This document shows, piece by piece, positions 1 to 64,000 of a stretch of DNA of 64,000 bases. The stretch is taken from positions 1 to 64,000 of the forward strand of contig CACMNV010000006.1 in the NCBI GenBank assembly GCA_902615025.1. The letters run 5' to 3'. The position numbers were made by a program, and so were the translations under genes. Source of the stretch: an uncultured SAR116 cluster alpha proteobacterium (GTDB lineage: Bacteria; Pseudomonadota; Alphaproteobacteria; Puniceispirillales; Marisalimonadaceae). The first letter of the stretch is position 1. Every line of letters begins with the position of its first letter. The notes under the pieces are model-generated. The model made no database searches and was not told where the DNA came from. It saw only the letters and a list, made by a program, of their open reading frames with translations.

Positions 1-643
1 TATTTTTTTTAATATAATTTAGAACTTTTTTTAATACTTGGTGAGGATTTAAGAATTCTGTGTCTATTAAAATAGAGTCCTTTGATAAAATTAAAGGAGA
101 GTTTTTTCTTGATTTGTCATTAATATCTCTTTTTTCTAAATCAAGTAAAATATTTTTAAATTCAATTGATTTATTAGTTGAGTAAAGTTGAAGAAATCTT
201 CTTTCAGCTCTTGTTTCAATTGGAGCATCTATGTAAAACTTAAAATCTGCATTCGGCAAAATTTTAGTTCCAATATCTCTGCCATCTAAAATACATCCAC
301 CTTTTTTTTTAATCATATTTTCTACAAACTCAATTTGAATTATTTTTAATTTATTTCTAACAAAATCTAGTTTTCCTATCTTAGATGCAAAATTACCATA
401 TAAATCTTGTTTTAAAGTATCTGGTTCTAAATCATTCAGATCAAAGTCATCTAAAATGTTTTTTAAAATAGAATTGTCAATAGTGTTTTGTGTAGGAATT
501 AATTTTGATGATTTTATATACATAAAAGCTAATTTTCTATACAAAAGTCCAGTATCTAAACGTGGTAATTTTAATTCCTTGGATAAGTTGTTGCTTAATG
601 TTCCTTTTCCTGAAGCAGCTGTGCCATCTATAGCAATTTTCAT
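1..643 (-). CDS. cmk: Cytidylate kinase, C-terminus cut by window edge
   Basis: Phosphorylates CMP and dCMP with ATP in pyrimidine nucleotide synthesis, in the cytoplasm. Read on the minus strand from the ATG at 641-643, the protein begins MKIAIDGTAASGKGTLSNN, which contains the P-loop GTAASGKGT at residues 7-15. LDTGLLYRKLA follows (CMP-binding region), then the GGCILDGRDIGT segment typical of Cmk. About 214 codons are present and no stop is reached before base 1, so only the last few residues are missing. It starts 10 bases after the aroA stop on the same strand, the aroA-cmk order usual in proteobacteria (rpsA normally follows). The family call is secure. Confidence 0.95.
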   Translation of the reverse strand, partial: MKIAIDGTAASGKGTLSNNLSKELKLPRLDTGLLYRKLAFMYIKSSKLIPTQNTIDNSILKNILDDFDLNDLEPDTLKQDLYGNFASKIGKLDFVRNKLKIIQIEFVENMIKKKGGCILDGRDIGTKILPNADFKFYIDAPIETRAERRFLQLYSTNKSIEFKNILLDLEKRDINDKSRKNSPLILSKDSILIDTEFLNPHQVLKKVLNYIKKN

Positions 644-653
644 TATATACTCA

Positions 654-1973
654 TTATTTTTTTAAATTAGCACCTAAAGACTTCATAATGTCATAAAAAC
701 TTGGAAATGAAGAATTAATTGTTTCAGCATTTTTAACTTTAATACCATTTTCCATTAACAGACCAAGACATAAAAAAGACATTGCAATTCTATGATCAAA
801 TTTTGAATCTATTACAATTTCTTTTCCTGGGTTTACTTTTTTATTTCCTATAATTGAAATAGAATTTGATGTAGACTTAACATAAAAACCACATTTATTT
901 AAATTTTGAACCATTTCTTTTATTCTGTCAGATTCTTTATTTTTTAAATCTTTAATACCTGTCATAACTGTTTCACCTTCGGCAAAACAAGAAACTATAC
1001 AAAATATTGGGAATTCATCAATCATACTAGGGACTCTTTTTTCTGGTACAACTACACCTTTCAGTTTACTGTATTTAACTTGAATATCTCCAACTACCTC
1101 ACCACATATATTTTTTTTATTTATGAATTTTATAGCCCCGCCCATCTCTTTGATGGTTTTATAAAAACCTGTTCTCAAAGAATTTAAACAAACATTTTTT
1201 ATATTTATTTCACTATCTGGAATGATCAATGCTACAGCTGAAGGAAATGCCGCACTTGATGGATCATTTGGGATATTTAAATGTTTACCTTTTAAATATG
1301 GTAAACACTTAAGTTCTATTTTATGTGTACCATCATTAAGAGATTTCGAATTAATTTCAGCACCCATAAAATGTAACATTTTTTCTGTATGATCTCGAGA
1401 TTTAACTTTTTCTGAATAAGAGGTGTTACCAGTCGAAGTTAATCCATTTAAAAGTACACACGATTTAACCTGAGCTGAAGACAGTGAGGAGCTATATTTA
1501 ATAGGAATAGGTATTTTATTACCTTTAATTGTTATCGGAAGTTTATCATCATTGGATAAAATTTCTGCGCCACTTTGCTCTAATGGGATTAGAACTCTTT
1601 TCATTGGTCTGGTTTTTAATGATTCATCACCTGTGAAAGAAACAGTAATGTCACATCCAGAAACTAAACCCATCAATAATCTTACGCCAGTGCCAGAATT
1701 ACCTAAATTTAAAACTTTATCTGGACTTCTTAGACTTCCTAGCCCATTTCCACGAACTTCCCATAAGTTCTTACTTTTTTTTATATTTACTCCAAGTTCA
1801 CTAAGTGCACTTAATGTTGCTAATACATCTTCACTTTCCAACAAATTTTCAATTGTTGTTTTACCAACTGCACATGATCCAAGTATTAGTGCTCTATGCG
1901 AAATAGATTTATCACCAGGGACAAAAACTTCACCACTAAGTTTTTTTGATTTAATAGAAATTATAGAAACCAT
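654..1973 (-). CDS. aroA: 3-phosphoshikimate 1-carboxyvinyltransferase (EPSP synthase, class II-like)
   Basis: Transfers enolpyruvate from PEP to shikimate-3-phosphate, the sixth shikimate-pathway step. The 439-residue length is normal. Visible motifs are PGDKSISHRA (Lys22), GNSGTGVRLLMG (91-102), a KTRPM segment near 121, AQVKSCVLLNGL, RDHTEKML, NDPSSAAFPS, a MIDEFPIF segment and KESDRIKEM, with FDHRIAMSF near the C-terminus. The RDHTEKML and SSAQVKS wording resembles class II enzymes such as the Agrobacterium CP4 type. Unlike CP4, the GNSGTG loop has Gly where I recall the glyphosate-insensitivity Ala, so tolerance should not be assumed. It is the first gene of an aroA-cmk pair and is divergent from the FYDLN-acid gene. 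Confidence 0.96.
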   Translation of the reverse strand: MVSIISIKSKKLSGEVFVPGDKSISHRALILGSCAVGKTTIENLLESEDVLATLSALSELGVNIKKSKNLWEVRGNGLGSLRSPDKVLNLGNSGTGVRLLMGLVSGCDITVSFTGDESLKTRPMKRVLIPLEQSGAEILSNDDKLPITIKGNKIPIPIKYSSSLSSAQVKSCVLLNGLTSTGNTSYSEKVKSRDHTEKMLHFMGAEINSKSLNDGTHKIELKCLPYLKGKHLNIPNDPSSAAFPSAVALIIPDSEINIKNVCLNSLRTGFYKTIKEMGGAIKFINKKNICGEVVGDIQVKYSKLKGVVVPEKRVPSMIDEFPIFCIVSCFAEGETVMTGIKDLKNKESDRIKEMVQNLNKCGFYVKSTSNSISIIGNKKVNPGKEIVIDSKFDHRIAMSFLCLGLLMENGIKVKNAETINSSFPSFYDIMKSLGANLKK

Positions 1974-2075
1974 TTGATTTTTATTTTTAAAGCGTTAAAG
2001 AATAAAAATCAAAAGCTATTTTGACTTATTTAACAATAGTGTACTAGCTTGTTTAAATTAAATGGAGATTAAAAC

Positions 2076-2501
2076 ATGTCTAATCCAGAATGGGGTATAA
2101 AAAGAGTTTGTCCATCATGTAGTATTAAATATTATGATTTTAACAAAAGCCCAATAATTTGTCCTAAGTGTGAATTTGAGTTTGATCCCGATTTGTTGTT
2201 AAAAAGTAGGAAAGGAAGAAGCATAGCTACAAAAACTGAAGTTAATGAAGTTTCAAGTGATGTGAAAAAAGAAGAAGAAACTCTTGAGAATGATATTAAC
2301 TCAATAGAAAATGATGAAAATATTTTAGAGATTGATGATGAAACAGATATTCAAGATAATGATATTGAAAATAATATAGATAAAAAAATTAATACTGAAA
2401 ATGATGAAATTGAAATAATTGAGGATGGATTACAAGATAAAAATGATTTTTCAATAGAAATTGACGATGTAGATGATGATAGCATTGAAGATCAAAAATA
2501 A
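2076..2501 (+). CDS. TIGR02300/FYDLN-acid family protein
   Basis: The 141-residue protein has a short N-terminal zinc-ribbon-like part with two CxxC pairs (VCPSCSIKYYDFNKSP and ICPKCEFEF), followed by about 90 residues dominated by Asp and Glu with Asn and Ile. This matches the alphaproteobacterial TIGR02300 (FYDLN acid domain) family; the YDFNKSP stretch is the local version of the FYDLN motif. The family's molecular role is unknown to me. A GGAG Shine-Dalgarno lies 8-9 bases before the ATG. It sits divergent to aroA and just ahead of tRNA-Ala, a gene order conserved in alphaproteobacteria. Confidence 0.85.
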   Translation: MSNPEWGIKRVCPSCSIKYYDFNKSPIICPKCEFEFDPDLLLKSRKGRSIATKTEVNEVSSDVKKEEETLENDINSIENDENILEIDDETDIQDNDIENNIDKKINTENDEIEIIEDGLQDKNDFSIEIDDVDDDSIEDQK

Positions 2502-2507
2502 GACAAT

Positions 2508-2583
2508 GGGGCTATAGCTCAGCTGGGAGAGCGCTACACTGGCAGTGTAGAGGTCAGGGGTTCGATCCCCCTTAGCTCCACCA
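2508..2583 (+). tRNA. tRNA-Ala (GGC)
   Basis: The 76-base cloverleaf is complete. Acceptor GGGGCTA pairs with TAGCTCC. The anticodon stem ctaca/tgtag encloses loop ctggcag, with anticodon GGC at loop positions 3-5. The T-arm holds GGTTCGATCCC-type bases, and CCA is encoded at 2581-2583. It lies 6 bases after the acidic-protein stop and marks the left border of a gene-poor patch. Confidence 0.97.
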
Positions 2584-2807
2584 ATATGATACACTTTTAA
2601 TATTTTATATTTTGTTATCGTATTAACATGGCTCCCAATCTTATTTTTTATCAACTAATTTTGTTTAATTTTACTAGCAATGATTTGGTCATATTTTTAT
2701 GTCTATTTGTTAATGACAATAGTGTTTGAGATATTTCCTTACTATTATTTTATGATAGAATATTCATTTAAGGGATTTAGTAATTGTTTTTTAATTTATA
2801 ATTCACT

Positions 2808-2828
2808 AATTCAATTTAAAATTGAATT
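2808..2828. repeat. AT-rich inverted repeat
   Basis: aattcaattt and its exact reverse complement aaattgaatt flank a single central base, in the otherwise featureless 2584-2855 gap upstream of the TPR gene. It could be a weak operator or terminator stem. In DNA this AT-rich, chance palindromes are common, so the call is weak. No other feature was seen in 2584-2855. Confidence 0.3.
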
Positions 2829-2855
2829 TTATTAAAATTACTTAATAATAAAATA

Positions 2856-2963
2856 TTGGAAAGTACAAGCCCGTCTCAGCAACAATTAAATAATTTATTA
2901 GAACACTATCAGTCTGGACGATTAGATCACGCCGAAAAGCTTGCTACTTCCATTAGCCAATAG
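2856..2963 (+). pseudogene. Detached N-terminal segment of the TPR protein, ending at in-frame TAG
   Basis: In the same frame as the TPR gene that starts at 2970, the codons from TTG 2856 translate to LESTSPSQQQLNNLLEHYQ, then SGRLDHAEKLATSISQ, then TAG at 2961-2963, then FP and the Met at 2970. From memory, full-length relatives of this marine TPR family continue through this point with a charged residue (for example TQEFPKH). One base change (GAG to TAG) would explain the stop. There is no good ribosome-binding site before either the TTG or the ATG. I read this as a recent nonsense mutation; a sequencing error is the alternative. Confidence 0.6.
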
Positions 2964-2969
2964 TTTCCC

Positions 2970-4334
2970 ATGCATCGATTTGCCTGGAAAGTTTTAGGTG
3001 CAGTATTTTTAACAACAGGCAGAAAATCTGAAGCTTTATATGCTAATCAGACAGCAATTGCATTATCTCCTCAAGATGCTGAAGCCCATGGCAACTTGGG
3101 TGTCACACTACAAGAGTTAGGAAGATTAGAAGAAGCTGAAACAAGCTATAATAAAGCTATAGTGTTGAATCCTGACTATCCCGAAGCTCATAGTAACTTG
3201 GGTGTTGTCCTTCAGGAACTAGGAAGATTAAAAGAAGCTGAAGCAAGTTACAACCAAGCGATTGCATTAAAGTTAGACAATGCCAAAGCGCACTACAACT
3301 TGGGTAACGTACTCAAAAAACTTGGAAGATTAGAAGAAGCTGAAACAAGTTATAATAAAGCAATAACTTTGAAGCCAGACTTTGCCGAAGCGATGTTAAA
3401 TTTATCATTTACTCAAAGTTATATGAATAATTTAGAAGCAGAAGTTGTTTCATTGAAAAATCTAATGCAAATAGATTCTGATGATTACGGCTTGAGAGCT
3501 AGTGTGAACTTAGCTATCTGCAACTTTTTAGAAGGAAATTTTGTAAAAAGTAGAAAATATCTTTTAGCGGCTACTAAAATACAAGAAAAAATAAACTCAG
3601 AATATAAAAATGAAAGAGTCTATTGGAGGTATTTATCTAGTATTTTAAAATGGCATAAAAAAAAATATTTTGGTGTTAACAAAGGAAAAAACTACAAGAA
3701 TCTTTATGTCATTGGAGAAAGTCATTCTTTAACAAGTCATCATTTATGTATTCAAAATTATGGATTAAATTTTTTCTGCAGTTCTAAGTTGATTAAAGGT
3801 TGCAAGCAATGGCATTTAGGCAGTCCTTTTAGAAATCAATATAAAAATCAATTTGAAACTATTTTTTTCGCTCTACCAAAACATAGTTATGTTTTATTAG
3901 CAATCGGAGAGATAGATTGTAGATTAGATACTGGAATTAGGGCACATAAAAGGAAATTTCCAGATAGGCAGATAAAAGAAATTATCTCGAACACGATAGA
4001 AAATTATCTTAACTATATTGTAAATAATAATTCTGATTGTCAACACAACATTACTATTCAAGGGGTCCCGTGCCCAAATCTCGATGTCAGAAACTACTCA
4101 GAAAAGGATATTAGGCAGTTGGTCGATGTAATTAAAATATTTAATTATCAATTAAAAATGCAATCTAAAGAAAAAGGGTTTGGGTTTTTAGACATACATC
4201 AACTAACTAATAAAGGGGATGGAATGTCTAATGGTTCTTGGCATATCGATGACTTTCATCTTTCTCCTGAAGGTATGCAGGAAGCATGGAGTCGACATGG
4301 TTCCAAAAAGTCATTAGAAAAGTTTAAAAAATGA
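2970..4334 (+). CDS. TPR repeat protein with C-terminal SGNH-like domain (N-terminally truncated)
   Basis: The 454-residue reading frame starts with the end of an N-terminal helical region, then about three and a half 34-residue TPR units (residues ~35-150), each carrying a NLGxxLxxLGRLxEAExSY-type core. A linker helical region follows. The last ~210 residues look like an SGNH/GDSL-type fold: VIGESHS near 250 (block I), LLAIGEID near 311 (block III position) and HIDDFHLSPEG near 430 (block V Asp and His). This suggests an esterase or acyl/glycan-modifying domain on a protein-interaction scaffold, but no substrate can be named. The natural N-terminus appears lost to the TAG at 2961, so the gene may be non-functional or start internally. 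It lies alone between tRNA-Ala and a decayed phage-like gene. Confidence 0.75.
   Translation: MHRFAWKVLGAVFLTTGRKSEALYANQTAIALSPQDAEAHGNLGVTLQELGRLEEAETSYNKAIVLNPDYPEAHSNLGVVLQELGRLKEAEASYNQAIALKLDNAKAHYNLGNVLKKLGRLEEAETSYNKAITLKPDFAEAMLNLSFTQSYMNNLEAEVVSLKNLMQIDSDDYGLRASVNLAICNFLEGNFVKSRKYLLAATKIQEKINSEYKNERVYWRYLSSILKWHKKKYFGVNKGKNYKNLYVIGESHSLTSHHLCIQNYGLNFFCSSKLIKGCKQWHLGSPFRNQYKNQFETIFFALPKHSYVLLAIGEIDCRLDTGIRAHKRKFPDRQIKEIISNTIENYLNYIVNNNSDCQHNITIQGVPCPNLDVRNYSEKDIRQLVDVIKIFNYQLKMQSKEKGFGFLDIHQLTNKGDGMSNGSWHIDDFHLSPEGMQEAWSRHGSKKSLEKFKK
3076..3396 (+). repeat. Tandem 102-bp TPR-coding repeats
   Basis: The segment starting ggaagattaraagaagctga recurs at 3120, 3222 and 3324, exactly 102 bases (34 codons) apart. 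Copies one and three are nearly identical over about 37 bases. Similarity at the DNA level, not only protein level, points to recent unit duplication or exchange within the TPR array. Confidence 0.85.
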
Positions 4335-4474
4335 TATACATATAATCAATAAATACTTAAGTCTTTATAAGGACACTAACATTAAAACATTTCATCAAAC
4401 TTTTTATCAAATAATCTCTTTTAAATATTCTTAGCATTTTCAGAACCTATTTTTTCGTCAATTAAATTACTGAA

Positions 4475-4733
4475 CTAATAAATTTTCATAAACTTTATTG
4501 TTAGATTTAAATTTACCGAGCTATTTTTTTTAATTAATTCTTTTTCAAGTATTTCTAATGATAGAAATAATATGTTTCTCATCTTTTGTTGGATATTATC
4601 TCTTAGTTGGTTAAGCATCACACTTACTGAAGCTATAAATTCTGGTTTTTTTCTCCATCAAGAGATAGTTTCTTCTGCAATATTTAAATGTTGCGAAATA
4701 AATTTTCCTTTTTTCCTTGAACTACTCACTGAA
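4475..4733 (-). pseudogene. Decayed phage-type helix-turn-helix protein
   Basis: On the minus strand one frame reads SSRKKGKFISQHLNIAEETIS, then TGA at 4658-4660, then WRKKPEFIASVSVMLNQLRD, then a helical stretch ending NLNLTIKFMKIY before TAG at 4475-4477. The pattern (LNIAEETI-x-WRKKPEF followed by long helices) resembles small HTH proteins of the phage terminase-small-subunit/phBC6A51 type. Arg (CGA) is expected where TGA stands. No start codon or intact upstream part is present. A fragmentary, inactivated mobile-element gene is the simplest reading; the family name is a recollection and was not searched. Confidence 0.55.
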
Positions 4734-5076
4734 CAGCAATTAGTTAATTATTATTGAGCATTATGGACTTTTATTATTTGGATAGTTGTGCTGTGATGAT
4801 AATTTTCATCTATAACTAAGAGTTTAATTCATTTTTTGGCAGATAAACTGCAGTTTTGAGGTGTTCTTTAAATTTCAACAGTAGAGAATAATTGGTTGTT
4901 CCAATTTTTGGATATATAGTCCACCAAAATAAGTTAACTGCTTAACTTCAAATTAAATATTTTTTAATTAATGTTATATTTAATTGCTATCATATTCATT
5001 GATAATAACATCTAAACAAAACTTGAGATTAATTATAAATAGTAGTTAATTAATATTATTTATTTATAATTATTTT
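4734..5076. other. Gap with no recognisable feature
   Basis: All frames on both strands are broken by frequent stops. No tRNA, terminator or clear repeat was seen. Short minus-strand stretches may be further remnants of the decayed element at 4475-4733, but nothing could be named. Confidence 0.6.
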
Positions 5077-6012
5077 ATGAAAAAAGTTTTATTTTATCAA
5101 AAAGATACTCCAAAAAACCAAATAGAGTTATGGGATATTAAGTTAAAAAAATGGCATAAAAGTTTTAAGTTAGTCCATTTAGATGATCCTGAAGCATCTG
5201 AGGCAATAATAGCTTTACTATGGAAAGCACCTATGAAAAAAATCTCTAAACTTAAAAATATAGAAGCTATTATATCTTTAGGACAGGGAGTTGATCACAT
5301 CATAAATGACATTAATTTTAATAAAAATATTTCTGTCTACAGAATAGTTGACCCTTATATGGCAAAATCAATGAGTCATTGGGTTATCTTATCAATATTA
5401 AATTATATTAGAGACTATGAAGGTTATAGAAAACAACAAATTAATAAAATTTACAAATCAAGAAATTGTTTAAATTTTAAAAACATAAAGATAGGTATTT
5501 ATGGGTTAGGAGAAATTGGAAAAGTGGTTGCCAAAGATTTAAACTCTCTTGGTTTTAATGTTTTAGGTTGGAGTAGAGCAAAAAAGAGTTTTAAATTTGT
5601 AAAAAGCTATTTTTCCCAGACAGGTTTTAATCATATGATTGAGAATTGCGATATACATGTGTGTTTATTACCTCTTACCATAGACACAAAGAGAATATTT
5701 AATAAGGATGTTTTTTTGAAAATGAAAGAAGGAGTATGCTTTATAAATGCTGGAAGAGGGGAACATATTGTTGAAGAGGATTTAATTTCTTTTTGTGGCA
5801 ATAAAATTAAATTAGCAGTTTTAGATGTTTTCGGAGTTGAACCATTGCCAAAGACACATCCTTTTTGGGTAAATAAAAATATTTTAATTTGGCCACATGT
5901 ATCTGCTGAGACAAAAATTGAAACAGCTGCTGAACAAGTAGCAAAAGCTATAAAATTAATTCATTCTGGTAATATGCCAGAAAACAAAATTGACCTTAAT
6001 TTAGGTTACTAA
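5077..6012 (+). CDS. D-2-hydroxyacid dehydrogenase, GhrA-like
   Basis: Predicted NAD(P)H-dependent reductase of glyoxylate, hydroxypyruvate or a related 2-keto acid. The 311 residues carry the dinucleotide fold GIYGLGEIG at 140-148, followed after the second strand by GWSRAKKSF. That Arg/Lys-rich turn resembles the NADPH-binding segment of E. coli GhrA. Catalytic residues are visible as INAGRGE (Arg), the VFGVEPLP segment (Glu) and WPHVSAET (His). It is first in a three-gene operon with an aldolase and a second dehydrogenase (20 and 11 base gaps). The exact substrate cannot be read from sequence. Confidence 0.85.
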   Translation: MKKVLFYQKDTPKNQIELWDIKLKKWHKSFKLVHLDDPEASEAIIALLWKAPMKKISKLKNIEAIISLGQGVDHIINDINFNKNISVYRIVDPYMAKSMSHWVILSILNYIRDYEGYRKQQINKIYKSRNCLNFKNIKIGIYGLGEIGKVVAKDLNSLGFNVLGWSRAKKSFKFVKSYFSQTGFNHMIENCDIHVCLLPLTIDTKRIFNKDVFLKMKEGVCFINAGRGEHIVEEDLISFCGNKIKLAVLDVFGVEPLPKTHPFWVNKNILIWPHVSAETKIETAAEQVAKAIKLIHSGNMPENKIDLNLGY

Positions 6013-6032
6013 ACATTTAAAGGAATAATTTA

Positions 6033-6788
6033 ATGATTCAGAATCTTAAAAAAAAATTTTTAAATAGAGAGCAAATAAGAGGTGCCATGATATTTGATTT
6101 TTTTTCTCCAGGTATTCCTTATGTAATTAAGAATTCAGGGTGTGAATTTGTAATTTATGATATGGAACATGGAGGACTTACTCTTGATAAATTTAAAGAA
6201 TTATCTTTAATATCTAAAGGAATAGACCTAAATCCTATGATTAGAATTCCTGAAATTAGTTATAACTATATAGCTAGATCTTTGGATTTAGGTGCAAATG
6301 GGATTATGATACCAATGGTAAATGACCAAAAAGAAGCATTAAAAATTGTAAAATATTCTAAATATCCTCCATTAGGAAGGCGTGGTGCTGGATTTGGTTT
6401 TGCACATAACGAATATAAAAAAGAAAACCCTATTGATTTAATGAAAGATGCAAATAAAACACTTATTAATATCATTCAAATAGAAAATGAAAGTGGTCTA
6501 GAGAATGTAGAAGAAATTGCAAAAATTGATGATGTAGATTGTTTATGGGTTGGTCATTTTGATCTAAGTAATTTTTTAGGAGTTCCTGGTCAATTTGATT
6601 CTAAATTATATCTTAATGCAATTGATAGAATTATTAAAGCAGGTATGAAATATAAAAAATCTTTAGGGATAATGGTATCGACAAGACAAGAGATGGATTT
6701 TTATTTTGATTTAGGGTTTAATGTAATAGCTGTTGGTACAGAAATGAATCTCTTAATGGATAAAATATCAAATTTATTAAAAAAATAA
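6033..6788 (+). CDS. HpcH/HpaI family aldolase
   Basis: Class II pyruvate-type aldolase that reversibly cleaves a 2-keto-3-deoxy (hydroxy) acid to pyruvate and an aldehyde. At 251 residues it has the normal length. Motifs include FVIYDMEHGG near 40, GANGIMIPMVND near 88, the YPPLGRRGAGFG segment, QIENESGLENV with the metal-ligand Glu, and LWVGHFDLSNFLG with the Asp ligand. Family members include HpaI, GarL and RhmA; which substrate applies here is unknown. It lies between two 2-hydroxyacid dehydrogenases, so the aldehyde or keto product is probably reduced or oxidised by its neighbours. Confidence 0.88.
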   Translation: MIQNLKKKFLNREQIRGAMIFDFFSPGIPYVIKNSGCEFVIYDMEHGGLTLDKFKELSLISKGIDLNPMIRIPEISYNYIARSLDLGANGIMIPMVNDQKEALKIVKYSKYPPLGRRGAGFGFAHNEYKKENPIDLMKDANKTLINIIQIENESGLENVEEIAKIDDVDCLWVGHFDLSNFLGVPGQFDSKLYLNAIDRIIKAGMKYKKSLGIMVSTRQEMDFYFDLGFNVIAVGTEMNLLMDKISNLLKK

Positions 6789-6799
6789 AGGCTTAGTTA

Positions 6800-7777
6800 A
6801 TGCAATTTACTCTAGGTATTACAGGAGATTTGTTAACAAATGAAGGTAATCCATGTTTCGGATTACAACCATTAGAAGCTCTTTACAAAGAAAAAAAAAT
6901 ACTTGTTGAATGGATAGATCCTAGTATTCAAATTTTATCCGAAAAAGAAACTACAAAATATGATGCAATATTATTAAACTCGCCAAGATTAACTAAGGAA
7001 AGTATTAATCCAAAAAAAAATAAAGTTAAAATAGTTTCAAGATTTGGTGTTGGTTTTGATTCTGTAGATTTAGATGTTTTAAAAAAAAATAAAATTATAC
7101 TCACTAATACACCTAACGCTGTTAGAAGGCCTGTAGCTATTGCTTCTTTAACTATGATTTTATCATTATCTGGAAAACTTATGATTAAGGACAATTTAGT
7201 TAGAGAGGGGCGTTGGAATGAACGAACAAATCATATGGGAGTAGGGTTAATAAATAAAACACTTGGTATAGTTGGTTTTGGTGGAATTGGAAGAGAGTTT
7301 GTTAAGATATCAAAAGGCCTATTTAAAAATATTATATGTTATGATCCTTTTGTAGGTAAAGAGGAGATGAAAAATCTACAAGTAGACAAAGTAGATTTTG
7401 ATGAAATAGCAAATTCAAGTGATTTTTTAGTTATTTTATGTGATTTAAATGAAAAGACTAGAGGTATGATTGATAGTACTTTTTTAAACAAAATGAAAAG
7501 CAGCTCTTATTTAATTAATTTGTCAAGAGGACCTGTAGTTAATGAGAAGCATTTAATAAACTCATTAAAACAAAATAAAATTTCAGGTGCTGGATTAGAT
7601 GTCATGACAAATGAACCAATAGAGGAAAACAATGAACTTCTTAATTTGAAAAACACAATATTAACCCCTCATTCTTTATGTTGGACTGATGAGTGTTTTG
7701 ACTCTATAGCTAAAGAAGCAATTACTTCAATTTTAAATTATTTTAATAATAATAAAATTATAAATAGAGTAGTTTAG
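6800..7777 (+). CDS. D-2-hydroxyacid dehydrogenase, SerA-like
   Basis: NAD-dependent oxidoreductase of the D-isomer-specific 2-hydroxyacid family, 325 residues. Seen are VSRFGVGFDSVDLD (substrate domain), GIVGFGGIGREF (Rossmann fold) followed by an acidic turn CYDPFVG that favours NAD, NLSRGPVVNE with the catalytic Arg, VMTNEPIEE with Glu, and TPHSLCWTDE with His. It ends a three-gene operon; its stop overlaps the convergent ptsN stop by 4 bases. It is quite different from the GhrA-like first gene, so the two are probably not interchangeable. Confidence 0.87.
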   Translation: MQFTLGITGDLLTNEGNPCFGLQPLEALYKEKKILVEWIDPSIQILSEKETTKYDAILLNSPRLTKESINPKKNKVKIVSRFGVGFDSVDLDVLKKNKIILTNTPNAVRRPVAIASLTMILSLSGKLMIKDNLVREGRWNERTNHMGVGLINKTLGIVGFGGIGREFVKISKGLFKNIICYDPFVGKEEMKNLQVDKVDFDEIANSSDFLVILCDLNEKTRGMIDSTFLNKMKSSSYLINLSRGPVVNEKHLINSLKQNKISGAGLDVMTNEPIEENNELLNLKNTILTPHSLCWTDECFDSIAKEAITSILNYFNNNKIINRVV

Positions 7778-8241
7778 GCGGCTTTGTTTTTTAAATGTTG
7801 TGAGATTATAGCAAAAGCACTTTCTTCTGATTTACAACCTCTTAATTTATCAGTAATTTCTGTATCTCTTAAAAGTCTAGATATTTGAGCAAGTAGTTGA
7901 AGATTTCCAGGTTTACTAACTTCAGGAAGTATTAAAAATACAATAAGATCTACAGGATTGTTGTCTAAAGCATCAAAGTCTAATCCTTCGGATAATATCG
8001 CAACTATACAACTTGGTTTAATTATTTGATCGTTTTGGACATGTGGAATTGCGATACCATTACCTATAGTAGTTGTGCCAATTTTTTCTCTTTTAATCAA
8101 ATTGTTAAGCAATAAATTTTTATCAATATTATATTTTTCAAAAGCTTCACTACAAAGTTTATCATACACCATTTTTTTACTTGTAGGTTCTTGTATAAAT
8201 AAAAATGAATCTGGATTTAAAAGTTCTTTTAGGTTTAACAT
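7774..8241 (-). CDS. ptsN: PTS IIA-like nitrogen-regulatory protein
   Basis: EIIA-Ntr domain of the nitrogen phosphotransferase system, a phosphorylatable regulator rather than a sugar transporter. The 155 residues contain the active-site motif NGIAIPHVQN with His67, preceded by the REKIGTTTIG stretch typical of the family. It lies 57 bases downstream of lptB on the same strand. In most alphaproteobacteria rpoN and hpf/raiA sit between lptB and ptsN; both are absent here, so PtsN must act without the usual sigma-54 neighbour. Confidence 0.92.
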   Translation of the reverse strand: MLNLKELLNPDSFLFIQEPTSKKMVYDKLCSEAFEKYNIDKNLLLNNLIKREKIGTTTIGNGIAIPHVQNDQIIKPSCIVAILSEGLDFDALDNNPVDLIVFLILPEVSKPGNLQLLAQISRLLRDTEITDKLRGCKSEESAFAIISQHLKNKAA

Positions 8242-8298
8242 AATATTGCTCGTAATGTATACCTAACTACGCTTATTATTTTGTCAAGTTATAATTTA

Positions 8299-9105
8299 CT
8301 ACATTGAAAATGATTTACCCAAATATACGCTTTTAACCTTTTGATCATTCTTTATTTCAAAAGGATTACCTTTAAGTAAAATTTTTCCGTCATATAACAC
8401 ATAGGCCCTATCAACTATATCAAGTGTGTCTTTCACATTATGATCTGTTATTAAAACACCTATTTTTCTATGTTTTAAATATTCTATTAAATTTTTTAAA
8501 TCTTGAATTGCAATTGGATCAATCCCAGAAAAAGGTTCATCTAATAAAATGTGAGTTGGATTAGAAGCAATACATCTTGCTATTTCAACTCTTCTTCTTT
8601 CTCCTCCAGACAATGTAATTCCAAGTGAAGATCTTATTTTTGTAATATTGAATTCAACTAATAAGTCCTCTAAAATCTGATATCTTTTGTGATTATCAAA
8701 TTCTTTAGTTTCAATAATAGATAACAAATTATCTTCAACAGACAAACCTTTAAAAATAGACATTTCTTGAGGAAGATATCCTAATCCAATTCTGGCTCGT
8801 TCATAAACTGGATATCCAGTGATATCAGTTTTCCCAATAAAAACTTTTCCATTATCGGGTTTTATTAATCCTGCAATAATATAAAAACATGTTGTTTTTC
8901 CAGCACCATTTGGACCTAATAAACCGACTACTTCACCAATATCTAAATCAATGCTAACATTATCTAAAACATTAATTTTTTTATAAGTTTTACTTAAATT
9001 TTTAGCAATTAATCTCTGATCAGAATATTGAGTTTTAAGTTTTTTTATAGGTTGAATCGTTTGAATTTGTTTTAGAAACTCAAGTTGTTCTTTTAACGTT
9101 GTCAG
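8299..9105 (-). CDS. lptB: LPS export ABC transporter ATP-binding protein LptB, CTG start
   Basis: Cytoplasmic ATPase that powers lipopolysaccharide transport with LptF/LptG. Reading from CTG at 9103-9105 gives 268 residues, with Walker A GPNGAGKTT (64-72), Q-loop GYLPQEMSIF near 113, signature LSGGERRRVEIARC (165-178), Walker B HILLDEPF (185-192) and an H-loop VLITDHNV. An in-frame TAG lies only four codons upstream, and no ATG, GTG or TTG occurs before Met115, which is beyond Walker A and so cannot be the real start. AGGAGA sits 5 bases before the CTG, which makes CTG the best start. About 30 residues precede the ABC core. It follows lptA by 14 bases. Confidence 0.85.
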   Translation of the reverse strand: MTTLKEQLEFLKQIQTIQPIKKLKTQYSDQRLIAKNLSKTYKKINVLDNVSIDLDIGEVVGLLGPNGAGKTTCFYIIAGLIKPDNGKVFIGKTDITGYPVYERARIGLGYLPQEMSIFKGLSVEDNLLSIIETKEFDNHKRYQILEDLLVEFNITKIRSSLGITLSGGERRRVEIARCIASNPTHILLDEPFSGIDPIAIQDLKNLIEYLKHRKIGVLITDHNVKDTLDIVDRAYVLYDGKILLKGNPFEIKNDQKVKSVYLGKSFSM

Positions 9106-9119
9106 TTTGCTCTCCTAAT

Positions 9120-9896
9120 CTATTTTTGAATTGGTGAAAAAACACCTTTTACTCTTTTAGATTTGCTACTTTCGATTTTACTTTTTCGAGTATTTAGATT
9201 CATATATCCTTTTTCACCAGTCAATATACTTTTATCTCTTTTTATAATCACATTACCTTCTAAAGAAATTAAATTTGTTTTATTATTATATTTAGCTGAA
9301 ATGCATGTGACTGTCTCTGATTTAGTTTCTATTTTAACATTTCCTTGAGCAGATGCTGAAATTAAGTTGTTATTGATTTTATCAAATTTAGCATTAATTG
9401 TTTTTGAAAAAATAGTTACAGGACCACTTAAAACAAGTTTTACATCTCCTTCACTAGTAGCAATTTTTTTTATATCATCAAAAGAGATACTTTTTTTTGA
9501 TTGAAGTTTAAAGGCTTTTGCTTCAACTGATTGAGTTTTACCTTTTAAAATGATAATTTTATCTTTAAAATTATATCTAGCAAAATTAGATTTAGCTATG
9601 GTATCTTGATCAATAATAATTACATTTCCAGTTGCTTCTATGTATGTAATATCAGAATTTTCTATTTTTCCCATAAATGCTGTAATGTTATCAGCTTTTA
9701 CTGAAAAATTTCCTTTTGAGGCTTTGGCATTTCCTGTCGCAACATAAATTTTTTGTTTTTCAAAATATTCAATTGATTTATCGGCTTCAACTTTAAATTG
9801 ATTAGAATTTGCATAAGCAACAGATGATTTAAAATAAATTAGGATCAAAAAATGTAAAATATAATATTTATTTCTTCTTATTTTCATATCAATCAA
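9120..9896 (-). CDS. lptA: LptA/OstA-like periplasmic LPS transport protein
   Basis: Periplasmic bridge protein that carries LPS between the inner and outer membrane. It is 258 residues long with a positively charged start (MKIRRNKYY from Met4), a hydrophobic segment ending ...VAYANS as a signal peptide, then beta-jellyroll repeats such as YVATGNAKASKGNFSVKAD and YIEATGNVIIIDQD. These are typical of the OstA/LptA fold. It overlaps lptC by 8 bases and is followed by lptB, the standard lptC-lptA-lptB order. Sequence conservation is low, as usual for the family, so position supports the call. Confidence 0.88.
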   Translation of the reverse strand: MIDMKIRRNKYYILHFLILIYFKSSVAYANSNQFKVEADKSIEYFEKQKIYVATGNAKASKGNFSVKADNITAFMGKIENSDITYIEATGNVIIIDQDTIAKSNFARYNFKDKIIILKGKTQSVEAKAFKLQSKKSISFDDIKKIATSEGDVKLVLSGPVTIFSKTINAKFDKINNNLISASAQGNVKIETKSETVTCISAKYNNKTNLISLEGNVIIKRDKSILTGEKGYMNLNTRKSKIESSKSKRVKGVFSPIQK

Positions 9897-10452
9897 TTGT
9901 TAATCTAGCTTTTCCGACTACTTTTATGTATTCTCCATAATTTTTAAGGCTTAAGCTAGATCCTTGTATTTTTGAGTTTCTAATTTTAATTTTTACTGGT
10001 GAATTTGTATACATATCACCAGTATCAAACATCCCTGAGAGCTGTTCAGTTTTCAAAGCAAATTGTTTTTTACTGTTGTAAATATTAACATTGTTATCAA
10101 GTTTAAACTTTGAATAATTATTTATAATATAACCATAGTTTGAAGTAATTTTTGTGACATTATTTTTTTTTATAATTTCAGTGATTGGGTTTATCAGTTT
10201 TATAAATTTTTCTTCTTTATTTTCTTCCATCAAATCCGCAATAATTTTAATTTTCTCTCCATTCGGCTGATTTTGTTCAATGTTAACTCCAACTGTTTTA
10301 CCTTCTTTTGATGGGTCAATATCTTGGATTTTTTGTGAGTTTAACTGACTGTTTCTATTAATATAATTAAATGTAAGAATCGTAATTATTAAAACAATTA
10401 AAATAATAAAAATAGATTTTGCACTTAATTTAAGTTTCATTTTAATGAGCAA
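9889..10452 (-). CDS. lptC: LptC-like LPS export protein
   Basis: Single-span inner-membrane protein that passes LPS from LptB2FG to LptA. One transmembrane helix lies near residues 13-29 (SIFIILIVLIITILTFNY region). A periplasmic domain follows, with KIIADLMEENKEEKF and alternating beta strands. The 187-residue length is typical. Met1 at 10452 overlaps the RNase D stop; Met5 at 10440 would avoid the overlap, and neither has a clear Shine-Dalgarno. Sequence similarity alone is weak, but its place before lptA and lptB is diagnostic. Confidence 0.82.
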   Translation of the reverse strand: MLIKMKLKLSAKSIFIILIVLIITILTFNYINRNSQLNSQKIQDIDPSKEGKTVGVNIEQNQPNGEKIKIIADLMEENKEEKFIKLINPITEIIKKNNVTKITSNYGYIINNYSKFKLDNNVNIYNSKKQFALKTEQLSGMFDTGDMYTNSPVKIKIRNSKIQGSSLSLKNYGEYIKVVGKARLTID

Positions 10453-11056
10453 ATATATCTAATTCTTGAAATCCTTCTAAATCTAATTTGACACGTGTTT
10501 TTAAGTTTTCAAAGCATTCAAGCGCTAAATTCATTTTTCCTTCTCTAAGTAGTATTTCGTCTAATTTAATTTTTAATTTATGAAGAAACAAAACATCTTG
10601 TGCAGCATATGCCAACTGATCTTTAGATAATTTTTTTGTTCCCCAATCAGAGGTTTGATTAAATTTATCAAGTTCAATATTAAGTAAATCTTTACATAAA
10701 TCTTTTAAACCATGTTTTGCACCAAAGGTTCTAGATAATTTAGAAGCTATTTTTGTACAATATATTGGCCCAACAACTGGGCCAATATTTTTGTTAAGCA
10801 TAGCTAAATCAAATCTTCCATAATGAAAAATTTTGGTAATACTTTTATTTTTTAATAATTTAATCAAATTTTTAGGTTTTACTTCAGGTTGTTTTGATAA
10901 TTGTATTAAATGAGCAATATCATCTCCAAAACAAACTTGAACAAGACAGAGTCTATCTCTATTAAGATTTAAACCCATGGTTTCAGTATCAATTGCAACC
11001 ATTTTTTTTAAATTTAATGTTGATGGAAAATCATTTTTGTATAATTTATACTTCAT
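10442..11056 (-). CDS. Ribonuclease D-type 3'-5' exonuclease
   Basis: DEDDy-type exonuclease acting on RNA 3' ends. The 204 residues cover only the exonuclease domain, without the HRDC domains of E. coli Rnd, as is usual for the short alphaproteobacterial form. ExoI is AIDTETMGLN (Asp23, Glu25), ExoII is the KIFHYGRFDLAML segment, and ExoIII is LAYAAQDVLFLHKL with Tyr and Asp. It begins the rnd-lptC-lptA-lptB-ptsN minus-strand operon, and the same order is seen in many alphaproteobacteria. Confidence 0.9.
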   Translation of the reverse strand: MKYKLYKNDFPSTLNLKKMVAIDTETMGLNLNRDRLCLVQVCFGDDIAHLIQLSKQPEVKPKNLIKLLKNKSITKIFHYGRFDLAMLNKNIGPVVGPIYCTKIASKLSRTFGAKHGLKDLCKDLLNIELDKFNQTSDWGTKKLSKDQLAYAAQDVLFLHKLKIKLDEILLREGKMNLALECFENLKTRVKLDLEGFQELDIFAH

Positions 11057-11091
11057 TATAATACTATTAATATATTTTAGAGTAAATTTGA

Positions 11092-12018
11092 ATGCAAAAC
11101 TTTCTTACAAATAAAAAATTCTTAATTTTGGGTGGATCTGGATTTGTTGGTAAGTCGATTACAGAAATTCTCCTATCGTACGGAGCTAGAGTAGTAGTTT
11201 TAACAAGGAACTCTAATAAAATTAAACCATTAAAAGTTTCAGGGTATCCTGGTCAATTAGAGATAATTTCAGGAAATATATTTGAAGACGGTTTGTTAGA
11301 GTTATTAATTAAAGATAAATTTGCAGTTATAAATTTATGTGGGGTATTATATGAAAAAAATAAAGATGAATTTAATACAATTCACAATTTTTTGCCTGAT
11401 ATGATAAGTAAATTATGTAAAAGATATAAAATTAAAAAATTTATTCACATCTCAGCACTTGGTGTCTCAAAAGATTCATTTAGTAAATACTCTCGAACAA
11501 AAGCATTAGGTGAAGAAAACATAAAGAAAAATTTTTTGTCTTCTATAATATTAAGACCTTCTATAATTTATGGTAATGGGGACAATTTTTTTGGTTTGTT
11601 TTCTAAAATATCTAAATTTGCTCCTGTTATTCCAATTATTGGCCCTAATACAATGTTTCAACCAGTTTACGTAAATGATGTCGCATTAGCAGTTATTGAA
11701 ACACTTAAAATTAACAACAATAAAGCTAAAATTTTTAACATTTGTGGTCCAAAACAATATTCTTTTTATGAATTAATCAAACTTTTACTATCCCTTCTTA
11801 AACGAAAAAGAATTCTGATTAAAGTAAATCCAAAACTAATGATGTTTCCTGGGTTGATTTTGCAGAATTTTCCAAATCCACCATTTACATATGATCAAAT
11901 GAAACTTCTTTTAAGAGACAATGTATCAGATGGACTTTATCCAGAGTTAGAAGACTTAAAAATTAAACCAGTTTTGCTAGACACTAAGCTAAAAGAATTA
12001 ATAAATTTTTACAGTTAA
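11092..12018 (+). CDS. NDUFA9-like NAD(P)-binding protein
   Basis: Atypical short-chain dehydrogenase related to the complex I accessory subunit NDUFA9/39 kDa. The N-terminus FLILGGSGFVGKSITEIL (residues ~10-27) is a GxxGxxG Rossmann motif. KFIHISALGVS and a SRTKALGEENI segment replace the classical YxxxK region, and LRPSIIYGNGDNFFG matches the family. The 308-residue length fits. Whether it binds complex I or acts as an isolated reductase is not visible. It is divergent from the RNase D gene, with only 35 bases between them, and ends in a 4-base overlap with convergent uppP. Confidence 0.82.
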   Translation: MQNFLTNKKFLILGGSGFVGKSITEILLSYGARVVVLTRNSNKIKPLKVSGYPGQLEIISGNIFEDGLLELLIKDKFAVINLCGVLYEKNKDEFNTIHNFLPDMISKLCKRYKIKKFIHISALGVSKDSFSKYSRTKALGEENIKKNFLSSIILRPSIIYGNGDNFFGLFSKISKFAPVIPIIGPNTMFQPVYVNDVALAVIETLKINNNKAKIFNICGPKQYSFYELIKLLLSLLKRKRILIKVNPKLMMFPGLILQNFPNPPFTYDQMKLLLRDNVSDGLYPELEDLKIKPVLLDTKLKELINFYS

Positions 12019-12800
12019 TTAAAATATACAAAGAATAAAATTATTAAGCCTAGAAAAACTCTATATATGACAAATATTTTCAGAGATATTTTTTCTATAT
12101 AATTCATAAAAAATTTGATTGTAGTTAGAGCTACAATAAAAGTTAAAATTATTCCAATTAAATACACCTCAATAAAAATGAATTCATCATTAATGTATAA
12201 TTTAACCATTTCAAAAGTAGTTGCTGAAATAATTACAGGTATAGATAAAAATAAAGAAAATTTAGAAGAATTAAATCGGCTATATCCAAGAAATCTTCCT
12301 GCAGTTATTACTGCACCTGAACGACTAACACCAGGAATAATTGCTAATGCCTGAAAAACGCCTATTAAAAAGGCATCTTTTAAATTAATTTCTTTTTTTG
12401 TTATTTTTTTAAAATCAGATAAACCTAATAAAACTCCGAACAAAAGGGTTGTCCATCCTATTAAAATAATTCCATTTCCAAAGTCTAGTTTTATTAAAGT
12501 TATGAATATACCAAAAATTATGACTGGAATAGTTCCTATTATCATCAATTTTATAAACATTATGCTTAAAGATTTATTGTTATAATGAAAAAGATTTTTC
12601 ATATAAAAAATTAAATCTTTTTTTAAATAATATAAAACAGCTAAAAGACATCCGAAATGTAAGCAGACATCAAAAGATCTTCCTTGATAAGGATTTTCAT
12701 TAAAAAATGGAATTAATATCAAATGTGCACTAGATGATATAGGAAGAAACTCTGTTATTCCTTGAATTATTGATAATATGATTAAAAAAGTTAGAGACAT
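12015..12800 (-). CDS. uppP: Undecaprenyl-diphosphatase UppP (BacA)
   Basis: Integral membrane phosphatase that recycles undecaprenyl pyrophosphate for peptidoglycan and polysaccharide synthesis. At 261 residues it has normal length and several hydrophobic helices. Signature motifs are GITEFLPISSSAHLIL near residue 14 and the PGVSRSGAVITAGRFLG segment near 158, which hold the catalytic Glu, His and Arg known for the family. It is a single minus-strand gene, divergent from gltB. The cell-envelope role fits the nearby Lpt genes, but no co-transcription is evident. Confidence 0.95.
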   Translation of the reverse strand: MSLTFLIILSIIQGITEFLPISSSAHLILIPFFNENPYQGRSFDVCLHFGCLLAVLYYLKKDLIFYMKNLFHYNNKSLSIMFIKLMIIGTIPVIIFGIFITLIKLDFGNGIILIGWTTLLFGVLLGLSDFKKITKKEINLKDAFLIGVFQALAIIPGVSRSGAVITAGRFLGYSRFNSSKFSLFLSIPVIISATTFEMVKLYINDEFIFIEVYLIGIILTFIVALTTIKFFMNYIEKISLKIFVIYRVFLGLIILFFVYFN

Positions 12801-12912
12801 AAACTTTATTTTTCCATTAAAATATGATATTAGAATAAAATCTTCTCAATGAAATTATTAATATAATAATTCTTGATATTAAAGTTTAAATTATTAATTA
12901 AAATATAGTTGT

Positions 12913-15900
12913 ATGAAAAAAGAAATATTTAAAAGAATTGGCTTCCCTGAAAAAAAAGGTCTTTATGATCCATCTTTAGAAAAAGATGCCTGTGGTTTTG
13001 GATTTATTGCTGATATCAATAATGAACCAAAACATGAAATTGTTCATCAAGCCCTTGATATCGTCCACAAATTAGATCATCGTGGAGCAATTGGCGCTGA
13101 TCCATTAGCAGGTGATGGAGCAGGAATTCTTATACAATTACCCGATAAATTTTTTAGAGATTATTTTAAAAGTCAGAAAATTTCTTTACCTGAGTTAGGT
13201 GATTATGCTGTTGGTATGGTTTTTTTACCAAATGACATAACAAGATCAAGTATTGCTCAAAAAGCTGTTGAACAAGCCATTTCAGATGAAGGCCAAATAT
13301 TCATTGGTTGGAGGGATGTACCAACTGACGATACTGTGCTCGGTAAATCTGTTATAAATAATAAACCTATTATTAAACAATTTTTTATTCAAAGAAGCAG
13401 CAAATGTAAAGATGAGAACCATTTTCAAAGAAAGCTTTACGTTATAAGAAAAACTGTCCATAAAAAAATTCATCAAAGTAATTTGTTAGAATGGGAGGAT
13501 TTTTACATCGTATCACTCTCTACTAGAACAATTGTATTCAAGGGAATGGTATTAGCTCCAAATTTGTCTAAATTTTATGTTGATTTTCAAGACACTAAAT
13601 TTGAAACTGCAATAGCTCTGTTCCATCAAAGATTTTCAACAAACACTTTTCCATCTTGGCGTTTGGCTCAACCATTTAGATATTTATGTCATAATGGCGA
13701 AATTAATACAGTTAAAGGAAACATCAATTGGATGAATTCCAGAAAACACAGTATGAAATCTAAAACACTTGGTGATGATTTAGATAAACTTTGGCCTATA
13801 ATTGAAAATTCACCATCTGATTCTTCAACATTTGATAATGCTTTAGAATTATTAGTTATGGGAGGATACTCTCTACCACACGCAATGATGCTTATGATTC
13901 CTGAAGCTTGGAAAGATAATGACTCTATGGACACTGAGAGAAAAGCTTTTTATGAGTATTATTCAGCACTTATTGAACCATGGGATGGTCCAGCCGCAAT
14001 GGCATTTACCGATGGAAAACAAATTGCTGCGACCTTAGATAGAAATGGATTAAGACCTGCGAGATATATAGTTACTGATGATAATTTGATTATTATGGCA
14101 TCTGAAGTAGGTGTCCTACCTGAAATCGCAGAAGAAAAGATTGTAAAAAAATGGAGATTACAACCAGGGAAGATGCTCTTGGTGGATTTAGAAAAAAATA
14201 AAATAATATCCGACGAAGACTTGAAAGATGATTTGAAAAGAAAACATCCATACGGAGGATGGTTAAAGACTAACCAAATATTACTCTCTGATGTTCCTAA
14301 AGAAATTGGACCAATGACACCAGATGAGAAGTCACTTTTAAATCTACAAAAAGCTTTTGGTTATACACAAGAAGACTTAAAATTTTTTCTTGAACCTATG
14401 ATCAAATCTGGAGAAGATCCAATTGGGTCAATGGGTAGAGACATCCCATTAGCTGCATTATCTAACAAGAGTAGGTTGTTATATGATTATTTTTTTCAAA
14501 ACTTTGCTCAAGTAACTAATCCACCTATTGATCCCATAAGAGAAGAGCTGGTAATGTCTTTGGTAAGTTTTATTGGCCCTAGACCTAATTTACTTGATCT
14601 GACATCTGGTGGTAAACAAAAAAGATTAGAAGTTGATCAACCCATATTAACGAACACTGATCTAGAGAGAATAAGAAGAATTGAAAATCATTTAACCGGA
14701 TCATTTAAAACATTAACCTTAAGTATCTGCTATAAAAAAGACAAAAATACAGTTGATATAGATAGCATAATTTCTTCATTATGTAGCAAGGCTGAAAAAG
14801 CAGTTAGTGAAAATGACTATAATATTCTTATTCTGTCAGATAGAAACGTTGATGAAGATCACATTGCCTTACCCGCATTATTAGCAACAGGAGCTGTTCA
14901 TCATCATCTTATAAAAAAAGGTTTAAGAACTGACGTGGGTATTGTTGTTGAAACTGGTGAAGCTCGAAGGGTACATGATATTTGTCTACTAGCTGGATAT
15001 GGAGCTGAAGCTATAAATCCATATCTTTCTTTTTATACTTTATCAAACATCATTTCAAAAAGTAAAATTAATGTTTTAGAAGATGAGGCATCAAAAAAAT
15101 ATATTAAAGCTCTTAATAAAGGCATGCTTAAAGTTATGTCTAAAATGGGAATATCTACATTTCAATCTTATTGTGGTGCTCAAATTTTCGATGCAGTAGG
15201 ACTTAGTTCAAATGTAGTAGAAAAATTTTTTACCGGTACTGCAACTCGGATTGAGGGCGTAAACCTTAAAGAAATTCAAAGTGAAACTGAAGAAAGACAT
15301 TTGAATGCATTTAAAAATAATTTTGAATATGATAATGTTTTAAATATAGGTGGTGATCTTAGTTTTAGATTAAACGGTGAAAACCATGTATGGACACCTG
15401 AAACAATTGGTATGCTTCAACACGCAGTTAGAAGTGCCGATTATTCTATTTTTAAAAAATATTCTAATAAGATTAACAATCAAACCGAAAATTTTAAAAG
15501 TCTCAGAGGTTTATTCAAGTTTAAAAATATTAACAAACCAATACATATAGATGAGGTTGAACCAACATCTGAAATTGTAAAGAGATTTGCAACTGGTGCT
15601 ATGTCTTTAGGCTCTATTTCAACAGAAGCGCATTCTACTCTTGCTATTGCTATGAATAGATTAGGTGGGAGATCCAATACTGGAGAAGGTGGTGAAGAAC
15701 CATCAAGGTTTAAAGAACTACCAAATGGTGATTCAATGAAATCAAGAATTAAGCAGGTTGCATCTGGTAGATTTGGCGTGACAACTGAGTATTTGGTAAA
15801 TGCCACGGATATTCAAATTAAAATGGCTCAAGGAGCAAAGCCTGGTGAAGGAGGCCAATTACCTGGACATAAGGTTGATAAGTTTATCGCTAAAGTTAGA

Positions 15901-17529
15901 CATTCAACTCCTGGTGTTGGATTAATTTCTCCACCGCCTCATCATGATATTTATTCAATTGAAGATTTAGCTCAACTTATATTTGATTTAAAAAATGTAA
16001 ATCCTGAAGCCAGAATTTCTGTAAAACTTGTCTCTGAGGTAGGTGTTGGCACTGTAGCTGCTGGAGTAAGTAAAGCACATGCTGATCATGTTACAATCTC
16101 AGGGCATGATGGCGGAACAGGAGCCAGTCCATTAACATCAGTTCTAAATGCTGGAGGTCCTTGGGAGATTGGTTTATCAGAAACTCATCAAACTTTGGTA
16201 ACAAATGGTTTAAGAGGAAGAATAGCTGTTCAGGTTGATGGTGGATTGAGAACAGGCAGAGATGTTGTAATTGGAGCAATTCTGGGTGCCGATGAATTTG
16301 GTTTTGCCACTGCAGCATTAATATCCGAGGGATGCATAATGATGAGAAAATGTCATTTGAATACTTGCCCAGTAGGGGTTGCAACTCAAGATCCCGAATT
16401 AAGAAAAAATTTTACAGGTCAACCTGATCATGTAGTTAACTTTTTTGTATTTATAGCTGACGAAGTAAGAGAAATTATGGCAGAGCTTGGAATTAAAAAA
16501 TTTGATGATCTAATTGGACAAAGAAAATACTTAGATTTTGAAGTAGCAAAAAACCACTGGAAAGCCCATAATCTTGACTTATCAGATGTAATTTTTGAAG
16601 TAGAAAATAAAGAAAATGTAAGCATTTATAATAATGAGAAACAAGATCACAGCCTTGAGAAAGTTTTAGATCATACTCTCATTAAGGATACCAAAGATGC
16701 TTTAGAAAATAAAAAAAGAGTTAATTTAAAATACAATATTTTCAATATAGATAGAACCGTTGGAGGAATGTTATCAGGACAAGTTGCTTTAAAATATGGT
16801 CATGAGGGGTTACCAAAAAATACCATAAATATAGATTTTTATGGTAATGCTGGTCAAAGTTTTGGCGCTTGGTTAGCCAAAGGAATAACATTAAATTTAT
16901 CTGGTGATGCTAATGATTATGTTGGCAAGGGATTGTCAGGTGGAATTATTTCAATCAAAAAAAATATAAATAGCAAATTAATTTCTGATCAAAATATTAT
17001 TGCTGGAAACACTCTGCTTTATGGTGCTATATCAGGTGAATGTTATATTAATGGAGTAGTTGGTGAAAGATTTGCTGTACGAAATTCTGGAGCAACGGCC
17101 ATTGTTGAAGGTTGTGGTGATCATGGTGCAGAATACATGACAGGTGGTGTAGTTGTTATTTTAGGCCAAACTGGTAGAAATTTTGCTGCTGGAATGTCTG
17201 GAGGTATTGCATATATATATGATAAAGACGATGAGTTTATAAAAAAATGTAATATGGCTATGGTAGAAGTAGATATATTAAAAAGAGCAAATTTAAATGA
17301 TGATTTAAATGAGGAATTAATTGATAAAAACTTGTTAGATTTTGATGAGATTAGATTAAAAAAAATAATACAAAATCACGTTAAGATGACAAGTAGCGTA
17401 AAAGGTGAGGATATTTTAAGAAATTGGGATAAAGAGGTTTCTAATTTTAAAAAAGTTATGCCAACTGAATTTAAGCGTGTTCTTAAAAGCTATCAAAGAG
17501 ATAATATGACTAAGGTTGCAGGAGAATAA
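12913..17529 (+). CDS. gltB: Glutamate synthase (NADPH) large subunit
   Basis: Makes glutamate from 2-oxoglutarate and glutamine ammonia. The 1538 residues match the GltB family. The nucleophile Cys27 follows a 26-residue propeptide ([11 protein letters not shown]), starting the class II amidotransferase domain. The FMN-binding TIM-barrel synthase domain has GEGGEEPSR and [13 protein letters not shown], then [15 protein letters not shown]. The 3Fe-4S cluster site is CHLNTCPVG plus an upstream Cys, and a C-terminal GXGXG helix domain ([10 protein letters not shown] and similar repeats) closes the protein. It forms an operon with gltD, 1 base downstream. Confidence 0.98.
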
Positions 17530-17530
17530 A

Positions 17531-18961
17531 ATGGGTAATCCAACAGGATTTTTAGAAATTGAAAAAAAAGAAAGAAATTATGAAGATCCTAAAGATCGAC
17601 TTAAACATTTTAAAGAATTTATTGTTCCATTAACTAATGAAGAAGTTTCTAAACAAGGTTCTAGATGTATGGACTGTGGGATACCCTATTGCCATCAAGG
17701 ATGTCCGGTTAATAATCTTATACCTGATTGGAATGATTTGGTTTATAAGCATGAATGGAAAAAAGCTTTAGACACATTACATTCAACCAATAATTTTCCA
17801 GAATTTACAGGCAGAATTTGTCCTGCCCCATGTGAAGCTGCATGTACCCTTAATTTAACAGACAATCCTGTATCAATAAAAACTATTGAATGTTCAATTG
17901 TAGATTATGGTTGGGAAAAAGGTTGGATAAAACCCCAACTTCCAAAAAAACATACCGATAAAAAAGTAGCAATTATTGGTTCTGGACCAGCTGGATTAGC
18001 ATGTGCACAGCAATTAGCAAGATTAGGACATGGTGTTGTAGTATATGAAAAAAATGAAAGAATTGGTGGTCTCCTTAGAATAGGTATCCCTGATTTTAAA
18101 ATGGAAAAAACATTAATTGATAGAAGAATGGCACAAATGCAATCAGAAGGTGTTCAATTTAAAACTAACAGTGAAATAGGTAATAATATTTCTACTAATG
18201 AAATAATTGATAATTTTGATGCTGTTTCCCTATGTATTGGTAGTGAAGTTCCAAGAAATTTAGAAGTTAAAGGCCGAAATTTGAAGGGTATTCATTTTGC
18301 AATGGATTTTCTATCACAACAAAATGATATGGTAGCTGGAAAAACAATTTCAAAAGATATACTTGTTTCAGCTAAAGGAAAAAAAGTACTTGTTATTGGT
18401 GGAGGTGATACTGGTTCTGACTGTGTTGGTACTTCGAATAGACAAGGTGCAACATCCGTTCATCAGTTAGAATTGTTACCTCAACCCCCAGTTAACGAAA
18501 ATAAACAATTAACTTGGCCTAATTGGCCAATGAAATTAAGAACTTCTACTTCTCATCAAGAAGGTTGCGAAAGACAATGGTCAATTTTAACAAAATCATT
18601 TGAAGGTAATGAAAATGGTGAAGTCACGAAACTTATTTGTGTTGAAGTTGAATGGAAAAAAAGTGAAGATGGATCTATGAAAATGATTGAAGTAGAAGAC
18701 TCTGAGTTTGAAATTGAAGCTGATCTTGTTCTTCTTGCAATGGGATTTGTTCATCCAATACATGAAGGTTTAGTTAATAATTTAAGTTTAAAATTAGACC
18801 AGAGAGGTAATGTTGAAGCTGATGAGATAAGTTTTAAAACATCATCTGATAAAGTTTTTGTTGCAGGTGATTGTAGAAGAGGACAGTCACTAGTCGTTTG
18901 GGCTATTAGTGAAGGACGTAAATGTGCAGAACGAATAGATAATTTTCTAAAAGAGAAATAA
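17531..18961 (+). CDS. gltD: Glutamate synthase small subunit
   Basis: FAD and iron-sulfur subunit that passes NADPH electrons to GltB. Two Cys clusters ([14 protein letters not shown] near 47 and [12 protein letters not shown] near 98) bind 4Fe-4S. Dinucleotide motifs are [13 protein letters not shown] (FAD) and [11 protein letters not shown] (NADPH). The ATG at 17531 has AGGAG 7 bases upstream and sits 1 base after the gltB stop, so it is preferred over an in-frame TTG 15 bases earlier. The length of 476 residues is typical. Ammonium assimilation is the operon's role. Confidence 0.97.
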
Positions 18962-18974
18962 ATTATTTTTATAA

Positions 18975-19637
18975 ATGAATAAATTATTTCATTATTTCTT
19001 ATGTCCTTCATCAAGATTTACAAGAATTATACTAATTGAAAAAAAAATAGATTTTAATTTATTTATTGAGAATTTTTCTGATCCAACTGAAGATTACTTA
19101 TTCAAAAATCCAGCTGGTTTCTTTCCAGTTTTAAATACATCTTTTAATGAAAATATAGTTGGATCACTAGTTATTGTAGAGTATCTTCAAAATTTGATGC
19201 TCTCACCTACATTAATGATTAAGAAAAATGAAAATGAAATTAGAAGATTACTTTTTTGGTTTGAGACAAATTTTAAAAATGAAATTATAATCCCATTATT
19301 AAAAGAAAAAGTTTTTGCAAGATTTGAAAAAAATTCTGTCCCAAGTAGCCAAGTGATTAGAGCTGCTAGATCAAATCTAAAATATCATATGCAATATTTT
19401 AATTATCTTATAAAAGAGCATGATTTTTTTGTTGATGATCAGTTGAGTTATGTAGATTTATTTTATGGAGCTAGTTTGACTGTTTTAGATTATATAGATG
19501 AATTAAATTTTTTTGAATTTGAAAAGTTAAAAAACTTGTACTCAATCGTAAAATCAAGACCAAGTTTTAAAAAAATATTAGCTGATAGAATTATAGGTGT
19601 TAATCCACATTCGGATTATCTTAAATTAGATTATTAA
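18975..19637 (+). CDS. Glutathione S-transferase family protein
   Basis: The 220-residue protein has a thioredoxin-like N-domain (LFHYFLCPSSRFTRIILIEK, with a Cys-Pro-Ser at the usual active-site position), a cis-Pro loop GFFPVL near 47, and a helical C-domain with a HDFFVDDQLSYVDLF segment. This is the GST fold; the SspA-like stringent-starvation branch is possible but cannot be separated by eye. It starts 13 bases after gltD and may be co-transcribed with it. Confidence 0.8.
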   Translation: MNKLFHYFLCPSSRFTRIILIEKKIDFNLFIENFSDPTEDYLFKNPAGFFPVLNTSFNENIVGSLVIVEYLQNLMLSPTLMIKKNENEIRRLLFWFETNFKNEIIIPLLKEKVFARFEKNSVPSSQVIRAARSNLKYHMQYFNYLIKEHDFFVDDQLSYVDLFYGASLTVLDYIDELNFFEFEKLKNLYSIVKSRPSFKKILADRIIGVNPHSDYLKLDY

Positions 19638-20380
19638 ATTTTCGATATTTTACTTATGAGAAGCTTGATTGTTTCTATTTCATCATATTTGGACAATCTA
19701 TGTATCCCATGTTTTTCAAGTATTAATTTAACATCATTTGATTTAGTTATTTTTTTTAAAACTTTTTCACTTAATTTACATGGCACTTCAGTATCCATCA
19801 TTCCATGATATAAATAAACGCTGCCTTTAAACTCTATTGGTGAATTCAATACAAGGTTATTTTCTCCATCTTTTATGAATTGGTAACTAATCTCTAAATC
19901 TTCACTTAATGAAAACTTATTATTGATGATTACTTCTTCTTTTTTTTGATCAGATAAAGTATTCCAAATAAGCTCTTTTGTAAAATCTGGCGCTATGGCA
20001 AGACCTATTAAAGAGTGAACATTTACTAATTTATTTTTTGCTAACGCTAACATGATCCATCCCCCCATAGATGAACCAACTAGTATTTGTGGACCTTTAG
20101 TTAATTTAGTAATTATAGTTTTAGCATCCAGTATCCAGTCACTTATTACAAAATCGTTAAATTTTCCAGACGAAATTCCATGACCTGAATAATCAAATCT
20201 TAGAAATGAGTGATTATTTTCAACAGCCCATTCTTCGAGTGCAACAGCTTTTTGACCGGTCATATCTGATTTTAAACCTGATAAGAATACTATACCTAAC
20301 TTCTCTCCATCAATTTTGTTGTATGCAATTGTTTGATTATAATTTGTTTTTAAAAATTTTGTCATGTATATAGATTGCAT
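19634..20380 (-). CDS. Alpha/beta hydrolase (serine esterase-like)
   Basis: The 248-residue protein has an alpha/beta hydrolase fold. The oxyanion strand is VFLSGLKSDMTG, the SFLRFDYSGHGIS segment follows it, the nucleophile elbow is VGSSMGGW (Ser near 103), the acid lies in YHGMMDTEVP, and the catalytic His is in KHGIHRLS. It resembles the small cytosolic esterases sometimes annotated as palmitoyl-ACP/CoA thioesterase ABHD10-like. Met6 at 20365 may be the true start because Met1 lies within 6 bases of the divergent glycosyltransferase start. The substrate is unknown. Confidence 0.8.
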   Translation of the reverse strand: MQSIYMTKFLKTNYNQTIAYNKIDGEKLGIVFLSGLKSDMTGQKAVALEEWAVENNHSFLRFDYSGHGISSGKFNDFVISDWILDAKTIITKLTKGPQILVGSSMGGWIMLALAKNKLVNVHSLIGLAIAPDFTKELIWNTLSDQKKEEVIINNKFSLSEDLEISYQFIKDGENNLVLNSPIEFKGSVYLYHGMMDTEVPCKLSEKVLKKITKSNDVKLILEKHGIHRLSKYDEIETIKLLISKISKI

Positions 20381-20385
20381 AGAAT

Positions 20386-21525
20386 ATGTTAAATAACAAA
20401 GTAATATTACAAATAGTTCCTGCCCTCAACAATGGTGGAGTTGAAAGAGGAGTTATTGAAACATCGAAATTTCTTGTTAAAAACAACAATAAATCTATTG
20501 TGATTTCCTCTGGCGGAGTTTATGAGCATTTAATCTCAAGACATGGAGGAATTTTATACAAATTAGATGTTCATTTAAAAAATCCTTTAAAATGGAAAAA
20601 ATTAAGAATTCAAGTAGAAGAAATAATTAAAAAAGAAAAAGTTGATTTGATTCACGTATGCTCAAGAGTGCCAGCATGGATTACATATCCCATAGCAGAA
20701 AATTTAAAAATTCCGTTTGTTACATCTGTACATGGTAGATTAAGAAATCAGAATTTTTTAAAAAATTATTACAATAGTATTTTAATCAAAGGTGATGTGA
20801 TAATTGCAATCTCAAAACACATCAAGGATAATATTGTAAATGTTTTTCCTAATGTAAAAGAAAAAGTGTCTATTGTTTATAGAGGTGTTGATTTAGAAAA
20901 TTTTAATCTCAATAATATTTCAAATACTAGGATAGTGAACCAGGCCAAATTATTAGGAGTTCGAGATGGTAGTCCTGTAATTTTAATGGCCTCAAGACCT
21001 AAAGCTTGGAAAGGGCATTTAATATTTATCAAAGCTTTATCAAAAGTCAAAATAGATTATCAATGTTTTCTAATAGGTGCACTAGATGGAGATGAAAAAT
21101 TCAAAAAAGATATTTATAAACAAATATCCAAACTTAATCTTGGAAATAAAGTAAAATTAACAAAATCCACAAATGATATTCAGTCAGCTTTTGTGTTAAG
21201 TGATATTGTGGTAATGCCATCTATTGATCCAGAACCATTTGGTAGAATAATAATTGAGGCTCAAGCTTTAAAAAAAATTGCAATAGGATTTGATCATGGA
21301 GGTGTATCTGAGAGTATTATTGATAATGAAACAGGCCTTTTAGCAAAACCCCTAGATGTAAATGATTTAGGAAAAAAAATTGAAACTGCATTACAATTCA
21401 ATAAAACTCAACGTAAAATTATAAATAATAATGCAATTAAAATTTTAAAAGAAAAGTTTAGTTTAGATAAAATGTGTACCGATACTTTAAATTTGTATAA
21501 AAATTGCATAGATAAGTATAATTAA
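20386..21525 (+). CDS. Glycosyltransferase family 4 (GT-B)
   Basis: Retaining glycosyltransferase of 379 residues. The N-terminal acceptor domain opens [16 protein letters not shown]. The C-terminal donor domain has [11 protein letters not shown] near 204, then [20 protein letters not shown] with the EPFGRIIIE (EX7E-like) signature, and GFDHGGVSE. Likely role is envelope polysaccharide or LPS sugar transfer at the cytoplasmic face; the sugar cannot be told. It ends 2 bases before the thrS start and may feed into the thrS operon, an unusual partner for a translation gene. Confidence 0.86.
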
Positions 21526-21527
21526 TT

Positions 21528-23456
21528 ATGACAAATAATATTAATATTAAATTACCAAGTGGGGATATTAAATCATACTCTAATAAAATTACCCCTTCTG
21601 ATATTGCTGCAGAGATATCAATATCTTTAAAAAAAAATGCTATTATATCTAAAGTTAATAACGAATTATGGGATTTAGATAGATCAATTGATTTTGATTG
21701 TGATTTGGAAATAATTACAAAAGGCAATAAAGATTTACTTGAAGTTTTAAGACATGATGCTGCTCATGTAATGGCTGAAGCAGTTTTAGAATTATATCCA
21801 GATACTCAAATAACTATTGGCCCAGCTATTGATAATGGTTTTTATTATGATTTTTACAAAGAAAATAATTTCACTCCAAAAGATTTGGAATTAATTGAAA
21901 AAAGAATGCATGAAATTGTCGATCGAAATGAAGAAATTATTCGAGAAGTTTGGACACGAGAAGAGGCTATAAATTTTTTTAAAAAAAATAACGAAAAATT
22001 TAAATTAGAATTAATTAACGATATACCAGATGATCAAGAGATATCATTTTACAAGCAAGGAAATTTTATTGATTTATGCAGAGGACCACATTTTAAATCC
22101 ACCAAAATGCTTGGGCATGCATTTAAATTAACTAAATTAGCTGGGGCATATTGGAGAGGTGACAGTAATAAAGAGACACTTCAAAGAATTTATGGAACCG
22201 CTTTTTTTACCCAAAACGATTTAGATAACTATTTGCTAATGTTAGAAGAGGCTGAGAAAAGAGATCATCGTAAATTAGGAAAAAAACTTCAATTATTTCA
22301 TATGCAGGAAGAGGCTGCTGGATCAGTGTTTTGGCATCCAAAAGGGTGGTCAATATATCTTGAAATTGAAGCATACATGAGAAGAAAACTTGCTGATCAT
22401 AATTATAACGAAGTCAAAACACCACAAGTTATTGATAGAACATTATGGGAAAAATCTGGTCATTGGGATAAATTTAAAGAAAATATGTTTATGGTTGAAG
22501 GTGAGGGTAATAAAGTTCTAGCTTTGAAACCTATGAACTGTCCTGGCCATGTTCAAATTTTCAAACAAGGTGTTAAATCTTATAAAGACTTACCAATTAG
22601 AATGTCAGAATTTGGTTCATGTCATAGAAACGAACCTTCTGGAGCACTTCATGGAATTATGAGAGTAAGACAGTTTACTCAAGATGATGCTCACATTTTT
22701 TGTACTGATGAACAAATAACAGATGAATCACTAATTTTTTGTGATTTATTGAGAGATATTTATAAAGATTTTGGTTTTGATCAATTAAAAGTAAAATTTT
22801 CTGATAGGCCCGAAGTAAGAGCTGGCAGTGATAAAGTTTGGGACAAAGCCGAAAAGGCTCTTATAGAAGCTGTTAATAAAGCTCAATTAGATTATGATTT
22901 AAATCCTGGTGAAGGGGCATTTTATGGTCCAAAATTAGAGTTCGTTCTAATTGATGCAATTGGAAGAGAGTGGCAATGTGGAACATTACAAATGGATTTT
23001 GTTTTACCTGAAAGACTTGGTGCAACTTACATTGATAAAAAGGGAGAGAAAAAACACCCAGTCATGTTACATAGAGCTATTTTAGGCTCTATGGAAAGAT
23101 GGTTAGGTATATTAATAGAACAGTACTCTGGAAGATTTCCACTATGGTTAACACCTGTTCAGGTTTTTGTGTGTGCAATTACTGAAAAAGCAAACGAATA
23201 TGCTTTAGAATTAATAAATGAGTTAGAAAATAATAATATAAGATGTAATGTAGACCTTAGAAATGAAAAGATTGGATATAAAATTCGAGAACATTCAGAA
23301 AATGGTTGTCCAATAATTCTAATTGTTGGCGAAAAAGAAAAAGATAGTAATACAGTTGCAATTCGAAGACTTGGGTCTAACAATCAAGATTTTAAATTAT
23401 TTAAAGATTTTCTTCAAGAAATTAAGGTTGAGACTAAACCACCAGATTTAGTTTGA
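21528..23456 (+). CDS. thrS: Threonyl-tRNA synthetase
   Basis: Charges tRNA-Thr. The 642 residues show an N-terminal TGS domain, then the editing domain with [10 protein letters not shown] and the [10 protein letters not shown] segment. The class II catalytic core has a [10 protein letters not shown] segment, the motif 2 stretch [19 protein letters not shown], and zinc ligands Cys, His and His. The C-terminal anticodon domain begins [10 protein letters not shown]. The stop is TGA at 23454-23456; the downstream infC frame is the same phase and open from that TGA onward. No T-box or leader structure was seen, since the upstream gene is only 2 bases away. Confidence 0.98.
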
Positions 23457-23501
23457 AAATTTTTTCAAAAAGTATATTTTATAACAACAATCATAGGAGA
23501 A

Positions 23502-24041
23502 ATTAGTATAAACGATTCAAAATCTAGCTTTTCAGCTAAAGATGGACCAAGAATTAATAATTCAATCTCAGCTCAACAGGTCCGATGCATAGATTCTCAA
23601 GGAAAACAATTAGGCATAATATCTATTCATGAAGCTCTTCAAGCAGCAAGTTCAATTGGTCTTGATTTAGTAGAAATACAACCAAATGTTTCACCACCCG
23701 TATGTAAGATATTAGATTATGGTAAATACAAATATGAATCCCAAAAAAGGAAAAATGAAGCTAGAAAAAAGCAAAAAACTATAGATGTTAAAGAAATAAA
23801 GTTGCGTCCTAATATAGATTCTCATGATTTTGATGTAAAAATTAAATCAGTTAAAAAATTTCTTGAAAATGGTGATAAAGTTAAAATCACTCTTAGATTT
23901 AGAGGTCGAGAAATGGTTCATCAAGAGCTTGGCAGCAATGTTCTTGATAGAGTAAAAGATGAGACTGATGCATTTAGTAAAATCGAGGCATTACCAAAGT
24001 TAGAAGGCAGACAAATGGTAATGGTTTTAGCTCCAAAATAA
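23502..24041 (+). CDS. infC: Translation initiation factor IF-3, non-ATG start
   Basis: IF-3 binds the 30S subunit and checks start codons. In frame with the conserved C-terminal part are DGPRINNSI, QVRCIDSQGKQLGI, DLVEIQPNVSPPVCKILDYG and KEIKLRPNIDSHDF, giving 179 residues from ATT at 23502. Between the thrS stop and Met101 there is no ATG, GTG or TTG. AGGAG lies at 23495-23499, 2 bases before ATT and 8 bases before an in-frame ATA at 23508, so either codon could be used. An AUU start that autoregulates IF-3 is established in E. coli, and the same logic probably holds here. Confidence 0.92.
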   Translation: MSINDSKSSFSAKDGPRINNSISAQQVRCIDSQGKQLGIISIHEALQAASSIGLDLVEIQPNVSPPVCKILDYGKYKYESQKRKNEARKKQKTIDVKEIKLRPNIDSHDFDVKIKSVKKFLENGDKVKITLRFRGREMVHQELGSNVLDRVKDETDAFSKIEALPKLEGRQMVMVLAPK

Positions 24042-24106
24042 AAATTTCTATATTTATTGTTGATTAGTTAATAACCATTGTATATAAGCAAGTTGGAGAG
24101 TAATTT

Positions 24107-24304
24107 ATGTCTAAATTAAAAACTAAGAGTGGTGCAAAAAAGAGGTTTAAAGTTACATCTTCTGGTAAAATTAAATCTGGTGCCGCATTTTTAAGTCATA
24201 ATCTTAGAAGAAGGTCTCAAAAAATGAAGAGGCAAGCTAGAGGTACAATGATACTTAGTGATTCTGACACAAAGATAGTTAAACAATTCTTACCATATTC
24301 TTAA
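24107..24304 (+). CDS. rpmI: 50S ribosomal protein L35
   Basis: Small basic ribosomal protein of 65 residues beginning [20 protein letters not shown], the classic L35 start, with [20 protein letters not shown] in the middle. GGAGAG precedes the ATG. It is in the standard infC-rpmI-rplT order; in E. coli this group is under L20 translational feedback, but no leader pseudoknot was verified here. Confidence 0.97.
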
Positions 24305-24316
24305 TGGAGTTATTCA

Positions 24317-24664
24317 ATGTCAAGAGTAAAAAGAGGCGTTACTAAACACGCTAGACATCAAAAAATTTTAAAGGCTGCAAAAGGTTATTACGGTGCCAGA
24401 AGAAAATTGTTTGGTGTAGCTCTTCAGGCTGTAGAAAAAGCTAGTGCTTATGCATATAGAGATAGAAGAGTCAATAAAAGAAATTTCAGATCTCTCTGGA
24501 TTCAACGAATAAATGCGGGTGTTAGACAGTTTGATATGAAATATTCTACATTTATTAATGGTTTAAAGAAAAAAGGTATTGAACTTGACAGAAAAGTTCT
24601 TTCTGAATTAGCTGTAAATGAGCCAGATGCATTCAAATTATTGGTAGATAAAGTTAAAAATTAA
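24317..24664 (+). CDS. rplT: 50S ribosomal protein L20
   Basis: The 115-residue protein begins [20 protein letters not shown] and continues with [13 protein letters not shown] and [20 protein letters not shown], the hallmark L20 sequence that binds 23S rRNA early in 50S assembly. GGAG is 9 bases before the ATG, and the gene lies 12 bases after rpmI. It precedes pheS, as in most alphaproteobacteria. Confidence 0.98.
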
Positions 24665-24688
24665 CTTCTTTATTTAATCATATTTTCA

Positions 24689-25804
24689 ATGAGTGATGAT
24701 ACAAAAGATAAGATTGATTTAATTGCTGAAGAATCTATTACGAAGATTAGCAAATCAGAAAATTTAAATGAATTAGAAGATCTTAGAATTTTTTATTTAG
24801 GTAAAAAAGGTTTAGTTACATCTTTTTTAAAAACAATGAAAGATCTTGAACAATCTGAAAAGATTAACATTGGAAAAAAACTAAATTTACTGAAAAATAA
24901 ATTAATTGATAATATTGAAGAAAAAAAACTTCATTTGAATGATAAATTAATTCAACAAAAACTCTTAGAAGAAAAAATAGATATAACTTTAGAAAATGAT
25001 CATGAACAATATGGTACATTGCACCCATTATCTAAAACTGTTGATGAAATATCTGCTATTTTTGCAAACATGGGATTCTATATTGAAGAAGGTCCTGATA
25101 TTGAAACTGATTACTATAATTTTACAGCTTTAAATATTCCTTTAGAGCACCCTGCTAGACAAGAACATGATACATTCTATCTTCAACCAAATTCAGAAGG
25201 AACCAGAAAAGTATTAAGAACCCATACTAGTCCAGTACAAATTAGAACTCTAGAAAAAATTGACATTAATCAAGAAAAAGAAATTCGTGTTATTGTTCCA
25301 GGAAGAACATATAGATCTGATCATGATGCAACTCATTCTCCAATGTTTCACCAATGTGAAGGATTAGTAATAGGAGAAAATATAAATATGAGTCATTTAA
25401 AAGGAACTTTAATCGAATTTTTAAAAGTCTATTTTAATAGTAATAACCTTTCTGTAAGATTTAGACCTAGTTTCTTTCCTTTTACTGAACCATCTGCTGA
25501 GGTTGACATAGGCTATAAAAAACTCTCAGATGGAACACTGGATATTGGTCAGGGAGATAGTTGGCTTGAAGTATTAGGATCAGGTATGGTACATCCAAAG
25601 GTTTTAGAAGGGGTAGGTATTGATCCGAGTAAATATCAAGGATTTGCTTTTGGAATGGGTTTGGAAAGGCTGACTATGCTAAAATATAATATACCAGACT
25701 TAAGACCTTTTTATGACAGTGACTTAAGATGGTTAAAACATTATGGGTTCCTTGGAATTAACGAGACTAATTTACATTCAGGATTAAATGGTGTGTTTTC
25801 ATGA
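24689..25804 (+). CDS. pheS: Phenylalanyl-tRNA synthetase alpha subunit
   Basis: Class II aminoacyl-tRNA synthetase subunit with the catalytic site, 371 residues. An N-terminal coiled coil (residues ~1-90) is followed by HPLSKTVDEI, the motif 2 region VIVPGRTYRSDHDATHSP, QCEGLVIGENINM, FRPSFFPFTEPSAEVDI and motif 3 FGMGLERLTMLKY. The last 20 or so residues (WLKHYGFLGINE onward) extend slightly beyond the usual end. It overlaps pheT by 4 bases (ATGA), indicating translational coupling. Confidence 0.97.
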   Translation: MSDDTKDKIDLIAEESITKISKSENLNELEDLRIFYLGKKGLVTSFLKTMKDLEQSEKINIGKKLNLLKNKLIDNIEEKKLHLNDKLIQQKLLEEKIDITLENDHEQYGTLHPLSKTVDEISAIFANMGFYIEEGPDIETDYYNFTALNIPLEHPARQEHDTFYLQPNSEGTRKVLRTHTSPVQIRTLEKIDINQEKEIRVIVPGRTYRSDHDATHSPMFHQCEGLVIGENINMSHLKGTLIEFLKVYFNSNNLSVRFRPSFFPFTEPSAEVDIGYKKLSDGTLDIGQGDSWLEVLGSGMVHPKVLEGVGIDPSKYQGFAFGMGLERLTMLKYNIPDLRPFYDSDLRWLKHYGFLGINETNLHSGLNGVFS

Positions 25805-28203
25805 AATTCACTTTTTCTTGGCTAAAGGATCATTTGAACACATCAGCAAATGTAAATGAAATAGTTGAATGTTTAAATAAAATTGGGCTAGAAGTTAGTA
25901 ATCTTAAAATCTATAAGACCGATGTTAATAATTTAAAAGTTGCAAAGATAATTGATGTAAAAAAACATCCAAATGCAGATAAATTAAATGTTTGCACAAT
26001 TCAATTTGATGAAGAACAAACACAAGTTGTGTGTGGAGCGCCAAATGTAAAGTTAAATAAAAAATATGTTTTTGCACCATCCGGCACTTACATTGGTGGA
26101 ATTGATTATACTTTGAAAAAAGCAGTTATTAGGGATGTTGAATCTAATGGAATGCTTTGTTCAGAAAAAGAATTAGAGATTTCAGATGATCATAATGGTA
26201 TTATTGAACTACCTGACAGCATAAATTTGAATGACAATATTTCAAACTATTTGGGTGTTGATGATCCGATGATTGAAATTGAAATAACTCCAAATAGAGG
26301 AGATTGTTTAGGCGTAAGAGGTATTGCAAGAGACTTGTCAGCATTTGGTATTGGGGAATTGAAACCTTTGAAATTAAATAATTTAAATGGTGAATTTAAT
26401 TCTTCAATAAATTGGGAAATAAAACTTCCTGATAATAAAAAATCTTTATGTCCGTCTATTTTTGGAAGATCTTTTAGAAATGTAAAAAATATAAAATCCC
26501 CTCGGTGGATGGTGAATAGATTACTTGCTGTTGGTTTAAGACCAATTTCTTCTATAGTAGATGTAACAAACTATATAATGATGGATATAGGTCGTCCTTT
26601 GCACGCTTATGATGTAAATAAAATTAATGGTAATACTCTTACTGTTAGGGTCTCAGAAAAAGGAGAACAGTTTAACGCACTTAATGGAAAAACTTATGAA
26701 TTAGATAATTCAATGTTAGTTATAAGTGATGAAAAAGGAGTTGATGATCTTGCAGGGATTATGGGTGGTTTGAGAACAGGTGTTGATGAAAATACAACTG
26801 ATTTTTTTTTAGAAGCAGCAATATTTTGTCCAACTTCGATTGCAAAAACTGGACGATATTTAAACATTAATTCTGATGCCAGGTACAGATTTGAAAGAGG
26901 ATTAGATTTCAATTCCCCTGAAGTTGGAGTTATTTATGCATCTAAACTTATCAATGATATATGTGGAGGATCATGTAGTAATATAGTTTCTATTGCTCAA
27001 AAAAAATCTAATAAAGACATAAAATTTGACTTAAAAATTATAAAAAAGCTTACGGGTGTTGATATTGATGAAAGTAAAGTTGAAGATATTCTTACAAAGC
27101 TTGGATTTGAAGTTAAAAAAAATAATCAAAATTGGAATATATGCGTGCCTTCATGGAGAAACGATATCGAAAGAAGTGAAGATTTAGTTGAAGAAATCAT
27201 TAGAATTTTTGGCTATGAAAAAATACCAACAAATGTTTTGCCTATTAAAAATTATATTACTAAACCAAGTTTAGGTCATAAACAAAGATTAAGTCTTTAT
27301 TCAAGAAAATGTCTCTCAACAAGAGGTTTTAATGAAGTAATTACTTTTTCATTTTTAGATAAATTAAATGCTAAACAATTTGGAGGTGGAGGAGAAAATT
27401 TAAATTTAGTTAACCCTATTTCATCAGAATTATCAGATTTAAGACCTTCCATTATTCCAAATCTTATAAATGCATGTAATGAAAATATTAAAAGAGGTAT
27501 CATTAATTTATCTTTGTTTGAAGTTGGACCGATATTTAAAGGTGATAATTATGAAGATCAGTATAACGTTGTTACTGGGATAAGATGTGGTAATAAAATT
27601 AATAAAAATTGGAAAAATACTGAATTAAAATTTGATTTTTATGATATAAAGTCTGATATTTTGGCTGTTTTGAATGTTCTTGAGTTTCCGGTGTCACGGT
27701 TAAAAATATATAGTGAAGCACCTGATTATTTTCATCCTGGAAGAAGCGCTTTATTTAAATTAGGTAATATAACTATAGCTTCTTTTGGTCAGGTTAATCC
27801 TCTTTGTATAAACCAAAAAGATAGAAAAATAGAATTTTTTGCCTTTGAAATATATCTAGATAAAATTCCATCTCCAAAGAGAAAGGTATTTGCAAAACCA
27901 TTACTTAAGGTAAATTATTTACAATCTCTATCAAGAGATTTTTCATTTTTAATCAATAATGAATTAAATGTTGAGGATTTAATAAATGAAATTAAATTAG
28001 TTGATAAGATATTAATTCAAAAGATTTCAGTTTTTGATGTTTACCAAGGAAGTAATATTCCGAAAGATAAAAAATCTGTTTCATTGTCTATAGTAATTCA
28101 ACCTGAAGATAAATCATTAACTGATGATGATTTAGAAAAATTAAGTTTTAAAATTATTGATCGTGTATTTAAAACATTTGGAGCTGAAATAAGATCTTAT
28201 TAA
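25801..28203 (+). CDS. pheT: Phenylalanyl-tRNA synthetase beta subunit
   Basis: The 800-residue partner of PheS. It has an N-terminal tRNA-binding OB domain (KIIDVKKHPNADKLNVCTI), B3/B4 editing domains with ITPNRGDCLGVRGIARD, the B5 domain, a catalytically dead core, and a C-terminal FDX-ACB anticodon-binding domain (SLSRDFSFLINNE to FKTFGAEIRSY). Its start overlaps the pheS stop. Length and domain order are normal. Next comes tRNA-Thr on the opposite strand. Confidence 0.97.
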   Translation: MKFTFSWLKDHLNTSANVNEIVECLNKIGLEVSNLKIYKTDVNNLKVAKIIDVKKHPNADKLNVCTIQFDEEQTQVVCGAPNVKLNKKYVFAPSGTYIGGIDYTLKKAVIRDVESNGMLCSEKELEISDDHNGIIELPDSINLNDNISNYLGVDDPMIEIEITPNRGDCLGVRGIARDLSAFGIGELKPLKLNNLNGEFNSSINWEIKLPDNKKSLCPSIFGRSFRNVKNIKSPRWMVNRLLAVGLRPISSIVDVTNYIMMDIGRPLHAYDVNKINGNTLTVRVSEKGEQFNALNGKTYELDNSMLVISDEKGVDDLAGIMGGLRTGVDENTTDFFLEAAIFCPTSIAKTGRYLNINSDARYRFERGLDFNSPEVGVIYASKLINDICGGSCSNIVSIAQKKSNKDIKFDLKIIKKLTGVDIDESKVEDILTKLGFEVKKNNQNWNICVPSWRNDIERSEDLVEEIIRIFGYEKIPTNVLPIKNYITKPSLGHKQRLSLYSRKCLSTRGFNEVITFSFLDKLNAKQFGGGGENLNLVNPISSELSDLRPSIIPNLINACNENIKRGIINLSLFEVGPIFKGDNYEDQYNVVTGIRCGNKINKNWKNTELKFDFYDIKSDILAVLNVLEFPVSRLKIYSEAPDYFHPGRSALFKLGNITIASFGQVNPLCINQKDRKIEFFAFEIYLDKIPSPKRKVFAKPLLKVNYLQSLSRDFSFLINNELNVEDLINEIKLVDKILIQKISVFDVYQGSNIPKDKKSVSLSIVIQPEDKSLTDDDLEKLSFKIIDRVFKTFGAEIRSY

Positions 28204-28219
28204 TAATTTTATATGGTTT

Positions 28220-28295
28220 TGGTGCCGCCAACTGGATTTGAACCAGTGACCTCGTCATTACCAATGACGCGCTCTACCGCTGGAGCTATGGCGGC
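28220..28295 (-). tRNA. tRNA-Thr (GGT)
   Basis: On the minus strand the 76-base cloverleaf has acceptor GCCGCCA paired with TGGCGGC, anticodon stem CGTCA/TGACG around loop TTGGTAA with anticodon GGT, T-arm TGGTTCAAATCCA, and an encoded CCA. It lies between convergent pheT and the murA group. Confidence 0.97.
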
Positions 28296-28360
28296 TTATT
28301 TCGAGTTGATCTAGACATAACTCTAGAACTTAATTATTATATAGTAAAATTTTATTAATA

Positions 28361-28531
28361 ATGTCAAAAAAAACTATCAATAAAAAAGAAAAACTTTCTT
28401 CAGCATTGAAAGCAAATATAAAACTTAGAAAGACACAAATCAGTAATCGTGATGAAAAAAATATAAAAGGAAAAAGACTTTTAAAAGTTGGATATTCCAG
28501 CCTACTTCATAAAAAATTAAATAATGAGTAA
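28361..28531 (+). CDS. Small basic protein upstream of murA
   Basis: A 56-residue Lys/Arg-rich reading frame begins MSKKTINKKEKLSSALKANI and ends VGYSSLLHKKLNNE. Its stop overlaps the murA start by 8 bases, which suggests translational coupling. The LSSALKANIKLRKTQ segment recalls the ALRANLRRRKAQ-type small proteins found beside murA in other alphaproteobacteria, so I think it is real. The function is unknown. There is no strong Shine-Dalgarno before the ATG. Confidence 0.65.
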   Translation: MSKKTINKKEKLSSALKANIKLRKTQISNRDEKNIKGKRLLKVGYSSLLHKKLNNE

Positions 28532-29774
28532 CGATAGATTAATTATACAAGGGGGCAAGCCACTTTTTGGGGATATAAAAATTAGTGGTGCAAAAAATGC
28601 AGTTTTACCTCTTATTTCCATTTCTTTATTATTTGATAAGAGTTTTACTTTAAAAAATGTACCTGATTTAGCAGATACGAGATTAATGATAAAATTAATA
28701 AATGCTTTAGGTGTAATGACAAAATTTTATGACGGTGTCATTGATTTTCACGGTGAGCCTCAAAATATTGAAGCACCAAAAGAATTGGTATCTAAAATGA
28801 GAGCTTCAATTTTAGTGTTAGCCCCTCTTTTGTCTAAAAGACACAATGCCCTAATTCCAATGCCTGGTGGTTGTGAAATTGGAGAACGTCCAATCAATTA
28901 TCATATAGATGCACTTAAACAACTCGGAGCTGAAACATATTTGCAAAATGGATTCTTGAGAGCTACTCTACCCCAAAGGAAATTTATCGGAAACGAAATA
29001 AAATTTCCTCAAGTGTCTGTTGGAGCCACAGAATGTGCAATCATGGCGGCAACTTTAGCAATTGGTAAAACAAAAATTTATAATGCTGCCCAAGAGCCTG
29101 AAATTGTTGATTTAGGTAATTGTCTAAATTTGGCAGGAGCAAATATTAAAGGTTTAGGTACAGATATAATTGAAATAGAAGGTGTTTTAAAATTAAATCC
29201 TATTACATATTCAGTTATACCTGATAGAATTGAAGCAGGTTCATTTGCTATAATTGCAGGAATTACAAAAGGTGAGTTGAACTTACTTAATTCAAATCCA
29301 AAGGATTTAAAAGCTTTTTTTAAAAAATTAAAACAAACAAATGTGAAAGTTGAAGTTTACAATGATACTGTTAAAATAAAAGGCGTTAGTGATATTGTTC
29401 CAGTTAATATTCAAACTGAACCTCATCCTGGTTTCCCAACAGATTTACAAGCTCAGTTTATGAGTTTAATGTGTATAGCAAATGGAAAGTCAGTAATTGA
29501 AGAAAATATATTTGAAAATAGATTTATGCATATCCCTGAGTTGTCTAAAATGAAGGCGTCTATTAAAATTGACGGAAATAAAGCTATTGTTGATGGAGTA
29601 AAGCAATTACAAGGTGCTTCGGTTAAAGCTACTGATCTGAGAGCTTCTATGTCCCTAATAGCAGCAAGTCTAAATGCAAATGGTGAGAGTGTTGTTAATG
29701 ATTTATCTCATTTAAAAAGGGGATACGAAAATTTTGAAGAAAAATTATTCAATATAGGGGCAAACATAAAATAA
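28524..29774 (+). CDS. murA: UDP-N-acetylglucosamine 1-carboxyvinyltransferase
   Basis: First committed step of peptidoglycan synthesis: adds enolpyruvate from PEP to UDP-GlcNAc in the cytoplasm. The 416 residues have SGAKNAVLPL with Lys24, the active-site loop MPGGCEIGERP with Cys117 (the fosfomycin target residue in known enzymes), a TDLQAQFMS segment near 310, and RASMSLIAA near the C-terminus. It is followed 2 bases later by a DUF2948 gene. It is fold-related to the aroA product but clearly distinct. Confidence 0.97.
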   Translation: MSNDRLIIQGGKPLFGDIKISGAKNAVLPLISISLLFDKSFTLKNVPDLADTRLMIKLINALGVMTKFYDGVIDFHGEPQNIEAPKELVSKMRASILVLAPLLSKRHNALIPMPGGCEIGERPINYHIDALKQLGAETYLQNGFLRATLPQRKFIGNEIKFPQVSVGATECAIMAATLAIGKTKIYNAAQEPEIVDLGNCLNLAGANIKGLGTDIIEIEGVLKLNPITYSVIPDRIEAGSFAIIAGITKGELNLLNSNPKDLKAFFKKLKQTNVKVEVYNDTVKIKGVSDIVPVNIQTEPHPGFPTDLQAQFMSLMCIANGKSVIEENIFENRFMHIPELSKMKASIKIDGNKAIVDGVKQLQGASVKATDLRASMSLIAASLNANGESVVNDLSHLKRGYENFEEKLFNIGANIK

Positions 29775-29776
29775 TC

Positions 29777-30247
29777 ATGAAATCTGAAAATAAAAGAAAT
29801 ATTTCCGATCATTTCAATGAATATGATTTTAAAAAATTAAAAATAAAATTTTTAGATAAAGATGAAATAAAAATTTTTTCTACATTATGTCAAGATGGTA
29901 TATTTTCCATTAATGAAATTATTTATAATAAGAGTGATAAAATATTGATTGCAACTTTTTCAAGGTTTTGCTGGGAATTTGTAGGAAAAAAAATAAAAGA
30001 CAAAACATTTTATCGAGTTGTTTCTGGAATAAGAATTTGTAATGTAAATAAGGTAACTTATACAAATAAAGACAAAATCAATTCTTCAAAATTTATAAAT
30101 TTACTATCAGTCGATTATGATAGAAATGAAATAACATTAAATTTTTCTTTAGATATAACAATTAAACTTTTAATAGAAAAAATAGAAATTTATCTAGATG
30201 ACCTTGACATGCCATGGCCAACTGGTAAAAAACCAATGCATAAATAG
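29777..30247 (+). CDS. DUF2948 family protein
   Basis: The 156-residue protein between murA and hisG matches the DUF2948 pattern and position. It has SRFCWEF near residue 56, YRVVSGIRICNVNKV in the middle, LSVDYDRNEITLNFSLD, and a C-terminal LDDLDMPWPTGKKPMH. That ending is a strong family mark. The function of the family is unknown. It is two bases after murA and ten bases before hisG, so it is co-transcribed. Confidence 0.82.
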   Translation: MKSENKRNISDHFNEYDFKKLKIKFLDKDEIKIFSTLCQDGIFSINEIIYNKSDKILIATFSRFCWEFVGKKIKDKTFYRVVSGIRICNVNKVTYTNKDKINSSKFINLLSVDYDRNEITLNFSLDITIKLLIEKIEIYLDDLDMPWPTGKKPMHK

Positions 30248-30257
30248 ATCAATTAAT

Positions 30258-30914
30258 ATGAACGATAAAGATATAATTATAGCTCTTCCAAAAGGAAGGA
30301 TATTAAAACAAGTTTTACCAATTTTTGAAAAGGTTGGTGTTATTCCTGAAAATTCTTTTTTTAACGAGAAAGACAGAAAATTAAAGTTTGAAACTAATAT
30401 TCCTAATATAAAATTAATTATTGTTAGATCGTTCGATGTAGCAACATTTCTAATTTATGGGGCGGCACATATAGCTATAATTGGTAGTGATGTTTTAGAA
30501 GAATTTAATCATTGTGAAATTTACTCACCTATTGATCTTAAAATTGGTTTATGTAGATTAGTAGTAGCTACCACTCAAGAAATTTTAAGTGATGAAGATC
30601 CCTTGACTTGGAGTTATGTTAGAGTGGCAACAAAATATCCAAACTTAACAAGTGAGCATTTTAAAAAAAGGGGTGTCCATGCTGATTGTATAAAACTAAA
30701 TGGTGCAATGGAACTGGCTCCATCTATGGGATTATGTAGAAGAATTGTTGACCTCTCTGAAAGTGGTGAAACATTAAAAGCTAATGGTTTAATAGAAATT
30801 GAAGAGATTATGAAAGTTTCTACAAGATTAGCTATCAATAGAAATGCATATAAAACAAATTTTGCAGAAATTAATAAAATTATAAAAAAGTTTGAAGGGC
30901 TTTTACATGATTGA
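30258..30914 (+). CDS. hisG: ATP phosphoribosyltransferase, short form
   Basis: First enzyme of histidine synthesis, joining ATP and PRPP. Starting at the ATG 30258 gives 218 residues beginning MNDKDIIIALPKGRILKQVL. An ATG 60 bases earlier lies inside the DUF2948 gene and is rejected. Seen are IVRSFDVATFLIYGAAHIAI, GSDVLEEF and KYPNLTSEHFKK, and ELAPSMGLCRRIVDL near residue 152. The C-terminal regulatory domain is absent, so this is the short form that normally needs HisZ; no hisZ is in the window. It overlaps hisD by 8 bases. Confidence 0.93.
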   Translation: MNDKDIIIALPKGRILKQVLPIFEKVGVIPENSFFNEKDRKLKFETNIPNIKLIIVRSFDVATFLIYGAAHIAIIGSDVLEEFNHCEIYSPIDLKIGLCRLVVATTQEILSDEDPLTWSYVRVATKYPNLTSEHFKKRGVHADCIKLNGAMELAPSMGLCRRIVDLSESGETLKANGLIEIEEIMKVSTRLAINRNAYKTNFAEINKIIKKFEGLLHD

Positions 30915-32217
30915 TAATAAAGTTACATATCTTTACCCTAAGGAAGAAAATTTTGATCAAAAATTAAATGATTTTTTAAGAAGCAGAAACATTTCAGATG
31001 TTAATATTGAAAAAATTGTGTTTGATATAACTAGTCAAATTAAAACACATGGTGATAAAGCTTTAATTTCTATGATAAATAAATTTGATAATATTCGTTG
31101 TTCTAATTTAGATGATATTAGAATTGAAAATAAATTATTAAAAAAAGCTTTTGATGATCTTCCAATCGATTTGAAAAATGCTATGAAAATTGCATTTTCT
31201 AGAATCAAATCATTTCATGAAAAGCAAAAGCCAAGTGGATTTGACTATGAAGATGAACTTGGTGTTAATTTAGGATTAAAATATTCTCCTATAAAAAGAG
31301 TTGGTTTTTATGCACCAGGAGGAAAAGCTCTTTATCCCTCCTCAGTTTTAATGAATGCGATACCAGCTTTGGTCGCTGGAGTTGAGCAAAGAGTGTTAGT
31401 ATCACCAATCAATTTTGAAAAAAGTTCAGAAATATTGTTGGCAGCTGCATATTTAGCAGAAGTAACAGAATTTTACAGGATGGGAGGAGCTCATGCTATA
31501 GCTGCATTAGCTTTTGGAACTAAAAATTTAAAAAAAGTTGATAAAATTGTTGGTCCAGGAAATGCTTATGTTGCAGAAGCTAAAAGACAGTTATTTGGTA
31601 AAGTAGGAATTGATTCAATTGCAGGTCCTTCAGAAGTTTTAATAGTTGCAGATAATAAAAATAACCCTGAGTGGATTGCTATAGATTTATTATCACAAGC
31701 TGAACATGATGAAAACGCTCAGTCTATTTTAATAACTAATGATAAGAAATTTGCTAAGGATGTAGAAAGTCAGATTGTTAAATTATTAGAGACATTACCT
31801 AGAAAACAAATTGCTTCAAGTTCTTGGTATAACAATGGATTGATATTAATTATTGACCATATAAATGAATGTATAGATATCATCAATAAAATAGCTCCTG
31901 AGCATTTAGAACTTTGTATAGAAAATCCTAAACTCTATTTAGATGACATAAATAATGCTGGATCAATTTTTTTAGGTAGCTACACACCAGAAGCTATTGG
32001 AGATTATATTGCTGGTCCAAATCATGTTTTGCCAACAGAAGGAACAGCTAGATTTTCTAGTGGTCTTGGCACCTATGATTATTTGCGAAGAACAACTTTT
32101 GTTCAATGTAATGAATATAATCTAAATGAGCTTGGTAAACATGTAGAAATTTTAGCAGATTCAGAAGGATTAGATGCCCATAGGATGTCAATTCGCACGA
32201 GAAGAAAACGTAATTAA
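30907..32217 (+). CDS. hisD: Histidinol dehydrogenase
   Basis: Last two oxidations of histidine synthesis, histidinol to histidine with NAD and zinc. I place the start at ATG 30907 (MIDNKVTYLYPK, 436 residues), which overlaps the hisG stop, rather than at a TTG 15 bases earlier. Motifs are RVGFYAPGGKALYPSS, YRMGGAHAIAALAFGT, IDSIAGPSEVLIVAD, LLSQAEHDENAQS (metal Gln/His) and the GPNHVLPTEGTARFSSGL segment. Operon with hisG; infA follows after 59 bases. Confidence 0.96.
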   Translation: MIDNKVTYLYPKEENFDQKLNDFLRSRNISDVNIEKIVFDITSQIKTHGDKALISMINKFDNIRCSNLDDIRIENKLLKKAFDDLPIDLKNAMKIAFSRIKSFHEKQKPSGFDYEDELGVNLGLKYSPIKRVGFYAPGGKALYPSSVLMNAIPALVAGVEQRVLVSPINFEKSSEILLAAAYLAEVTEFYRMGGAHAIAALAFGTKNLKKVDKIVGPGNAYVAEAKRQLFGKVGIDSIAGPSEVLIVADNKNNPEWIAIDLLSQAEHDENAQSILITNDKKFAKDVESQIVKLLETLPRKQIASSSWYNNGLILIIDHINECIDIINKIAPEHLELCIENPKLYLDDINNAGSIFLGSYTPEAIGDYIAGPNHVLPTEGTARFSSGLGTYDYLRRTTFVQCNEYNLNELGKHVEILADSEGLDAHRMSIRTRRKRN

Positions 32218-32276
32218 AGTTAAACTATTAAATTATTTGATTTTACAATTTATTATTTAGATTATATAACTGTGTT

Positions 32277-32495
32277 ATGGCAAAAGAAGGTGTGATAGAA
32301 TTTTCGGGAATTGTTGAAGAATTGCTTCCAAATGCAATGTTTAGAGTAAAACTAGAAAATGATCATGAAGTACTAGCACATACAAGTGGAAAAATGAGAA
32401 AAAATAGAATTAGAGTGTTGTTAGGTGATAAAGTAACTGTTGAAATGACACCTTATGATCTTACCAAAGGTAGAATTACTTTTAGGTATAAATAG
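32277..32495 (+). CDS. infA: Translation initiation factor IF-1
   Basis: A 72-residue S1/OB-fold factor. It begins [20 protein letters not shown], followed by [33 protein letters not shown] and SPYDL-like [15 protein letters not shown]. Length and wording are typical. The maf and yacG genes follow on the same strand, a conserved infA-maf-yacG group. Confidence 0.98.
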
Positions 32496-32507
32496 ACCAA
32501 CATAATT

Positions 32508-33110
32508 TTGTCTAACATCAAAAATTTAAAATTTATTTTGGGTTCTTCTTCTCCAAGGAGATTAGAATTATTAAAACAAATTGATTTTCATCCAAATGAA
32601 ATTTTTAAACCTGAAATTAATGAAGATCCTCAAAAAAAGGAACTTCCAATTTTATATGTTAAAAGAATGGCAAAGGAAAAAATGGAAATTGTCAAAAATA
32701 AATTTCCAAATGATTTGATTTTAACTGCAGACACTATTGTGTATATTGGTAGAAGAATTATTGATAAAACTAATGAAAAATCAGAAGCAATAAAATTTTT
32801 AGAGCTTTTATCTGGTAGAAGGCATCGGGTTTCAACGGCTTTTAATTTATATTGTAAAGATAAAATAGATTCTTTAAGGGTTGTAACCACAGTAGTAAAA
32901 ATGAAAAGATTAACAGAAAATGAGATTAAATCTTACATTGAAACAGATGAATGGAAGGGAAAGGCCGGAGCATACGGGATACAAGGATCTGCAGAAAAAT
33001 TTATTCAGTTTATATCTGGTTCATATACTAATATTGTTGGATTACCTTTAAATCAAGTCTATGGATCACTAAACTCAATTGGATATTATAATGAAAAACA
33101 ACTGTATTAA
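32508..33110 (+). CDS. maf: Maf-like nucleotide pyrophosphatase
   Basis: House-cleaning nucleoside triphosphate pyrophosphatase of 200 residues. The start is TTG at 32508. Motifs are ILGSSSPRRLELLKQIDF near residue 10, ILTADTIVYIGRRIIDKT near 70, LSGRRHRVSTAF, and DEWKGKAGAYGIQGSAEKF. The substrate type (dTTP/UTP or 7-methyl-GTP) cannot be assigned with certainty. It overlaps yacG by 20 bases. Confidence 0.92.
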   Translation: MSNIKNLKFILGSSSPRRLELLKQIDFHPNEIFKPEINEDPQKKELPILYVKRMAKEKMEIVKNKFPNDLILTADTIVYIGRRIIDKTNEKSEAIKFLELLSGRRHRVSTAFNLYCKDKIDSLRVVTTVVKMKRLTENEIKSYIETDEWKGKAGAYGIQGSAEKFIQFISGSYTNIVGLPLNQVYGSLNSIGYYNEKQLY

Positions 33111-33240
33111 TTGTCAGAAAAAAATTGATAAACAAGATAAGTATTTCCCATTTTGTTCAGATAAATGTAGTAAAATAGACTTGTTTAGATGGTTGGATAA
33201 TAGATATGTAATTTCTAAAGACATAGATGTTGATAATTAA
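33091..33240 (+). CDS. yacG: DNA gyrase inhibitor YacG-like zinc protein
   Basis: The 49-residue frame begins MKNNCINCQKKIDKQDKYFP and continues FCSDKCSKIDLFRWLDNRY. The CxxC...CxxxC zinc ligands and the SKIDLFRW segment are the YacG signature. YacG binds GyrB in E. coli. It starts inside the last 20 bases of maf, in another frame, which suggests translational coupling. Confidence 0.9.
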   Translation: MKNNCINCQKKIDKQDKYFPFCSDKCSKIDLFRWLDNRYVISKDIDVDN

Positions 33241-33253
33241 TTCTTTTCTATAG

Positions 33254-33282
33254 TAGACAATTTAATTTGATGAATGTATAGA
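33254..33282 (+). promoter_or_regulatory. Putative sigma-70-type promoter of tRNA-Phe
   Basis: TAGACA (33254-33259) and TATAGA (33277-33282) are separated by 17 bases. Transcription would start just before the tRNA at 33293. The spacing is ideal and the match to TTGACA/TATAAT is fair, but AT-rich background makes this tentative. Confidence 0.4.
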
Positions 33283-33292
33283 TTATAATAGT

Positions 33293-33368
33293 GCCCAGGT
33301 AGCTCAGTAGGTAGAGCAGAGGACTGAAAATCCTCGTGTCGGTGGTTCGAATCCGCCCCTGGGCACCA
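33293..33368 (+). tRNA. tRNA-Phe (GAA)
   Basis: The 76-base cloverleaf has acceptor GCCCAGG paired with CCTGGGC, anticodon stem GAGGA/TCCTC around loop CTGAAAA with anticodon GAA, T-arm GGTGGTTCGAATCCGCC, and encoded CCA at 33366-33368. Confidence 0.97.
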
Positions 33369-33412
33369 TTACTTCATTATGCAAATAACGAAATCTTTGA
33401 AGGTGAAACTTT

Positions 33413-33559
33413 ATGCAAATTGATCAAGTTGAATGGTTAAGAAGAGAAAATTATTTTTTAAGAGAGCAAAATAAAATTTTGAAAAACGAATTAAGTGAAA
33501 CAAAAAAATACCTAGAAGAAATTTTAACAAAATTTAAATATATTAATAAAGGAAATTAA
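33413..33559 (+). CDS. Small coiled-coil protein
   Basis: A 48-residue frame begins MQIDQVEWLRRENYFLREQN and continues as one heptad-like amphipathic helix rich in Leu, Lys and Glu. AAGGTGA lies 7 bases before the ATG, a good ribosome site. It resembles SlyX-like short coiled coils in style only. The function is unknown. Its stop overlaps the convergent acyl-CoA ligase stop by 4 bases. Confidence 0.6.
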   Translation: MQIDQVEWLRRENYFLREQNKILKNELSETKKYLEEILTKFKYINKGN

Positions 33560-35103
33560 TTCTTTATAGTTAAATAATCGAGTTTATTTAATTCTCTTCT
33601 CATGATTTTACCAGAGCTTGTTTTTGGAACATCATCAACAAAAATTACTTTTCTAGGACATTTGTAGGCTGCTAAATGTTCACGACAAAAATTTATTAAT
33701 TCATCTTCACTAGGTTTAAAATTTTCTTTTAAAACTACATAAGCTTTAGCTATTTCTCCTTTTAGTTTGTCCTCTTCTTTTCCTACCGCTGCAATAGATA
33801 CACTTGGATGTTTAGCTAACACTCTTTCTATTTCTGCAGGATAAACATTGTAACCAGCAGTTAGAATCATATCTTTTTTCCTATCTACTATATAATAATA
33901 ACCATCTTCATCCATTCTTGCCAGATCACCAGAATGAAGCCATCCATCATTTTCTAATGTTTCTTTTGTTCTCTTTTTATCTCCAAAATATCCCATCATA
34001 GTTATTGGACCTTTAACCATTAATTCTCCTACTTCGCCTACAGACATGTCCTTTTTTACGTTGTCTACATCGACAATTTTAAGTTCACAAAATGGTAAGG
34101 CACAACCAATTGATCCATGTTTATTTTTGCCATAAAGAGGATGTGTTGAACCAAGGCCAGCAATTTCTGTCATTCCCCACAATTCTATTAAAGGAACTTT
34201 AAATTTTTTTTCTACATTTTCCATTATTGCTACTGGCATGGTCTGTCCACCTACATAACATCTTGTCAAACTTTTAATATTTGCTTTTTCAAAATCAGGA
34301 TGATCAATCATGTACATGAACATTGTAGGAACTCCATCAAAAATTGTTGCCTTATGTTTTTCAATATCTTTAAAAATTGAAGAAGCATCAAAAACTTTAT
34401 GAAGCACTAATTTTGTTCCAAACATCATCATGCCTGTCATAACAACATTGCCGTAGACATGAGGACAGGGTAAAGCACTTACTACTATATCCTTGTCATT
34501 GCGCATATGCATTTGACTTGTCATAGATCCATTTAAAATTACGGCTCTATGTGATTGCATTGCTCCTTTTGGATGCCCAGTTGTACCAGATGTGTAACCA
34601 ATTGTAGATAGATCATCTGATGATACATTGGGCATATCAATCTCAGGAGTATTTTTATTAATTAAATCATTGAAAGAAATTGATCCTTCATTAATGTCAC
34701 CAAAAGAAATTATAAAATTAATTTGACCTTCTTCTTTTAAATCGGTTATCTGAGACACTTTTTCTGAAGAGGTTATAATAGCTTTTGCTTTGCAATCATT
34801 CACTACATATTTTATTTCATTTGGTGTTAACATTGTATTTACTGGGTTTATTACAGCACCAACTCTTGCAATTCCAAAATAACTTATAATCCATTCCCAA
34901 GAATTGGATGCATATAATGTGATTACATCCTTTTCTTTAATGCCAAGAGTTTTTAAATTCGATGCTAAATTTTCAACTAATGAGTTTATTTCAATAAAAG
35001 AAAATGAACGATTTTCAAAATTCAAAGCTTCCTTATTACCAAACTTTTGTGCAGCAAAGTATGGCAATTGTCCTAGATGATCAAACATATCAACCTCATT
35101 CAA
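33556..35103 (-). CDS. AMP-forming acyl-CoA synthetase (fatty-acid CoA ligase-like)
   Basis: Activates a carboxylic acid with ATP and CoA through an acyl-adenylate. The 515 residues show the P-loop TIGYTSGTTGHPKGAMQSH near 173, the A5 region ELWGMTEIAGLGS, GWLHSGDLARMDEDGYYYI, the hinge VDRKKDMILTAGYNVYPAEI, and the catalytic Lys in KTSSGKIMRREL near the end. Sequence by eye does not fix chain length; medium or long-chain acids or an aromatic/propionate-like acid are possible. It is a single minus-strand gene, 62 bases downstream of the ion-channel gene. Confidence 0.92.
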   Translation of the reverse strand: MNEVDMFDHLGQLPYFAAQKFGNKEALNFENRSFSFIEINSLVENLASNLKTLGIKEKDVITLYASNSWEWIISYFGIARVGAVINPVNTMLTPNEIKYVVNDCKAKAIITSSEKVSQITDLKEEGQINFIISFGDINEGSISFNDLINKNTPEIDMPNVSSDDLSTIGYTSGTTGHPKGAMQSHRAVILNGSMTSQMHMRNDKDIVVSALPCPHVYGNVVMTGMMMFGTKLVLHKVFDASSIFKDIEKHKATIFDGVPTMFMYMIDHPDFEKANIKSLTRCYVGGQTMPVAIMENVEKKFKVPLIELWGMTEIAGLGSTHPLYGKNKHGSIGCALPFCELKIVDVDNVKKDMSVGEVGELMVKGPITMMGYFGDKKRTKETLENDGWLHSGDLARMDEDGYYYIVDRKKDMILTAGYNVYPAEIERVLAKHPSVSIAAVGKEEDKLKGEIAKAYVVLKENFKPSEDELINFCREHLAAYKCPRKVIFVDDVPKTSSGKIMRRELNKLDYLTIKN

Positions 35104-35165
35104 TAAAGATAATATTAGAAAAATTTTAATAAAATGACAAATAAAGTTTAAATATAATAAACTTA

Positions 35166-35969
35166 CTAAAACTTGAGATTAGTTTTTTTGAGAATTTCTT
35201 TTATCTCTTTAATTTCATTTTCTATAGATAAAACTTTTTTTTCTAAATTAAATTGAGAGTTTTGATTATCTATACTTTTGTCTTCAATTGTTTGATGTTG
35301 CATAGCATCAACAATTATACCTATAAATAAGTTTAAAACAGCAAAAGTTGTTATTAATATGAATGGTACAAAAAAAGCCCAAGCATATGGGTATTCTTCC
35401 ATTACAGGTCTAACGATTCCCATTGACCAGCTTTCAAGGGTCATAATTTGAAAAAGTGAGTACATTGAATCACCTATAGTTCCAAACCAATTTTCAAATT
35501 TGTTACCAAAAAAATTTGTAACAAGAACTGCTGATATATAAAAAATCAAAAGAATTATCGTACCTACAGAAGCAATGCCTGGTATAGCATAAAACATAGC
35601 TTGAATAACTTTTTTCATTGAGGGTATCATTGACAATAGTCGAAGGGCACGAAAAATTCTAAATGCTCTCAATATTGACAATGGACCAGAAGAAGGAATA
35701 AGAGCAATTGTTACAATTATAAAATCAAAAACATTCCATCCACTTTTAAAAAAACTCAATCTATATACAAATAATTTTATTATCAACTCAACTACAAAGA
35801 TTGATAAAGCTATTTTATCTATATAAGTTAAAACATTTCCAATTTTAGAGACTAATTTTTCACTTGTTTCAAGGCCAAGAGTTACCGCATTAATTAAAAT
35901 TACAAATGTTATGAAAACATTAATAATTTTTGATTCTATAAAGCTTTTTAGTAATTTAGAAAATCGCAT
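35166..35969 (-). CDS. Voltage-gated sodium channel, NaChBac type
   Basis: One-domain (six-helix) channel of 267 residues, probably a tetramer in the inner membrane. The S4 sensor has Arg at 101, 104, 107 and 110, every third residue (RAFRIFRALR). The selectivity filter is FQIMTLESWSMG at 173-184, nearly identical to the TLESW filter known for NaChBac-family sodium channels. S6 (LNLFIGIIVDAM) is followed by a cytosolic coiled coil, as in relatives. In marine bacteria such channels are linked to sodium-dependent motility and pH control. The flagellar genes farther right make that plausible here. Confidence 0.93.
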   Translation of the reverse strand: MRFSKLLKSFIESKIINVFITFVILINAVTLGLETSEKLVSKIGNVLTYIDKIALSIFVVELIIKLFVYRLSFFKSGWNVFDFIIVTIALIPSSGPLSILRAFRIFRALRLLSMIPSMKKVIQAMFYAIPGIASVGTIILLIFYISAVLVTNFFGNKFENWFGTIGDSMYSLFQIMTLESWSMGIVRPVMEEYPYAWAFFVPFILITTFAVLNLFIGIIVDAMQHQTIEDKSIDNQNSQFNLEKKVLSIENEIKEIKEILKKTNLKF

Positions 35970-36032
35970 AATATTAATATTTTTATTTATAAAATTTTAA
36001 AATAATTAGTCAAAGTAAAATAAAGCTTTTGT

Positions 36033-37640
36033 TTAATTAATAGAACTTAAAATTAAATCTGAACCTTTTTCAGCTATCATATTCGTAGCTGCATATGTAT
36101 TTCCAGAGACCATTTCAGGCATTATAGATGCATCTATCACTCTAAGGTTTTCAATCCCTCTAACTTTTAAGTTAAGATCTACTACTGAATTGGGATCATT
36201 TCCCATTCTACAAGTGCCTATTGGATGGTAGACAGTTGAGCCAAATTTTCTAGCATAATCTATTATTTGGTCATCAGTTGAAATTTTTTTCCCTGGTATA
36301 GTTTCTTCTTCGCAAAAATCAGAAAGTGGTTTTGAAGAATAAATTTTCCGAACTAATTTAACTCCATTTATTAATGTTTCCTTATCAAAATCGTTATCTA
36401 AGTATTTGGGGTTAATCATTGGAGGTTCATATATATTATTTGATTTAATATCTACATATCCTTTACTGCTTGGTTTAAGTTGTGTTATCCCACATGTAAT
36501 TCCATCTATATTTTCAAGACCTGAAGTCCCAACATTCTCATTTTGAAAACTTGCTGGTGCAAAAAGCATTTGTATATCTGGAGAGCTTAATTCTTTTTTT
36601 GTTTTAGCAAAAACGCCTGCAGTTGAAACTGGATTTGTTAGAAGACCTTTTTTAAAAAAATAATAATTAAAAATTTCTTTTAAGAGATTAAAGCCTTTTG
36701 CCTCTGTATTAAATGTGCTTAAATTTTTAGTTCTCATAGCAATTCTAATTGCAAAATGATCTTTTAAGTTTTGTCCTACTTCAGGTATGTTTTGTATACA
36801 CTCGATACCTAGTTTTTTTAATTTTAATTGATCACCTATCCCATTATTTTGTAATATTTGAGGTGAGTTTATTGCACCAGTTGAAAGTATTAACTCCTTA
36901 TTTATTAAAACTTTTTTAAAATTTAAGCCTTGTTTAATTATTACACTTTCAATTTTTTTATTTTTAAATTTTATTTTGTGAAGGTATGTATTAATTAATA
37001 ATTTAAAATTGTCTTTAGATAAAATTGGTTTCAGATATGCATCATATGCACTCCATCTTATACCGTTTTTAATCATAGTTTGATACAGAAAAGATCCTTC
37101 TTGATCACCTGAATTATAATCCATATTTTTTTTAATGCCCATACCGTGCGCTGTTTCAATAAATAATTTAGCAAATGGGTGAGGGCTTTTAAGATCTGAA
37201 ATATAAAGTGGTCCTTTACCCCCTCTGTAATTTTTATTTCCCGCAGGTCTTGTTTCAGCTTTCATGAAATAAGGTAAAACATCTGACCAACTCCAGCCAA
37301 TACATCCCTTTTGTGCCCATCCATCATAATCATCTGCCTGACCTCTTACATATAGATGTCCATTGATCGAGCTAGAACCTCCAACAACTTTACCTCTTGG
37401 AAATCTAATTTTTCTATTAGCAGTGTTTTCTGTTTCTTCAGTATAATACGGCCAATTAATTTTATCATCATAAACAGTTTTAGAAAAACCAGCGGGTATC
37501 TTGATATAAAAGTTAGTATCTTTTCCACCTGCTTCAATGCATATTACACGATTATTTGGACTATGTGATAGCCTGTTTGACACTACACATCCTGCAGCGC
37601 CTGCACCAACAACTAAATAATCACAATTTAATTCTTTCAC
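36033..37640 (-). CDS. GMC family flavin oxidoreductase
   Basis: FAD-dependent alcohol or choline dehydrogenase-like enzyme of 535 residues. FAD-binding LVVGAGAAGCVVSNRLS lies at residues 10-26, the GMC signature 1 is GKVVGGSSSINGHLYVRG, signature 2 is STGAINSPQILQNNGIG, and the C-terminal active-site region has STVYHPIGTCRMGNDP with His and the GNTYAATNMIAEKG segment. Substrate unknown; choline, alkyl alcohols and polyols are all handled by the family. It follows the TauD-type gene by 14 bases on the same strand, so the two likely form one operon. Confidence 0.92.
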   Translation of the reverse strand: MKELNCDYLVVGAGAAGCVVSNRLSHSPNNRVICIEAGGKDTNFYIKIPAGFSKTVYDDKINWPYYTEETENTANRKIRFPRGKVVGGSSSINGHLYVRGQADDYDGWAQKGCIGWSWSDVLPYFMKAETRPAGNKNYRGGKGPLYISDLKSPHPFAKLFIETAHGMGIKKNMDYNSGDQEGSFLYQTMIKNGIRWSAYDAYLKPILSKDNFKLLINTYLHKIKFKNKKIESVIIKQGLNFKKVLINKELILSTGAINSPQILQNNGIGDQLKLKKLGIECIQNIPEVGQNLKDHFAIRIAMRTKNLSTFNTEAKGFNLLKEIFNYYFFKKGLLTNPVSTAGVFAKTKKELSSPDIQMLFAPASFQNENVGTSGLENIDGITCGITQLKPSSKGYVDIKSNNIYEPPMINPKYLDNDFDKETLINGVKLVRKIYSSKPLSDFCEEETIPGKKISTDDQIIDYARKFGSTVYHPIGTCRMGNDPNSVVDLNLKVRGIENLRVIDASIMPEMVSGNTYAATNMIAEKGSDLILSSIN

Positions 37641-37654
37641 ATATTTTTCCCAAT

Positions 37655-38506
37655 TCAGAGGTAAGTTCCTTTAGACATTTTATCAGAAACTGTAGCTCTA
37701 ACTAAATATCTTGGTTCTGTAATATCGTAAGGTTGCCCTCTATGTACCATTGAACGATTATCCCAAATAATCAAATCAAAATCATCCCATTTATGTGAAT
37801 AAATATATTCTTCATTATTGATGAAATCATTTAAATATTTAAGTAATTTTGAGCTTTCAACATCTATCAGATTTTTAATTGATTTTGTATGAGATCCAAA
37901 ATAAACAGCTTTCTTATTATTCACCGGATTAATTTTTACCATTGGATGAACCACTGGTGGAAATTTATCTAATTCAATCTGGCTTACCATAGTTGGATCA
38001 ATTTTTGATCTGGAATGAGCAAAGTGATGAATTGCATCAAGATTATCAAGTTGTCTTTGGATAGATTGATCAAGTTTACTATAAATGTTTCTCATACATA
38101 TAAATTGAGTACTACCTCCAATTTTAGGTGTTGTTCTTCCATTTAAAATTGAGGCATGTGCTGGGTGTATTTTAAAAGAACTATCACTATGCCATTGTTG
38201 ATTAGCCCTATCATTTTTTGCTTGTTTATGCGAATGATCAACAACTTTACCATTTTCATCCATGTTGGTTAAAATAACTAGATTAGAATTTGTACCTATT
38301 GTCCCTGGTTTTGTTACTTCTAATTCACCAAAGTTTTTAGCAAATTCAAGTTGTTCTTCATTAGTTATTTTTTGATTTTTTAAAACAATTAGTGAATACT
38401 CCTCAAATAGAATTAAAATTTCATTTATTTCTTTTTTATTTGCTTTGTTAATTTTTAAATCTTTAATTTCAATTCCAAAATCCGGATGAGTTTTTTTAAA
38501 ATTCAT
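37655..38506 (-). CDS. TauD/TfdA family Fe(II)/2-oxoglutarate dioxygenase
   Basis: Non-heme iron dioxygenase that couples 2-oxoglutarate decarboxylation to hydroxylation. The 283 residues have iron ligands His106 and Asp108 in WHSDSSF and the distal His in MVHRGQPYD near 257. The 2-oxoglutarate-binding Arg lies in RYLVRATV near 270. Taurine dioxygenase is the best-known member, but the family also acts on 2,4-D and other compounds, so the substrate is open. It is the first gene of a minus-strand pair with the GMC oxidoreductase and is divergent from an operon ending in a TauE-like exporter. Confidence 0.9.
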   Translation of the reverse strand: MNFKKTHPDFGIEIKDLKINKANKKEINEILILFEEYSLIVLKNQKITNEEQLEFAKNFGELEVTKPGTIGTNSNLVILTNMDENGKVVDHSHKQAKNDRANQQWHSDSSFKIHPAHASILNGRTTPKIGGSTQFICMRNIYSKLDQSIQRQLDNLDAIHHFAHSRSKIDPTMVSQIELDKFPPVVHPMVKINPVNNKKAVYFGSHTKSIKNLIDVESSKLLKYLNDFINNEEYIYSHKWDDFDLIIWDNRSMVHRGQPYDITEPRYLVRATVSDKMSKGTYL

Positions 38507-38574
38507 TACTCTTTCCTTTTAAATTATTCATTAACCATATAATATTAAAGAAATTCATTTAAGGATGTCAATTT

Positions 38575-39555
38575 ATGAGTTCAAATAAATATAAAGTTTT
38601 AGTTGTACAAGGTTTGCATGAGCAAGGCTTAGAAATGCTAAAAAATAGAACTGATATTGAATTTAATGTTTTAATGAGTGATGATGAAAACAAGATATTA
38701 GAGGCCGCAAAAGATGTTAATGGTATCACCGTAAGAACAGCAAAAATTTCTAGTAAAATAATAGAAGCAGCAAATAAATTACAAGTAGTTTCTAGACATG
38801 GTGTAGGTTATGATTCAATTGATTTAGTATCACTAAATAATAAAAAAATTCCTCTGACTATAGCTGCACATTCAAATATGATTTCAGTTTCAGAGCAAGC
38901 AATGTTTTTTTTATTAGCCTTAAGTAAAAATGTATTTTATTACGATGATTTTACTAGAAAAGGAGATTGGACCAATAGATGGGATGTTAGAGCTTGGGAT
39001 TTAGCACAAAAAAATATTTTAGTTATTGGTTTTGGTAGAATTGGATCAAACTTTGTAAAAAGAGCATTGGCTTTTGACATGAATGTCTTTGTTTATGATC
39101 CATATGTTGAAAAAGAGAAGGTCAAGATCTCAGGTGCTATTCCAGTTGATAATATTAGTGATAATTTATCAAAGATGGATGCCGTTACTCTTCATTGTCC
39201 AAAGAATAACGAAACTACAGATTTATTCACAAAACAAGAATTTGATCTTATGAAAAAAAGTTCACTAATTATTAATTGTGCAAGAGGTGGAATTTTAAAT
39301 GAAGAAGATTTGTATGAAGCTCTTACAAGTAAGAAAATAGCTGGAGCTGGTTTAGATGTTTTCGATGTTGAGCCAACACCCTCATCTAATCCTTTATTTA
39401 AATTAAATAATGTAATTTTATCACCTCATATCGCTGGTGTGACAGTAGAATCAACTGTAAGAATGGCAACAGAAACTGTTCAAAATGTTCTAGATGTTTT
39501 AGATGATAAAATAAATCAATCAGTTGTTGTTAATAACAAAGAAATAGGTATGTAA
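38575..39555 (+). CDS. D-2-hydroxyacid dehydrogenase, SerA-like
   Basis: The 326 residues contain VVSRHGVGYDSIDL near 80, LVIGFGRIGSNFVKRAL (Rossmann) followed by the acidic turn VYDPYVEK suggesting NAD, NCARGGILNEEDL with the catalytic Arg, GLDVFDVEPTP with Glu and SPHIAGVTVES with His. It opens an operon with an HpcH/HpaI aldolase (stop and start share one base) and a TauE/SafE permease. AAGGATG lies 8 bases upstream of the ATG. It is a separate lineage from the dehydrogenases at 5077 and 6800. Confidence 0.9.
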   Translation: MSSNKYKVLVVQGLHEQGLEMLKNRTDIEFNVLMSDDENKILEAAKDVNGITVRTAKISSKIIEAANKLQVVSRHGVGYDSIDLVSLNNKKIPLTIAAHSNMISVSEQAMFFLLALSKNVFYYDDFTRKGDWTNRWDVRAWDLAQKNILVIGFGRIGSNFVKRALAFDMNVFVYDPYVEKEKVKISGAIPVDNISDNLSKMDAVTLHCPKNNETTDLFTKQEFDLMKKSSLIINCARGGILNEEDLYEALTSKKIAGAGLDVFDVEPTPSSNPLFKLNNVILSPHIAGVTVESTVRMATETVQNVLDVLDDKINQSVVVNNKEIGM

Positions 39556-40316
39556 TGAAAAAATTAAGTTTAAAAAAACAATGGGATCAAAATAAAAGTG
39601 TATTAAATGGATGGTGTTCAATACCGTCTACTGTAACTACTGAAATTATGTCTTTGAATAATTTTCATTCATTGACTGTGGATTTACAACATGGACTTGT
39701 AGATTATCAACAAGCACTAAATATGATTCAATCTATGAGCTCTGGAGAAATAACTCCTTTAGCTAGAGTGCCTTGGAATGAACCAGGTATAATTATGAAA
39801 CTTCTTGATGCAGGATTTCTTGGAATCATTTGTCCAATGATTAATAATGAAAATGACTGTAAGCAATTTGTTCAAACAACAAAATATGTTCCTCAAGGTT
39901 TTAGAAGTTCAGGTCCTACCAGAGCTGCTTTAATTCATGGATCTAATTATCATGATGAAGCAAACGAACATATCATTACCCTTGCTATGATAGAAACAGA
40001 GGAAGGACTAGAAAATGTCGAAAAAATTTCATCAGTAGAGGATTTGTCTGGAGTTTATATTGGCCCTTCTGATTTAAGTGTTTCATTGGGATTAAAACCT
40101 GGTTTAGATAGAACAGAAGAAGTAATGATCAATGCTATTGAAAAAATAAAAATAGCATGTAAGAAAAATAATAAAAAAATTGGTATTCATTGTCTTTCTC
40201 CTAATTATTTAAATCAAAAATTTCAAGAAGGTTTTGATCTGGCCACTATCGGAACAGATTTAAGGTTTTTCGCTGAAATTGTGGGAAAGAAGCTTTCAGA
40301 AATTACTCATGAGTAA
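39555..40316 (+). CDS. HpcH/HpaI family aldolase
   Basis: Second aldolase of this family in the window, 253 residues. It has VDLQHGLVDYQQ near 40, ARVPWNEPGIIMKLLDAG and GIICPMINNENDC, the YVPQGFRSSGPTRA segment, MIETEEGLENV with the metal Glu, and GVYIGPSDLSVSLGL with Asp. The loop SSGPTRA and the GPSDLS motif place it with the garL/HpaI type. It lies between a hydroxyacid dehydrogenase and a TauE/SafE permease. Together the three could cleave a keto-sugar acid and export or reduce the product. The substrate is unknown. Confidence 0.88.
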   Translation: MKKLSLKKQWDQNKSVLNGWCSIPSTVTTEIMSLNNFHSLTVDLQHGLVDYQQALNMIQSMSSGEITPLARVPWNEPGIIMKLLDAGFLGIICPMINNENDCKQFVQTTKYVPQGFRSSGPTRAALIHGSNYHDEANEHIITLAMIETEEGLENVEKISSVEDLSGVYIGPSDLSVSLGLKPGLDRTEEVMINAIEKIKIACKKNNKKIGIHCLSPNYLNQKFQEGFDLATIGTDLRFFAEIVGKKLSEITHE

Positions 40317-40319
40317 ATT

Positions 40320-41081
40320 TTGGCTTTAGATAATTTTTCCTATTACTTAATAATTATAGCTTCTTTTATTTTAGCTGGAGTATTAAAAGGTGCAACTGGC
40401 GCAGGCGCACCTATTATAACTATTCCTGTTATATCTGCATTTTACGATGTCAGGTTGGCTGTTGTATTAATGGTCGTTCCAAATTTTTTATCTAACATTC
40501 AGCAGCTTTATCATTTTAGAAAATCTATATTGCCCTTATTCGCTACATTTTCTTTTGCTTTGGGTGGAGGTGGAGGCGCATTTTTAGGAACAATATTTCT
40601 TGCTAATTTATCTCTTGATAGCCTTTCATTTGGTGTTGGTATATTAGTCATAATTTTTATCTCATTTAAGTTTTTTGTTCCAACATGGAAATTAGAATAT
40701 AAAAAATCAAAAAACCTTTTTTTCCCTTTTGGTTTTTTTGGGGGAGTTTTTCAAGGTGCAGCTGGAATTTCGGCACCTATATCGATAACATTTTTAAACT
40801 CCTTTAAACTAGATAGAAAAACATTTATCCCAACTATATCAGTGTATTTTATGATGATGTCAGTATTTCAAGCTCCTGCATTAATTCATTATGAATTTAT
40901 GAATTTTGAAATATTTGTGATAAGTCTCATTTGTACTGGCATACTAATTATCAGTATGCCTATAGGAAATAAAATTGCTAAAAGTGTTTCTGTAGAGTTG
41001 TTTGATAAACTCATTTTAATATTATTAGGAATTATATCTTTAAAAATATTTTTTGATTTTGGAATTAAATTTTATTTATAA
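40320..41081 (+). CDS. TauE/SafE family membrane permease
   Basis: Integral membrane protein of 253 residues with about eight hydrophobic helices in two repeats. The N-terminal ILAGVLKGATGAGAPIITIP and the second-half GVFQGAAGISAPISITFL are the duplicated TauE/SafE motifs. Family members export sulfite, sulfoacetate or related organosulfur anions, or import some acids. The start is TTG at 40320, 3 bases after the aldolase stop. Operon with the dehydrogenase and aldolase; its 3' end overlaps the convergent FecR-like gene by 10 bases. Confidence 0.85.
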   Translation: MALDNFSYYLIIIASFILAGVLKGATGAGAPIITIPVISAFYDVRLAVVLMVVPNFLSNIQQLYHFRKSILPLFATFSFALGGGGGAFLGTIFLANLSLDSLSFGVGILVIIFISFKFFVPTWKLEYKKSKNLFFPFGFFGGVFQGAAGISAPISITFLNSFKLDRKTFIPTISVYFMMMSVFQAPALIHYEFMNFEIFVISLICTGILIISMPIGNKIAKSVSVELFDKLILILLGIISLKIFFDFGIKFYL

Positions 41082-41719
41082 CCACAAACTAATTTTTTTC
41101 CATTTTGCATGCATGCGAATGAATAATTTTTATCAGCATCAATAATTTTTTTGTTTGTTAAACAATTAATTATTAAGGGATCTTTTAATATATTACTTAC
41201 TTTAGTTTCTTTAAGTTTTGCATCATATTTGTATAAGGTATTGTTTTTTAACCTAAAAGTTTGGTTAGAATAAAATGGTTTGTAACTTAAACCAAAAAAA
41301 CTTCTAACTAAAAATTTATTTTTATTAAACTGATTTATGTAAACTTTATCTTTGACATTAAAAATAAACTTCTTGTATATACTAATTTCAACTTTTAAGT
41401 TTTTATTTTTAATTTTGTTTACTAATACATTCCCTTTAATATGTTCTAAAATAACATTTTTACTTTTAATTTCTTTAAATTTAACTGAGCTATTTTTAGC
41501 TAAACAAATCTTAACATTGTTAAAGACAAAATATGAATTTTGATTTTTACTTTTAACAAAGTCACCATTTTTGATAATATAATTTTTATTTAAAATAAAT
41601 TTGTTGCCGTAAATATCTACGTTTTGAATTTTATTTTTGATTTCTGAAATTATTAATTCTTTTGCATGTAGGGAATTATTAAGAACTAAGCTCAGCATAA
41701 CAAAAAATAAATATTTCAC
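41072..41719 (-). CDS. Secreted FecR-like domain protein
   Basis: Not confidently recognised. From a GTG at 41719 the protein begins MKYLFFVMLSLVLNNSLHAK, a clear signal peptide. The upstream in-frame ATG at 41749 lies inside a terminator stem and would prefix ten residues. The mature part has strands like DFVKSKNQNSYFVF, VKICLAKNSSVKFKEI and LEHIKGNVLVN, which resemble the FecR periplasmic domain (a repeated L-x-x-G-x-V pattern). Lys, Asn and Ile dominate, and the C-terminus has a Cys pair. There is no FecI sigma factor or TonB receptor nearby. The FecR label is my inference from pattern only. Confidence 0.5.
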   Translation of the reverse strand: MKYLFFVMLSLVLNNSLHAKELIISEIKNKIQNVDIYGNKFILNKNYIIKNGDFVKSKNQNSYFVFNNVKICLAKNSSVKFKEIKSKNVILEHIKGNVLVNKIKNKNLKVEISIYKKFIFNVKDKVYINQFNKNKFLVRSFFGLSYKPFYSNQTFRLKNNTLYKYDAKLKETKVSNILKDPLIINCLTNKKIIDADKNYSFACMQNGKKLVCGYK

Positions 41720-41724
41720 TTTGG

Positions 41725-41760
41725 AAAAAGCAAGCGATGGGATAAACATCGCTTGCTTAA
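41725..41760 (-). terminator. Strong Rho-independent terminator after the BMP gene
   Basis: aagcaagcgatg (41728-41739) and catcgcttgctt (41747-41758) form a perfect 12-bp stem with a 7-base loop. On the minus strand it is followed by a run of T. It lies 8 bases after the BMP stop, so it ends the TRAP-to-BMP transcript. It also covers an in-frame ATG of the downstream gene. Confidence 0.9.
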
Positions 41761-41768
41761 TTTTATAT

Positions 41769-42866
41769 TTATTTTGGAACTTTACCTGTAACACCTTCAA
41801 GGTAATAATTCATACCCCATAAGGCTCCATCATCTAAAGTTTTTCCAGCACCAATAATTTCTTTACCATCATTGGTTTTTAAAGGCCCAGCAAAAATCTT
41901 TAATTTTCCACTTTTAATTCCATCATGAGCTGCTTGTGCTTTTTTAGCAACGTCATTTGGCATATTAGAAAAATTTGACAATGTTAACATGTTTGTGGAC
42001 AATCCACCCCATGTGTTACCTGCCCAGTGATCAGGGCCATCTCCAGTATTCCACTTACCATCTTTCAATTGCTTTATTTTTTTAATATAATAAGGGCCCC
42101 AATTATTTACTGAAGCAAATAATTGAGCTTTTGGAGCAAAAGCACCCATATCAGTAGATTGTCCAAAACCTAAAGCACCATTTTTTTCAGCAATTTGAAG
42201 CATAGCTGGTGAATCTGTATGTTGTGCTAAAATGTCAGCACCCTCTGCTATATGAACTTTAGCTGCATCAGCTTCTTTTACGGGATCATACCAAGTATTG
42301 GCCCATATTACTGAAATTGTAGCTTTTTTATTTACCGATCTTAATCCTTGAGCGAATGCATTTATTCCCATAATTACTTCTGATATTGGATAAGCACCGA
42401 TATAACCAATTTTGTTTGTTTTTGTCATTAATCCAGCAACAACACCTTGGACGTATCTACCTTCATAAAATCGAATATTTCCAGTAGCTACATTTTTTGT
42501 TCTTTTGTAGCCTGTCATATGTTCAAATCTTACATTTGGAAATTCTTTAGCAACTTTTAAAGTTGGCTCCATATAACCAAAAGAAGTTGTGAAGATTATT
42601 TGATTACCTTGTTTTGCTAATTCTCTAATAACTCTTGTTGCATCAGGTCCTTCAGGAACATTTTCTACAATGCTAATTTCAACATCATTTCCAAACTCCT
42701 TTTTAACCATTTGTTTACCTAATTCGTGCGCATAAGTCCAACCATGATCGCCTGGAGTTGTTAAATAAACAAACCCTACTTTAGTTTTTGCATACGCTGA
42801 AGTGAATAAAAAAGGTGAAACAAGAATACTTAAAAAAGTTATAATTTTTAAAAAATTCTTATACAT
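41769..42866 (-). CDS. BMP family ABC transporter substrate-binding protein
   Basis: Periplasmic lipoprotein-like binding protein of the basic membrane protein/PnrA family (Med in Bacillus), which usually binds nucleosides. From Met at 42866 (GGAG 6 bases upstream) it has a signal peptide ending TSAYAK. The mature protein starts KVGFVYLTTPGDHGWTYAHE, followed by GYMEPTLKVAKEFP, GRYVQGVVAGLMTKTNKIGY and the DILAQHTDSPAML segment. C-terminal DGALWGMNYYLEGV is typical. It is the last gene of a minus-strand ABC operon with two permeases and an ATPase, and precedes a strong terminator. Confidence 0.92.
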   Translation of the reverse strand: MYKNFLKIITFLSILVSPFLFTSAYAKTKVGFVYLTTPGDHGWTYAHELGKQMVKKEFGNDVEISIVENVPEGPDATRVIRELAKQGNQIIFTTSFGYMEPTLKVAKEFPNVRFEHMTGYKRTKNVATGNIRFYEGRYVQGVVAGLMTKTNKIGYIGAYPISEVIMGINAFAQGLRSVNKKATISVIWANTWYDPVKEADAAKVHIAEGADILAQHTDSPAMLQIAEKNGALGFGQSTDMGAFAPKAQLFASVNNWGPYYIKKIKQLKDGKWNTGDGPDHWAGNTWGGLSTNMLTLSNFSNMPNDVAKKAQAAHDGIKSGKLKIFAGPLKTNDGKEIIGAGKTLDDGALWGMNYYLEGVTGKVPK

Positions 42867-42943
42867 TTTCATCTCCATAAAATTTTAATCTTAAGGTTTA
42901 AATTTAATTAAACAATGATTTTTTAATTTGGGATAAATTTTTA

Positions 42944-43852
42944 TTATTTATTGCCTAAAAAATGCTTTCCTAGGCAAGCTGGGGCATAATTATTATGTTT
43001 TAATTTGAACGATATTAAAGCTAAGGCTAAAATAGTTGCAAGATAAGGTAACATGTTTAAAAATTGTGATGGAACATCCCAACCTCTTGCTTGAGCAACG
43101 AATTGTAAAATTGTTATACCACCAAATATTAATGCGCCAATCAATAATCTTATAGGCATCCAAGAAGCAAATACGACCAAAGCTAGTGCTATCCAACCTT
43201 TACCTGCAGTCATTCCTTCAGACCAATGTGGTGTCAATGCCAATGGTATGTAAGCACCACCCATTCCAGCACACATACCACCAAATGAAGTACTTATCCA
43301 TCTTACTAACTTGACAGAGTAACCAATAGAATGTGCGCTATCATGATTATCTCCAACAGCTCTTATAATGATACCTAATTTTGTATTTTGAAACCCAAAA
43401 TGGATAAAAAATATTAAAAATATTGCAAAATATACAAGTATATCATTAGAAAACAAAATTTTACCTAAATAAGGTATGTCAGATAGAAAAATAATTTCTA
43501 ATTTAGGCAGTGAGGCTGCTGTTTTTCCTACAAAAGGTTCACCAATTAAACCTGTTAGAGCTGTAGCAAAAATAGTAAGACCTAGCCCTGTAGCAACTTG
43601 GTTTGTCATAAGAGTTATTGTAAAAAAAGAAAAAACAGTACTTATTAATATTCCGGCAACAGCTCCAAATAAAATACCTATGTATGGATTTCCAAAAATT
43701 AAAACAGAACCAAGTGCAGCAACAGCTCCACATAACATCATTCCTTCAACACCAAGATTTAAAACACCGCTTTTTTCAGTTACAAGTTCTCCTAATCCTG
43801 CTAGTAAAATTGGTATTGATGTTAAAAGTATTGTAATTAATAAGTTTTCCAT
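42944..43852 (-). CDS. ABC transporter permease (BMP type, second)
   Basis: Inner-membrane permease of the branched-chain amino-acid/BMP permease superfamily, 302 residues. It has an N-terminal LAGLGELVTEKSGVLNLGVE motif near residue 17 (typical of such permeases), several helices and the IIRAVGDNHDSAHSIGYSV coupling loop near 163. It overlaps the first permease by one base. Together with it, the dual-ABC ATPase and the BMP protein it forms a full nucleoside-type importer. Confidence 0.9.
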   Translation of the reverse strand: MENLLITILLTSIPILLAGLGELVTEKSGVLNLGVEGMMLCGAVAALGSVLIFGNPYIGILFGAVAGILISTVFSFFTITLMTNQVATGLGLTIFATALTGLIGEPFVGKTAASLPKLEIIFLSDIPYLGKILFSNDILVYFAIFLIFFIHFGFQNTKLGIIIRAVGDNHDSAHSIGYSVKLVRWISTSFGGMCAGMGGAYIPLALTPHWSEGMTAGKGWIALALVVFASWMPIRLLIGALIFGGITILQFVAQARGWDVPSQFLNMLPYLATILALALISFKLKHNNYAPACLGKHFLGNK

Positions 43853-44928
43853 TAGTTATCTTTCCTAATAGATATTTTATATTTTTGAATAGTCTCACCA
43901 GCGAGAAGAAAAAATAATAACATACCTTCAAAAATACCAGTAACTACTTTTGGAATTCCTAAAACCATTTGAGCATTGTCGGCTCCAAGTTTTGCTGTTG
44001 CAATTATAATACCTGCAATAACAACTCCATATGGGTTTAAACGGCCTAAAAAGGCAACAATTATTGCTGTAAAGCCATATCCAAAAGATACTTCTGGTTG
44101 AAGTCGTCCCATATTAGCAGAAACCTCTATTACTCCTGCAACACCGGATAATCCCCCAGATACAAGTAAAACATAAATAGTTATTTTATTTTTATTAAAC
44201 CCTGCAAATTCTGAGGCTCTTGCAGATGAACCAAAGATTTTTATTTGAAATCCTGGTAAAGTTTTATTGATGAAGAACCAAATTAATGGGCATAAAATTA
44301 AAGTAATAAAAATACCATAATGAAACTGACCTAAGAAACCAATAAACGGAAAGTCTACTTTACTAATTATTGCCCCATCAGGATAAACTTTAGATAAAGG
44401 AAAGCCAAAACTCATTGGATCACGTAAAGGGCCTCTAACAACAAAATCAATAAATAACATTGCGACGTAAACAAGCATTAAACTTACTAAAATCTCATTT
44501 ACATTTAATCTTACCTTTAAAATTGCAGGTATTGATGCCCAAATTGCACCACCTACAAAACCAATTAAAAACATTGAAAATAATAAAGTGTAAGTTTTTG
44601 TCTCAGGAAATAGTAATGCAAATGATCCTGCGCATAAAGCTCCGAGAATAAATTGACCCTCTGCTCCGATGTTCCAAATATTTGCTTTAAAGCAAAATAT
44701 CAAACCAAGACCAATAATAATAAGTGGACAAGCTTTAACAAATATATCTGCAATTCTGTCAGGTCTAGAAAATGGAGAAACAAAAACTTGATATAAGGAT
44801 TCTATAACTGGATAACTTAAAATTTTAAAAATTAATGAGCCAATTAGAATTGTCATGGTAATTGAAATTATAGGACTCAAAATAGTCCAAAAACTTGATT
44901 GGATTTTTCTTGGTGTAAATTCTATCAT
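43852..44928 (-). CDS. ABC transporter permease (BMP type, first)
   Basis: Inner-membrane permease of 358 residues with about nine helices. It has an ANIWNIGAEGQFILGALC motif near 84, the coupling-loop region IKIFGSSARASEFAGFNKNK and GLSGVAGVIEVSANMGRL. The length exceeds the second permease by an N-terminal helix, which is typical for this pair. It lies 11 bases downstream of the ATPase gene and shares a base with the next permease. Confidence 0.9.
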   Translation of the reverse strand: MIEFTPRKIQSSFWTILSPIISITMTILIGSLIFKILSYPVIESLYQVFVSPFSRPDRIADIFVKACPLIIIGLGLIFCFKANIWNIGAEGQFILGALCAGSFALLFPETKTYTLLFSMFLIGFVGGAIWASIPAILKVRLNVNEILVSLMLVYVAMLFIDFVVRGPLRDPMSFGFPLSKVYPDGAIISKVDFPFIGFLGQFHYGIFITLILCPLIWFFINKTLPGFQIKIFGSSARASEFAGFNKNKITIYVLLVSGGLSGVAGVIEVSANMGRLQPEVSFGYGFTAIIVAFLGRLNPYGVVIAGIIIATAKLGADNAQMVLGIPKVVTGIFEGMLLFFLLAGETIQKYKISIRKDN

Positions 44929-44939
44929 TTGAGCATTAT

Positions 44940-46469
44940 CTAATTTATTCCCATTAAAATACCAATATCCGTAGCAGAGATTTTTGATGTTATTTTTGGT
45001 GTTGAAAGAGATCCATTATTAATTACACAAATTTTATTTGATATTTCATAAATTTCATCTAAATCTTGACTTATCAATATGATAGCTTTTCCTGCTTTAG
45101 CTAATAGTAAAAGTTTACTTCTAATTTCACTGGCAGCACCAATATCAACACCCCATGTTGGTTGTGAAATAATCAATACTTTTGGATTAGCTTTTAATGA
45201 TCTACCAACAATAAATTTTTGTAAGTTTCCTCCTGACAATTGATCAGCTAATGGATTTGAATATGGGCATCTTACATCATTGTCCTTTATAATTGATATA
45301 GAGTCATTTGATGACATATTTGAACTTAACAATATATTATCAAGAAAATTATTATTTTTTGAATAAGCATTATAAAAGGTTAAAAAAGTATTTTCTGTAA
45401 GAGTTATATCAGGAACTGTTGCATGACCATTTCTTTCTTCAGGAACAAACTCAAGTCCTAAGTTTCTTCTGAATTTAATATTAGTGTTTCCAATTTTTTT
45501 ATTTTCAAAAATAATTTCATCTGGATCGCCTAATGTTTCACCACTTAATGCATTCATCAGTTCTACTTGTCCATTCCCAGCAACTCCAGCAATACCAAGG
45601 ATTTCACCATATTTAACATTGAAACTTATTTTTTTTAATTCTGTACCAAATTGAGATAATTTTTTTCTATTTAAATTGTTGATTGAAATAGCAGTTGATA
45701 AATTTAAATAACTACTTTTAGAAATTTTAGTTATTTTTTTTACTTTTTTACCAATCATTTTTTCAGCCATACTTGTGGTAGATATTTTAGAAGTATCGGT
45801 TGAAGAAATAACTTTTCCACTTCTTAGAATCGTTACCTTGGAAGCAATTTGTTTAATTTCATTTAATTTGTGGCTTATATACAAAATACTACATCCTGAA
45901 TTAGCTAATTTTCTTAATACTTTAAATAATTGATTTATTTCTTGTGGTGATAAAACAGATGTTGGTTCGTCCATTATAAGGAGTTTTGGGTTTTGCAATA
46001 AACATCTAATAATTTCAACTCTCTGTTGTTCACCGACTGATAAATCTAAAACTTTTTTTGTAGGCTCAATCGACAGGCCCCATTGTTTAGCAGTTATTGA
46101 AATTTTATCTTCTAAATGTTTTTTTGTTATTTTTTCATCAAGAGATATTAATATATTTTCAGAGACAGTTAGAGCTGGAAATAATGAAAAATGTTGAAAA
46201 ACCATCCCAATGCCGTAACTTCGTGCTTCTCTAGGATTATTAATTATTACATGATTATCATTAATCAAAATTTGACCAGCAGTAGGTTTTACAACTCCGT
46301 ATAAACATTTAACTAAGGTAGATTTTCCAGCACCATTCTCTCCTAATAATGCATGGATCTCTCCTTTTTTTATATTCAAAGATATAGAATCATTAGCTAA
46401 AAATTGATCAAAAGTTTTTGACAAATTTTTAACTTCAATAAATGTCATCGCATCTAAATTATTCGTCAT
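44940..46469 (-). CDS. ABC transporter ATP-binding protein, dual ATPase (BMP type)
   Basis: Fusion of two ABC domains, 509 residues. Domain 1 has Walker A LGENGAGKSTLVK near 43, the signature LSVGEQQRVEIIR and Walker B LLIMDEPTS. In domain 2 the Walker A position reads GVAGNGQVEL (degenerate, as usual in this family), the signature is QLSGGNLQKFIVGR, and the Walker B VLIISQPTWGVD is altered. Domain 1 is the likely catalytic half. The upstream small membrane-protein gene overlaps it by 11 bases; Met8 at 46448 is an alternative start. Confidence 0.93.
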   Translation of the reverse strand: MTNNLDAMTFIEVKNLSKTFDQFLANDSISLNIKKGEIHALLGENGAGKSTLVKCLYGVVKPTAGQILINDNHVIINNPREARSYGIGMVFQHFSLFPALTVSENILISLDEKITKKHLEDKISITAKQWGLSIEPTKKVLDLSVGEQQRVEIIRCLLQNPKLLIMDEPTSVLSPQEINQLFKVLRKLANSGCSILYISHKLNEIKQIASKVTILRSGKVISSTDTSKISTTSMAEKMIGKKVKKITKISKSSYLNLSTAISINNLNRKKLSQFGTELKKISFNVKYGEILGIAGVAGNGQVELMNALSGETLGDPDEIIFENKKIGNTNIKFRRNLGLEFVPEERNGHATVPDITLTENTFLTFYNAYSKNNNFLDNILLSSNMSSNDSISIIKDNDVRCPYSNPLADQLSGGNLQKFIVGRSLKANPKVLIISQPTWGVDIGAASEIRSKLLLLAKAGKAIILISQDLDEIYEISNKICVINNGSLSTPKITSKISATDIGILMGIN

Positions 46470-46656
46470 AGATTTTAGTTTTATTTTTTGATTTCAATAT
46501 GAAAAATAACAAAAGGGCGCTTACTATAAAAACAATAATTATAAATAAATTAAAATAACTTACATGCAAATGTTTTAACCCCAATGAAAAAATAATTAAG
46601 CTTGATATAAATAGTGCTAACCAAAATGTTCTAGGTCCTTTAAAAATGTTTTTCAT
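46459..46656 (-). CDS. Small two-helix membrane protein
   Basis: The 65-residue frame MKNIFKGPRTFWLALFISSL with a second helix IIIVFIVSALLLFFIL predicts two membrane spans and a basic tail. It overlaps the TRAP permease stop by 4 bases (ATGA) and the ATPase start by 11, so coupling on both sides supports it being real. No family is recognised. It could assist the TRAP or the ABC importer. Confidence 0.65.
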   Translation of the reverse strand: MKNIFKGPRTFWLALFISSLIIFSLGLKHLHVSYFNLFIIIVFIVSALLLFFILKSKNKTKIYDE

Positions 46657-48662
46657 TTCACATGCTCTAATTTAAATTTATCTTGAATTAAATAAACGAA
46701 TATTAAAATTACAAGTCCAACTCCATTTAACAAAAAACCAGAAACGCCATAAAAAATTGAAAGGGGAGGCAATAAAAGTAAAATTGAACTAATAAAAGCA
46801 ATTATTCTCGTATAAACATTTAGAGGTTTATTTAAATAGCCTTCTAAGCCTAAAGTCATACTCCAGTATGCTAATAAGACACTTAATAAGCTATATAAAC
46901 TTATCCAATAAGAACCCTCCATAAGAAGAGCAGGGTTATAAATAAATGCGAAAGGAACAATATATTTTGCAATTCCAACTTTACTTGATTCAACTGCCGT
47001 AGCCATAGGAGGGGATTTTGCTATTGCAGCACCAGCAAATGAGGCTAAAGCAACAGGAGGTGTAATGGTTGAAACTACTCCAAAATAAAAAGCAAACATA
47101 TGAGCAGCAATTGGGGTTACACCAGCTTGTATTAAAGAAGGAACAATTAAAGCGGCAACTGTTATATAGACTGCAGTAGTTGTCATTCCCATACCTAAGA
47201 TTATAGCTGAGATCGCCGTTAGACATAATAATGGAAATAGCATTCCACCAGATAAGTCGATGACAGATTGGGTGAATTTAAGTCCTAAACCTGACACAAA
47301 AACTGATCCAATAATTATGCCAGCACATGCACACGCAATTGTTACTGGAACAGTTGATTTTATTCCACTTTCAAATGCACCTAAAAGATCAACTACAGAC
47401 ATTCGAGTGTTACTTTTAAAAAAACTTAAAAAAATGACAGAAATTATTGCCCAAAATCCAGCTTTCATTGCAGTATATCCATATATAAGAAGAGCTATCA
47501 ATACTACTAAAGAAAGCAACATGTGCCATCCACTTTTTAAAACATCGATTACATTTGGAAGCATGGATTTATCAATTTTTTCTATTCCATGTTTTTCTGC
47601 TTCAACATGAACCATGAAATATATTGTTACAAAATATAAAAAAGCTGGGATTATAGCTGCTAAAATAACATAAGAGTAAGGAGCCTCCAAAAATTCTGCC
47701 ATTATGAATGCAGCTGCACCCATTATAGGGGGTGTTATTTGACCTCCAGAAGAAGCACAAGCTTCTACTGCAGCAGCAAATCTTGGTCTATAACCGTAAT
47801 TTTTCATAAGTGGAATTGTGAAAGATCCAGTTGTGACAACATTTGCTACAGCAGACCCGTATACAGTGCCTGTCATTCCAGATGCTACAACAGCAGCTTT
47901 AGCTGGGCCACCAGTCCTATGACCTGTAAGTGAAATAGCAAGGTCAACAAAAAATCTTCCAACACCAGAGCGAATTAAAATAGCACCAAAGATGATAAAT
48001 AAAACTATGTATGTGGATGCTACATATAGAGGAATTCCGTATATTCCATCAGATGTCATAAATAAAGTATCAATATATTTTGCAAGTCTTGTTGGTGGTC
48101 CATAAAAAAAACCAAAAAATTTATGAGCATATAATGCGTGCAACATAAAGAAACCAGCTACAAACACCATTGCCCAACCAACTGCTCTTCTTGTGCCATC
48201 TAAAACTAAAAATATTAGAATTGAACCTACTATTATATCTCCTATATATTTATCTCCATATCTCATCATGAATGTTTCAACATCCCAAGTCGTCCATAAT
48301 TGGACGAAGATAATAGATATAATTATTAGTAAATCATAAAAACTTCCCAATAATCTTAAAATATTACCTTTTTCATCATTTGGTAAAATTATTTTATCAT
48401 TAATACTTTTACGAAATACGGGATATATAAATACAGCAAGTATCATCATTACAGACAAATGTACTGATCGAAAGGATCTTCCTTCGGGCGTACCATAAAC
48501 TGCAACAAAAAGATGATAAAACGCTAAACCGATAGATAACCATGAGCAAATTATAATAATCCAGTAATAAAGTGATTTATTTTTACTCCATTGGATAAGT
48601 TCATCAAGAAAGCTTATTTCTTTTACTTCATTATATACGAGTTTTTTTGAAGAAGACTGCAT
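46653..48662 (-). CDS. TRAP transporter fused permease (DctQM), TAXI type
   Basis: The 669-residue protein fuses the small (Q) and large (M) TRAP membrane subunits. The N-terminal region to about 190 covers the small-subunit-like helices; the rest has the M domain with GRTGGPAKAAVVASGMTG-like HRTGGPAKAAVVASG, SAVANVVTTGSFTIPLMK and the ACASSGGQITPPIMGAAAFI segment. These are hallmark motifs of the 4TM-12TM fused permease that works with a TAXI binding protein. It imports carboxylates or similar acids with a sodium gradient. Partner gene lies 50 bases upstream. Confidence 0.95.
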   Translation of the reverse strand: MQSSSKKLVYNEVKEISFLDELIQWSKNKSLYYWIIIICSWLSIGLAFYHLFVAVYGTPEGRSFRSVHLSVMMILAVFIYPVFRKSINDKIILPNDEKGNILRLLGSFYDLLIIISIIFVQLWTTWDVETFMMRYGDKYIGDIIVGSILIFLVLDGTRRAVGWAMVFVAGFFMLHALYAHKFFGFFYGPPTRLAKYIDTLFMTSDGIYGIPLYVASTYIVLFIIFGAILIRSGVGRFFVDLAISLTGHRTGGPAKAAVVASGMTGTVYGSAVANVVTTGSFTIPLMKNYGYRPRFAAAVEACASSGGQITPPIMGAAAFIMAEFLEAPYSYVILAAIIPAFLYFVTIYFMVHVEAEKHGIEKIDKSMLPNVIDVLKSGWHMLLSLVVLIALLIYGYTAMKAGFWAIISVIFLSFFKSNTRMSVVDLLGAFESGIKSTVPVTIACACAGIIIGSVFVSGLGLKFTQSVIDLSGGMLFPLLCLTAISAIILGMGMTTTAVYITVAALIVPSLIQAGVTPIAAHMFAFYFGVVSTITPPVALASFAGAAIAKSPPMATAVESSKVGIAKYIVPFAFIYNPALLMEGSYWISLYSLLSVLLAYWSMTLGLEGYLNKPLNVYTRIIAFISSILLLLPPLSIFYGVSGFLLNGVGLVILIFVYLIQDKFKLEHVK

Positions 48663-48679
48663 AAAAAATTTTTAGATAA

Positions 48680-48703
48680 GAAGGTGCTAGTTAAAGCACC
48701 TTC
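48680..48703 (-). terminator. Intercistronic hairpin between TAXI binding protein and permease
   Basis: gaaggtgc (48680-48687) and gcaccttc (48696-48703) form an 8-bp stem with an 8-base loop, and T-rich sequence follows on the minus strand. It lies 9 bases after the binding-protein stop. Such hairpins often make the binding-protein mRNA more abundant than the permease mRNA by partial termination or 3' protection. Confidence 0.75.
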
Positions 48704-48712
48704 AAAATGTAG

Positions 48713-49669
48713 CTACATTATGCCCATTTCTTTATAAAATTTTGCAGCTCCTGGATGAACTGGAACTGCAGCTCCGTTAACAGCATCTTTCATCAAAACT
48801 TTTTTCCAAACGCTTTTTACTTTAACGAATTCACTATGATTATCCCAAAAAACTTTAGCCATTTTGTAAACTAAATCTGTTGGTAAATCTTTATGAACAA
48901 TCATAGAAGTTACTATGCCCAACGTAGGAATGTCCTTGTTGAGAGATTTGTAAGCACTTGCAGGTATTTTTCCGTAAATATAACCTGGATTATTTTTAAC
49001 GATCCTATCAATCCTCTCTTTTGGTAAACCAATAAATCTTATTCCAGGGCTGTTTTCTAATTCAATAAAACTAGCTTGAGGAACTGAAGTAGCAGCCATA
49101 AAAACATCAGCTTGACCATCTTTCATTAAAGCTACTGATTCCTTATAACTCACCATATGGACAACTCCACCATTTTTTTTGATAGTTTCAAAATTAAAAC
49201 CATAATCTTTAATAATTGATTCACAAAAGGCTGTTCCAGTCCATTTTGGTTTACCTGGACTTATATTCGCATTTTTCATGTCCTCAAAACCTTTAATTTT
49301 AGAATCAGCTCTGACTGCTACCTGAAAAGCTGCTGGATACAAAGTAGCGAAATATCTTACATTTTTATGATTTTTTTTAAACTTACCTTTTGCATTCCAA
49401 CCATTAGCAACAGTATGAGCGTAAGACCAACCAATCTCAGCGTCACCTCCATTTACAGACATGACATTTGATATGCCACCACCAGAAGTGTTAGATGTTG
49501 AAATTCCTTTAATGTTACTTTCAAGTGTTTGCATTACTTTTGCACCTAAAGGATACCATGAACCTCCAGAAGGACCAGACACCATCCTTACAAATTGGTC
49601 TGCATTTGCTATAGTGGCCACAATACTAATTGAAGACGCAATAGCAAAAGTTTTTAAGAACTTTTTCAT
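48713..49669 (-). CDS. TAXI family TRAP transporter solute-binding protein
   Basis: Periplasmic substrate-binding protein of 318 residues, starting at the ATG 49669 with GGAGG 8 bases upstream; an in-frame TTG 15 bases earlier is rejected. MKKFLKTFAIASSIS is the signal peptide, ending ATIANA. The mature start QFVRMVSGPSGGSWYPLG with the GPSGGSWYP loop is the TAXI signature. The SYKESVALMKDGQADVFM and AATSVPQ segments bind substrate. The gene is expressed first in a minus-strand run through the TRAP permease and then the BMP ABC importer, and it is divergent from the CoA-catabolic operon. Confidence 0.94.
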   Translation of the reverse strand: MKKFLKTFAIASSISIVATIANADQFVRMVSGPSGGSWYPLGAKVMQTLESNIKGISTSNTSGGGISNVMSVNGGDAEIGWSYAHTVANGWNAKGKFKKNHKNVRYFATLYPAAFQVAVRADSKIKGFEDMKNANISPGKPKWTGTAFCESIIKDYGFNFETIKKNGGVVHMVSYKESVALMKDGQADVFMAATSVPQASFIELENSPGIRFIGLPKERIDRIVKNNPGYIYGKIPASAYKSLNKDIPTLGIVTSMIVHKDLPTDLVYKMAKVFWDNHSEFVKVKSVWKKVLMKDAVNGAAVPVHPGAAKFYKEMGIM

Positions 49670-49761
49670 AATTATTTCCTCCAAAATTATTAATTATTAC
49701 AGTTCACTAATTATTTCTTACTGAGTCAACATTTAACAATAATATTAGTGAAAATTTTTAA

Positions 49762-49781
49762 AATGTTATTATTATAACATT
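49762..49781. promoter_or_regulatory. Candidate operator palindrome in the divergent gap
   Basis: aatgttat and ataacatt, 4 bases apart, form a near-perfect dyad in the 132-base gap between the divergent TAXI gene and the lyase operon, 20 bases before the lyase start. A GntR-, LacI- or TetR-type repressor could bind, but no regulator gene is adjacent. AT-rich chance palindromes are possible. Confidence 0.35.
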
Positions 49782-49801
49782 CATCGTGTTGGAGGGTTAA
49801 T

Positions 49802-50746
49802 ATGGATTTAGATGTAAAGGAAGTAGTTTTAACTGAAGTTGGAACTCGTGATGGGTTTCAATCTGAAAAAAAAATAATAAGTACCGAAGATAAAATTATG
49901 CTTATCAACGAACTAGTAAAAGCTGGTTTTAAGCGAATAGAATATTCTTCATTTGTCTCTCCAAAAGCTATACCCCAATTAGCAGATGCAGCCGAAGTCA
50001 TTAAAGGAGTTAATCGAAATAATAATGTAACCTTTACTGCTTTGGTTCCAAATCTAAGAGGTGCTATTAGAGCTTTAGAGTGTCGAATAGATGAAATTGT
50101 AGTTTTTTTATCAGCTTCAGAAAGTCATAACAAAAAAAACCTTAATAGATCAATCAATGAATCTTTAACTGGTTTTGAAGAAGTTGTTAAGTTAGCTAAT
50201 GATAATAATATTCCTGTACATGGTGATATATCAACAGCTTTTGGGTGTCCTTTTGAAGGAAATGTTGAATATAAAAAACTTGTTGAAATTTCTAAGCAAT
50301 ATAAAGGACTTGGTTTTAAAGGAGTTACTTTAGGTGACACAACAGGAATGGCAACTCCTCCCATAGTGAAGTCAGCAATTAGAGAAATTCAAGACAATGT
50401 TCCAGATTTTGAAATCACTTTACATTTTCATAATACAAGAGGTGTAGGACTTGCTAATGTTTTAGTAGGATTAAACGAAGGTATATATTTATATGAAAGT
50501 TGCTTTGGAGGAATAGGTGGTTGTCCATTTGCGCCAGACGCAACAGGTAATATTTGTTCAGAAGACCTTGTTTATATGATGAATGAGATGAATATTAAGA
50601 CAGGAATAGATATTAATCATTTAATAAAAATAGCCAAAGAGGCAGAGAGAATTTTAGAGTATAAATTACCCGGACAAGTTATGCATGCAGGAGAAAGATT
50701 AAAGAAATACTCCCTTGAAGACGTTAAAACTGCAAAAGGTAATTAA
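49802..50746 (+). CDS. HMG-CoA lyase-like enzyme
   Basis: DRE-TIM metallolyase of 314 residues, related to 3-hydroxy-3-methylglutaryl-CoA lyase, which cleaves HMG-CoA to acetyl-CoA and acetoacetate. VGTRDGFQSE holds the metal Asp. HFHNTRG gives the two metal His residues, and the signature FGGIGGCPFAPDATGN holds the catalytic Cys241 and the Asn ligand. All expected residues are present. GGAGG lies 7 bases before the ATG. It heads a six-gene operon with a CoA-transferase 3 bases downstream, so the true substrate may be another 3-hydroxy-3-methyl-acyl-CoA such as citramalyl-CoA. Confidence 0.88.
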   Translation: MDLDVKEVVLTEVGTRDGFQSEKKIISTEDKIMLINELVKAGFKRIEYSSFVSPKAIPQLADAAEVIKGVNRNNNVTFTALVPNLRGAIRALECRIDEIVVFLSASESHNKKNLNRSINESLTGFEEVVKLANDNNIPVHGDISTAFGCPFEGNVEYKKLVEISKQYKGLGFKGVTLGDTTGMATPPIVKSAIREIQDNVPDFEITLHFHNTRGVGLANVLVGLNEGIYLYESCFGGIGGCPFAPDATGNICSEDLVYMMNEMNIKTGIDINHLIKIAKEAERILEYKLPGQVMHAGERLKKYSLEDVKTAKGN

Positions 50747-50749
50747 CTT

Positions 50750-51895
50750 ATGTTTAATGAAGGAGCATTATCTGGGATCAAAGTTATTGATTTGACAAGA
50801 GTAATTTCTGGGCCTTTTTGTACTTTATTATTAGCTGACATGGGAGCTGAAGTTATAAAAATTGAGCCACCAAAAGGAGATAATGTAAGGAATCAAGGCG
50901 AATTTGTAGATGGTTATAGTTCATACTTTGCTCAATTTAATAGAAATAAAAAATCTGTTGTCTTAGATTTATATAAAAATAATGATAAAGAAAAATTAAA
51001 ACTTTTATTGAAAAGTGCTGATGTAATAGTCGATAATTTTAGACCTGGTGTTCTCGCCAAAATGGGATTAGATAGTGAAATTTTAACTGCAATAAATCCT
51101 AGATTAATTCAAGCATCAGTAAATGGCTTTGGTAGTACTGGAAAATATAGTCAAAGACCAGCTTTTGATTTTATTGCACAAGCTATTTCTGGTTTTATGT
51201 CATTAAATGGATCTGAAAAAACTGGACCAGTAAGAACAGCAGCTCCAATTTCTGACTTAATTGCAGGTTTGTATTGTGCATTTGGAATTGTAAGCGCAAT
51301 TAATGCAAGGCATAATACAAAAAAGGGGCAAGTAGTTGAAACAAGTTTAACTTCTAGTTTAATATCTCTTATGGCTTATTTATCAGCTGAATATTTTGTA
51401 ACAGATAAAACTCCAAGAAAATCTGGTAATGATCATCCAATTTTATCACCTTATGGTTTATTCAAGACAAAAGATGGTAATATTGCAATTGCTCCTGCAA
51501 ATGACAAATTATGCGAAATTTTTTTAAGAACTTTAAATTTAGAAAATTTACTTGAAGACGAACTTTATAAAACGAACTCTTTAAGAATGATCAATAGAGA
51601 TAAACTAAATGAGATAATTAATCAAACAACAGAATTAAATACTACAGACTATTGGATTAAGAAATTAAATGAAAGTGGTTGTCCTGCTGGAGAGGTTTTA
51701 GACATGAAGGAAGCTTTGAATGATCAATTAGTTGAAGATACTGACATGGTTATAGTATCTGATGGACCAGATGATAGAAAAATAAAAATGACAGGATTTC
51801 CGGTTAAATTATCAGATACCCCAGCTCAGTTATTTAGGTCTCCACCTAAGCTAGGAGAGCATACTGAAGAAATATTATCTAAGATTAAAAATTAA
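50750..51895 (+). CDS. Class III (CaiB/BaiF) CoA-transferase
   Basis: Moves CoA between acyl donors such as succinyl-CoA and a free carboxylate. The 381 residues have the N-terminal VIDLTRVISGPFCTLLLADM, GAEVIKIEPPKGDNVR, the DNFRPGVLAKMGLD segment, and catalytic Asp169 in the APISDLIAG motif, exactly where the family places it. It lies 3 bases after the lyase stop. The pairing of such a transferase with an HMG-CoA-lyase-like enzyme usually means the operon activates a free dicarboxylic acid before cleavage. Confidence 0.93.
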   Translation: MFNEGALSGIKVIDLTRVISGPFCTLLLADMGAEVIKIEPPKGDNVRNQGEFVDGYSSYFAQFNRNKKSVVLDLYKNNDKEKLKLLLKSADVIVDNFRPGVLAKMGLDSEILTAINPRLIQASVNGFGSTGKYSQRPAFDFIAQAISGFMSLNGSEKTGPVRTAAPISDLIAGLYCAFGIVSAINARHNTKKGQVVETSLTSSLISLMAYLSAEYFVTDKTPRKSGNDHPILSPYGLFKTKDGNIAIAPANDKLCEIFLRTLNLENLLEDELYKTNSLRMINRDKLNEIINQTTELNTTDYWIKKLNESGCPAGEVLDMKEALNDQLVEDTDMVIVSDGPDDRKIKMTGFPVKLSDTPAQLFRSPPKLGEHTEEILSKIKN

Positions 51896-51910
51896 TTTTT
51901 GGAGTTATTA

Positions 51911-52705
51911 ATGAATTTACAATATGATACTATAAACTTTGAAGTTGTTGAAAATATTGCCATTATACGTCTCAATAGGCCAAATAGTTATAATTCTTTA
52001 AACGCAAAAATGGCAAAAGAACTTTTAGAAATTTCTTATGAATGCGATACTAATAACAAAATAAGAGCAATTATATTAACTGGAGAAGGTGAAAAAGCAT
52101 TTTGTGCTGGTGGTGATTTAAAATCGTTTCATGAATCTGGAAATATTGGAAAACATTTAAAAATGGTTACTCACGATCTTCATGGTGCAATAACAAAGTT
52201 TTCAAGAATGAATGCTCCTTTATTAGTTGCTGTTAATGGAGTAGCAGCTGGTGCAGGATTATCATTTGTTGGTTTTGCTGATTTAGCTATTGCAAAATCT
52301 AGTGCAACCTTCGTTTCTGCATATACTAAAGCAGGTTTAACGCCTGATGGTTCTTCAAGTTATTATTTACCAAGAATAATTGGTATTAGAAAATATCTTG
52401 AATTAGTTATGACAAATAAAGTTTTGTCTTCTGAAGAAGCTCTTGCATGGGGTCTTTTAAACAAAGTATATGATGATAAAAAATTCTGGAGTGAAACACT
52501 TAAATTAGCTGATGATTTGTCAAAGGGTCCTACATTAGCTTATGGAAAAACTAAAAGATTAGTACATAATTCACTTAACTCTACTTTAGAAACTCAAATG
52601 GAACTTGAAACAAAAATGATTTCTGAATCAGCAGAAACAAATGACGGTCAAAAAGGCGTTCAAGCTTTTCTTAAAAAAGAAAAACCTAATTTTGAAGGCA
52701 AATAA
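51911..52705 (+). CDS. Enoyl-CoA hydratase/isomerase (crotonase)
   Basis: Crotonase-fold enzyme of 264 residues, started at ATG 51911 (GGAG 7 bases upstream) rather than at a TTG 12 bases earlier. It has oxyanion-hole motifs KAFCAGGDLKSF and GVAAGAGLSFVGFADLAIA. In the catalytic region SAYTKAGLTPDGSSSYYLPR, the usual first Glu (hydratase) is replaced by Thr and the second acid is Asp. This resembles PaaG-like isomerases more than classical hydratases. It could hydrate an unsaturated dicarboxyl-CoA or shift its double bond; the residue pattern makes the isomerase role worth testing. Confidence 0.88.
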   Translation: MNLQYDTINFEVVENIAIIRLNRPNSYNSLNAKMAKELLEISYECDTNNKIRAIILTGEGEKAFCAGGDLKSFHESGNIGKHLKMVTHDLHGAITKFSRMNAPLLVAVNGVAAGAGLSFVGFADLAIAKSSATFVSAYTKAGLTPDGSSSYYLPRIIGIRKYLELVMTNKVLSSEEALAWGLLNKVYDDKKFWSETLKLADDLSKGPTLAYGKTKRLVHNSLNSTLETQMELETKMISESAETNDGQKGVQAFLKKEKPNFEGK

Positions 52706-52711
52706 TTATTT

Positions 52712-53791
52712 ATGAAAATATTAGCTTTGAGAGGTGATGGTATTGGTCCTGAAATAGTGGATGTAACGATTAAAGTTTTAAAAACAATTTCTCAAAAATT
52801 TAATTTTAATTTGGATTTAATTTATTCAGACATTGGGTTCTCTTCTCTAAAAAAAAATAAAACTACTTTTCCAAATGAAATTTTGAAATTATGTAGTGAA
52901 GTGGATGGTATTATTTTAGGACCAGTGGATCATAATAATTATCCACCAAAAAGTGAAGGTGGATTAAATCCATCTGGTGAATTAAGAACTAAATTAAAAT
53001 TATATTCTAATATTCGACCAGCTAAAGCATTTAAAGGTACTAATTGTATTTTAGACAAAATAGATCTAGTAATTGTCAGAGAAAATACAGAAGGTTTTTA
53101 TGCTGATAGAAATATGTTTAGTGGAAATGGTGAATTAGAAATTGAGGAAGGAACTGGAATTTCAATTAGAAAAATTACAAAGAAAGCGTCAGAAAATATT
53201 GCAAAAAGAGGTTTTGAAATTGCGAAATTAATGAATAAAAATAAAAAAGTTAATGTTCATGCAATTCACAAGGCAAATGTTTTAAGGTTAACAGATGGGA
53301 TTTTTTTAAATGCTTGTAGAAATATTTCAAAAAAATATCCAGAAATTAATTATCATGAAATGTTAGTCGATGCTGCAACTGCGCATATGGTTAGAAATCC
53401 AGAACAATTTGATGTTCTAATAACAACTAATATGTTTGGAGATATTTTATCAGATCTAGCCTCAGAACTTTCAGGATCATTAGGTCTTTCGGGTTCTTTA
53501 AACGTAGGTGATACAATACCAATGGCACAAGCTCAGCATGGTGCGGCAACTGATATTATGAATAAAGGTATTGCAAACCCAATATCTTTGATTTTCTCTA
53601 CAGCTATGCTTTTGGATTGGTTAGGAAAGCAAAAAGGACAAGAGATTTATATTAAAGCTAATCAATTAATTTTTAAAGTTGTAGAAAACATTTTAGAAGA
53701 AAATAAATTTTTAACTCCTGATTTAGGAGGCAATTCGTCTACAGTGAAATTAACTGATCATATCATTGAAAGGATAGAAAATCATGAATGA
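52712..53791 (+). CDS. Isopropylmalate/tartrate dehydrogenase-like oxidative decarboxylase
   Basis: Member of the isocitrate/isopropylmalate dehydrogenase family, 359 residues. It begins MKILALRGDGIGPEIVD. It has IILGPVDHNNYPPKSEGG, SGELRTKLKLYSNIRPAK with the substrate-binding Arg residues, VIVRENTEGFYADRN, HKANVLRLTDGIF (catalytic Lys), the metal Asp in FGDILSDLASEL, and AQAQHGAATDI in the NAD site. Its place in an operon with PrpF and CoA-ester enzymes argues for a catabolic substrate and not leucine synthesis. It overlaps the PrpF gene by 8 bases. Confidence 0.9.
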   Translation: MKILALRGDGIGPEIVDVTIKVLKTISQKFNFNLDLIYSDIGFSSLKKNKTTFPNEILKLCSEVDGIILGPVDHNNYPPKSEGGLNPSGELRTKLKLYSNIRPAKAFKGTNCILDKIDLVIVRENTEGFYADRNMFSGNGELEIEEGTGISIRKITKKASENIAKRGFEIAKLMNKNKKVNVHAIHKANVLRLTDGIFLNACRNISKKYPEINYHEMLVDAATAHMVRNPEQFDVLITTNMFGDILSDLASELSGSLGLSGSLNVGDTIPMAQAQHGAATDIMNKGIANPISLIFSTAMLLDWLGKQKGQEIYIKANQLIFKVVENILEENKFLTPDLGGNSSTVKLTDHIIERIENHE

Positions 53792-54881
53792 TTTAAGATC
53801 CATACCAGCATATTTAATGAGAGGAGGAACCTCAAAAGGATTAGTTTTTCATAAAAAAGATTTACCTAATGATAGAAATTTATTAAGTGAATACTTATTA
53901 AAAATAATGGGTTCTCCTGATATAAGACAAATTAATGGAATAGGTGGAGGAACATCTGTAACAAGCAAGGTTTGTATAATATCTAAAAGTTTAGAAAAAA
54001 ATGTAGATATTGATTACTTCTTTGCTCAAGTTGAAGTAGATAGAAAGCATGTAGATTATGCTCCAACATGTGGAAACATGTTATCGGCTTTAGGTCCTTT
54101 TGCCATTGAAGAAAGTTTAGTAGAAACTCATAATGACATTACACAAGTGAATGTAAAGTCAATAAACACTGATGCTTTAATTACTTTAAATGTTCCAACG
54201 CCAGATGGGAAATTAAAATATTCAGGTGATTTTAAAATTGACGGTGTACCAGGAACAGGATCTCAAATTTTAATGAATTTTAATAATCTAGAAGGTAAAA
54301 TTACAGGGAATTTATTTCCAACAGGTAACATAGTAGATACTTTTGATGGGGTTAAAGTCACATGTTTTGATCTTGCAACTTCTATGATAATATGCAACGC
54401 CAAAGATTTTAATATTATTGGAAATGAGAGCTCAAAAGAATTAAATCGTAATAAACAACTTTTTGATAAAATTGAAAAAATTAGATTACTTGCTGCAAAG
54501 AAAATGGGAATGGGCGATGTTAAAGGAAAAGTTTTGCCTAAAGTCTCATTATTATCAAAAAGTGCTAATAAAAATTCTATAATTTCAAGATATTTTACTC
54601 CTTACACATGTCACGAAACTCACGCAGTTACTGGAACTTGTTGTGTTGCATCTTCCTGTTTCATTCCTGGAACTGTTGGATTTAGATTATTAAATAAAAG
54701 GGAAAGTTTAAATTTTAATTCAGAAATTATTAAGATTGAGCATCCGATGGGTTCTATAGAATGTATAATTGTTCTTAATTCAAATTTTAAAAATAATTTA
54801 GCTTCAAAAAAAGACTTGGTAAAATCATGTGGTATTTATAGAACATCTAGAATTTTAATGAAGGGTCAAGTTTATTTCTAA
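53784..54881 (+). CDS. PrpF-like isomerase (aconitate/methylitaconate isomerase family)
   Basis: Diaminopimelate-epimerase-fold isomerase of 365 residues. It starts SIPAYLMRGGTSKGLVFHKK, the PrpF signature (IPAxxMRGGTSKG). Conserved Cys in YAPTCGNMLSALGPFAIEE near 97, VPGTGSQILMNFNN, and HETHAVTGTCCVASS near 285 support the family. Members move double bonds in unsaturated tricarboxylates or dicarboxylates (2-methylaconitate, methylitaconate, 4-oxalomesaconate). The substrate here is unknown. It overlaps the upstream dehydrogenase, so the two steps are probably linked. Confidence 0.9.
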   Translation: MNDLRSIPAYLMRGGTSKGLVFHKKDLPNDRNLLSEYLLKIMGSPDIRQINGIGGGTSVTSKVCIISKSLEKNVDIDYFFAQVEVDRKHVDYAPTCGNMLSALGPFAIEESLVETHNDITQVNVKSINTDALITLNVPTPDGKLKYSGDFKIDGVPGTGSQILMNFNNLEGKITGNLFPTGNIVDTFDGVKVTCFDLATSMIICNAKDFNIIGNESSKELNRNKQLFDKIEKIRLLAAKKMGMGDVKGKVLPKVSLLSKSANKNSIISRYFTPYTCHETHAVTGTCCVASSCFIPGTVGFRLLNKRESLNFNSEIIKIEHPMGSIECIIVLNSNFKNNLASKKDLVKSCGIYRTSRILMKGQVYF

Positions 54882-54909
54882 GCGTTTAAATTTATATAAG
54901 TAAAACAAT

Positions 54910-55920
54910 TTGAATTATTTTTTTAGTATTTTTTTTGCAGTATTTGGAGGTTTTGTAGCTTACAAAATTAACATTCCTCTTCCATGGATGTTAGGGCCAT
55001 TATTTGTGATAGGTTTTTTGTGTGCCATTAAGGTTGAATTAACACTCCCTAAAAAACCACTTCCATTATTTAGAGCCTTACTTGGATGTGTTATAGGAAC
55101 AAATTTCACTGATGAAATTTTCAGTAATATTAATCAGATTGGCAAGTCATTGTTTTTTCTACCTATTTTTGTAATCATAATGATTTGTTGTACCTATTTT
55201 GTTTTAAAAATTATCATGAATTATGATAAAAAAACCTCTTTAATTGGATCTATGCCAGGAGGATTAAATGAAATGGTTCTTCTAGTATCTGAGATTGGTG
55301 GAAATGAAAGAATAGTAACTTTATTGAATACAACTAGGATTATAATAGTAGTTACAATTGTTTCAATTCTAACCCATTTATTTGCTAAAAACATCGCATA
55401 TGAAACTTCTGAAATTTTATATTTTTCACATTTAGATGACTTGTTTTTTATTTTTTTAATTTCAATTATTGGTTTTTATACTGGAAAATTTTTATCTATT
55501 CCAGGATACTCTATAATTGGCCCTATGTTGCTTTCAAGTTTTTTTCATGGATTTGGTATAATAAATTTATCACCAAATATTATTTTGATTATTGTAATAC
55601 AAATTTATCTAGGTTCAAATCTAGGTTTATATTTTAAAGATATCAAATTAAAAGAATTTTTAGGCCCCATCAAAGCTGGAGTTTTAAGTACGTTTATTTC
55701 TTTTGTTCCACTTTGTTTATTTTTATATGTTTTAAATTTTTTTGGGTATGACCTTTTATCTTTAATTTTATCTTATGCACCAGGGGGACAAGCAGAGATG
55801 TGTATTCTTACATTATCTATTGGTGGAGATATTGTATTTGTTAGCATACACCACGTGTTTAGAGTTTTTTTTGTTATATTTTTGGCAACTATTTTAAAAA
55901 AATATCTATTAAAAATTTAA
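54910..55920 (+). CDS. AbrB-duplication membrane protein
   Basis: Multi-spanning membrane protein of 336 residues from the AbrB duplication family (TIGR03082), often misnamed ammonia monooxygenase. NIPLPWMLGPLFVIGFLC in the first half and SIPGYSIIGPMLLSSFFHGF in the second show the duplicated motif; SMPGGLNEMVLLVSEIGGN and YAPGGQAEMCILTLSIGGD are the paired glycine-rich loops. The function is unproven. Its position at the end of an acid-catabolic operon suggests transport of a substrate or product. The likely start is TTG 54910. Its end overlaps the convergent FliL-like gene by 4 bases. Confidence 0.8.
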   Translation: MNYFFSIFFAVFGGFVAYKINIPLPWMLGPLFVIGFLCAIKVELTLPKKPLPLFRALLGCVIGTNFTDEIFSNINQIGKSLFFLPIFVIIMICCTYFVLKIIMNYDKKTSLIGSMPGGLNEMVLLVSEIGGNERIVTLLNTTRIIIVVTIVSILTHLFAKNIAYETSEILYFSHLDDLFFIFLISIIGFYTGKFLSIPGYSIIGPMLLSSFFHGFGIINLSPNIILIIVIQIYLGSNLGLYFKDIKLKEFLGPIKAGVLSTFISFVPLCLFLYVLNFFGYDLLSLILSYAPGGQAEMCILTLSIGGDIVFVSIHHVFRVFFVIFLATILKKYLLKI

Positions 55921-56507
55921 CCTTGCTTGATTACAAATGTTTTAAAAACAGCATTAAATATAATTGGATCTTCTTCTTTACTTATTAAGAATTCATTCAT
56001 AGAGTCTCTTATAGCATTAAGAAATTCATTTCTATTTTCATTACCTAAGAATTCATTAGTTTTTCTTTTTTCAATTTCTTTCATAATAATATTACGAAAA
56101 TCTGGATCATACTCTTTTAAAAAATCGCCTAGTTTTTCTCCTTCATATGATGAAAAAGCAATTTCCATACTTAAATAATTGTTAGACCCTTTAATATTTG
56201 AAACAAAAGATTTATTAGAGTTAGGTCCCATTCCTCCTATATCATAATATGTAAGAGAGGGTATGATAACTTTTCCGTCTGCCCCAATTTTAGGAACCTC
56301 TTTGTCACTTTCTATTCTTCCTAATTCAATAGCTTCTTCCTTTGCAACTTCATAGATATCTATTTTTTCTTTTTTTGGTTCAAATTTAAATAAAATTGAA
56401 TTAGAGAAGAAGAAAAATAAAAAGGTAAGTGTGCTTGAAATTAAACCTAAACCTGCGAGTAAAAGGTATTTTTTTTGAGTTATTAGTGAAATTATTTTTT
56501 TAAACAT
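55917..56507 (-). CDS. fliL: FliL-like flagellar basal-body protein
   Basis: The 196 residues have one N-terminal transmembrane helix (residues ~16-38) and a periplasmic domain with NNYLSMEIAFSSYEG and the EFLNAIRDSMNEFL segment ending IFNAVFKTFVIKQ. That pattern (a beta strand, acidic region, then RD-x-hydrophobic helix and final strand) matches FliL, which surrounds the stator at the motor. It lies 12 bases downstream of the cyclic-nucleotide-binding gene on the same strand and marks the start of the flagellar island. Low sequence identity makes this a good but not certain call. Confidence 0.75.
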   Translation of the reverse strand: MFKKIISLITQKKYLLLAGLGLISSTLTFLFFFFSNSILFKFEPKKEKIDIYEVAKEEAIELGRIESDKEVPKIGADGKVIIPSLTYYDIGGMGPNSNKSFVSNIKGSNNYLSMEIAFSSYEGEKLGDFLKEYDPDFRNIIMKEIEKRKTNEFLGNENRNEFLNAIRDSMNEFLISKEEDPIIFNAVFKTFVIKQG

Positions 56508-56519
56508 ATTTTATTTTAA

Positions 56520-56918
56520 TTAATCTTTTATTGATTTATATATATCTCTTTCGATCCAATATTTCTCTGCTAAATCATTGGCATCACCAATTCTTAGAGA
56601 TAACCCTCTAATTATAGCTGATAAAAGTGGGTCAGCTTCATTCATTTTTTTTATCAATACATTTTCATTTATAATTTTTATTAAGCTTTTTTTGGTTGCT
56701 ATAGCAGTGACTGTTCTAGGTGATTTGATAACATGTCCAACCTCGCCAAATATCTCACCCTCTCTTAGTAAACCTAGTTCAAGACCATTTTTACTTAATA
56801 TTTTTACTTCTCCACTTTCAATTAAGTAAATATAATCAGATAGATCATTATGGGAGTAAATGATATCACCTTCAGTAAATGTTTTTGTTTCGATAATAGA
56901 CTTTCTTGTCATATTCAT
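56520..56918 (-). CDS. Cyclic-nucleotide-binding domain protein
   Basis: A single cNMP-binding domain of 132 residues without an attached effector. Visible are FTEGDIIYSHNDLSDYIYLI, ESGEVKIL, LREGEIFGEVGHVIKSPRTV with the phosphate-binding Gly-Glu and Arg, and TAIATKKSLIKI. An HTH is not seen, so it is not a CRP-like regulator. Paired with fliL, it may tune flagellar motor activity by a cyclic nucleotide; that link is inference. Confidence 0.8.
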   Translation of the reverse strand: MNMTRKSIIETKTFTEGDIIYSHNDLSDYIYLIESGEVKILSKNGLELGLLREGEIFGEVGHVIKSPRTVTAIATKKSLIKIINENVLIKKMNEADPLLSAIIRGLSLRIGDANDLAEKYWIERDIYKSIKD

Positions 56919-57026
56919 ACCATAAGTAAGTATTATTATTTTACGGCAATAATAACATTATTATTAATAAATTTCTTAAAAATAAATTTTTGATTAATTT
57001 TTTTAAAAATTAGTCGTTTAAATAAT

Positions 57027-57176
57027 ATGGATAAAAAAATAGATAAAGAAAAAAATGAAACAATTTTAGAAATTCTTCAAAATGAAGAAGGTATAACTTC
57101 TAAATCTGACCAAAAGGTTTTGTTTATAACTACAGATAGTTGGTTGGCTCAGTTAGGTTTAAGAAAAAACAATTGA
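57027..57176 (+). CDS. Short charged protein, function unknown
   Basis: The 49-residue frame MDKKIDKEKNETILEILQNE to ...TTDSWLAQLGLRKNN has an acidic, helical first half and a hydrophobic second half. It is on the plus strand between divergent and convergent flagellar-island genes. Its TGA abuts the ParA stop codon. There is no clear Shine-Dalgarno. A modest case for a real gene. Confidence 0.4.
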   Translation: MDKKIDKEKNETILEILQNEEGITSKSDQKVLFITTDSWLAQLGLRKNN

Positions 57177-57929
57177 CTATCCTTTTGAAAAGGGAACAAC
57201 ATTTAAATTATTTTTACTATTATGATAAATTTTATCTAATTCGCCTTTTACTACAAATTTATTAACAAAATCACCAAATTTGCCAAAATCTTCACCAGCA
57301 TTTTCACCTTCTTTCATATTATAATTTCCATTATAAAAATGTCTTACACTAGCTAAATCTCTTATAGCTGGTCCAATGACAACGTCATGATTCGAAAGTC
57401 TTTTTGCCATAATGGAGTAATCTTTTTGACCAAAGGGTATTTTATTTGGGCAAACTACTAAATGAGGATAAATTTGGTTATATCTTGCCTTAACTTTATC
57501 CATACTTTTAATAAAACTTTCAGTTGGAGCTAAATCAGCATTACTTAATGAGGTTGGTATTAGTACACAGTAGCTTTCACCAACTAAGTTCCAAAGTCGT
57601 TGAGATGTCCCAGCTGGTGTATCGATTATGACTACATGACCGCTTTTAAAGCTATTCTGTTTAATAAATTGTTGAAGTAGTGCAATGTTTGTATTTTCAA
57701 AAGCTGGGGTAATTGGAACAAACTCAATGTTAATTTCGGGGTTGCTAGCAGATAAAAACTCTGTTGTTGTTCTTTGCAAGTCAGTATCAATAACGGTAAT
57801 GTTTTGAGGAGGTAAATTTAATGCTAGAGCTCTTGCTAACATGATACTTAAGGTACTTTTGCCAACTCCACCTTTAACATTTGCTATAAATATAGATTTG
57901 GCAGTTTCTTTACTAGAAAAGTTAACCAT
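57177..57929 (-). CDS. ParA/MinD-type ATPase without ParB
   Basis: P-loop ATPase of 250 residues. The deviant Walker A is VKGGVGKSTLS at 18-28, an acid-containing strand VIDTDLQRTT follows, and the Walker B-like VVIIDTPAGTS is near 98. These are ParA-family features that position cargo on the nucleoid or membrane. No parB or centromere-like repeat is next to it. It ends a six-gene minus-strand run in the flagellar island, downstream of a coiled-coil gene (3 bases). It is distinct from FlhG at 61886. A role in placing flagella or a related structure is inference. Confidence 0.82.
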   Translation of the reverse strand: MVNFSSKETAKSIFIANVKGGVGKSTLSIMLARALALNLPPQNITVIDTDLQRTTTEFLSASNPEINIEFVPITPAFENTNIALLQQFIKQNSFKSGHVVIIDTPAGTSQRLWNLVGESYCVLIPTSLSNADLAPTESFIKSMDKVKARYNQIYPHLVVCPNKIPFGQKDYSIMAKRLSNHDVVIGPAIRDLASVRHFYNGNYNMKEGENAGEDFGKFGDFVNKFVVKGELDKIYHNSKNNLNVVPFSKG

Positions 57930-57932
57930 AAA

Positions 57933-58316
57933 TCACACGTTTTTTAATGATGTAATTAAATTTATTGCTTTGTCATACATTTCTTTTTCTTTTTGAATAT
58001 TTGTCAATTTTTTATCAAGATTATTTTTTCTAATTTCAAAACTTTTCATTAATTCATTTAATTCACTTATTAAATCATTTTTTTCTTTTTCAACAGCTTT
58101 TAACTTATTAATAATACTATTAATTTCTGTAAAATTCTCAAATAAATTACTGTTAGAATTATCAAGGTTATTACTGTCAAAATTGTCTTCAGTTACATTT
58201 ATATTCAGGTTATCTGAGTTATTTAATTCTAGCTCATCTTTCTTTTGTATAACCTCTTGCGGTAGTTTTTTCCAACCACCTTTTCTAGTTAATACATTTA
58301 CTTCATAATTATCCAT
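57933..58316 (-). CDS. Coiled-coil protein partner of the ParA gene
   Basis: The 127-residue protein begins MDNYEVNVLTRKGGWKKLPQ. It then has an Asn/Asp-rich linker and, after about residue 68, a long Lys/Glu coiled coil (INKLKAVEKEKNDLISELNE onward). No known family is recognised. It is 3 bases from the ParA gene and so is probably co-transcribed and possibly an adaptor that links the ATPase to its cargo. Confidence 0.65.
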   Translation of the reverse strand: MDNYEVNVLTRKGGWKKLPQEVIQKKDELELNNSDNLNINVTEDNFDSNNLDNSNSNLFENFTEINSIINKLKAVEKEKNDLISELNELMKSFEIRKNNLDKKLTNIQKEKEMYDKAINLITSLKNV

Positions 58317-58404
58317 ATTATAAGCTTATACTAAACTGCCAAATTTGTCTATAAGTAATTGAAAACACATAATAATTAAAAATTATAAAATCAACAGTTG
58401 ATAT

Positions 58405-58701
58405 TTAATTTTGATCTTCTCTTTTACATTTGAAACTAGTTTGACACTGTGGCGATGGTTGCATTACTGTTACATCTTTGCCTTTTAATTGCCTCCTAAA
58501 TATACATTTATATCCATCTTTTTTTCCGTCTTTTAGGTTGATTTCAACTTTCTTTAACCTACACAATTCATATTTCTTATATTCTTTATCAATTGTCTGC
58601 GACTTACCATAAATTTTACCGCTTCCAAAACTGAATTGTGAATTTAAAACTAACAAAATTAATAGAATGAAAATTAAAAATTTATTTCCCATTTTCTTCA
58701 T
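58405..58701 (-). CDS. Small secreted Cys-containing protein
   Basis: From Met at 58701 the frame begins MKKMGNKFLIFILLILLVLN, a signal peptide, followed by about 75 residues with Cys in YELCRLKKVEI, YKCIFRR, PQCQTSFKCKRE, which could form disulfides in the periplasm. Longer upstream starts would overlap the preceding 64-residue gene more. No known family is recognised. It is separated from the coiled-coil gene by 88 bases with no clear feature, so a new transcript may start there. Confidence 0.6.
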   Translation of the reverse strand: MKKMGNKFLIFILLILLVLNSQFSFGSGKIYGKSQTIDKEYKKYELCRLKKVEINLKDGKKDGYKCIFRRQLKGKDVTVMQPSPQCQTSFKCKREDQN

Positions 58702-58876
58702 CTTTTCCAGGTAAATAAGCTTTTCCTTGGATTGCTTTAGCACCAATTTTATCAAAAAAATCAGAATGTTCAGATAAAAACTTTTGTATTTTGGAATTAA
58801 TTATATTTTCAGCATCTTCTTTAGTTTTTTCGTTAACATTAGCAATGCCATCAATAATCCAATGAACTTTATACAT
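58682..58876 (-). CDS. Small protein, function unknown
   Basis: A 64-residue frame beginning MYKVHWIIDGIANVNEKTKE with helical, charged content and ending PGKDEENGK. It lies 2 bases after the Sel1-like gene and overlaps the next gene's start by 20 bases, so spacing supports it. The KVHWIIDGIA start recalls small ferredoxin-fold-like pieces, but nothing is certain. Confidence 0.55.
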   Translation of the reverse strand: MYKVHWIIDGIANVNEKTKEDAENIINSKIQKFLSEHSDFFDKIGAKAIQGKAYLPGKDEENGK

Positions 58877-58878
58877 AC

Positions 58879-59499
58879 TTAACCTCCAAGATTGTTGATT
58901 TTATTGAAAATCTTAATAGATTCTTTTTGAATTTCAAATAATCTTTCTTTTTCAATTTTTTCAATCATTTCATCTCTTTTAATTTTAGCTGATTTTATGC
59001 CAAGGGCTACTGCAATATTGTACCACTTATAAGCATTTTCAAAATTTGGTTCAGGTGAAAGTTCTATATTCCATTTAGCAATTTGTACAATTGCAAGTTT
59101 ATCTCCAGCTAGTGCAGATTTGTTAAGAAATATTTTAATTTTTTCATTAATTTTAAATTTATTTTCTTCACCTATTAAATCATTTAATTTACTAATAATA
59201 TTAGAACTTTTTTTTAATCCACCAAGTTTAGACGTATTTGCCCAAAAATAAGACATTTCAAAATCTTGAGTAGTGATCTCTCCTGAATAGAGTATTTTTG
59301 CATAAAGTAATTGTGCTTCAGTTTTGTTCTTTTCTGAGAGGCCTTTAAGTTTGTTAATTGCTTCAGTAAATTGTTTATTTCTTAAGTGCTCATATACGTT
59401 TTCAAGATTATTATTATGATTATTACTGTATGATTTATTTGATACTATTATAAGATAAAGAATTAATAGAAAGAAATGGATAATATTACTAATTTTCAA
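58879..59499 (-). CDS. Sel1-like repeat protein, exported
   Basis: 206 residues with an N-terminal hydrophobic segment (FFLLILYLIIVSNKSYS) as signal peptide, then Sel1/TPR-like helical pairs: EAQLLYAKILYSGEITTQD, DFEMSYFWANTSKLGG and NFENAYKWYNIAVALGIKSA. Sel1 proteins are periplasmic or membrane-side scaffolds for protein interaction. It lies 4 bases after the NHLP-like gene and is probably co-expressed. MotX-like flagellar proteins in other bacteria also carry Sel1 repeats; here that comparison is only suggestive. Confidence 0.72.
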   Translation of the reverse strand: MKISNIIHFFLLILYLIIVSNKSYSNNHNNNLENVYEHLRNKQFTEAINKLKGLSEKNKTEAQLLYAKILYSGEITTQDFEMSYFWANTSKLGGLKKSSNIISKLNDLIGEENKFKINEKIKIFLNKSALAGDKLAIVQIAKWNIELSPEPNFENAYKWYNIAVALGIKSAKIKRDEMIEKIEKERLFEIQKESIKIFNKINNLGG

Positions 59500-59503
59500 A
59501 AGC

Positions 59504-59893
59504 TTATCTCCCAGCCATCATTATTAGTTGAAGTTGAACAACTCTTACTTTAAAATTTGATTTACCTTTTCTTTCATAAACTACAATTTTGGGTCTTTTT
59601 GTATCAGGTTTTTGAAATTCTAAAAACATTTCATCAGGCAAAAAAACGCCGTTGTCAGATAAAGTTCTTAATGGGTCCGTTTTAAATTTATCTTTAAAAT
59701 TTTCATCTATCCATATTCTTGCTAAAACTCTTCCTAATATTTCTGGCAAATATTTTTTAACTTCATTTCTATTTTCAAGAAAAATTTCATCATCAACTAA
59801 ATCTAAAACTGAACTTTCATTATATTTCACTGGCAATTTTTCTTTTGCTTTGGTTGATACAATGAGTTCTTTGCTTTTAGATTGTGAAGACAT
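59504..59893 (-). CDS. NHLP/nitrile-hydratase-leader-like protein
   Basis: The 129-residue protein has an acidic N-terminal part with DLVDDEIFLENRNEV. Then comes GRVLARIWIDENFKDKFKTD, followed by PLRTLSDNGVFLPDEM and KIVVYERKGKSNFKV. The pattern (ARxWxDxxFKxxxxxDPxxxLxxxGxxxPxx) is the nitrile hydratase alpha/NHLP leader-peptide fold used by some RiPP precursors. No RiPP modifying enzyme, transporter or RRE protein is near, and the protein continues for about 40 residues past the leader-like part to an ending MMAGR. It opens a six-gene run in the flagellar island. Confidence 0.62.
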   Translation of the reverse strand: MSSQSKSKELIVSTKAKEKLPVKYNESSVLDLVDDEIFLENRNEVKKYLPEILGRVLARIWIDENFKDKFKTDPLRTLSDNGVFLPDEMFLEFQKPDTKRPKIVVYERKGKSNFKVRVVQLQLIMMAGR

Positions 59894-59972
59894 AATTATT
59901 ATTATTTCATATTTAAACTTTTTTCAAATTTTGTTTAAACCTTATTTGGTACAATAATTGCAATAACTTGAT

Positions 59973-60791
59973 ATGTTAAATATAATTAAATCGTCATTAA
60001 ATGCAAATATGAGAGGTATCTCTCTTGTTTCAAACAATATAGCTAATAGTAATACGACTGCTTTTAAAAAAAGTTATAGTAATTTTTCAGATATATATTC
60101 TAAGACCATTGGTGATGATCCAAAAGGATTTTCAGGGATGGGAGTAATTAATGATTCTCCAAGAAAACAGATGTTTCAAGGACCACTTAAGCAGACTGAT
60201 GGTGCATTAGATTTAGCAGTAAGTGGATTAGGTTTCTTAACATTAGCTAGTCCTAACAATAATGAAAATAGATTTTATACGAGAGATGGAAGTTTAGGGT
60301 TATCCAGTAATGGAGAGGTTATAAATCAGCAAGGTCTAAATCTTCTTGCACACCCAGTTGTTGGTAATGCCACATATAATCCAGCTATTCTTGAAAAGGT
60401 AATTATACAACCTAGTATTACAGATACATTAGGCAATACCAGAATCCTTACAAATGTAAATGTTTCACCATCAGGCGTTTTAAAAGCTATTTACGGATTA
60501 GATGAAGAAGTTGTAATTGCTAAAATACCTCTTACTTCTTTTGAAAGTATGGAAGCATTGCAATCTGAAGGGAACAATCTTTTCACACCCACAACTAAAT
60601 CAGGCGAACCTATAGTTGGAATAGCATTAGAGAAAAATATGGGTGAAATAATCCCGGGATTTTTAGAGGGTTCTAATGTAGAAATAACAGATGAGTTAGT
60701 AAAGATGTTAAAATATCAACAAGCTTATTCAGGAAATTCAAGATTGTTGCAAACTGAAATAGATATCACAAAAAGACTCATAGACAGATAA
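59973..60791 (+). CDS. Flagellar hook/basal-body rod family protein (FlgE/F/G)
   Basis: Secreted axial protein of 272 residues. The N-terminal rod motif is SLVSNNIANSNTTAFKKSYS; the middle has DGALDLAVSGLGFLTLAS and the YTRDGSLGLSSNGEVIN segment. The C-terminus LKYQQAYSGNSRLLQTEIDI is the matching coiled coil. FlgF, FlgG and a short FlgE share these parts, and length cannot decide between them. Single plus-strand gene convergent with the next, in a flagellar island. Confidence 0.9.
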   Translation: MLNIIKSSLNANMRGISLVSNNIANSNTTAFKKSYSNFSDIYSKTIGDDPKGFSGMGVINDSPRKQMFQGPLKQTDGALDLAVSGLGFLTLASPNNNENRFYTRDGSLGLSSNGEVINQQGLNLLAHPVVGNATYNPAILEKVIIQPSITDTLGNTRILTNVNVSPSGVLKAIYGLDEEVVIAKIPLTSFESMEALQSEGNNLFTPTTKSGEPIVGIALEKNMGEIIPGFLEGSNVEITDELVKMLKYQQAYSGNSRLLQTEIDITKRLIDR

Positions 60792-60793
60792 AC

Positions 60794-61174
60794 TTATAAT
60801 AATGGTAAATAAATTTTGTAATTATTAATTACTGTAATTATCTCATCTTTAATCTCTAATATACCTTGATTGTTAATTTTAAGATTTTCAGCAATGTACA
60901 AATCAATTTTACCAGGTTTATCAAATTTCATAGAAAATAAGGTATGGAATTTTCCAAAAAAATGATCTTCAGCAATTAAATTGCCTTCCATAATTGCTCT
61001 ATTATGTTTTATTAATAATTCTTGTTTAAGATTAGTATTTGAATTAACTAAAAACAAATTACATCTACCTTTATATACATTTAACAAACTGCATGACAGG
61101 TTATAGTACATAATACTAAGATTACTATCATATCTAACATCTATAGATTGAATTTGCATTTCCAACTTATTCAT
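60794..61174 (-). CDS. Unknown protein next to fliA
   Basis: 126 residues: MNKLEMQIQSIDVRYDSNLS, then mostly beta-like strands (YYNLSCSLLNVYKGRCNLFLV) and EIITVINNYKIYLPLL at the end. No known family is recognised. It starts 2 bases after the fliA stop on the same strand and ends 2 bases from the convergent hook-protein gene, so it is very likely co-transcribed with the flhF-flhG-fliA group and may be a flagellar protein. Confidence 0.6.
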   Translation of the reverse strand: MNKLEMQIQSIDVRYDSNLSIMYYNLSCSLLNVYKGRCNLFLVNSNTNLKQELLIKHNRAIMEGNLIAEDHFFGKFHTLFSMKFDKPGKIDLYIAENLKINNQGILEIKDEIITVINNYKIYLPLL

Positions 61175-61176
61175 AT

Positions 61177-61896
61177 TTAATTAAATTCATCTTTAATGTT
61201 GGATCTAATTAACTTTAAAGCTGATGACTTAATTTGTGAAACTCTTCCAGTAGAAATTTCTAAAATTTCTGCAATTTCATAGATGTTTAATTCTTCAACA
61301 TAATAAAGTTGAATAAGCATTGCTTGTTTCTCATTCAGACAAGATAAAGACTTTTTTAAAATTTCTTTTAATTCTTTGTTATTAATATTTTGCTCTGGAC
61401 TATCCTCATTACTAACAAACCAATAAGAAAATTCGTCATAAATATCATCAATATTTTTAATAGTGCTTGCTTGAAAAGCTGCTTCCCATTCTAAATATTT
61501 ATTGTGTTCTATATTAATTTCTTTTGCAATTTCTATGCTGTCGGGTACTCTACCAAGTTTTTTATTTAAATTTTCAATGGCATTTTCAGCTGTCTTTTTC
61601 ATTTTAATAGTTGATCTACATAAACTTGAATTCTTTCTTAAATAATCTACTATCTCACCTCTGATTCTTAAGCTTGCATATGAACTGAAAGAAGCATCTT
61701 TCACTGGTTTATAATTTTGAGCAGCAGAAATTAATCCTATCATTCCAATTTGGATTAGATCTTCAATATCAATAATAGATTGAACTCTTCCATGAAGGTG
61801 CCATGCAATTTTTTTAACAAGTTCGTAGTTGTTTTTAATTAAATCTTCAACAGTAGGACCAATGATTTTTTGATAATTATTCATTTCAATTTTCAA
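61177..61896 (-). CDS. fliA: Flagellar sigma factor FliA (sigma-28)
   Basis: Sigma factor of 239 residues. Region 2 ([40 protein letters not shown]) and region 3 ([17 protein letters not shown]) are clear, and region 4 ([20 protein letters not shown]) is the HTH for the -35 element. Small size and lack of region 1 fit the flagellar class. It overlaps flhG by 11 bases and follows flhF, the order known in polar-flagellated bacteria. An anti-sigma FlgM is not in the window. Confidence 0.94.
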
Positions 61897-62659
61897 AAAA
61901 TTTTATATTTTTGTTTTTATTTGATTTTAGATTTTTTAAATTTTTACAAATTGTTTCAAAATATACTGTTTCTTTAATATTTTGATTATCAATTATTGGT
62001 TTTCTTGACAAAATTGATTGTCTTATTAATTTTGAGTTATTTACACATCCTAAGTAAGTTAATTTTATATCTAAAAATTTAGTAGATATTGAACTAAATT
62101 TTTCAAAATGATTTTTTGCTTGAAAATCATTATTACTCATATTCCAAACAATGCCAAAATTATCTAATCTTTCATCTAAATAACTTGCTTTAACTAAACT
62201 ATATGCATCTGCGAAACTAGTTGGTTCACTCACTAAGACTGTAATTATCTTGTTTGCAGCTGACATAAACGAAATTGAAGAAGTGTCTGCTCCAGCACCT
62301 ATATCAATTATCATATAATCATAAGTTTTTTTGATCTCGTTAAAGCTTTTTATTATGTTATATCTCTCTGTATTTTCAAGATTCAGTAATGAATGAACAG
62401 CACTTCCTCCAGATATAAAGTCTAAATTTTTATTAATTTTATAAGAAATTTTACTAATAGGAGTTTTTTTATTAATGAAATCATCTAGAGTTTTTTCTGG
62501 ATTAACACCTAATACTAGATGTGCATTTGCCATTCCTAAATCCGCATCTAATAGCAAAGTCTTGTTTCCATTTTTTGCTAATGTCAAAGCAACGTTAACC
62601 GCAATAGTTGTCTTACCAACTCCACCTTTGCCACTTGATACAGCAATACTTTCTGTCAT
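61886..62659 (-). CDS. flhG: FlhG/FleN flagellar-number ATPase
   Basis: MinD-like ATPase of 257 residues with the deviant Walker [14 protein letters not shown] at 8-20, [17 protein letters not shown] near 35, [14 protein letters not shown] near 112 and [15 protein letters not shown] near 142. FlhG counteracts FlhF to set flagellar number and place. It lies 26 bases after flhF and overlaps fliA. Confidence 0.95.
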
Positions 62660-62685
62660 AAATTTACCTTTTTATTAAGTATTAA

Positions 62686-63828
62686 TTAGTTTTCTTTCAT
62701 ATATTGTGCCAAAATGAGGCTATTTGCAAAAGCAATTGAGTCTATTATGTTATTTGTTCCAGACAACAATCCTAATTTACAGTTTAAATCATGATACATT
62801 GAAAAATCATAAGAATTTACAATTATTTCATCTAGTTTAGTTAAAACATTGATAGGGTTTAGTCCATCAAAATAACTCATTTGTTTTTCTAAGCTTTTAA
62901 AATTAATCCCAGATTGAATAACATTTAAAAGTAATTTTCTATTATCCAAATGTGTAATTTTCAAGTAATTATTAAAATTTTTGTCAACTAAAAAATCTTT
63001 AGAGATATCAACAATTATTGTTTCATTGTTATTTTCTGAGATATATTTATTTAGATTTTCAATTTCTGAAAAAGAATAAACATTTAAATTTAAGACTCTT
63101 CCAAAATTAAATAAATTAGAAGTCTTATTTGGAGAAGTTTTTCCAAAGTTTATTAATGTAATATTATTATTATTATGAGATAACATTGATTGATCAAGGA
63201 AATATGAAGCAATTTTTGCACAGATTGTTGTTTTCCCGACACCTGATAAACCGGCAACTAAAATAGTTTTAGAATTTAATAATTTATCTTTTAAATCAAA
63301 CGTTAGCTTCTTAGACAAAACGTCATAAAAATTAATTATTGATCTTGAAGTTTCATTTTTGTTTAAATTTTCAAAAATATTATTTATTGTTTTTTTTGAG
63401 TATCCTGCATTTAATAATTTTATAAAATTATTATCATCAATATGATTATTTAAAGAGTTTAAATCAGTAAAAATACTCTCATTTAAAATTGATTTAATTT
63501 CACACTTAAAAATTTCTAAATCTTTCTTTGAAATAAAATTTTCTTCATCTGTTAATTTTTCATTTTTGTTATTTTTAATTACGGAATTAATGCTGTTATT
63601 AGAGAAATTTTTAGATAAAGGAGCCTTCGAAAAAAGTTCTTTAAAGTCAGGTTTTTTTTTATTTTTTTTACTTGATTTTAAAATATCTTTAATATCATTT
63701 GACCCAATGATTTCAATTTTTTGACCTATTTTTTTTGTAGATAAAATTACAGCATCTTGGCCTAAGACTCTCGTAATTTCATCCATCGCAGTCATGCTAT
63801 CATCTGATAAAACTTTATGTTGCGTCAT
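62686..63828 (-). CDS. flhF: FlhF flagellar-placement GTPase
   Basis: SRP-type GTPase of 380 residues that marks the pole for flagellum assembly. The basic N-terminus MTQHKVLSDDSMTAMDEITR carries ITRVLGQDAVILSTKKI, typical of FlhF. The NG domain has VAGLSGVGKTTICAKIA near 191-207, and LTKLDEI near 335 for guanine recognition. The C-terminal GTPase half looks divergent: a DISKDFL segment stands where G3 (DTAG) is expected. It lies 17 bases downstream of flhA. Confidence 0.88.
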   Translation of the reverse strand: MTQHKVLSDDSMTAMDEITRVLGQDAVILSTKKIGQKIEIIGSNDIKDILKSSKKNKKKPDFKELFSKAPLSKNFSNNSINSVIKNNKNEKLTDEENFISKKDLEIFKCEIKSILNESIFTDLNSLNNHIDDNNFIKLLNAGYSKKTINNIFENLNKNETSRSIINFYDVLSKKLTFDLKDKLLNSKTILVAGLSGVGKTTICAKIASYFLDQSMLSHNNNNITLINFGKTSPNKTSNLFNFGRVLNLNVYSFSEIENLNKYISENNNETIIVDISKDFLVDKNFNNYLKITHLDNRKLLLNVIQSGINFKSLEKQMSYFDGLNPINVLTKLDEIIVNSYDFSMYHDLNCKLGLLSGTNNIIDSIAFANSLILAQYMKEN

Positions 63829-63845
63829 TTTGATATCTCCATAAT

Positions 63846-64000
63846 TTAATTTGTATCTTCTTGATCAAGGTTAATGGTTGCCACTACATCAATTTTTTTA
63901 TCATCGGGTAATTCCGTAAAAGACAGTACATCTACATTATCTATATGCTGTCTTAACATTAATGAAATATCTTTTCTAATTGCAGGGGCAGTTATTAAAA
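63846..64000 (-). CDS. flhA: FlhA, C-terminal end only
   Basis: The last ~50 codons on the minus strand read LITAPAIRKDISLMLRQHID, then NVDVLSFTELPDDKKIDVVA and end QEDTN with TAA at 63846-63848. The (S/T)xPxxRxxI...LSxxELPxxxxIxVV pattern is the C-terminal tail of FlhA, the export-gate membrane protein. The rest is beyond the window. The flhA-flhF-flhG-fliA order supports it. Confidence 0.82.
   Translation of the reverse strand, partial: LITAPAIRKDISLMLRQHIDNVDVLSFTELPDDKKIDVVATINLDQEDTN

Follow-up and report, generated by a model that had tools for sequence, protein, structure and literature searches.

SAR116 bacteria are common members of the surface-ocean bacterioplankton, and their diet of dissolved organic acids is poorly known. 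In the 64,000-nucleotide stretch of SAR116 DNA analysed here (the window), the genes of a TAXI-TRAP importer are divergent from a six-gene operon (Table 1), which raises the question of which acid could be taken up and degraded by the products of this locus. A preliminary description of the sequence had proposed the import of a carboxylate followed by its isomerisation, oxidative decarboxylation, activation and cleavage, in this order. The reading favoured here, to which we give about an even chance, is that one SAR116 family uses the operon to degrade an external branched or unsaturated di- or tricarboxylate, and that the operon was assembled from two portable units and an isomerase.

Table 1. 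Features of the locus, with positions in the window.
Feature	Coordinates	Strand	Basis
Fused TRAP permease (DctQM type, 669 aa)	46653..48662	-	TIGR02123, PF06808, family synteny
TAXI-type TRAP receptor	48713..49684	-	TIGR02122, PF16868
Divergent intergenic region	49685..49801		alignment of 24 sequences
HMGL-family CoA lyase (DRE-TIM barrel)	49802..50746	+	PRK05692, tree, residues
Class III CoA-transferase (CaiB/Frc/SUGCT-like), nucleophile Asp169	50750..51895	+	PF02515
Crotonase, PaaG-type active site	51899..52705	+	solved relatives, invariant residues
LeuB-like, isocitrate/isopropylmalate-dehydrogenase family	52712..53791	+	PF00180, subfamily motif
PrpF/LigU/GalD-family allylic isomerase	53784..54881	+	PF04303, NF033377, alignment
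AbrB-duplication membrane protein (PF05145/TIGR03082), TTG start	54910..55920	+	TIGR03082, family gene order

All open reading frames of the importer and of the operon were found intact where the preliminary description had placed them, and every protein family was borne out by Pfam profiles. The operon genes are separated, from HMGL to AbrB, by 3, 3, 6, -8 and 28 bases, the LeuB-like and PrpF-like frames sharing 8 bases. The fused permease, which is part of the importer, lies just beyond the segment first described (48713-55920). The receptor frame was listed from a TTG codon; the ATG of MKKFLKT at 49669 is the likelier start.

The gene arrangement is conserved. All 39 genomes of the SAR116 family in which TAXI was matched carry an operon-type HMGL gene on the contig of the receptor and about 1.1 kb away from it, so that the association is not due to chance. 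The order HMGL-CaiB-ECH-LeuB-PrpF-AbrB is kept across four genera with protein identities of 47-98%, the family keeping the whole block in at least four genera, and dN/dS is 0.01-0.20 for each gene. The catalytic residues of lyase, transferase and crotonase are invariant among the 25 family loci checked. Neither an account of this SAR116 cluster in the literature search nor a described pathway accounting for all operon genes was found, in agreement with the earlier impression that the combination matches no described route; likewise, the comparison of gene neighbourhoods revealed co-occurrence across the family and no homologous cluster with a known substrate that would explain all the genes.

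The receptor and the permease score above the curated cut-offs (211 vs 84.35 bits for TIGR02122 and 627 vs 320.65 bits for TIGR02123, respectively, the latter with a PF06808 match) and are predicted to form a TAXI-TRAP transporter. The receptor is 75-98% identical across the family. In the divergent region, a TTGAC element on the minus strand, positioned like a -35 box of the TAXI gene, is conserved in the alignment; the promoter signal is weak, since the consensus scan returned 3 promoter-like sites vs 1.5 expected. The Rfam scan of this region gave no match, and neither a regulator gene nor a shared operator was found at the locus by alignment, promoter and Rfam scans. The importer would be linked to the operon by synteny in one family: TAXI orthologues of other families (44-67% identity) never adjoin these enzymes in the stretches seen. 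The proposed import by TAXI-TRAP is backed by synteny within this one family and finds no echo in the neighbours of the orthologues elsewhere.

The lyase belongs to the HMG-CoA lyase family (PRK05692 subfamily, 356.8 bits vs a cut-off of 246). Its catalytic residues R16, D17, E47, H208, H210, C241 and N250 are present and invariant in the family loci examined; those listed in the preliminary description (D17, H208, H210, C241 and N250, with D169 of the transferase) were therefore rightly called intact. In the tree the enzyme groups with CaiB-linked lyases (clade support 100/99). Two known lyases were rejected as its equivalents: the leucine-pathway HMG-CoA lyase (LiuE), which forms a separate clade and has its canonical copy in locus L165, and the Chloroflexus-type (R)-citramalyl-CoA lyase (37% identity), the operon lyase lying outside the 100/99 clade of L199, L201 and L203 that is presumed to represent this enzyme. 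The adjoining protein is a class III CoA-transferase (PF02515, 412.6 bits; D169 invariant in 25 loci) whose closest solved relatives are E. coli YfdE and human SUGCT. It is under every equivalog cut-off, including those for the oxalate, mesaconate and glutarate CoA-transferases (296 vs 522, 291 vs 700 and 286 vs 750 bits, respectively).

In the crotonase, S122 and Y142 replace the hydratase glutamate pair (Glu144/Glu164 equivalents in the motif alignment) and D150 aligns with D136 of PaaG, all three being invariant in the 25 loci. D136 acts as a proton relay in PaaG (PMC9493321). The closest solved relatives are Thermus PaaG structures, and the score for the PaaG equivalog proper (TIGR02280) is 193.6 bits vs a cut-off of 345.15. 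The enzyme is probably a delta3-delta2-enoyl-CoA isomerase of PaaG type. An enoyl-CoA hydratase, methylglutaconyl-CoA hydratase included, was rejected since both catalytic glutamates are absent, and no dedicated hydratase gene was found among the operon genes. The 'transferase + hydratase + lyase' logic put forward initially is consequently not encoded as such. The homologues of the crotonase elsewhere (41-52% identity) never adjoin the other operon genes, so their surroundings are uninformative.

The next enzyme belongs, as proposed, to the decarboxylating dehydrogenases (PF00180, 289 bits), but by score it is not LeuB: it reaches 226.4 bits vs a cut-off of 353.2 for the LeuB profile, and the hydrophobic specificity pocket of 3-isopropylmalate dehydrogenase is not present, N86, S88 and G89 standing in place of Val residues in the Sulfolobus enzyme. 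N86 and S88 align with the Ser/Asn pair that binds the gamma-carboxylate in isocitrate dehydrogenase (IDH), whose profile gives 282.7 vs 510 bits, below the cut-off; the predicted pocket is polar and isocitrate-dehydrogenase-like. A carboxylated substrate would fit this pocket and the tricarboxylate transporters found beside relatives elsewhere. The motif YPP..EGG.NPSG.LR is conserved throughout this uncharacterised subfamily, and the gene neighbours of the wider subfamily are too diverse for naming a substrate.

The PrpF-like protein (PF04303, 323 bits) carries K62 and C96, aligned with YbhH and LigU. One deposited LigU sequence has Met in place of the lysine that aligns with K62, which is consistent with a catalytic lysine. 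A 2-methylaconitate isomerase of the methylcitrate cycle was rejected (181.4 bits vs a PrpF cut-off of 440.55; a single one of 41 family genomes has a PrpB that exceeds its cut-off), as was 4-oxalomesaconate tautomerase (GalD, NF033377), for which the score is 428.9 bits, just under the cut-off of 440, and no LigB-type ring-cleavage dioxygenase was found in the 41 family genomes. Within the family the AbrB gene (TIGR03082, 188 vs 94.7 bits) always closes the operon, and its product is possibly an accessory membrane transporter.

Outside the SAR116 family the operon is found in parts. HMGL and CaiB genes recur side by side (51-59% identity); in L153 and L154 they precede DctP-DctQ-DctM, whereas CaiB-DctPQM occurs without HMGL in L156. 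HMGL-CaiB-DctPQM represents a minimal import, activate and cleave logic. LeuB and PrpF genes recur as neighbours within TctC-TctA (tripartite tricarboxylate transporter, TTT) operons, with AbrB nearby, and all tightly PrpF-linked LeuB proteins form one clade with those of SAR116 (SH-aLRT 92). Some TTT operons have PrpF and lack LeuB. The literature search found no paper uniting PrpF, isopropylmalate dehydrogenase and TTT. These results establish a two-unit ancestry, the operon being best read as an HMGL-CaiB unit and a LeuB-like-PrpF-AbrB unit joined by the PaaG-type isomerase beside the TAXI-TRAP genes. Since the arms were seen combined only in the one SAR116 family, they may serve two substrates. 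The linear order from isomerisation to cleavage finds no support here, each pair occurring elsewhere without the other; of the proposed carboxylate catabolism, the conserved operon stands, with one arm of CoA-transferase and lyase and another of isomerase and decarboxylating dehydrogenase, and the stepwise chemistry as first written is unsupported.

We infer each reaction, the reaction order and the link to import as follows. The acid, at a guess a C5-C6 compound of the aconitate, itaconate-mesaconate-citramalate or 3-methylglutaconate type, would probably enter by the divergent TAXI-TRAP. In the CoA arm, the class III transferase would load CoA, probably from succinyl-CoA, onto one carboxyl, the PaaG-type crotonase would shift the double bond from delta3 to delta2, hydration would occur elsewhere or by the crotonase itself, and the HMGL-type lyase would split the 3-hydroxyacyl-CoA into acetyl-CoA and a keto acid. 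In the free-acid arm, the PrpF-family enzyme would relocate the double bond in the free, unsaturated acid, with K62 and C96 transferring the proton; oxidative decarboxylation of the 2-hydroxy-3-carboxy form by the isocitrate-dehydrogenase-like enzyme would yield a 2-oxo acid. That both arms form one undescribed pathway, in which a branched unsaturated tri- or dicarboxylate is isomerised and oxidatively decarboxylated, then CoA-activated, double-bond shifted and cleaved, seems doubtful; if true, the family would have a dedicated carbon source whose use was assembled from two once-separate catabolic units.

A tentative alternative, somewhat easier to credit, is that two independent functions share one operon because both draw on a common pool of organic acids. 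HMGL-CaiB-crotonase would then serve a hydroxy- or unsaturated dicarboxylate resembling citramalate or 3-hydroxy-3-methylglutarate. LeuB-PrpF-AbrB would serve a tricarboxylate, for example trans-aconitate, converted by PrpF to cis-aconitate, by the housekeeping aconitase and by IDH-like oxidation. Elsewhere the units are found singly, accompanied by different transporter classes (DctPQM or TctC-TctA, respectively), PrpF can do without LeuB in TTT operons, and aconitate isomerases belong to the PrpF superfamily (PMC11495376); however, the strict order, the gaps of 3-28 bases or overlap and the one adjacent importer in all members suggest one pathway. It is rather unlikely that the TAXI-TRAP is unrelated to the enzymes and carries another cargo, for instance glutamate or a TPP-enzyme substrate, its divergence being frozen synteny. 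Orthologues outside the family adjoin a PRK08199-type TPP enzyme (L163/L164 and L213), Cereibacter has a TAXI-TRAP for L-glutamate (PMC12632250), and the ABC transporter genes left of the locus show synteny equal to that of TAXI-TRAP; against this, the lyase keeps its distance to the receptor in every matching genome, whereas the right flank of the operon varies from genus to genus.

Known itaconate degradation (CoA-transferase, itaconyl-CoA hydratase and citramalyl-CoA lyase) carried out by unusual paralogues would share the activate-and-cleave logic and the adjoining CaiB enzyme and CoA lyase. It appears improbable: the operon lacks the hydratase and CitE-like lyase genes of the described route, the crotonase is isomerase-like, and the HMGL-type lyase shows no sequence relationship to Rv2498c, a CitE-like lyase (PMC6689899). 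A side branch of gallate/protocatechuate 4,5-cleavage, suggested by the near-threshold tautomerase score and by LigU being among the closest solved relatives of the PrpF-like protein, is hardly credible given the missing dioxygenase, and TTT-linked PrpFs exceed the same cut-off with no aromatic genes seen nearby.

The conserved operon, its intact enzymes and a high-affinity importer make the question of SAR116 organic acids testable. The answer would also assign functions to three uncharacterised groups of wide occurrence: the HMGL clade linked to CaiB, the LeuB-like subfamily with the NPSG motif, and the PrpF group of TTT operons, which is at present labelled 4-oxalomesaconate tautomerase by profile scores.

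Among described systems, itaconate degradation (ict-ich-ccl) likewise uses a CoA-transferase and then a lyase to give acetyl-CoA and a keto acid. Its enzymes are of MaoC/CitE type; in the SAR116 operon non-homologous families replace them, no hydratase is present, and this cluster was rejected, its itaconyl-CoA hydratase and CitE-like (S)-citramalyl-CoA lyase families being absent from the operon frames. Leucine catabolism (methylglutaconyl-CoA hydratase and HMG-CoA lyase) shares the lyase family, its catalytic residues and a clustered crotonase, whereas the operon lyase falls in another clade and the crotonase is PaaG-like. The operon is not the leucine pathway, since the leucine genes of the family are clustered separately (L165), together with a different HMGL and a hydratase.

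An adjacent class III transferase and HMGL-family lyase with activate-and-cleave chemistry are also found in the Chloroflexus-type loci L199, L201 and L203, L199 presumably holding the Chloroflexus citramalate CoA-transferase and lyase genes, as judged from the gene pair. These enzymes are succinyl-CoA:(R)-citramalate CoA-transferase (EC 2.8.3.20) and (R)-citramalyl-CoA lyase (EC 4.1.3.46) (PMC8307300). Identity to this pair is only 37% and 33%, the SAR116 lyase is in a separate, well supported clade, and the Chloroflexus genes, unlike the SAR116 operon, have no adjoining crotonase, LeuB or PrpF. The HMGL-CaiB-DctPQM clusters of other Alphaproteobacteria (L153 and L154) contain orthologous lyase and transferase (51-56% identity) with a DctP-type TRAP and without crotonase, LeuB or PrpF. 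Conversely, the TTT-linked operons of Rhodobacterales and others (Ruegeria, Mameliella, Pseudovibrio) lack HMGL-CaiB-crotonase and have a TctC-TctA importer instead of TAXI-TRAP, often with a 2-hydroxyacid dehydrogenase and a GntR regulator, but share with SAR116 the LeuB clade, a sister PrpF group and an AbrB-family protein.

The genes named in the preliminary description were all found as intact open reading frames at the positions assigned to them, and each family was confirmed by Pfam. The genes for an HMG-CoA-lyase-family lyase (HMGL), a class III CoA-transferase (CaiB), a crotonase, a LeuB-like and a PrpF-like enzyme and an AbrB protein follow one another with gaps of 3, 3, 6, -8 and 28 bases, and the TAXI receptor and fused TRAP permease genes have the opposite orientation. 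The source genome has a size of 1.52 Mb and is 74% complete; LeuB genes 87-97% identical to its own occur in SAR116 single-cell genomes and MAGs. As shown by the comparison of gene neighbourhoods that had been proposed, the whole arrangement is kept in order and orientation across the SAR116 family wherever the contig extends. PrpF matches were obtained in 34 of 37 family genomes, the three others being merely 54-60% complete, and an operon-type HMGL lies about 1.1 kb from TAXI on the same contig in all 39 genomes with a TAXI match. Over four genera, identities are 75-98% for TAXI, 66-94% for HMGL, 54-95% for PrpF and about 47-95% for AbrB, and dN/dS in congener comparisons ranges from 0.014 to 0.204 across all genes. 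The checked residues are invariant in 25 family loci (coverage of HMGL R16 and D17 extending to 23 of the 25), except that residue 18 of PrpF shows a single Lys/Arg exchange. The set of genes is real, and it is conserved.

Location of the operon, neighbouring genes and related clusters
Feature	Location	Strand	Remark
HMGL-CaiB-crotonase-LeuB-PrpF-AbrB operon	window 49802-55920	+	
Fused TRAP permease	window 46653-48662	-	just beyond the segment first described (48713-55920)
ABC transporter genes	window 42944-46469	-	
Further organic-acid region	window 33556-41081		
Flagellar basal-body rod-like gene (predicted)	window 59973-60791		FlgF/FlgG type
HMGL-CaiB-DctPQM cluster	L153:5103-10547; L154:9072-14153		other Alphaproteobacteria
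Conserved TctC-TctA-LeuB-PrpF operon	L072, L086, L087, L111, L129, L130, L043, L049		

The organic-acid region of the window encodes an acyl-CoA ligase, a GMC (choline-dehydrogenase-like) enzyme, a TauD-like dioxygenase, a PGDH-like dehydrogenase and an HpaI/GarL-like aldolase. The putative flagellar gene suggests that the SAR116 bacterium with this small, low-GC genome is motile.

The operon HMGL exceeds its subfamily cut-off (356.8 vs 246 bits). The family genomes also carry a canonical leucine cluster (locus L165) that includes a separate HMGL, a hydratase and methylcrotonyl-CoA carboxylase-like subunits, identities which we assigned in part by reading the sequences ourselves. Maximum-likelihood analysis groups the operon lyase with those of loci L152-L155 in one clade (100/99), separate from the leucine lyases and from the clade of L199, L201 and L203 (100/99), whose lyases adjoin a class III CoA-transferase. 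The latter loci are HMGL-CaiB-GntR triplets from three Chloroflexi genomes, the GntR gene being a candidate regulator. In view of the gene pair, we take the L199 lyase to be presumably the Chloroflexus (R)-citramalyl-CoA lyase, and the three pairs to be citramalyl-CoA lyase and citramalate CoA-transferase. As the tree parts it from both groups, the operon lyase belongs, by this placement, to a third CoA-transferase-linked clade without characterised member. The closest solved relatives of CaiB are YfdE (265 bits) and human SUGCT, the succinate-hydroxymethylglutarate CoA-transferase (258 bits); its Asp169 is invariant in the family loci checked and no equivalog cut-off was reached in the curated profile comparison. 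Orthologous HMGL-CaiB pairs (51-59% identity) were found in four other alphaproteobacterial genomes; DctP-DctQ-DctM follow the pair in L153 and L154, and in L156 the CaiB ortholog stands ahead of DctPQM with the lyase absent. This repeated association with TRAP importers favours a logic of import, activation and cleavage for the HMGL-CaiB unit.

The crotonase had implicitly been taken for a hydratase, a reading that its residues do not bear out. Among solved structures it is most closely related to those of Thermus thermophilus PaaG; Ser122 and Tyr142 occupy the sites of both hydratase glutamates, and Asp150 is aligned with PaaG Asp136, for which a proton-relay role is reported (PMC9493321). 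PaaG shifts the double bond of dehydroadipyl-CoA from delta3 to delta2 and a separate hydratase, PaaF, acts next. Because of these replacements and of the likeness to a double-bond-shifting enzyme, the operon crotonase is more likely an isomerase than a hydratase; no dedicated hydratase is present among the operon genes.

The LeuB-like enzyme scores under the cut-offs for LeuB (226 vs 353 bits), tartrate dehydrogenase (206 vs 470 bits) and isocitrate dehydrogenase (283 vs 510 bits), and belongs to a wide subfamily sharing the conserved loop YPP..EGG.NPSG.LR. Since its Asn86 and Ser88 align with the Ser and Asn of solved isocitrate dehydrogenases (presumably S113 and N115 in E. coli numbering), a polar or carboxylated substrate side chain seems likelier than an isopropyl one. 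Among solved proteins, the PrpF-like enzyme comes nearest to YbhH, LigU and 3-methylitaconate isomerase. It fits neither named function: it falls under the cut-offs for 4-oxalomesaconate tautomerase (428.9 vs 440) and PrpF proper (181 vs 441), a LigB-type dioxygenase is found in 0 of 41 family genomes and PrpB exceeds its cut-off in just one of the 41. Lys62 and Cys96 are invariant in the family loci checked; one deposited LigU sequence has Met where Lys62 aligns, which is consistent with deliberate mutation of a catalytic residue.

The adjacency of importer and operon holds throughout the family, but TAXI orthologs elsewhere (L163, L164 and L211-L216; 44-67% identity) have other neighbours: HMGL, CaiB, LeuB and PrpF never adjoin them in the stretches covered, and in L163, L164 and L213 the gene after the permease encodes a thiamine-diphosphate enzyme of the PRK08199 type. 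Upstream in L164 there are also a crotonase gene and two genes resembling acyl-CoA dehydrogenases. Within the family, the ATPase and second permease genes of the ABC transporter left of TRAP keep their synteny with the TRAP genes as strictly as the operon does; the best matches of the ABC permeases and ATPase are to putative 'B6' ABC families, at scores under the cut-off. Cereibacter has a documented TAXI-TRAP for L-glutamate (PMC12632250). Import of the operon substrate by TAXI-TRAP is plausible from gene order; the rival view, an importer unrelated to the enzymes, may be true along with either reading of them, the confidences of the rivals not being exclusive.

Outside the family, LeuB adjoins PrpF in operons of the tripartite tricarboxylate transporter (TctC-TctA) in Mameliella, Pseudovibrio, Ruegeria, a Rhodobiaceae MAG and two same-order genomes; an AbrB protein is usual there, and a 2-hydroxyacid dehydrogenase and a GntR regulator are often present. 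The PrpF of these operons scores above the cut-off for 4-oxalomesaconate tautomerase, yet no genes of an aromatic pathway were seen adjoining, and this label is probably an over-annotation. In a quick tree, the LeuB proteins encoded at most 160 bases from PrpF, SAR116 included, fall in a single subfamily clade (21 rows, SH-aLRT 92), which also includes L106, where PrpF is about 1 kb distant on the other strand. The SAR116 PrpFs are sister to the transporter-linked PrpFs, some of which lack LeuB beside them. Because both units recur separately outside the family, the most fitting description of the SAR116 operon is that an HMGL-CaiB unit has been fused to a LeuB-PrpF-AbrB unit, the PaaG-type crotonase lying in between. 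We give an even chance to a carboxylate-catabolism operon, its mechanism inferred from the families, in which a CoA arm would cleave the CoA-activated substrate and a free-acid arm would carry out isomerisation and decarboxylation. The nearest rival, two independent substrates served by one shared operon, is possible but less probable. The preliminary description recognised no described pathway in the combination of these genes with PrpF and a LeuB-like enzyme, and none containing the full gene set was found in the open-access literature. A better candidate for biochemistry is the HMGL-CaiB-DctPQM cluster, which is related to the CoA arm and simpler than it.

Follow-up and report, generated by a model that had tools for sequence, protein, structure and literature searches.

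The stretch of DNA analysed here, referred to as the window, comprises 64,000 nucleotides of a contig from a SAR116 bacterium (Puniceispirillales), and the close relatives of the ParA protein encoded on it come from records named SAR116 cluster bacteria. A first-pass annotation of the window had described a run of six consecutive minus-strand genes at 57177–59893. All six open reading frames were found to exist with the sizes given there, and the one gap in the run, between the genes of the Cys protein and the coiled-coil protein, measures exactly the 88 bases reported. Profile searches of the Pfam/NCBIfam type also agreed with the annotation in assigning none of the six gene products to a named flagellar family. 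The features of the locus and of its immediate surroundings are as follows.

55917–56507, minus strand: FliL (PF03748, E 1.4e-7).
56520–56918, minus strand: cyclic-nucleotide-binding-domain protein, 132 aa, a constant neighbour in the window's family.
57177–57929, minus strand: ParA-type ATPase, 250 aa, with a KGGVGKST Walker A motif; ParB absent nearby.
57933–58316, minus strand: coiled-coil protein, 127 aa, with the conserved basic N-terminus MDNYEVNVLxRKGGWKK; candidate ParA partner.
58349–58362, minus strand: conserved element TCAATTAcTTATAG, lying upstream of the coiled-coil gene and probably serving the coiled-coil/ParA pair as a promoter/operator of its own.
58405–58692, minus strand: Cys protein, 95 aa from ATG, with a signal-peptide-like N-terminus and four invariant cysteines; of no known family.
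58682–58876, minus strand: p64, 64 aa, without signal peptide, with the motif KVHWIIDG...AE...QGKAYLPG; of no known family.
58879–59499, minus strand: Sel1-like protein, 206 aa, with a hydrophobic N-terminal segment as putative signal peptide and a predicted all-helical Sel1-repeat solenoid (pLDDT 91).
59504–59893, minus strand: NHLP-like protein, 129 aa, with a disordered N-terminus, three helices, three strands and an invariant C-terminal tail, and without a core peptide.
59973–60791, plus strand: flgF-type rod protein gene, divergent from NHLP, flanking the block of NHLP and its neighbours in families f1, f2, f3, f4 and f22 (labels explained below).
60794–61174, minus strand: p126, an unnamed 126-aa protein conserved between fliA and flgF.
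61177–63828, minus strand: fliA, flhG and flhF, the polar-flagellum sigma factor and the pole/number control genes, assigned by homologue and order comparison.

The end of p64 overlaps the start of the Cys gene, for which a longer alternative TTG start is possible at 58755; the other spacings within the two halves of the run are 2–4 bases. Absent from the first-pass annotation were the cyclic-nucleotide-binding-domain gene (56520–56918), which separates ParA from fliL, and the flgF gene (on the opposite strand) and p126, which separate NHLP from fliA. The names fliA, flhG and flhF are those used in that annotation and are also given by sequence.

Gene order was compared across families, which carry working labels here (f1 is the window's own family; G denotes a genome and L a locus). 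Sixteen more f1 genomes, of four genera, show all six genes in order wherever the contig is long enough, the arrangement being flhF-flhG-fliA-p126-(flgF)-NHLP-Sel1-p64-Cys-CC-ParA, where CC is the coiled coil, and the six genes are therefore not chance open reading frames. Profile searches of the loci of other families located NHLP-Sel1-p64-Cys at this position of the flagellar cluster in two more families of Puniceispirillales, f3 and f4, and in genome G284 of f22, a family outside the order; the block adjoins flhF-flhG-fliA-p126-flgF in f22 as it does in f1, f3 and f4, and in f3, f4 and f22 CC-ParA is not beside it. In f2, NHLP-Sel1-p64 occur alone at this place (L139, L140), with Cys not in the block, and the profile search did not detect the Cys gene in some of the f3 loci. 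The four genes are intact in f12, where they lie beside bactofilin-like genes and outside the flagellar cluster; in G143 of this family, the genomes of which are flagellated, ~85 kb of the contig separate the block from the closest flagellar rod/hook genes. In G239 (f108), NHLP-Sel1 is preceded by genes for LPP20, FlgT_N, a LysM-like protein and FlgA and is followed by flagellin and FliS genes, with a relative of p64 occurring beyond the mot genes. G087 carries a second NHLP gene immediately behind a flagellin gene. In SAR116 bacteria and a small number of alphaproteobacteria besides, the four genes NHLP, Sel1, p64 and Cys are inherited together as one block of the flagellar gene cluster.

The expectation that the genes of the run are conserved together held for the order of all six within f1 and for the block of four across families, but not for the six as a single system. 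The block is found without an adjoining ParA or coiled coil in f2, f3, f4, f12, f22 and f108, and CC-ParA is joined to it only in the window's family. The six genes are two units, not one. The first-pass annotation had proposed a single envelope or flagellum-associated system, with ParA and a coiled-coil adaptor positioning a complex of Sel1 and small secreted proteins; the six-gene order of f1 is consistent with this, as is the existence of a coiled-coil/ParA pair in f2, but the f2 pair is located elsewhere (L073, L074). Most of the order's non-f1 genomes have ParA relatives of ~29–37% identity, and those in f2, f3 and f4 whose surroundings were examined lie in unrelated, non-flagellar loci. 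The pair also has an upstream element of its own. This conserved element, TCAATTAnTTATAG, lies in the 88-base gap and has two variants at positions 4–5; most f1 loci have a single copy, a short distance before the coiled-coil gene, the pattern not being found in L028, L032 or L033 (the last of these cut at the contig end). Since the element precedes the coiled-coil gene, it suggests that the coiled-coil/ParA pair is transcribed separately from the block. A single six-gene system is thus quite improbable, and the positioning of a Sel1 complex by ParA found no support in these comparisons.

The distribution of the block was then set against that of flagella. Of 136 genomes in the order, NHLP and the rod/hook genes FlgEFG occur together in 91, NHLP alone in 1, FlgEFG alone in 14 and neither in 30 (Fisher p 2.6e-18, n = 136, with kinship ignored and many of the genomes incomplete). 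The contig of the lone NHLP-only genome, G084, begins near the NHLP start, with a FliL relative just downstream, and some of the 14 genomes having FlgEFG only may represent assembly breaks, such as G040, whose contig opens immediately ahead of ParA. Of 385 alphaproteobacteria sampled, the same nine, all of them flagellated, have matches to the p64 profile and strong matches to NHLP (kinship again being ignored and many genomes being incomplete). The block is absent from 217 of the 226 flagellated genomes in this class sample and is therefore not a core flagellar part. Two f12 genomes (G374 and G276) have flagella and no NHLP match, and relatives of the Cys family are also found away from flagellar genes (e.g., L127). 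The four genes have both a conserved place in flagellar clusters and a co-occurrence with flagella, as would a flagellar accessory. Tracking with flagella, which the first-pass annotation had suggested as a check on the run, was borne out for these first four genes by synteny and by the presence and absence of NHLP in the order sample and of NHLP and p64 in the class sample. The link of the block to flagella is strong, and its four genes probably encode unnamed flagellum parts.

It is conceivable that the block serves an unrelated cell-envelope process and is found in flagellar clusters only through inheritance of the cluster as a unit, and the bactofilins adjoining it in f12, together with a lytic transglycosylase gene near it in f12 and f2, would be in keeping with such a role. 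However, the block stays with flagella through several arrangements and is missing together with flagellar genes across the order, which makes this explanation improbable.

The similarity of the first gene product to NHLP leaders, noted in the first-pass annotation, is real, though TIGR03793 matches the window copy at E 4.8e-6 with 26.3 of 50.9 bits, below the curated cut-off; all 30 of 30 members of a broad NHLP alignment are matched (best E 1.1e-7). Sequence-profile searches of the PDB gave matches to nitrile hydratase (1v29, E 7.5e-6) and to a proteusin leader (8tb1, E 7.2e-5). Structure prediction, which had been proposed for this protein, was conducted with 30 sequences (mean pLDDT 81, core ~91) and indicates that the leader fold is kept. 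In a second-look alignment the top two matches of the model were the proteusin leaders 8tb1 (Z 5.9, rmsd 3.0, 70 residues) and 9cjx (Z 4.9, rmsd 4.0, 76 residues), with nitrile hydratase alpha at Z 2.8, Z values being modest throughout; plain Foldseek returned no significant match. The two best structural matches belong to the same family as found by the independent sequence search. Features held in common with the proteusin leaders, with Os1348 (6lk7) and with the N-terminal region of nitrile hydratase alpha are motif 1 (AxxWxDxxFxxxFxxDPxxxLxxxG) and three helices followed by strands.

According to the founding description of the NHLP family, the leader ends in ...AVAGG and a variable core follows (Haft et al., 2010, PMC2887384). 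In contrast, the C-terminus of the block proteins, [IV]M[ML]AG[RK]-end, is nearly invariant (the two members that diverge most have TR or SA), with AGR or AGK and then the stop at the position of the Gly-Gly cleavage motif, which is absent, and no hypervariable Cys/Ser/Thr-rich core after the domain. The NHLP-like protein thus consists of a leader domain and has neither core nor cleavage site. Its neighbours are flagellar and not RiPP-related, and no modifying enzyme or peptidase-ABC transporter recurs among the block neighbours across seven families. If it were nonetheless the precursor of a modified peptide (of the proteusin, thiazole/oxazole or lanthionine type), the other genes would serve in maturation and export, and the matches of both sequence and fold to 8tb1 could be cited in favour. 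Because the protein stops at the place expected for Gly-Gly, its tail being invariant and a core lacking, this RiPP-precursor reading, to which the first-pass annotation had alluded, is hardly credible, and NHLP proteins of the block should not be labelled RiPP precursors in annotation. Identity as a nitrile hydratase was also rejected, as the CxxCSC metal motif is absent (the window protein has no cysteine) and the true nitrile hydratase of the genome is encoded elsewhere, on contig C23. No paper connecting NHLP with flagella emerged from the literature searched.

The Sel1 domain is weak in the window copy (E 0.0024) and was seen in 25 of 26 family members, with a best E of 6.6e-10, which bears out the Sel1-like assignment of the first-pass annotation. 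The predicted model is a helical solenoid whose matches are Sel1-repeat proteins in general, MotX included. Comparison with MotX of the Vibrio motor (8z5n) gave Z 8.4 over 98 residues with an rmsd of 3.5, tied with generic Sel1 proteins, and a profile comparison gave E 0.005. Common to the block and to MotX of the Vibrio T ring (8z5n, 9yfg, 9yec) are a secreted Sel1-repeat protein of ~200 aa, secretion being predicted here from a signal peptide judged by eye, and a flagellum with FlgP/FlgT-type genes. MotY (PF18393) was absent from 16 carriers at E 1, in a search for which the control set itself gave sub-threshold matches only. With a similarity no better than that to generic Sel1 proteins and with MotY not found in these carriers, the comparisons do not establish the Sel1 protein as a MotX. 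A helical-repeat scaffold of an enlarged polar motor is also formed by the PflA/PflB disk proteins of Campylobacter (9leq; Z 7.3, 74 residues, rmsd 2.9), the resemblance being that of a generic solenoid with no sequence relation evident. Searches of p64 and the Cys protein against Pfam, NCBIfam and PDB profiles gave nothing usable; by the appearance of its N-terminus, the Cys protein would be exported.

Given the above, we favor, with a probability of approximately 0.55, a reading in which the products of the block form an accessory assembly at the base of an H-ring type polar flagellum and the CC-ParA pair is a separate addition. The flagellum would be polar because flhF and flhG are present, and a gene set of H-ring type (LPP20/FlgP, FlgT) accompanies NHLP-Sel1 in G239. 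With regard to the molecular role of the block, which we infer, export would bring the Sel1 solenoid and the four-cysteine protein into the periplasm, where they may build a scaffold close to the stators or the basal body that works as MotX or PflA does without being either of them. NHLP and p64, having no signal peptide, would be their cytosolic partners, and the NHLP domain may function as a protein-binding domain instead of a RiPP leader. It is suggested more tentatively, at somewhat below even odds, that a RiPP-type leader domain, having lost its core peptide and cleavage site, now serves as a permanent cytosolic component of a novel flagellar motor part that spans the envelope, together with three unnamed families.

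A different flagellar role would be that of an assembly or quality-control device, with NHLP and p64 as a cytosolic chaperone or regulator for the export of flagellin or of a very large hook protein, and with Sel1 and Cys aiding periplasmic rod/hook assembly. The second NHLP gene of G087 follows a flagellin gene, NHLP-Sel1 lies beside flagellin in G239, and every carrier in which the full hook gene is visible has an FlgE-type reading frame considerably exceeding 1200 aa. The association with very large FlgE hints at a connection, but such FlgE proteins also occur without the block (G324, G209, G309, G404, G374 and G276). In G239, FliS is encoded near the module, so no missing chaperone is replaced there, and NHLP as a replacement of FliS was rejected for that genome. 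Such a device is unlikely, while being an alternative that carries some weight.

Should the block be part of the flagellum, as favored here, unnamed families would join the list of flagellar parts, an extra motor density would be predicted, and a natural-product leader domain would have found a second use, structural or as an adaptor. In the surface ocean, SAR116 bacteria rank with the most abundant heterotrophs, and flagella and motility are absent from the main text of two published SAR116 genome descriptions.

As for the second unit of the run, orphan ParA proteins are known to position cargo with small partners, e.g., PpfA and McdA (PMC9178275). The window pair has in common with PpfA/TlpT and McdA/McdB a small ParA without ParB beside a small coiled-coil protein with a basic N-terminus, and with PpfA the classic KGGVGK Walker A motif; unlike those systems, it has no chemotaxis or carboxysome genes alongside. 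On this analogy, ParA would have the coiled coil as its partner, the basic N-terminus of the coiled coil may stimulate the ParA ATPase, and the pair, under separate control, may position cargo near the flagellar pole. A phage or plasmid origin of the run was rejected, PHROGs giving only a ParA-like family and one weak unknown. KGGVGKST and D103 of ParA are invariant in 21 sequences, the deviant Walker A and Walker B being intact. The N-terminus of the coiled coil in the window is MDNYEVNVLTRKGGWKK; across the f1 and f2 partners, which are only 24–25% identical, M1 and R11 do not vary, and N3, N7 and K17 are close to invariant.

The following genes occupy conserved positions in the window:

56520-56918, cyclic-nucleotide-binding-domain protein of the stand-alone type, flanked by ParA and fliL
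60794-61174, p126, a conserved protein with no name, flanked by fliA and flgF

The former is found at the same position across the whole of the window's family and may tune the motor or transcription. The placement of p126 is kept in all families having the cluster, and no reliable Pfam match was found for it.

FlgE-type hook protein open reading frames of about 1250-1740 aa, much exceeding in length those of most other listed genomes, were identified in every carrier of the NHLP-Sel1-p64-Cys block with the full gene visible, and also in a few non-carriers. Frames in this range occur in the window's own genome (G000:C20:2172-6860, locus L136) and in G077, G082, G143, G239 and G284.

Further genes were located near the block in families f2 and f12:

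L139:6143-6961, SLT-type transglycosylase
L140:11240-12037, SLT-type transglycosylase
L115:13618-14238, SLT-type transglycosylase
L115:10402-11498, three consecutive bactofilin-like genes adjoining the block (f12)

Among the three transglycosylase loci, a Pfam match to this type was shown for L139 alone; the enzyme is possibly a SltF-like one for rod penetration.

A membrane protein, likely a different ParA partner, lies near the ParA relatives of families f3 and f4; its C-terminus carries a conserved motif, LRxLYxxGHIxxDxYxxExRxLYxxA or a similar one:

L071:5668-6204, membrane protein
L072:7301-8185, membrane protein
L075:9934-10419, membrane protein

Relatives of the four-cysteine protein, which possess additional cysteines, were observed in non-flagellar loci (L127, L129, L131, L133). 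At L121:8446-9934 (G087:C29), a flagellin gene is immediately followed by another NHLP-like gene, the second in that genome and a divergent one. True nitrile hydratase genes, for both the alpha and the beta subunit, are present at L089:2021-3381 (G000:C23), in the window's genome, which also encodes the NHLP-like flagellar protein.

Follow-up and report, generated by a model that had tools for sequence, protein, structure and literature searches.

A protein with the NHLP leader fold beside the flagellar genes of SAR116 bacteria and its probable role as a flagellar binding protein

The stretch of DNA analysed here, referred to as the window, is 64 kb long and has a G+C content of 28.8%. Positions 59504 to 59893 of its minus strand hold an open reading frame that begins with ATG and encodes a protein of 129 amino acids. 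Residues 1 to 40 (59774..59893, minus strand) constitute an N-terminal extension, the least conserved part of the protein, with a mean pLDDT of 49–81 per block of ten residues in the structural model. Residues 51 to 92 (59618..59743, minus strand) constitute a segment that resembles the NHLP leader as described by the model TIGR03793 and comprises three helices and a first strand. Residues 93 to 129 (59507..59617, minus strand) make up a C-terminal tail of the form RPxIVVYE ... LQLxMxAGR, which contributes two further strands and is the part under the strongest purifying selection. The closest database relatives come from nine loci, are 84–95% identical and belong mostly to SAR116 single-cell genomes and MAGs, which places the window in the SAR116 cluster. 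Phage records contain no match to the protein, and plasmid records a single weak one (E 7e-3), a Thalassospira entry whose annotation is thiocillin family RiPP.

The gene stands among flagellar genes, a setting that goes beyond the earlier note on this DNA. Its divergent neighbour is a gene for an flgF-type rod protein (59973..60791, plus strand), which exceeds the cut-off of TIGR03506 (E 5.1e-59), matches the flgF model TIGR02490 below its cut-off (E 2.6e-37) and carries PF06429. Beyond it on the minus strand lie P126 (60794..61174), a conserved gene between flgF and fliA; fliA, encoding sigma-28 (61177..61896), with 206.4 bits over the cut-off of TIGR02479; a gene for an flhG-like MinD/ParA ATPase (61886..62659), which matches TIGR01969 below the cut-off (E 3.8e-30) and takes its name from its context beside flhF and fliA; and flhF (62686..63828), which matches TIGR03499 below the cut-off (E 7.5e-23). 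P126 has a family member in 25 of 30 loci and no NCBIfam match, and is conserved across the order. The same flagellar neighbourhood includes fliL, further off. Between fliL and the small gene LP116, the minus strand at 56520-58316 encodes a cNMP-binding protein, a ParA-like ATPase and a coiled-coil protein; loci of the window's own family (f1) were the only ones to yield homologues of these three.

The 79-bp region shared by flgF and the NHLP-fold gene contains a −24/−12 motif upstream of flgF, TGGYAYNNNNNTTGCW (59947..59962, plus strand), which we take to be sigma-54-like. This is its single exact match in the window, and with at most one mismatch there are 13 matches against 7.35 expected. 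A regular-expression search finds a similar sigma-54-like site in the same intergenic region of 6 of 20 loci. An element like GGCATNATA, perhaps a −10 box, recurs by inspection upstream of the NHLP-fold start in several genera (L048-L064).

Three genes follow the NHLP-fold gene on the same strand. The first, SEL (58879..59499), encodes a Sel1-repeat protein with a hydrophobic N-terminus, and PF08238 is found in 19 of 20 SEL members. The two genes are tightly coupled: of 42 loci, 41 have a junction between −4 and +7 nt. The N-terminus of SEL looks signal-like by inspection and suggests that the protein is exported. A resemblance to the motor protein MotX comes from NF047621, matched by 11 of 20 SEL members at E<=0.1 (best 4e-4), and from MotX in the PDB (E 6e-4). 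The match, however, covers the Sel1-type repeats, another Sel1 protein (6ok3) scores far better at E 3.9e-28, and the one score listed against NF047621 is 13.0 bits for a cut-off of 330. The likeness is weak, perhaps no more than what Sel1 proteins share in general; it lends appeal to a motor-related role without proving one. The second gene, S64 (58682..58876), encodes a small protein with the same genome distribution as the NHLP-fold gene, and its model (mean pLDDT 65) is too poor for a fold search. The third, LP116 (58405..58692), encodes a small protein with a hydrophobic N-terminus and, in the family alignment, four invariant Cys; its start was set from relatives, while the listed reading frame starts at 58755.

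The NHLP relationship appears first in the profile comparisons. Against NCBIfam, residues 51 to 92 match model positions 4–45 of the 77 in TIGR03793 at E 4.8e-6, with 26.3 bits where the curated cut-off is 50.9, a cut-off exceeded by none of the family members scanned individually. NF038399 matches at E 1.1e-3, related models of the NHLP clan score weaker than TIGR03793, and Pfam-A gives no match to the protein. In a diverse alignment, 30 of 30 homologues match TIGR03793 at E<=0.01 (best 1.2e-7), and a very divergent member from the genome G198 reaches E 0.044 only. Searched against the PDB, the family profile finds the nitrile hydratase alpha subunit 1v29 (E 7.5e-6) and the proteusin leader 8tb1 (E 4.6e-5).

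A template-free AlphaFold2 model (mean pLDDT 79.3) places helices at residues 42-62, 64-72 and 74-80 and strands at 89-94, 102-108 and 115-122. When 1000 chains were re-aligned to it with VIA-align, the top two were both proteusin leaders: 8tb1 with a Z of 6.0, modest taken alone, an rmsd of 3.0 and 70 residues, and 9cjx with a Z of 5.0, an rmsd of 4.0 and 76 residues. The third-ranked chain has a Z of 3.8. Foldseek alone returned no match to the model at E<=0.001, its best NHLP entry being 8tb1 at rank 4 (E 0.49). The relationship is persuasive because sequence and structure evidence agree, and together they indicate that the protein shares fold and ancestry with NHLP leaders and nitrile hydratase alpha. 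The NHLP leader fold proposed in the earlier note is thereby borne out by TIGR03793, by the family profile against 1v29 and 8tb1, and by the template-free model. The comparison with TIGR03793 and nitrile hydratase alpha that it had suggested returned matches; neither of the outcomes that it had named as speaking against its reading, the lack of any significant score or a clear match to a different fold, came about.

Fold alone does not define a precursor peptide. In NHLP precursors a Gly-Gly site ends the conserved region, the hypervariable core that follows is often rich in Cys, Ser or Thr, and an ABC exporter is associated, according to the accessible part of PMC2887384. In the window protein, the tail after the leader-like part comprises 37 residues with no Cys, one Ser and one Thr, much as had been claimed from the letters (about 40 residues, not rich in these three). 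The last 37 residues are Cys-free in 29 of 29 members, and Gly-Gly at the end of the conserved region is absent in all 29; it is present only in the N-terminal extension of two members. Mean majority identity is 0.95 over residues 121-129, 0.78 over 41-62 and 0.62 over 63-88. The whole chain is under purifying selection, above all the tail: median dN/dS is 0.083 overall (28 pairs among eight close relatives), and in the same relatives it is 0.084 in residues 41-92 (27 usable pairs) versus 0.02 in the tail. Homologues do share a conserved tail, then, the feature that the earlier note had proposed to look for. The last codons overlap a purine-rich stretch just ahead of the SEL start codon, so ribosome binding for SEL may account for part of the constraint on the final AGR.

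For YcaO and the NHLM ABC1 exporter, the earlier observation that RiPP machinery is missing extends from the window to its own genome (74% complete), which contains no YcaO and no such exporter over the cut-off. Among 101 genomes of relatives, the exporter model TIGR03796 is over its cut-off in none and YcaO is present in one. The window's own genome has just one other TIGR03793 match, on contig C23, which was rejected as a paralogue because it proved to be an authentic alpha subunit of nitrile hydratase (E 2.6e-92). The locus L046:5704-8439 of this genome carries nitrile hydratase alpha and beta-like genes (by inspection) and an alcohol-dehydrogenase-like gene.

The conserved tail, the Gly-Gly test and the missing exporter are the grounds for rejecting a plain RiPP precursor, and it is very unlikely that the 129-aa protein is a RiPP precursor. 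A precursor could still be processed in trans by enzymes encoded elsewhere in the genome. TIGR03793 is matched in all 30 members, and precursors may sit far from their enzymes, as stated in the accessible part of PMC2887384. Processing in trans is nevertheless hardly credible for a protein that has neither a terminal Gly-Gly nor a hypervariable core rich in Cys, Ser and Thr, whose leader is less conserved than its tail, and in whose relatives the exporter and YcaO are as rare as counted above. Neither catalytic nor RiPP features are present in the window protein.

The complete chain is free of Cys in 27 of 29 members, the window protein included. Flagellar axial proteins are usually Cys-free, and this property bears on the possibility that the NHLP-fold protein is itself exported by the flagellar type III gate and partners the exported SEL around the rod or motor. 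Such a role would fit the low-confidence N-terminus of the model and the tight coupling to SEL with its hydrophobic, signal-like N-terminus (by inspection). It is nonetheless unlikely: signatures of rod, hook or flagellin proteins are missing from the protein, axial proteins do not typically contain a compact NHLP-like domain, and genes for cytoplasmic products often lie together with genes for periplasmic ones.

The flagellar neighbourhood is conserved within the SAR116 order. The NHLP-fold gene adjoins flgF in 30 of 31 loci, and SEL is next in 29, the two loci without it being a contig end and a paralogue (L065, in G066). The loci are partly non-independent: L034-L045, taken from named records, stem from close relatives that some of the G genomes also represent, and L041 and L042 are one MAG. 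Homologues are present in 92 of the order's 136 genomes. Among the 101 relatives, the gene is found in 69 and flhA in 68; 64 genomes have both, 5 the NHLP-fold gene only, 4 flhA only and 28 neither, with a Fisher p of 9e-16 that overstates independence, the 101 genomes being related. Among the exceptions, the five genomes with the NHLP-fold gene only keep flagellar genes beside it, and in the four with flhA only the contigs stop before the expected NHLP-fold site, whose position was deduced from relatives.

Within the order, linkage to flagellar genes alone would produce joint loss with flhA. Synteny there is nearly fixed, so that linkage and function are inseparable, and the gene could have an unrelated function and be kept beside flagellar genes by vertical inheritance. 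This explanation is given little probability in view of the wider class, where the gene has moved in other lineages and flagellar genes are near it again, and where flhA accompanies the family without exception. The class sample comprised 386 alphaproteobacterial genomes, namely the window's own and others at least 80% complete. The NHLP-fold family is matched in 19 of them, and in 11 at E<1e-19. The other eight genomes, whose matches are weak (best E 1.7e-6 to 5.8e-4), are not counted among the 11; in six of these eight genomes (all except G342 and G429) the loci encode NHLP proteins ending in Gly-Gly, nitrile hydratase alpha, or two NHLP-like segments. All 11 positive genomes contain flhA, versus 226 of the 386, and these 11 are also precisely the genomes of the 386 that carry the S64 family.

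Two lineages illustrate the movement. In family f12, the block of NHLP-fold gene, SEL, S64 and LP116 has moved from flgF to a site with bactofilins, an M23 peptidase, rpoN and motA (motA by inspection). Beside the moved block, one such locus (L092:6589-7687) shows three bactofilin-like genes in a row (one tested, the others by inspection), together with the M23 peptidase and a lytic transglycosylase-like gene. The NHLP-fold gene is present in 24 of 32 f12 genomes and flhA in 27 of 32, with seven flhA-positive genomes lacking the NHLP-fold gene, an absence that is uncertain since f12 genomes are incomplete. With nearly all members flhA-positive, this family has little power to test the flagellar link independently and was set aside for that purpose. 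Two of the seven, G234 and G325, have flhA in the class sample, no S64 match and a flgF-fliA-flhF block without the NHLP-fold gene, which is the arrangement expected in f12. In the genome G198, the NHLP-SEL pair lies near flgA, flgM, flagellin, fliS and motA, and S64 is 9.4 kb from the NHLP-fold gene; adjacency therefore does not explain the co-distribution of the two there. Two extra contigs of G530 place an NHLP-SEL pair near flgT/flgA/flgM and near fliD/motB, copies (L151, L152) that may be contamination (7%).

Proximity to flagellin raises the possibility of a flagellin regulator or chaperone with a role like that of FlbT, FlaF or FliS. In G066, roughly 266 bp separate the paralogue from the flagellin gene that precedes it, and the G198 gene is within 2 kb of a flagellin gene. 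Yet the main copy is found at flgF and fliA, away from flagellin genes, and G198 also encodes FliS nearby, which makes this role quite unlikely.

The explanation favoured here, at a probability of roughly 0.6, is that a non-RiPP protein of the NHLP/nitrile-hydratase-alpha fold serves as a dedicated flagellar cytoplasmic binding or adaptor protein in SAR116 and some other alphaproteobacterial lineages. The earlier note had likewise suggested that the leader fold may have been turned into a binding domain. The alpha1-alpha3/beta1 unit and the two lineage-specific strands would form a compact docking domain. Since it shows no hydrophobic segment for export, the protein probably works in the cytoplasm. 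Much as NHLP domains recognise their modifying enzymes, its docking domain would attach to a flagellar client through protein-protein contact, and it would serve motor assembly or function together with exported SEL and S64. Any named flagellar client deserves less confidence than the flagellar binding-protein reading as a whole. The odds are slightly better than even for a wider reading, in which the NHLP/nitrile-hydratase leader fold, otherwise found in enzymes and natural products, has been taken up as a subunit specific to the flagellum. On that reading the protein would be a docking domain that carries a conserved tail of its own, and together with SEL and S64 it would form a module that is inherited jointly and, in marine alphaproteobacteria, moves from one flagellar locus to another.

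Proteins that match NHLP models tend to be interpreted as RiPP precursors; for the entire family described here, such an interpretation would be wrong. No report of a link between NHLP proteins and flagella was found in the open full-text literature, which covers few subscription journals. If the flagellar binding-protein reading is true, the flagella of these abundant marine bacteria contain an undescribed accessory component with co-inherited partners, and the folded part of the NHLP leader may be a general docking domain, beyond its use as a recognition tag.

A comparison with known systems sets the protein apart from each of its relatives. The Os1348 family (NF038399, 6lk7) resembles it, with 18 of 30 members matching at E<=0.01 and a Z of 3.2 for 6lk7; Os1348, an antibiotic-related small protein in Pseudomonas according to the accessible part of PMC7726476, is not flagellar. 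The likeness to nitrile hydratase alpha (TIGR01323) lies in the family-profile match to 1v29, which covers two stretches. In contrast to that enzyme, the window protein has no metal-binding CxxCSC segment, containing no Cys, and no adjacent beta subunit. The protein lacks the features by which NHLP precursors and nitrile hydratase alpha are defined as working families.

With proteusin and other NHLP leaders (TIGR03793; 8tb1, 9cjx), sequence and model point to the same alpha1-alpha3/beta1 core. It is over this unit that a proteusin leader and nitrile hydratase correspond, with little or nothing further downstream, in the available text of PMC10858898. The same portion describes another enzyme whose binding to a proteusin leader is confined to the disordered part, and the available portion of PMC12455567 describes the folded NHLP part as engaging its partners through protein-protein surfaces. 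Unlike NHLP leaders, the window protein has no Gly-Gly site, no variable core, no YcaO in its own genome and no exporter over the cut-off in 101 genomes; it has instead an N-terminal extension, a conserved C-terminal tail and flagellar neighbours.
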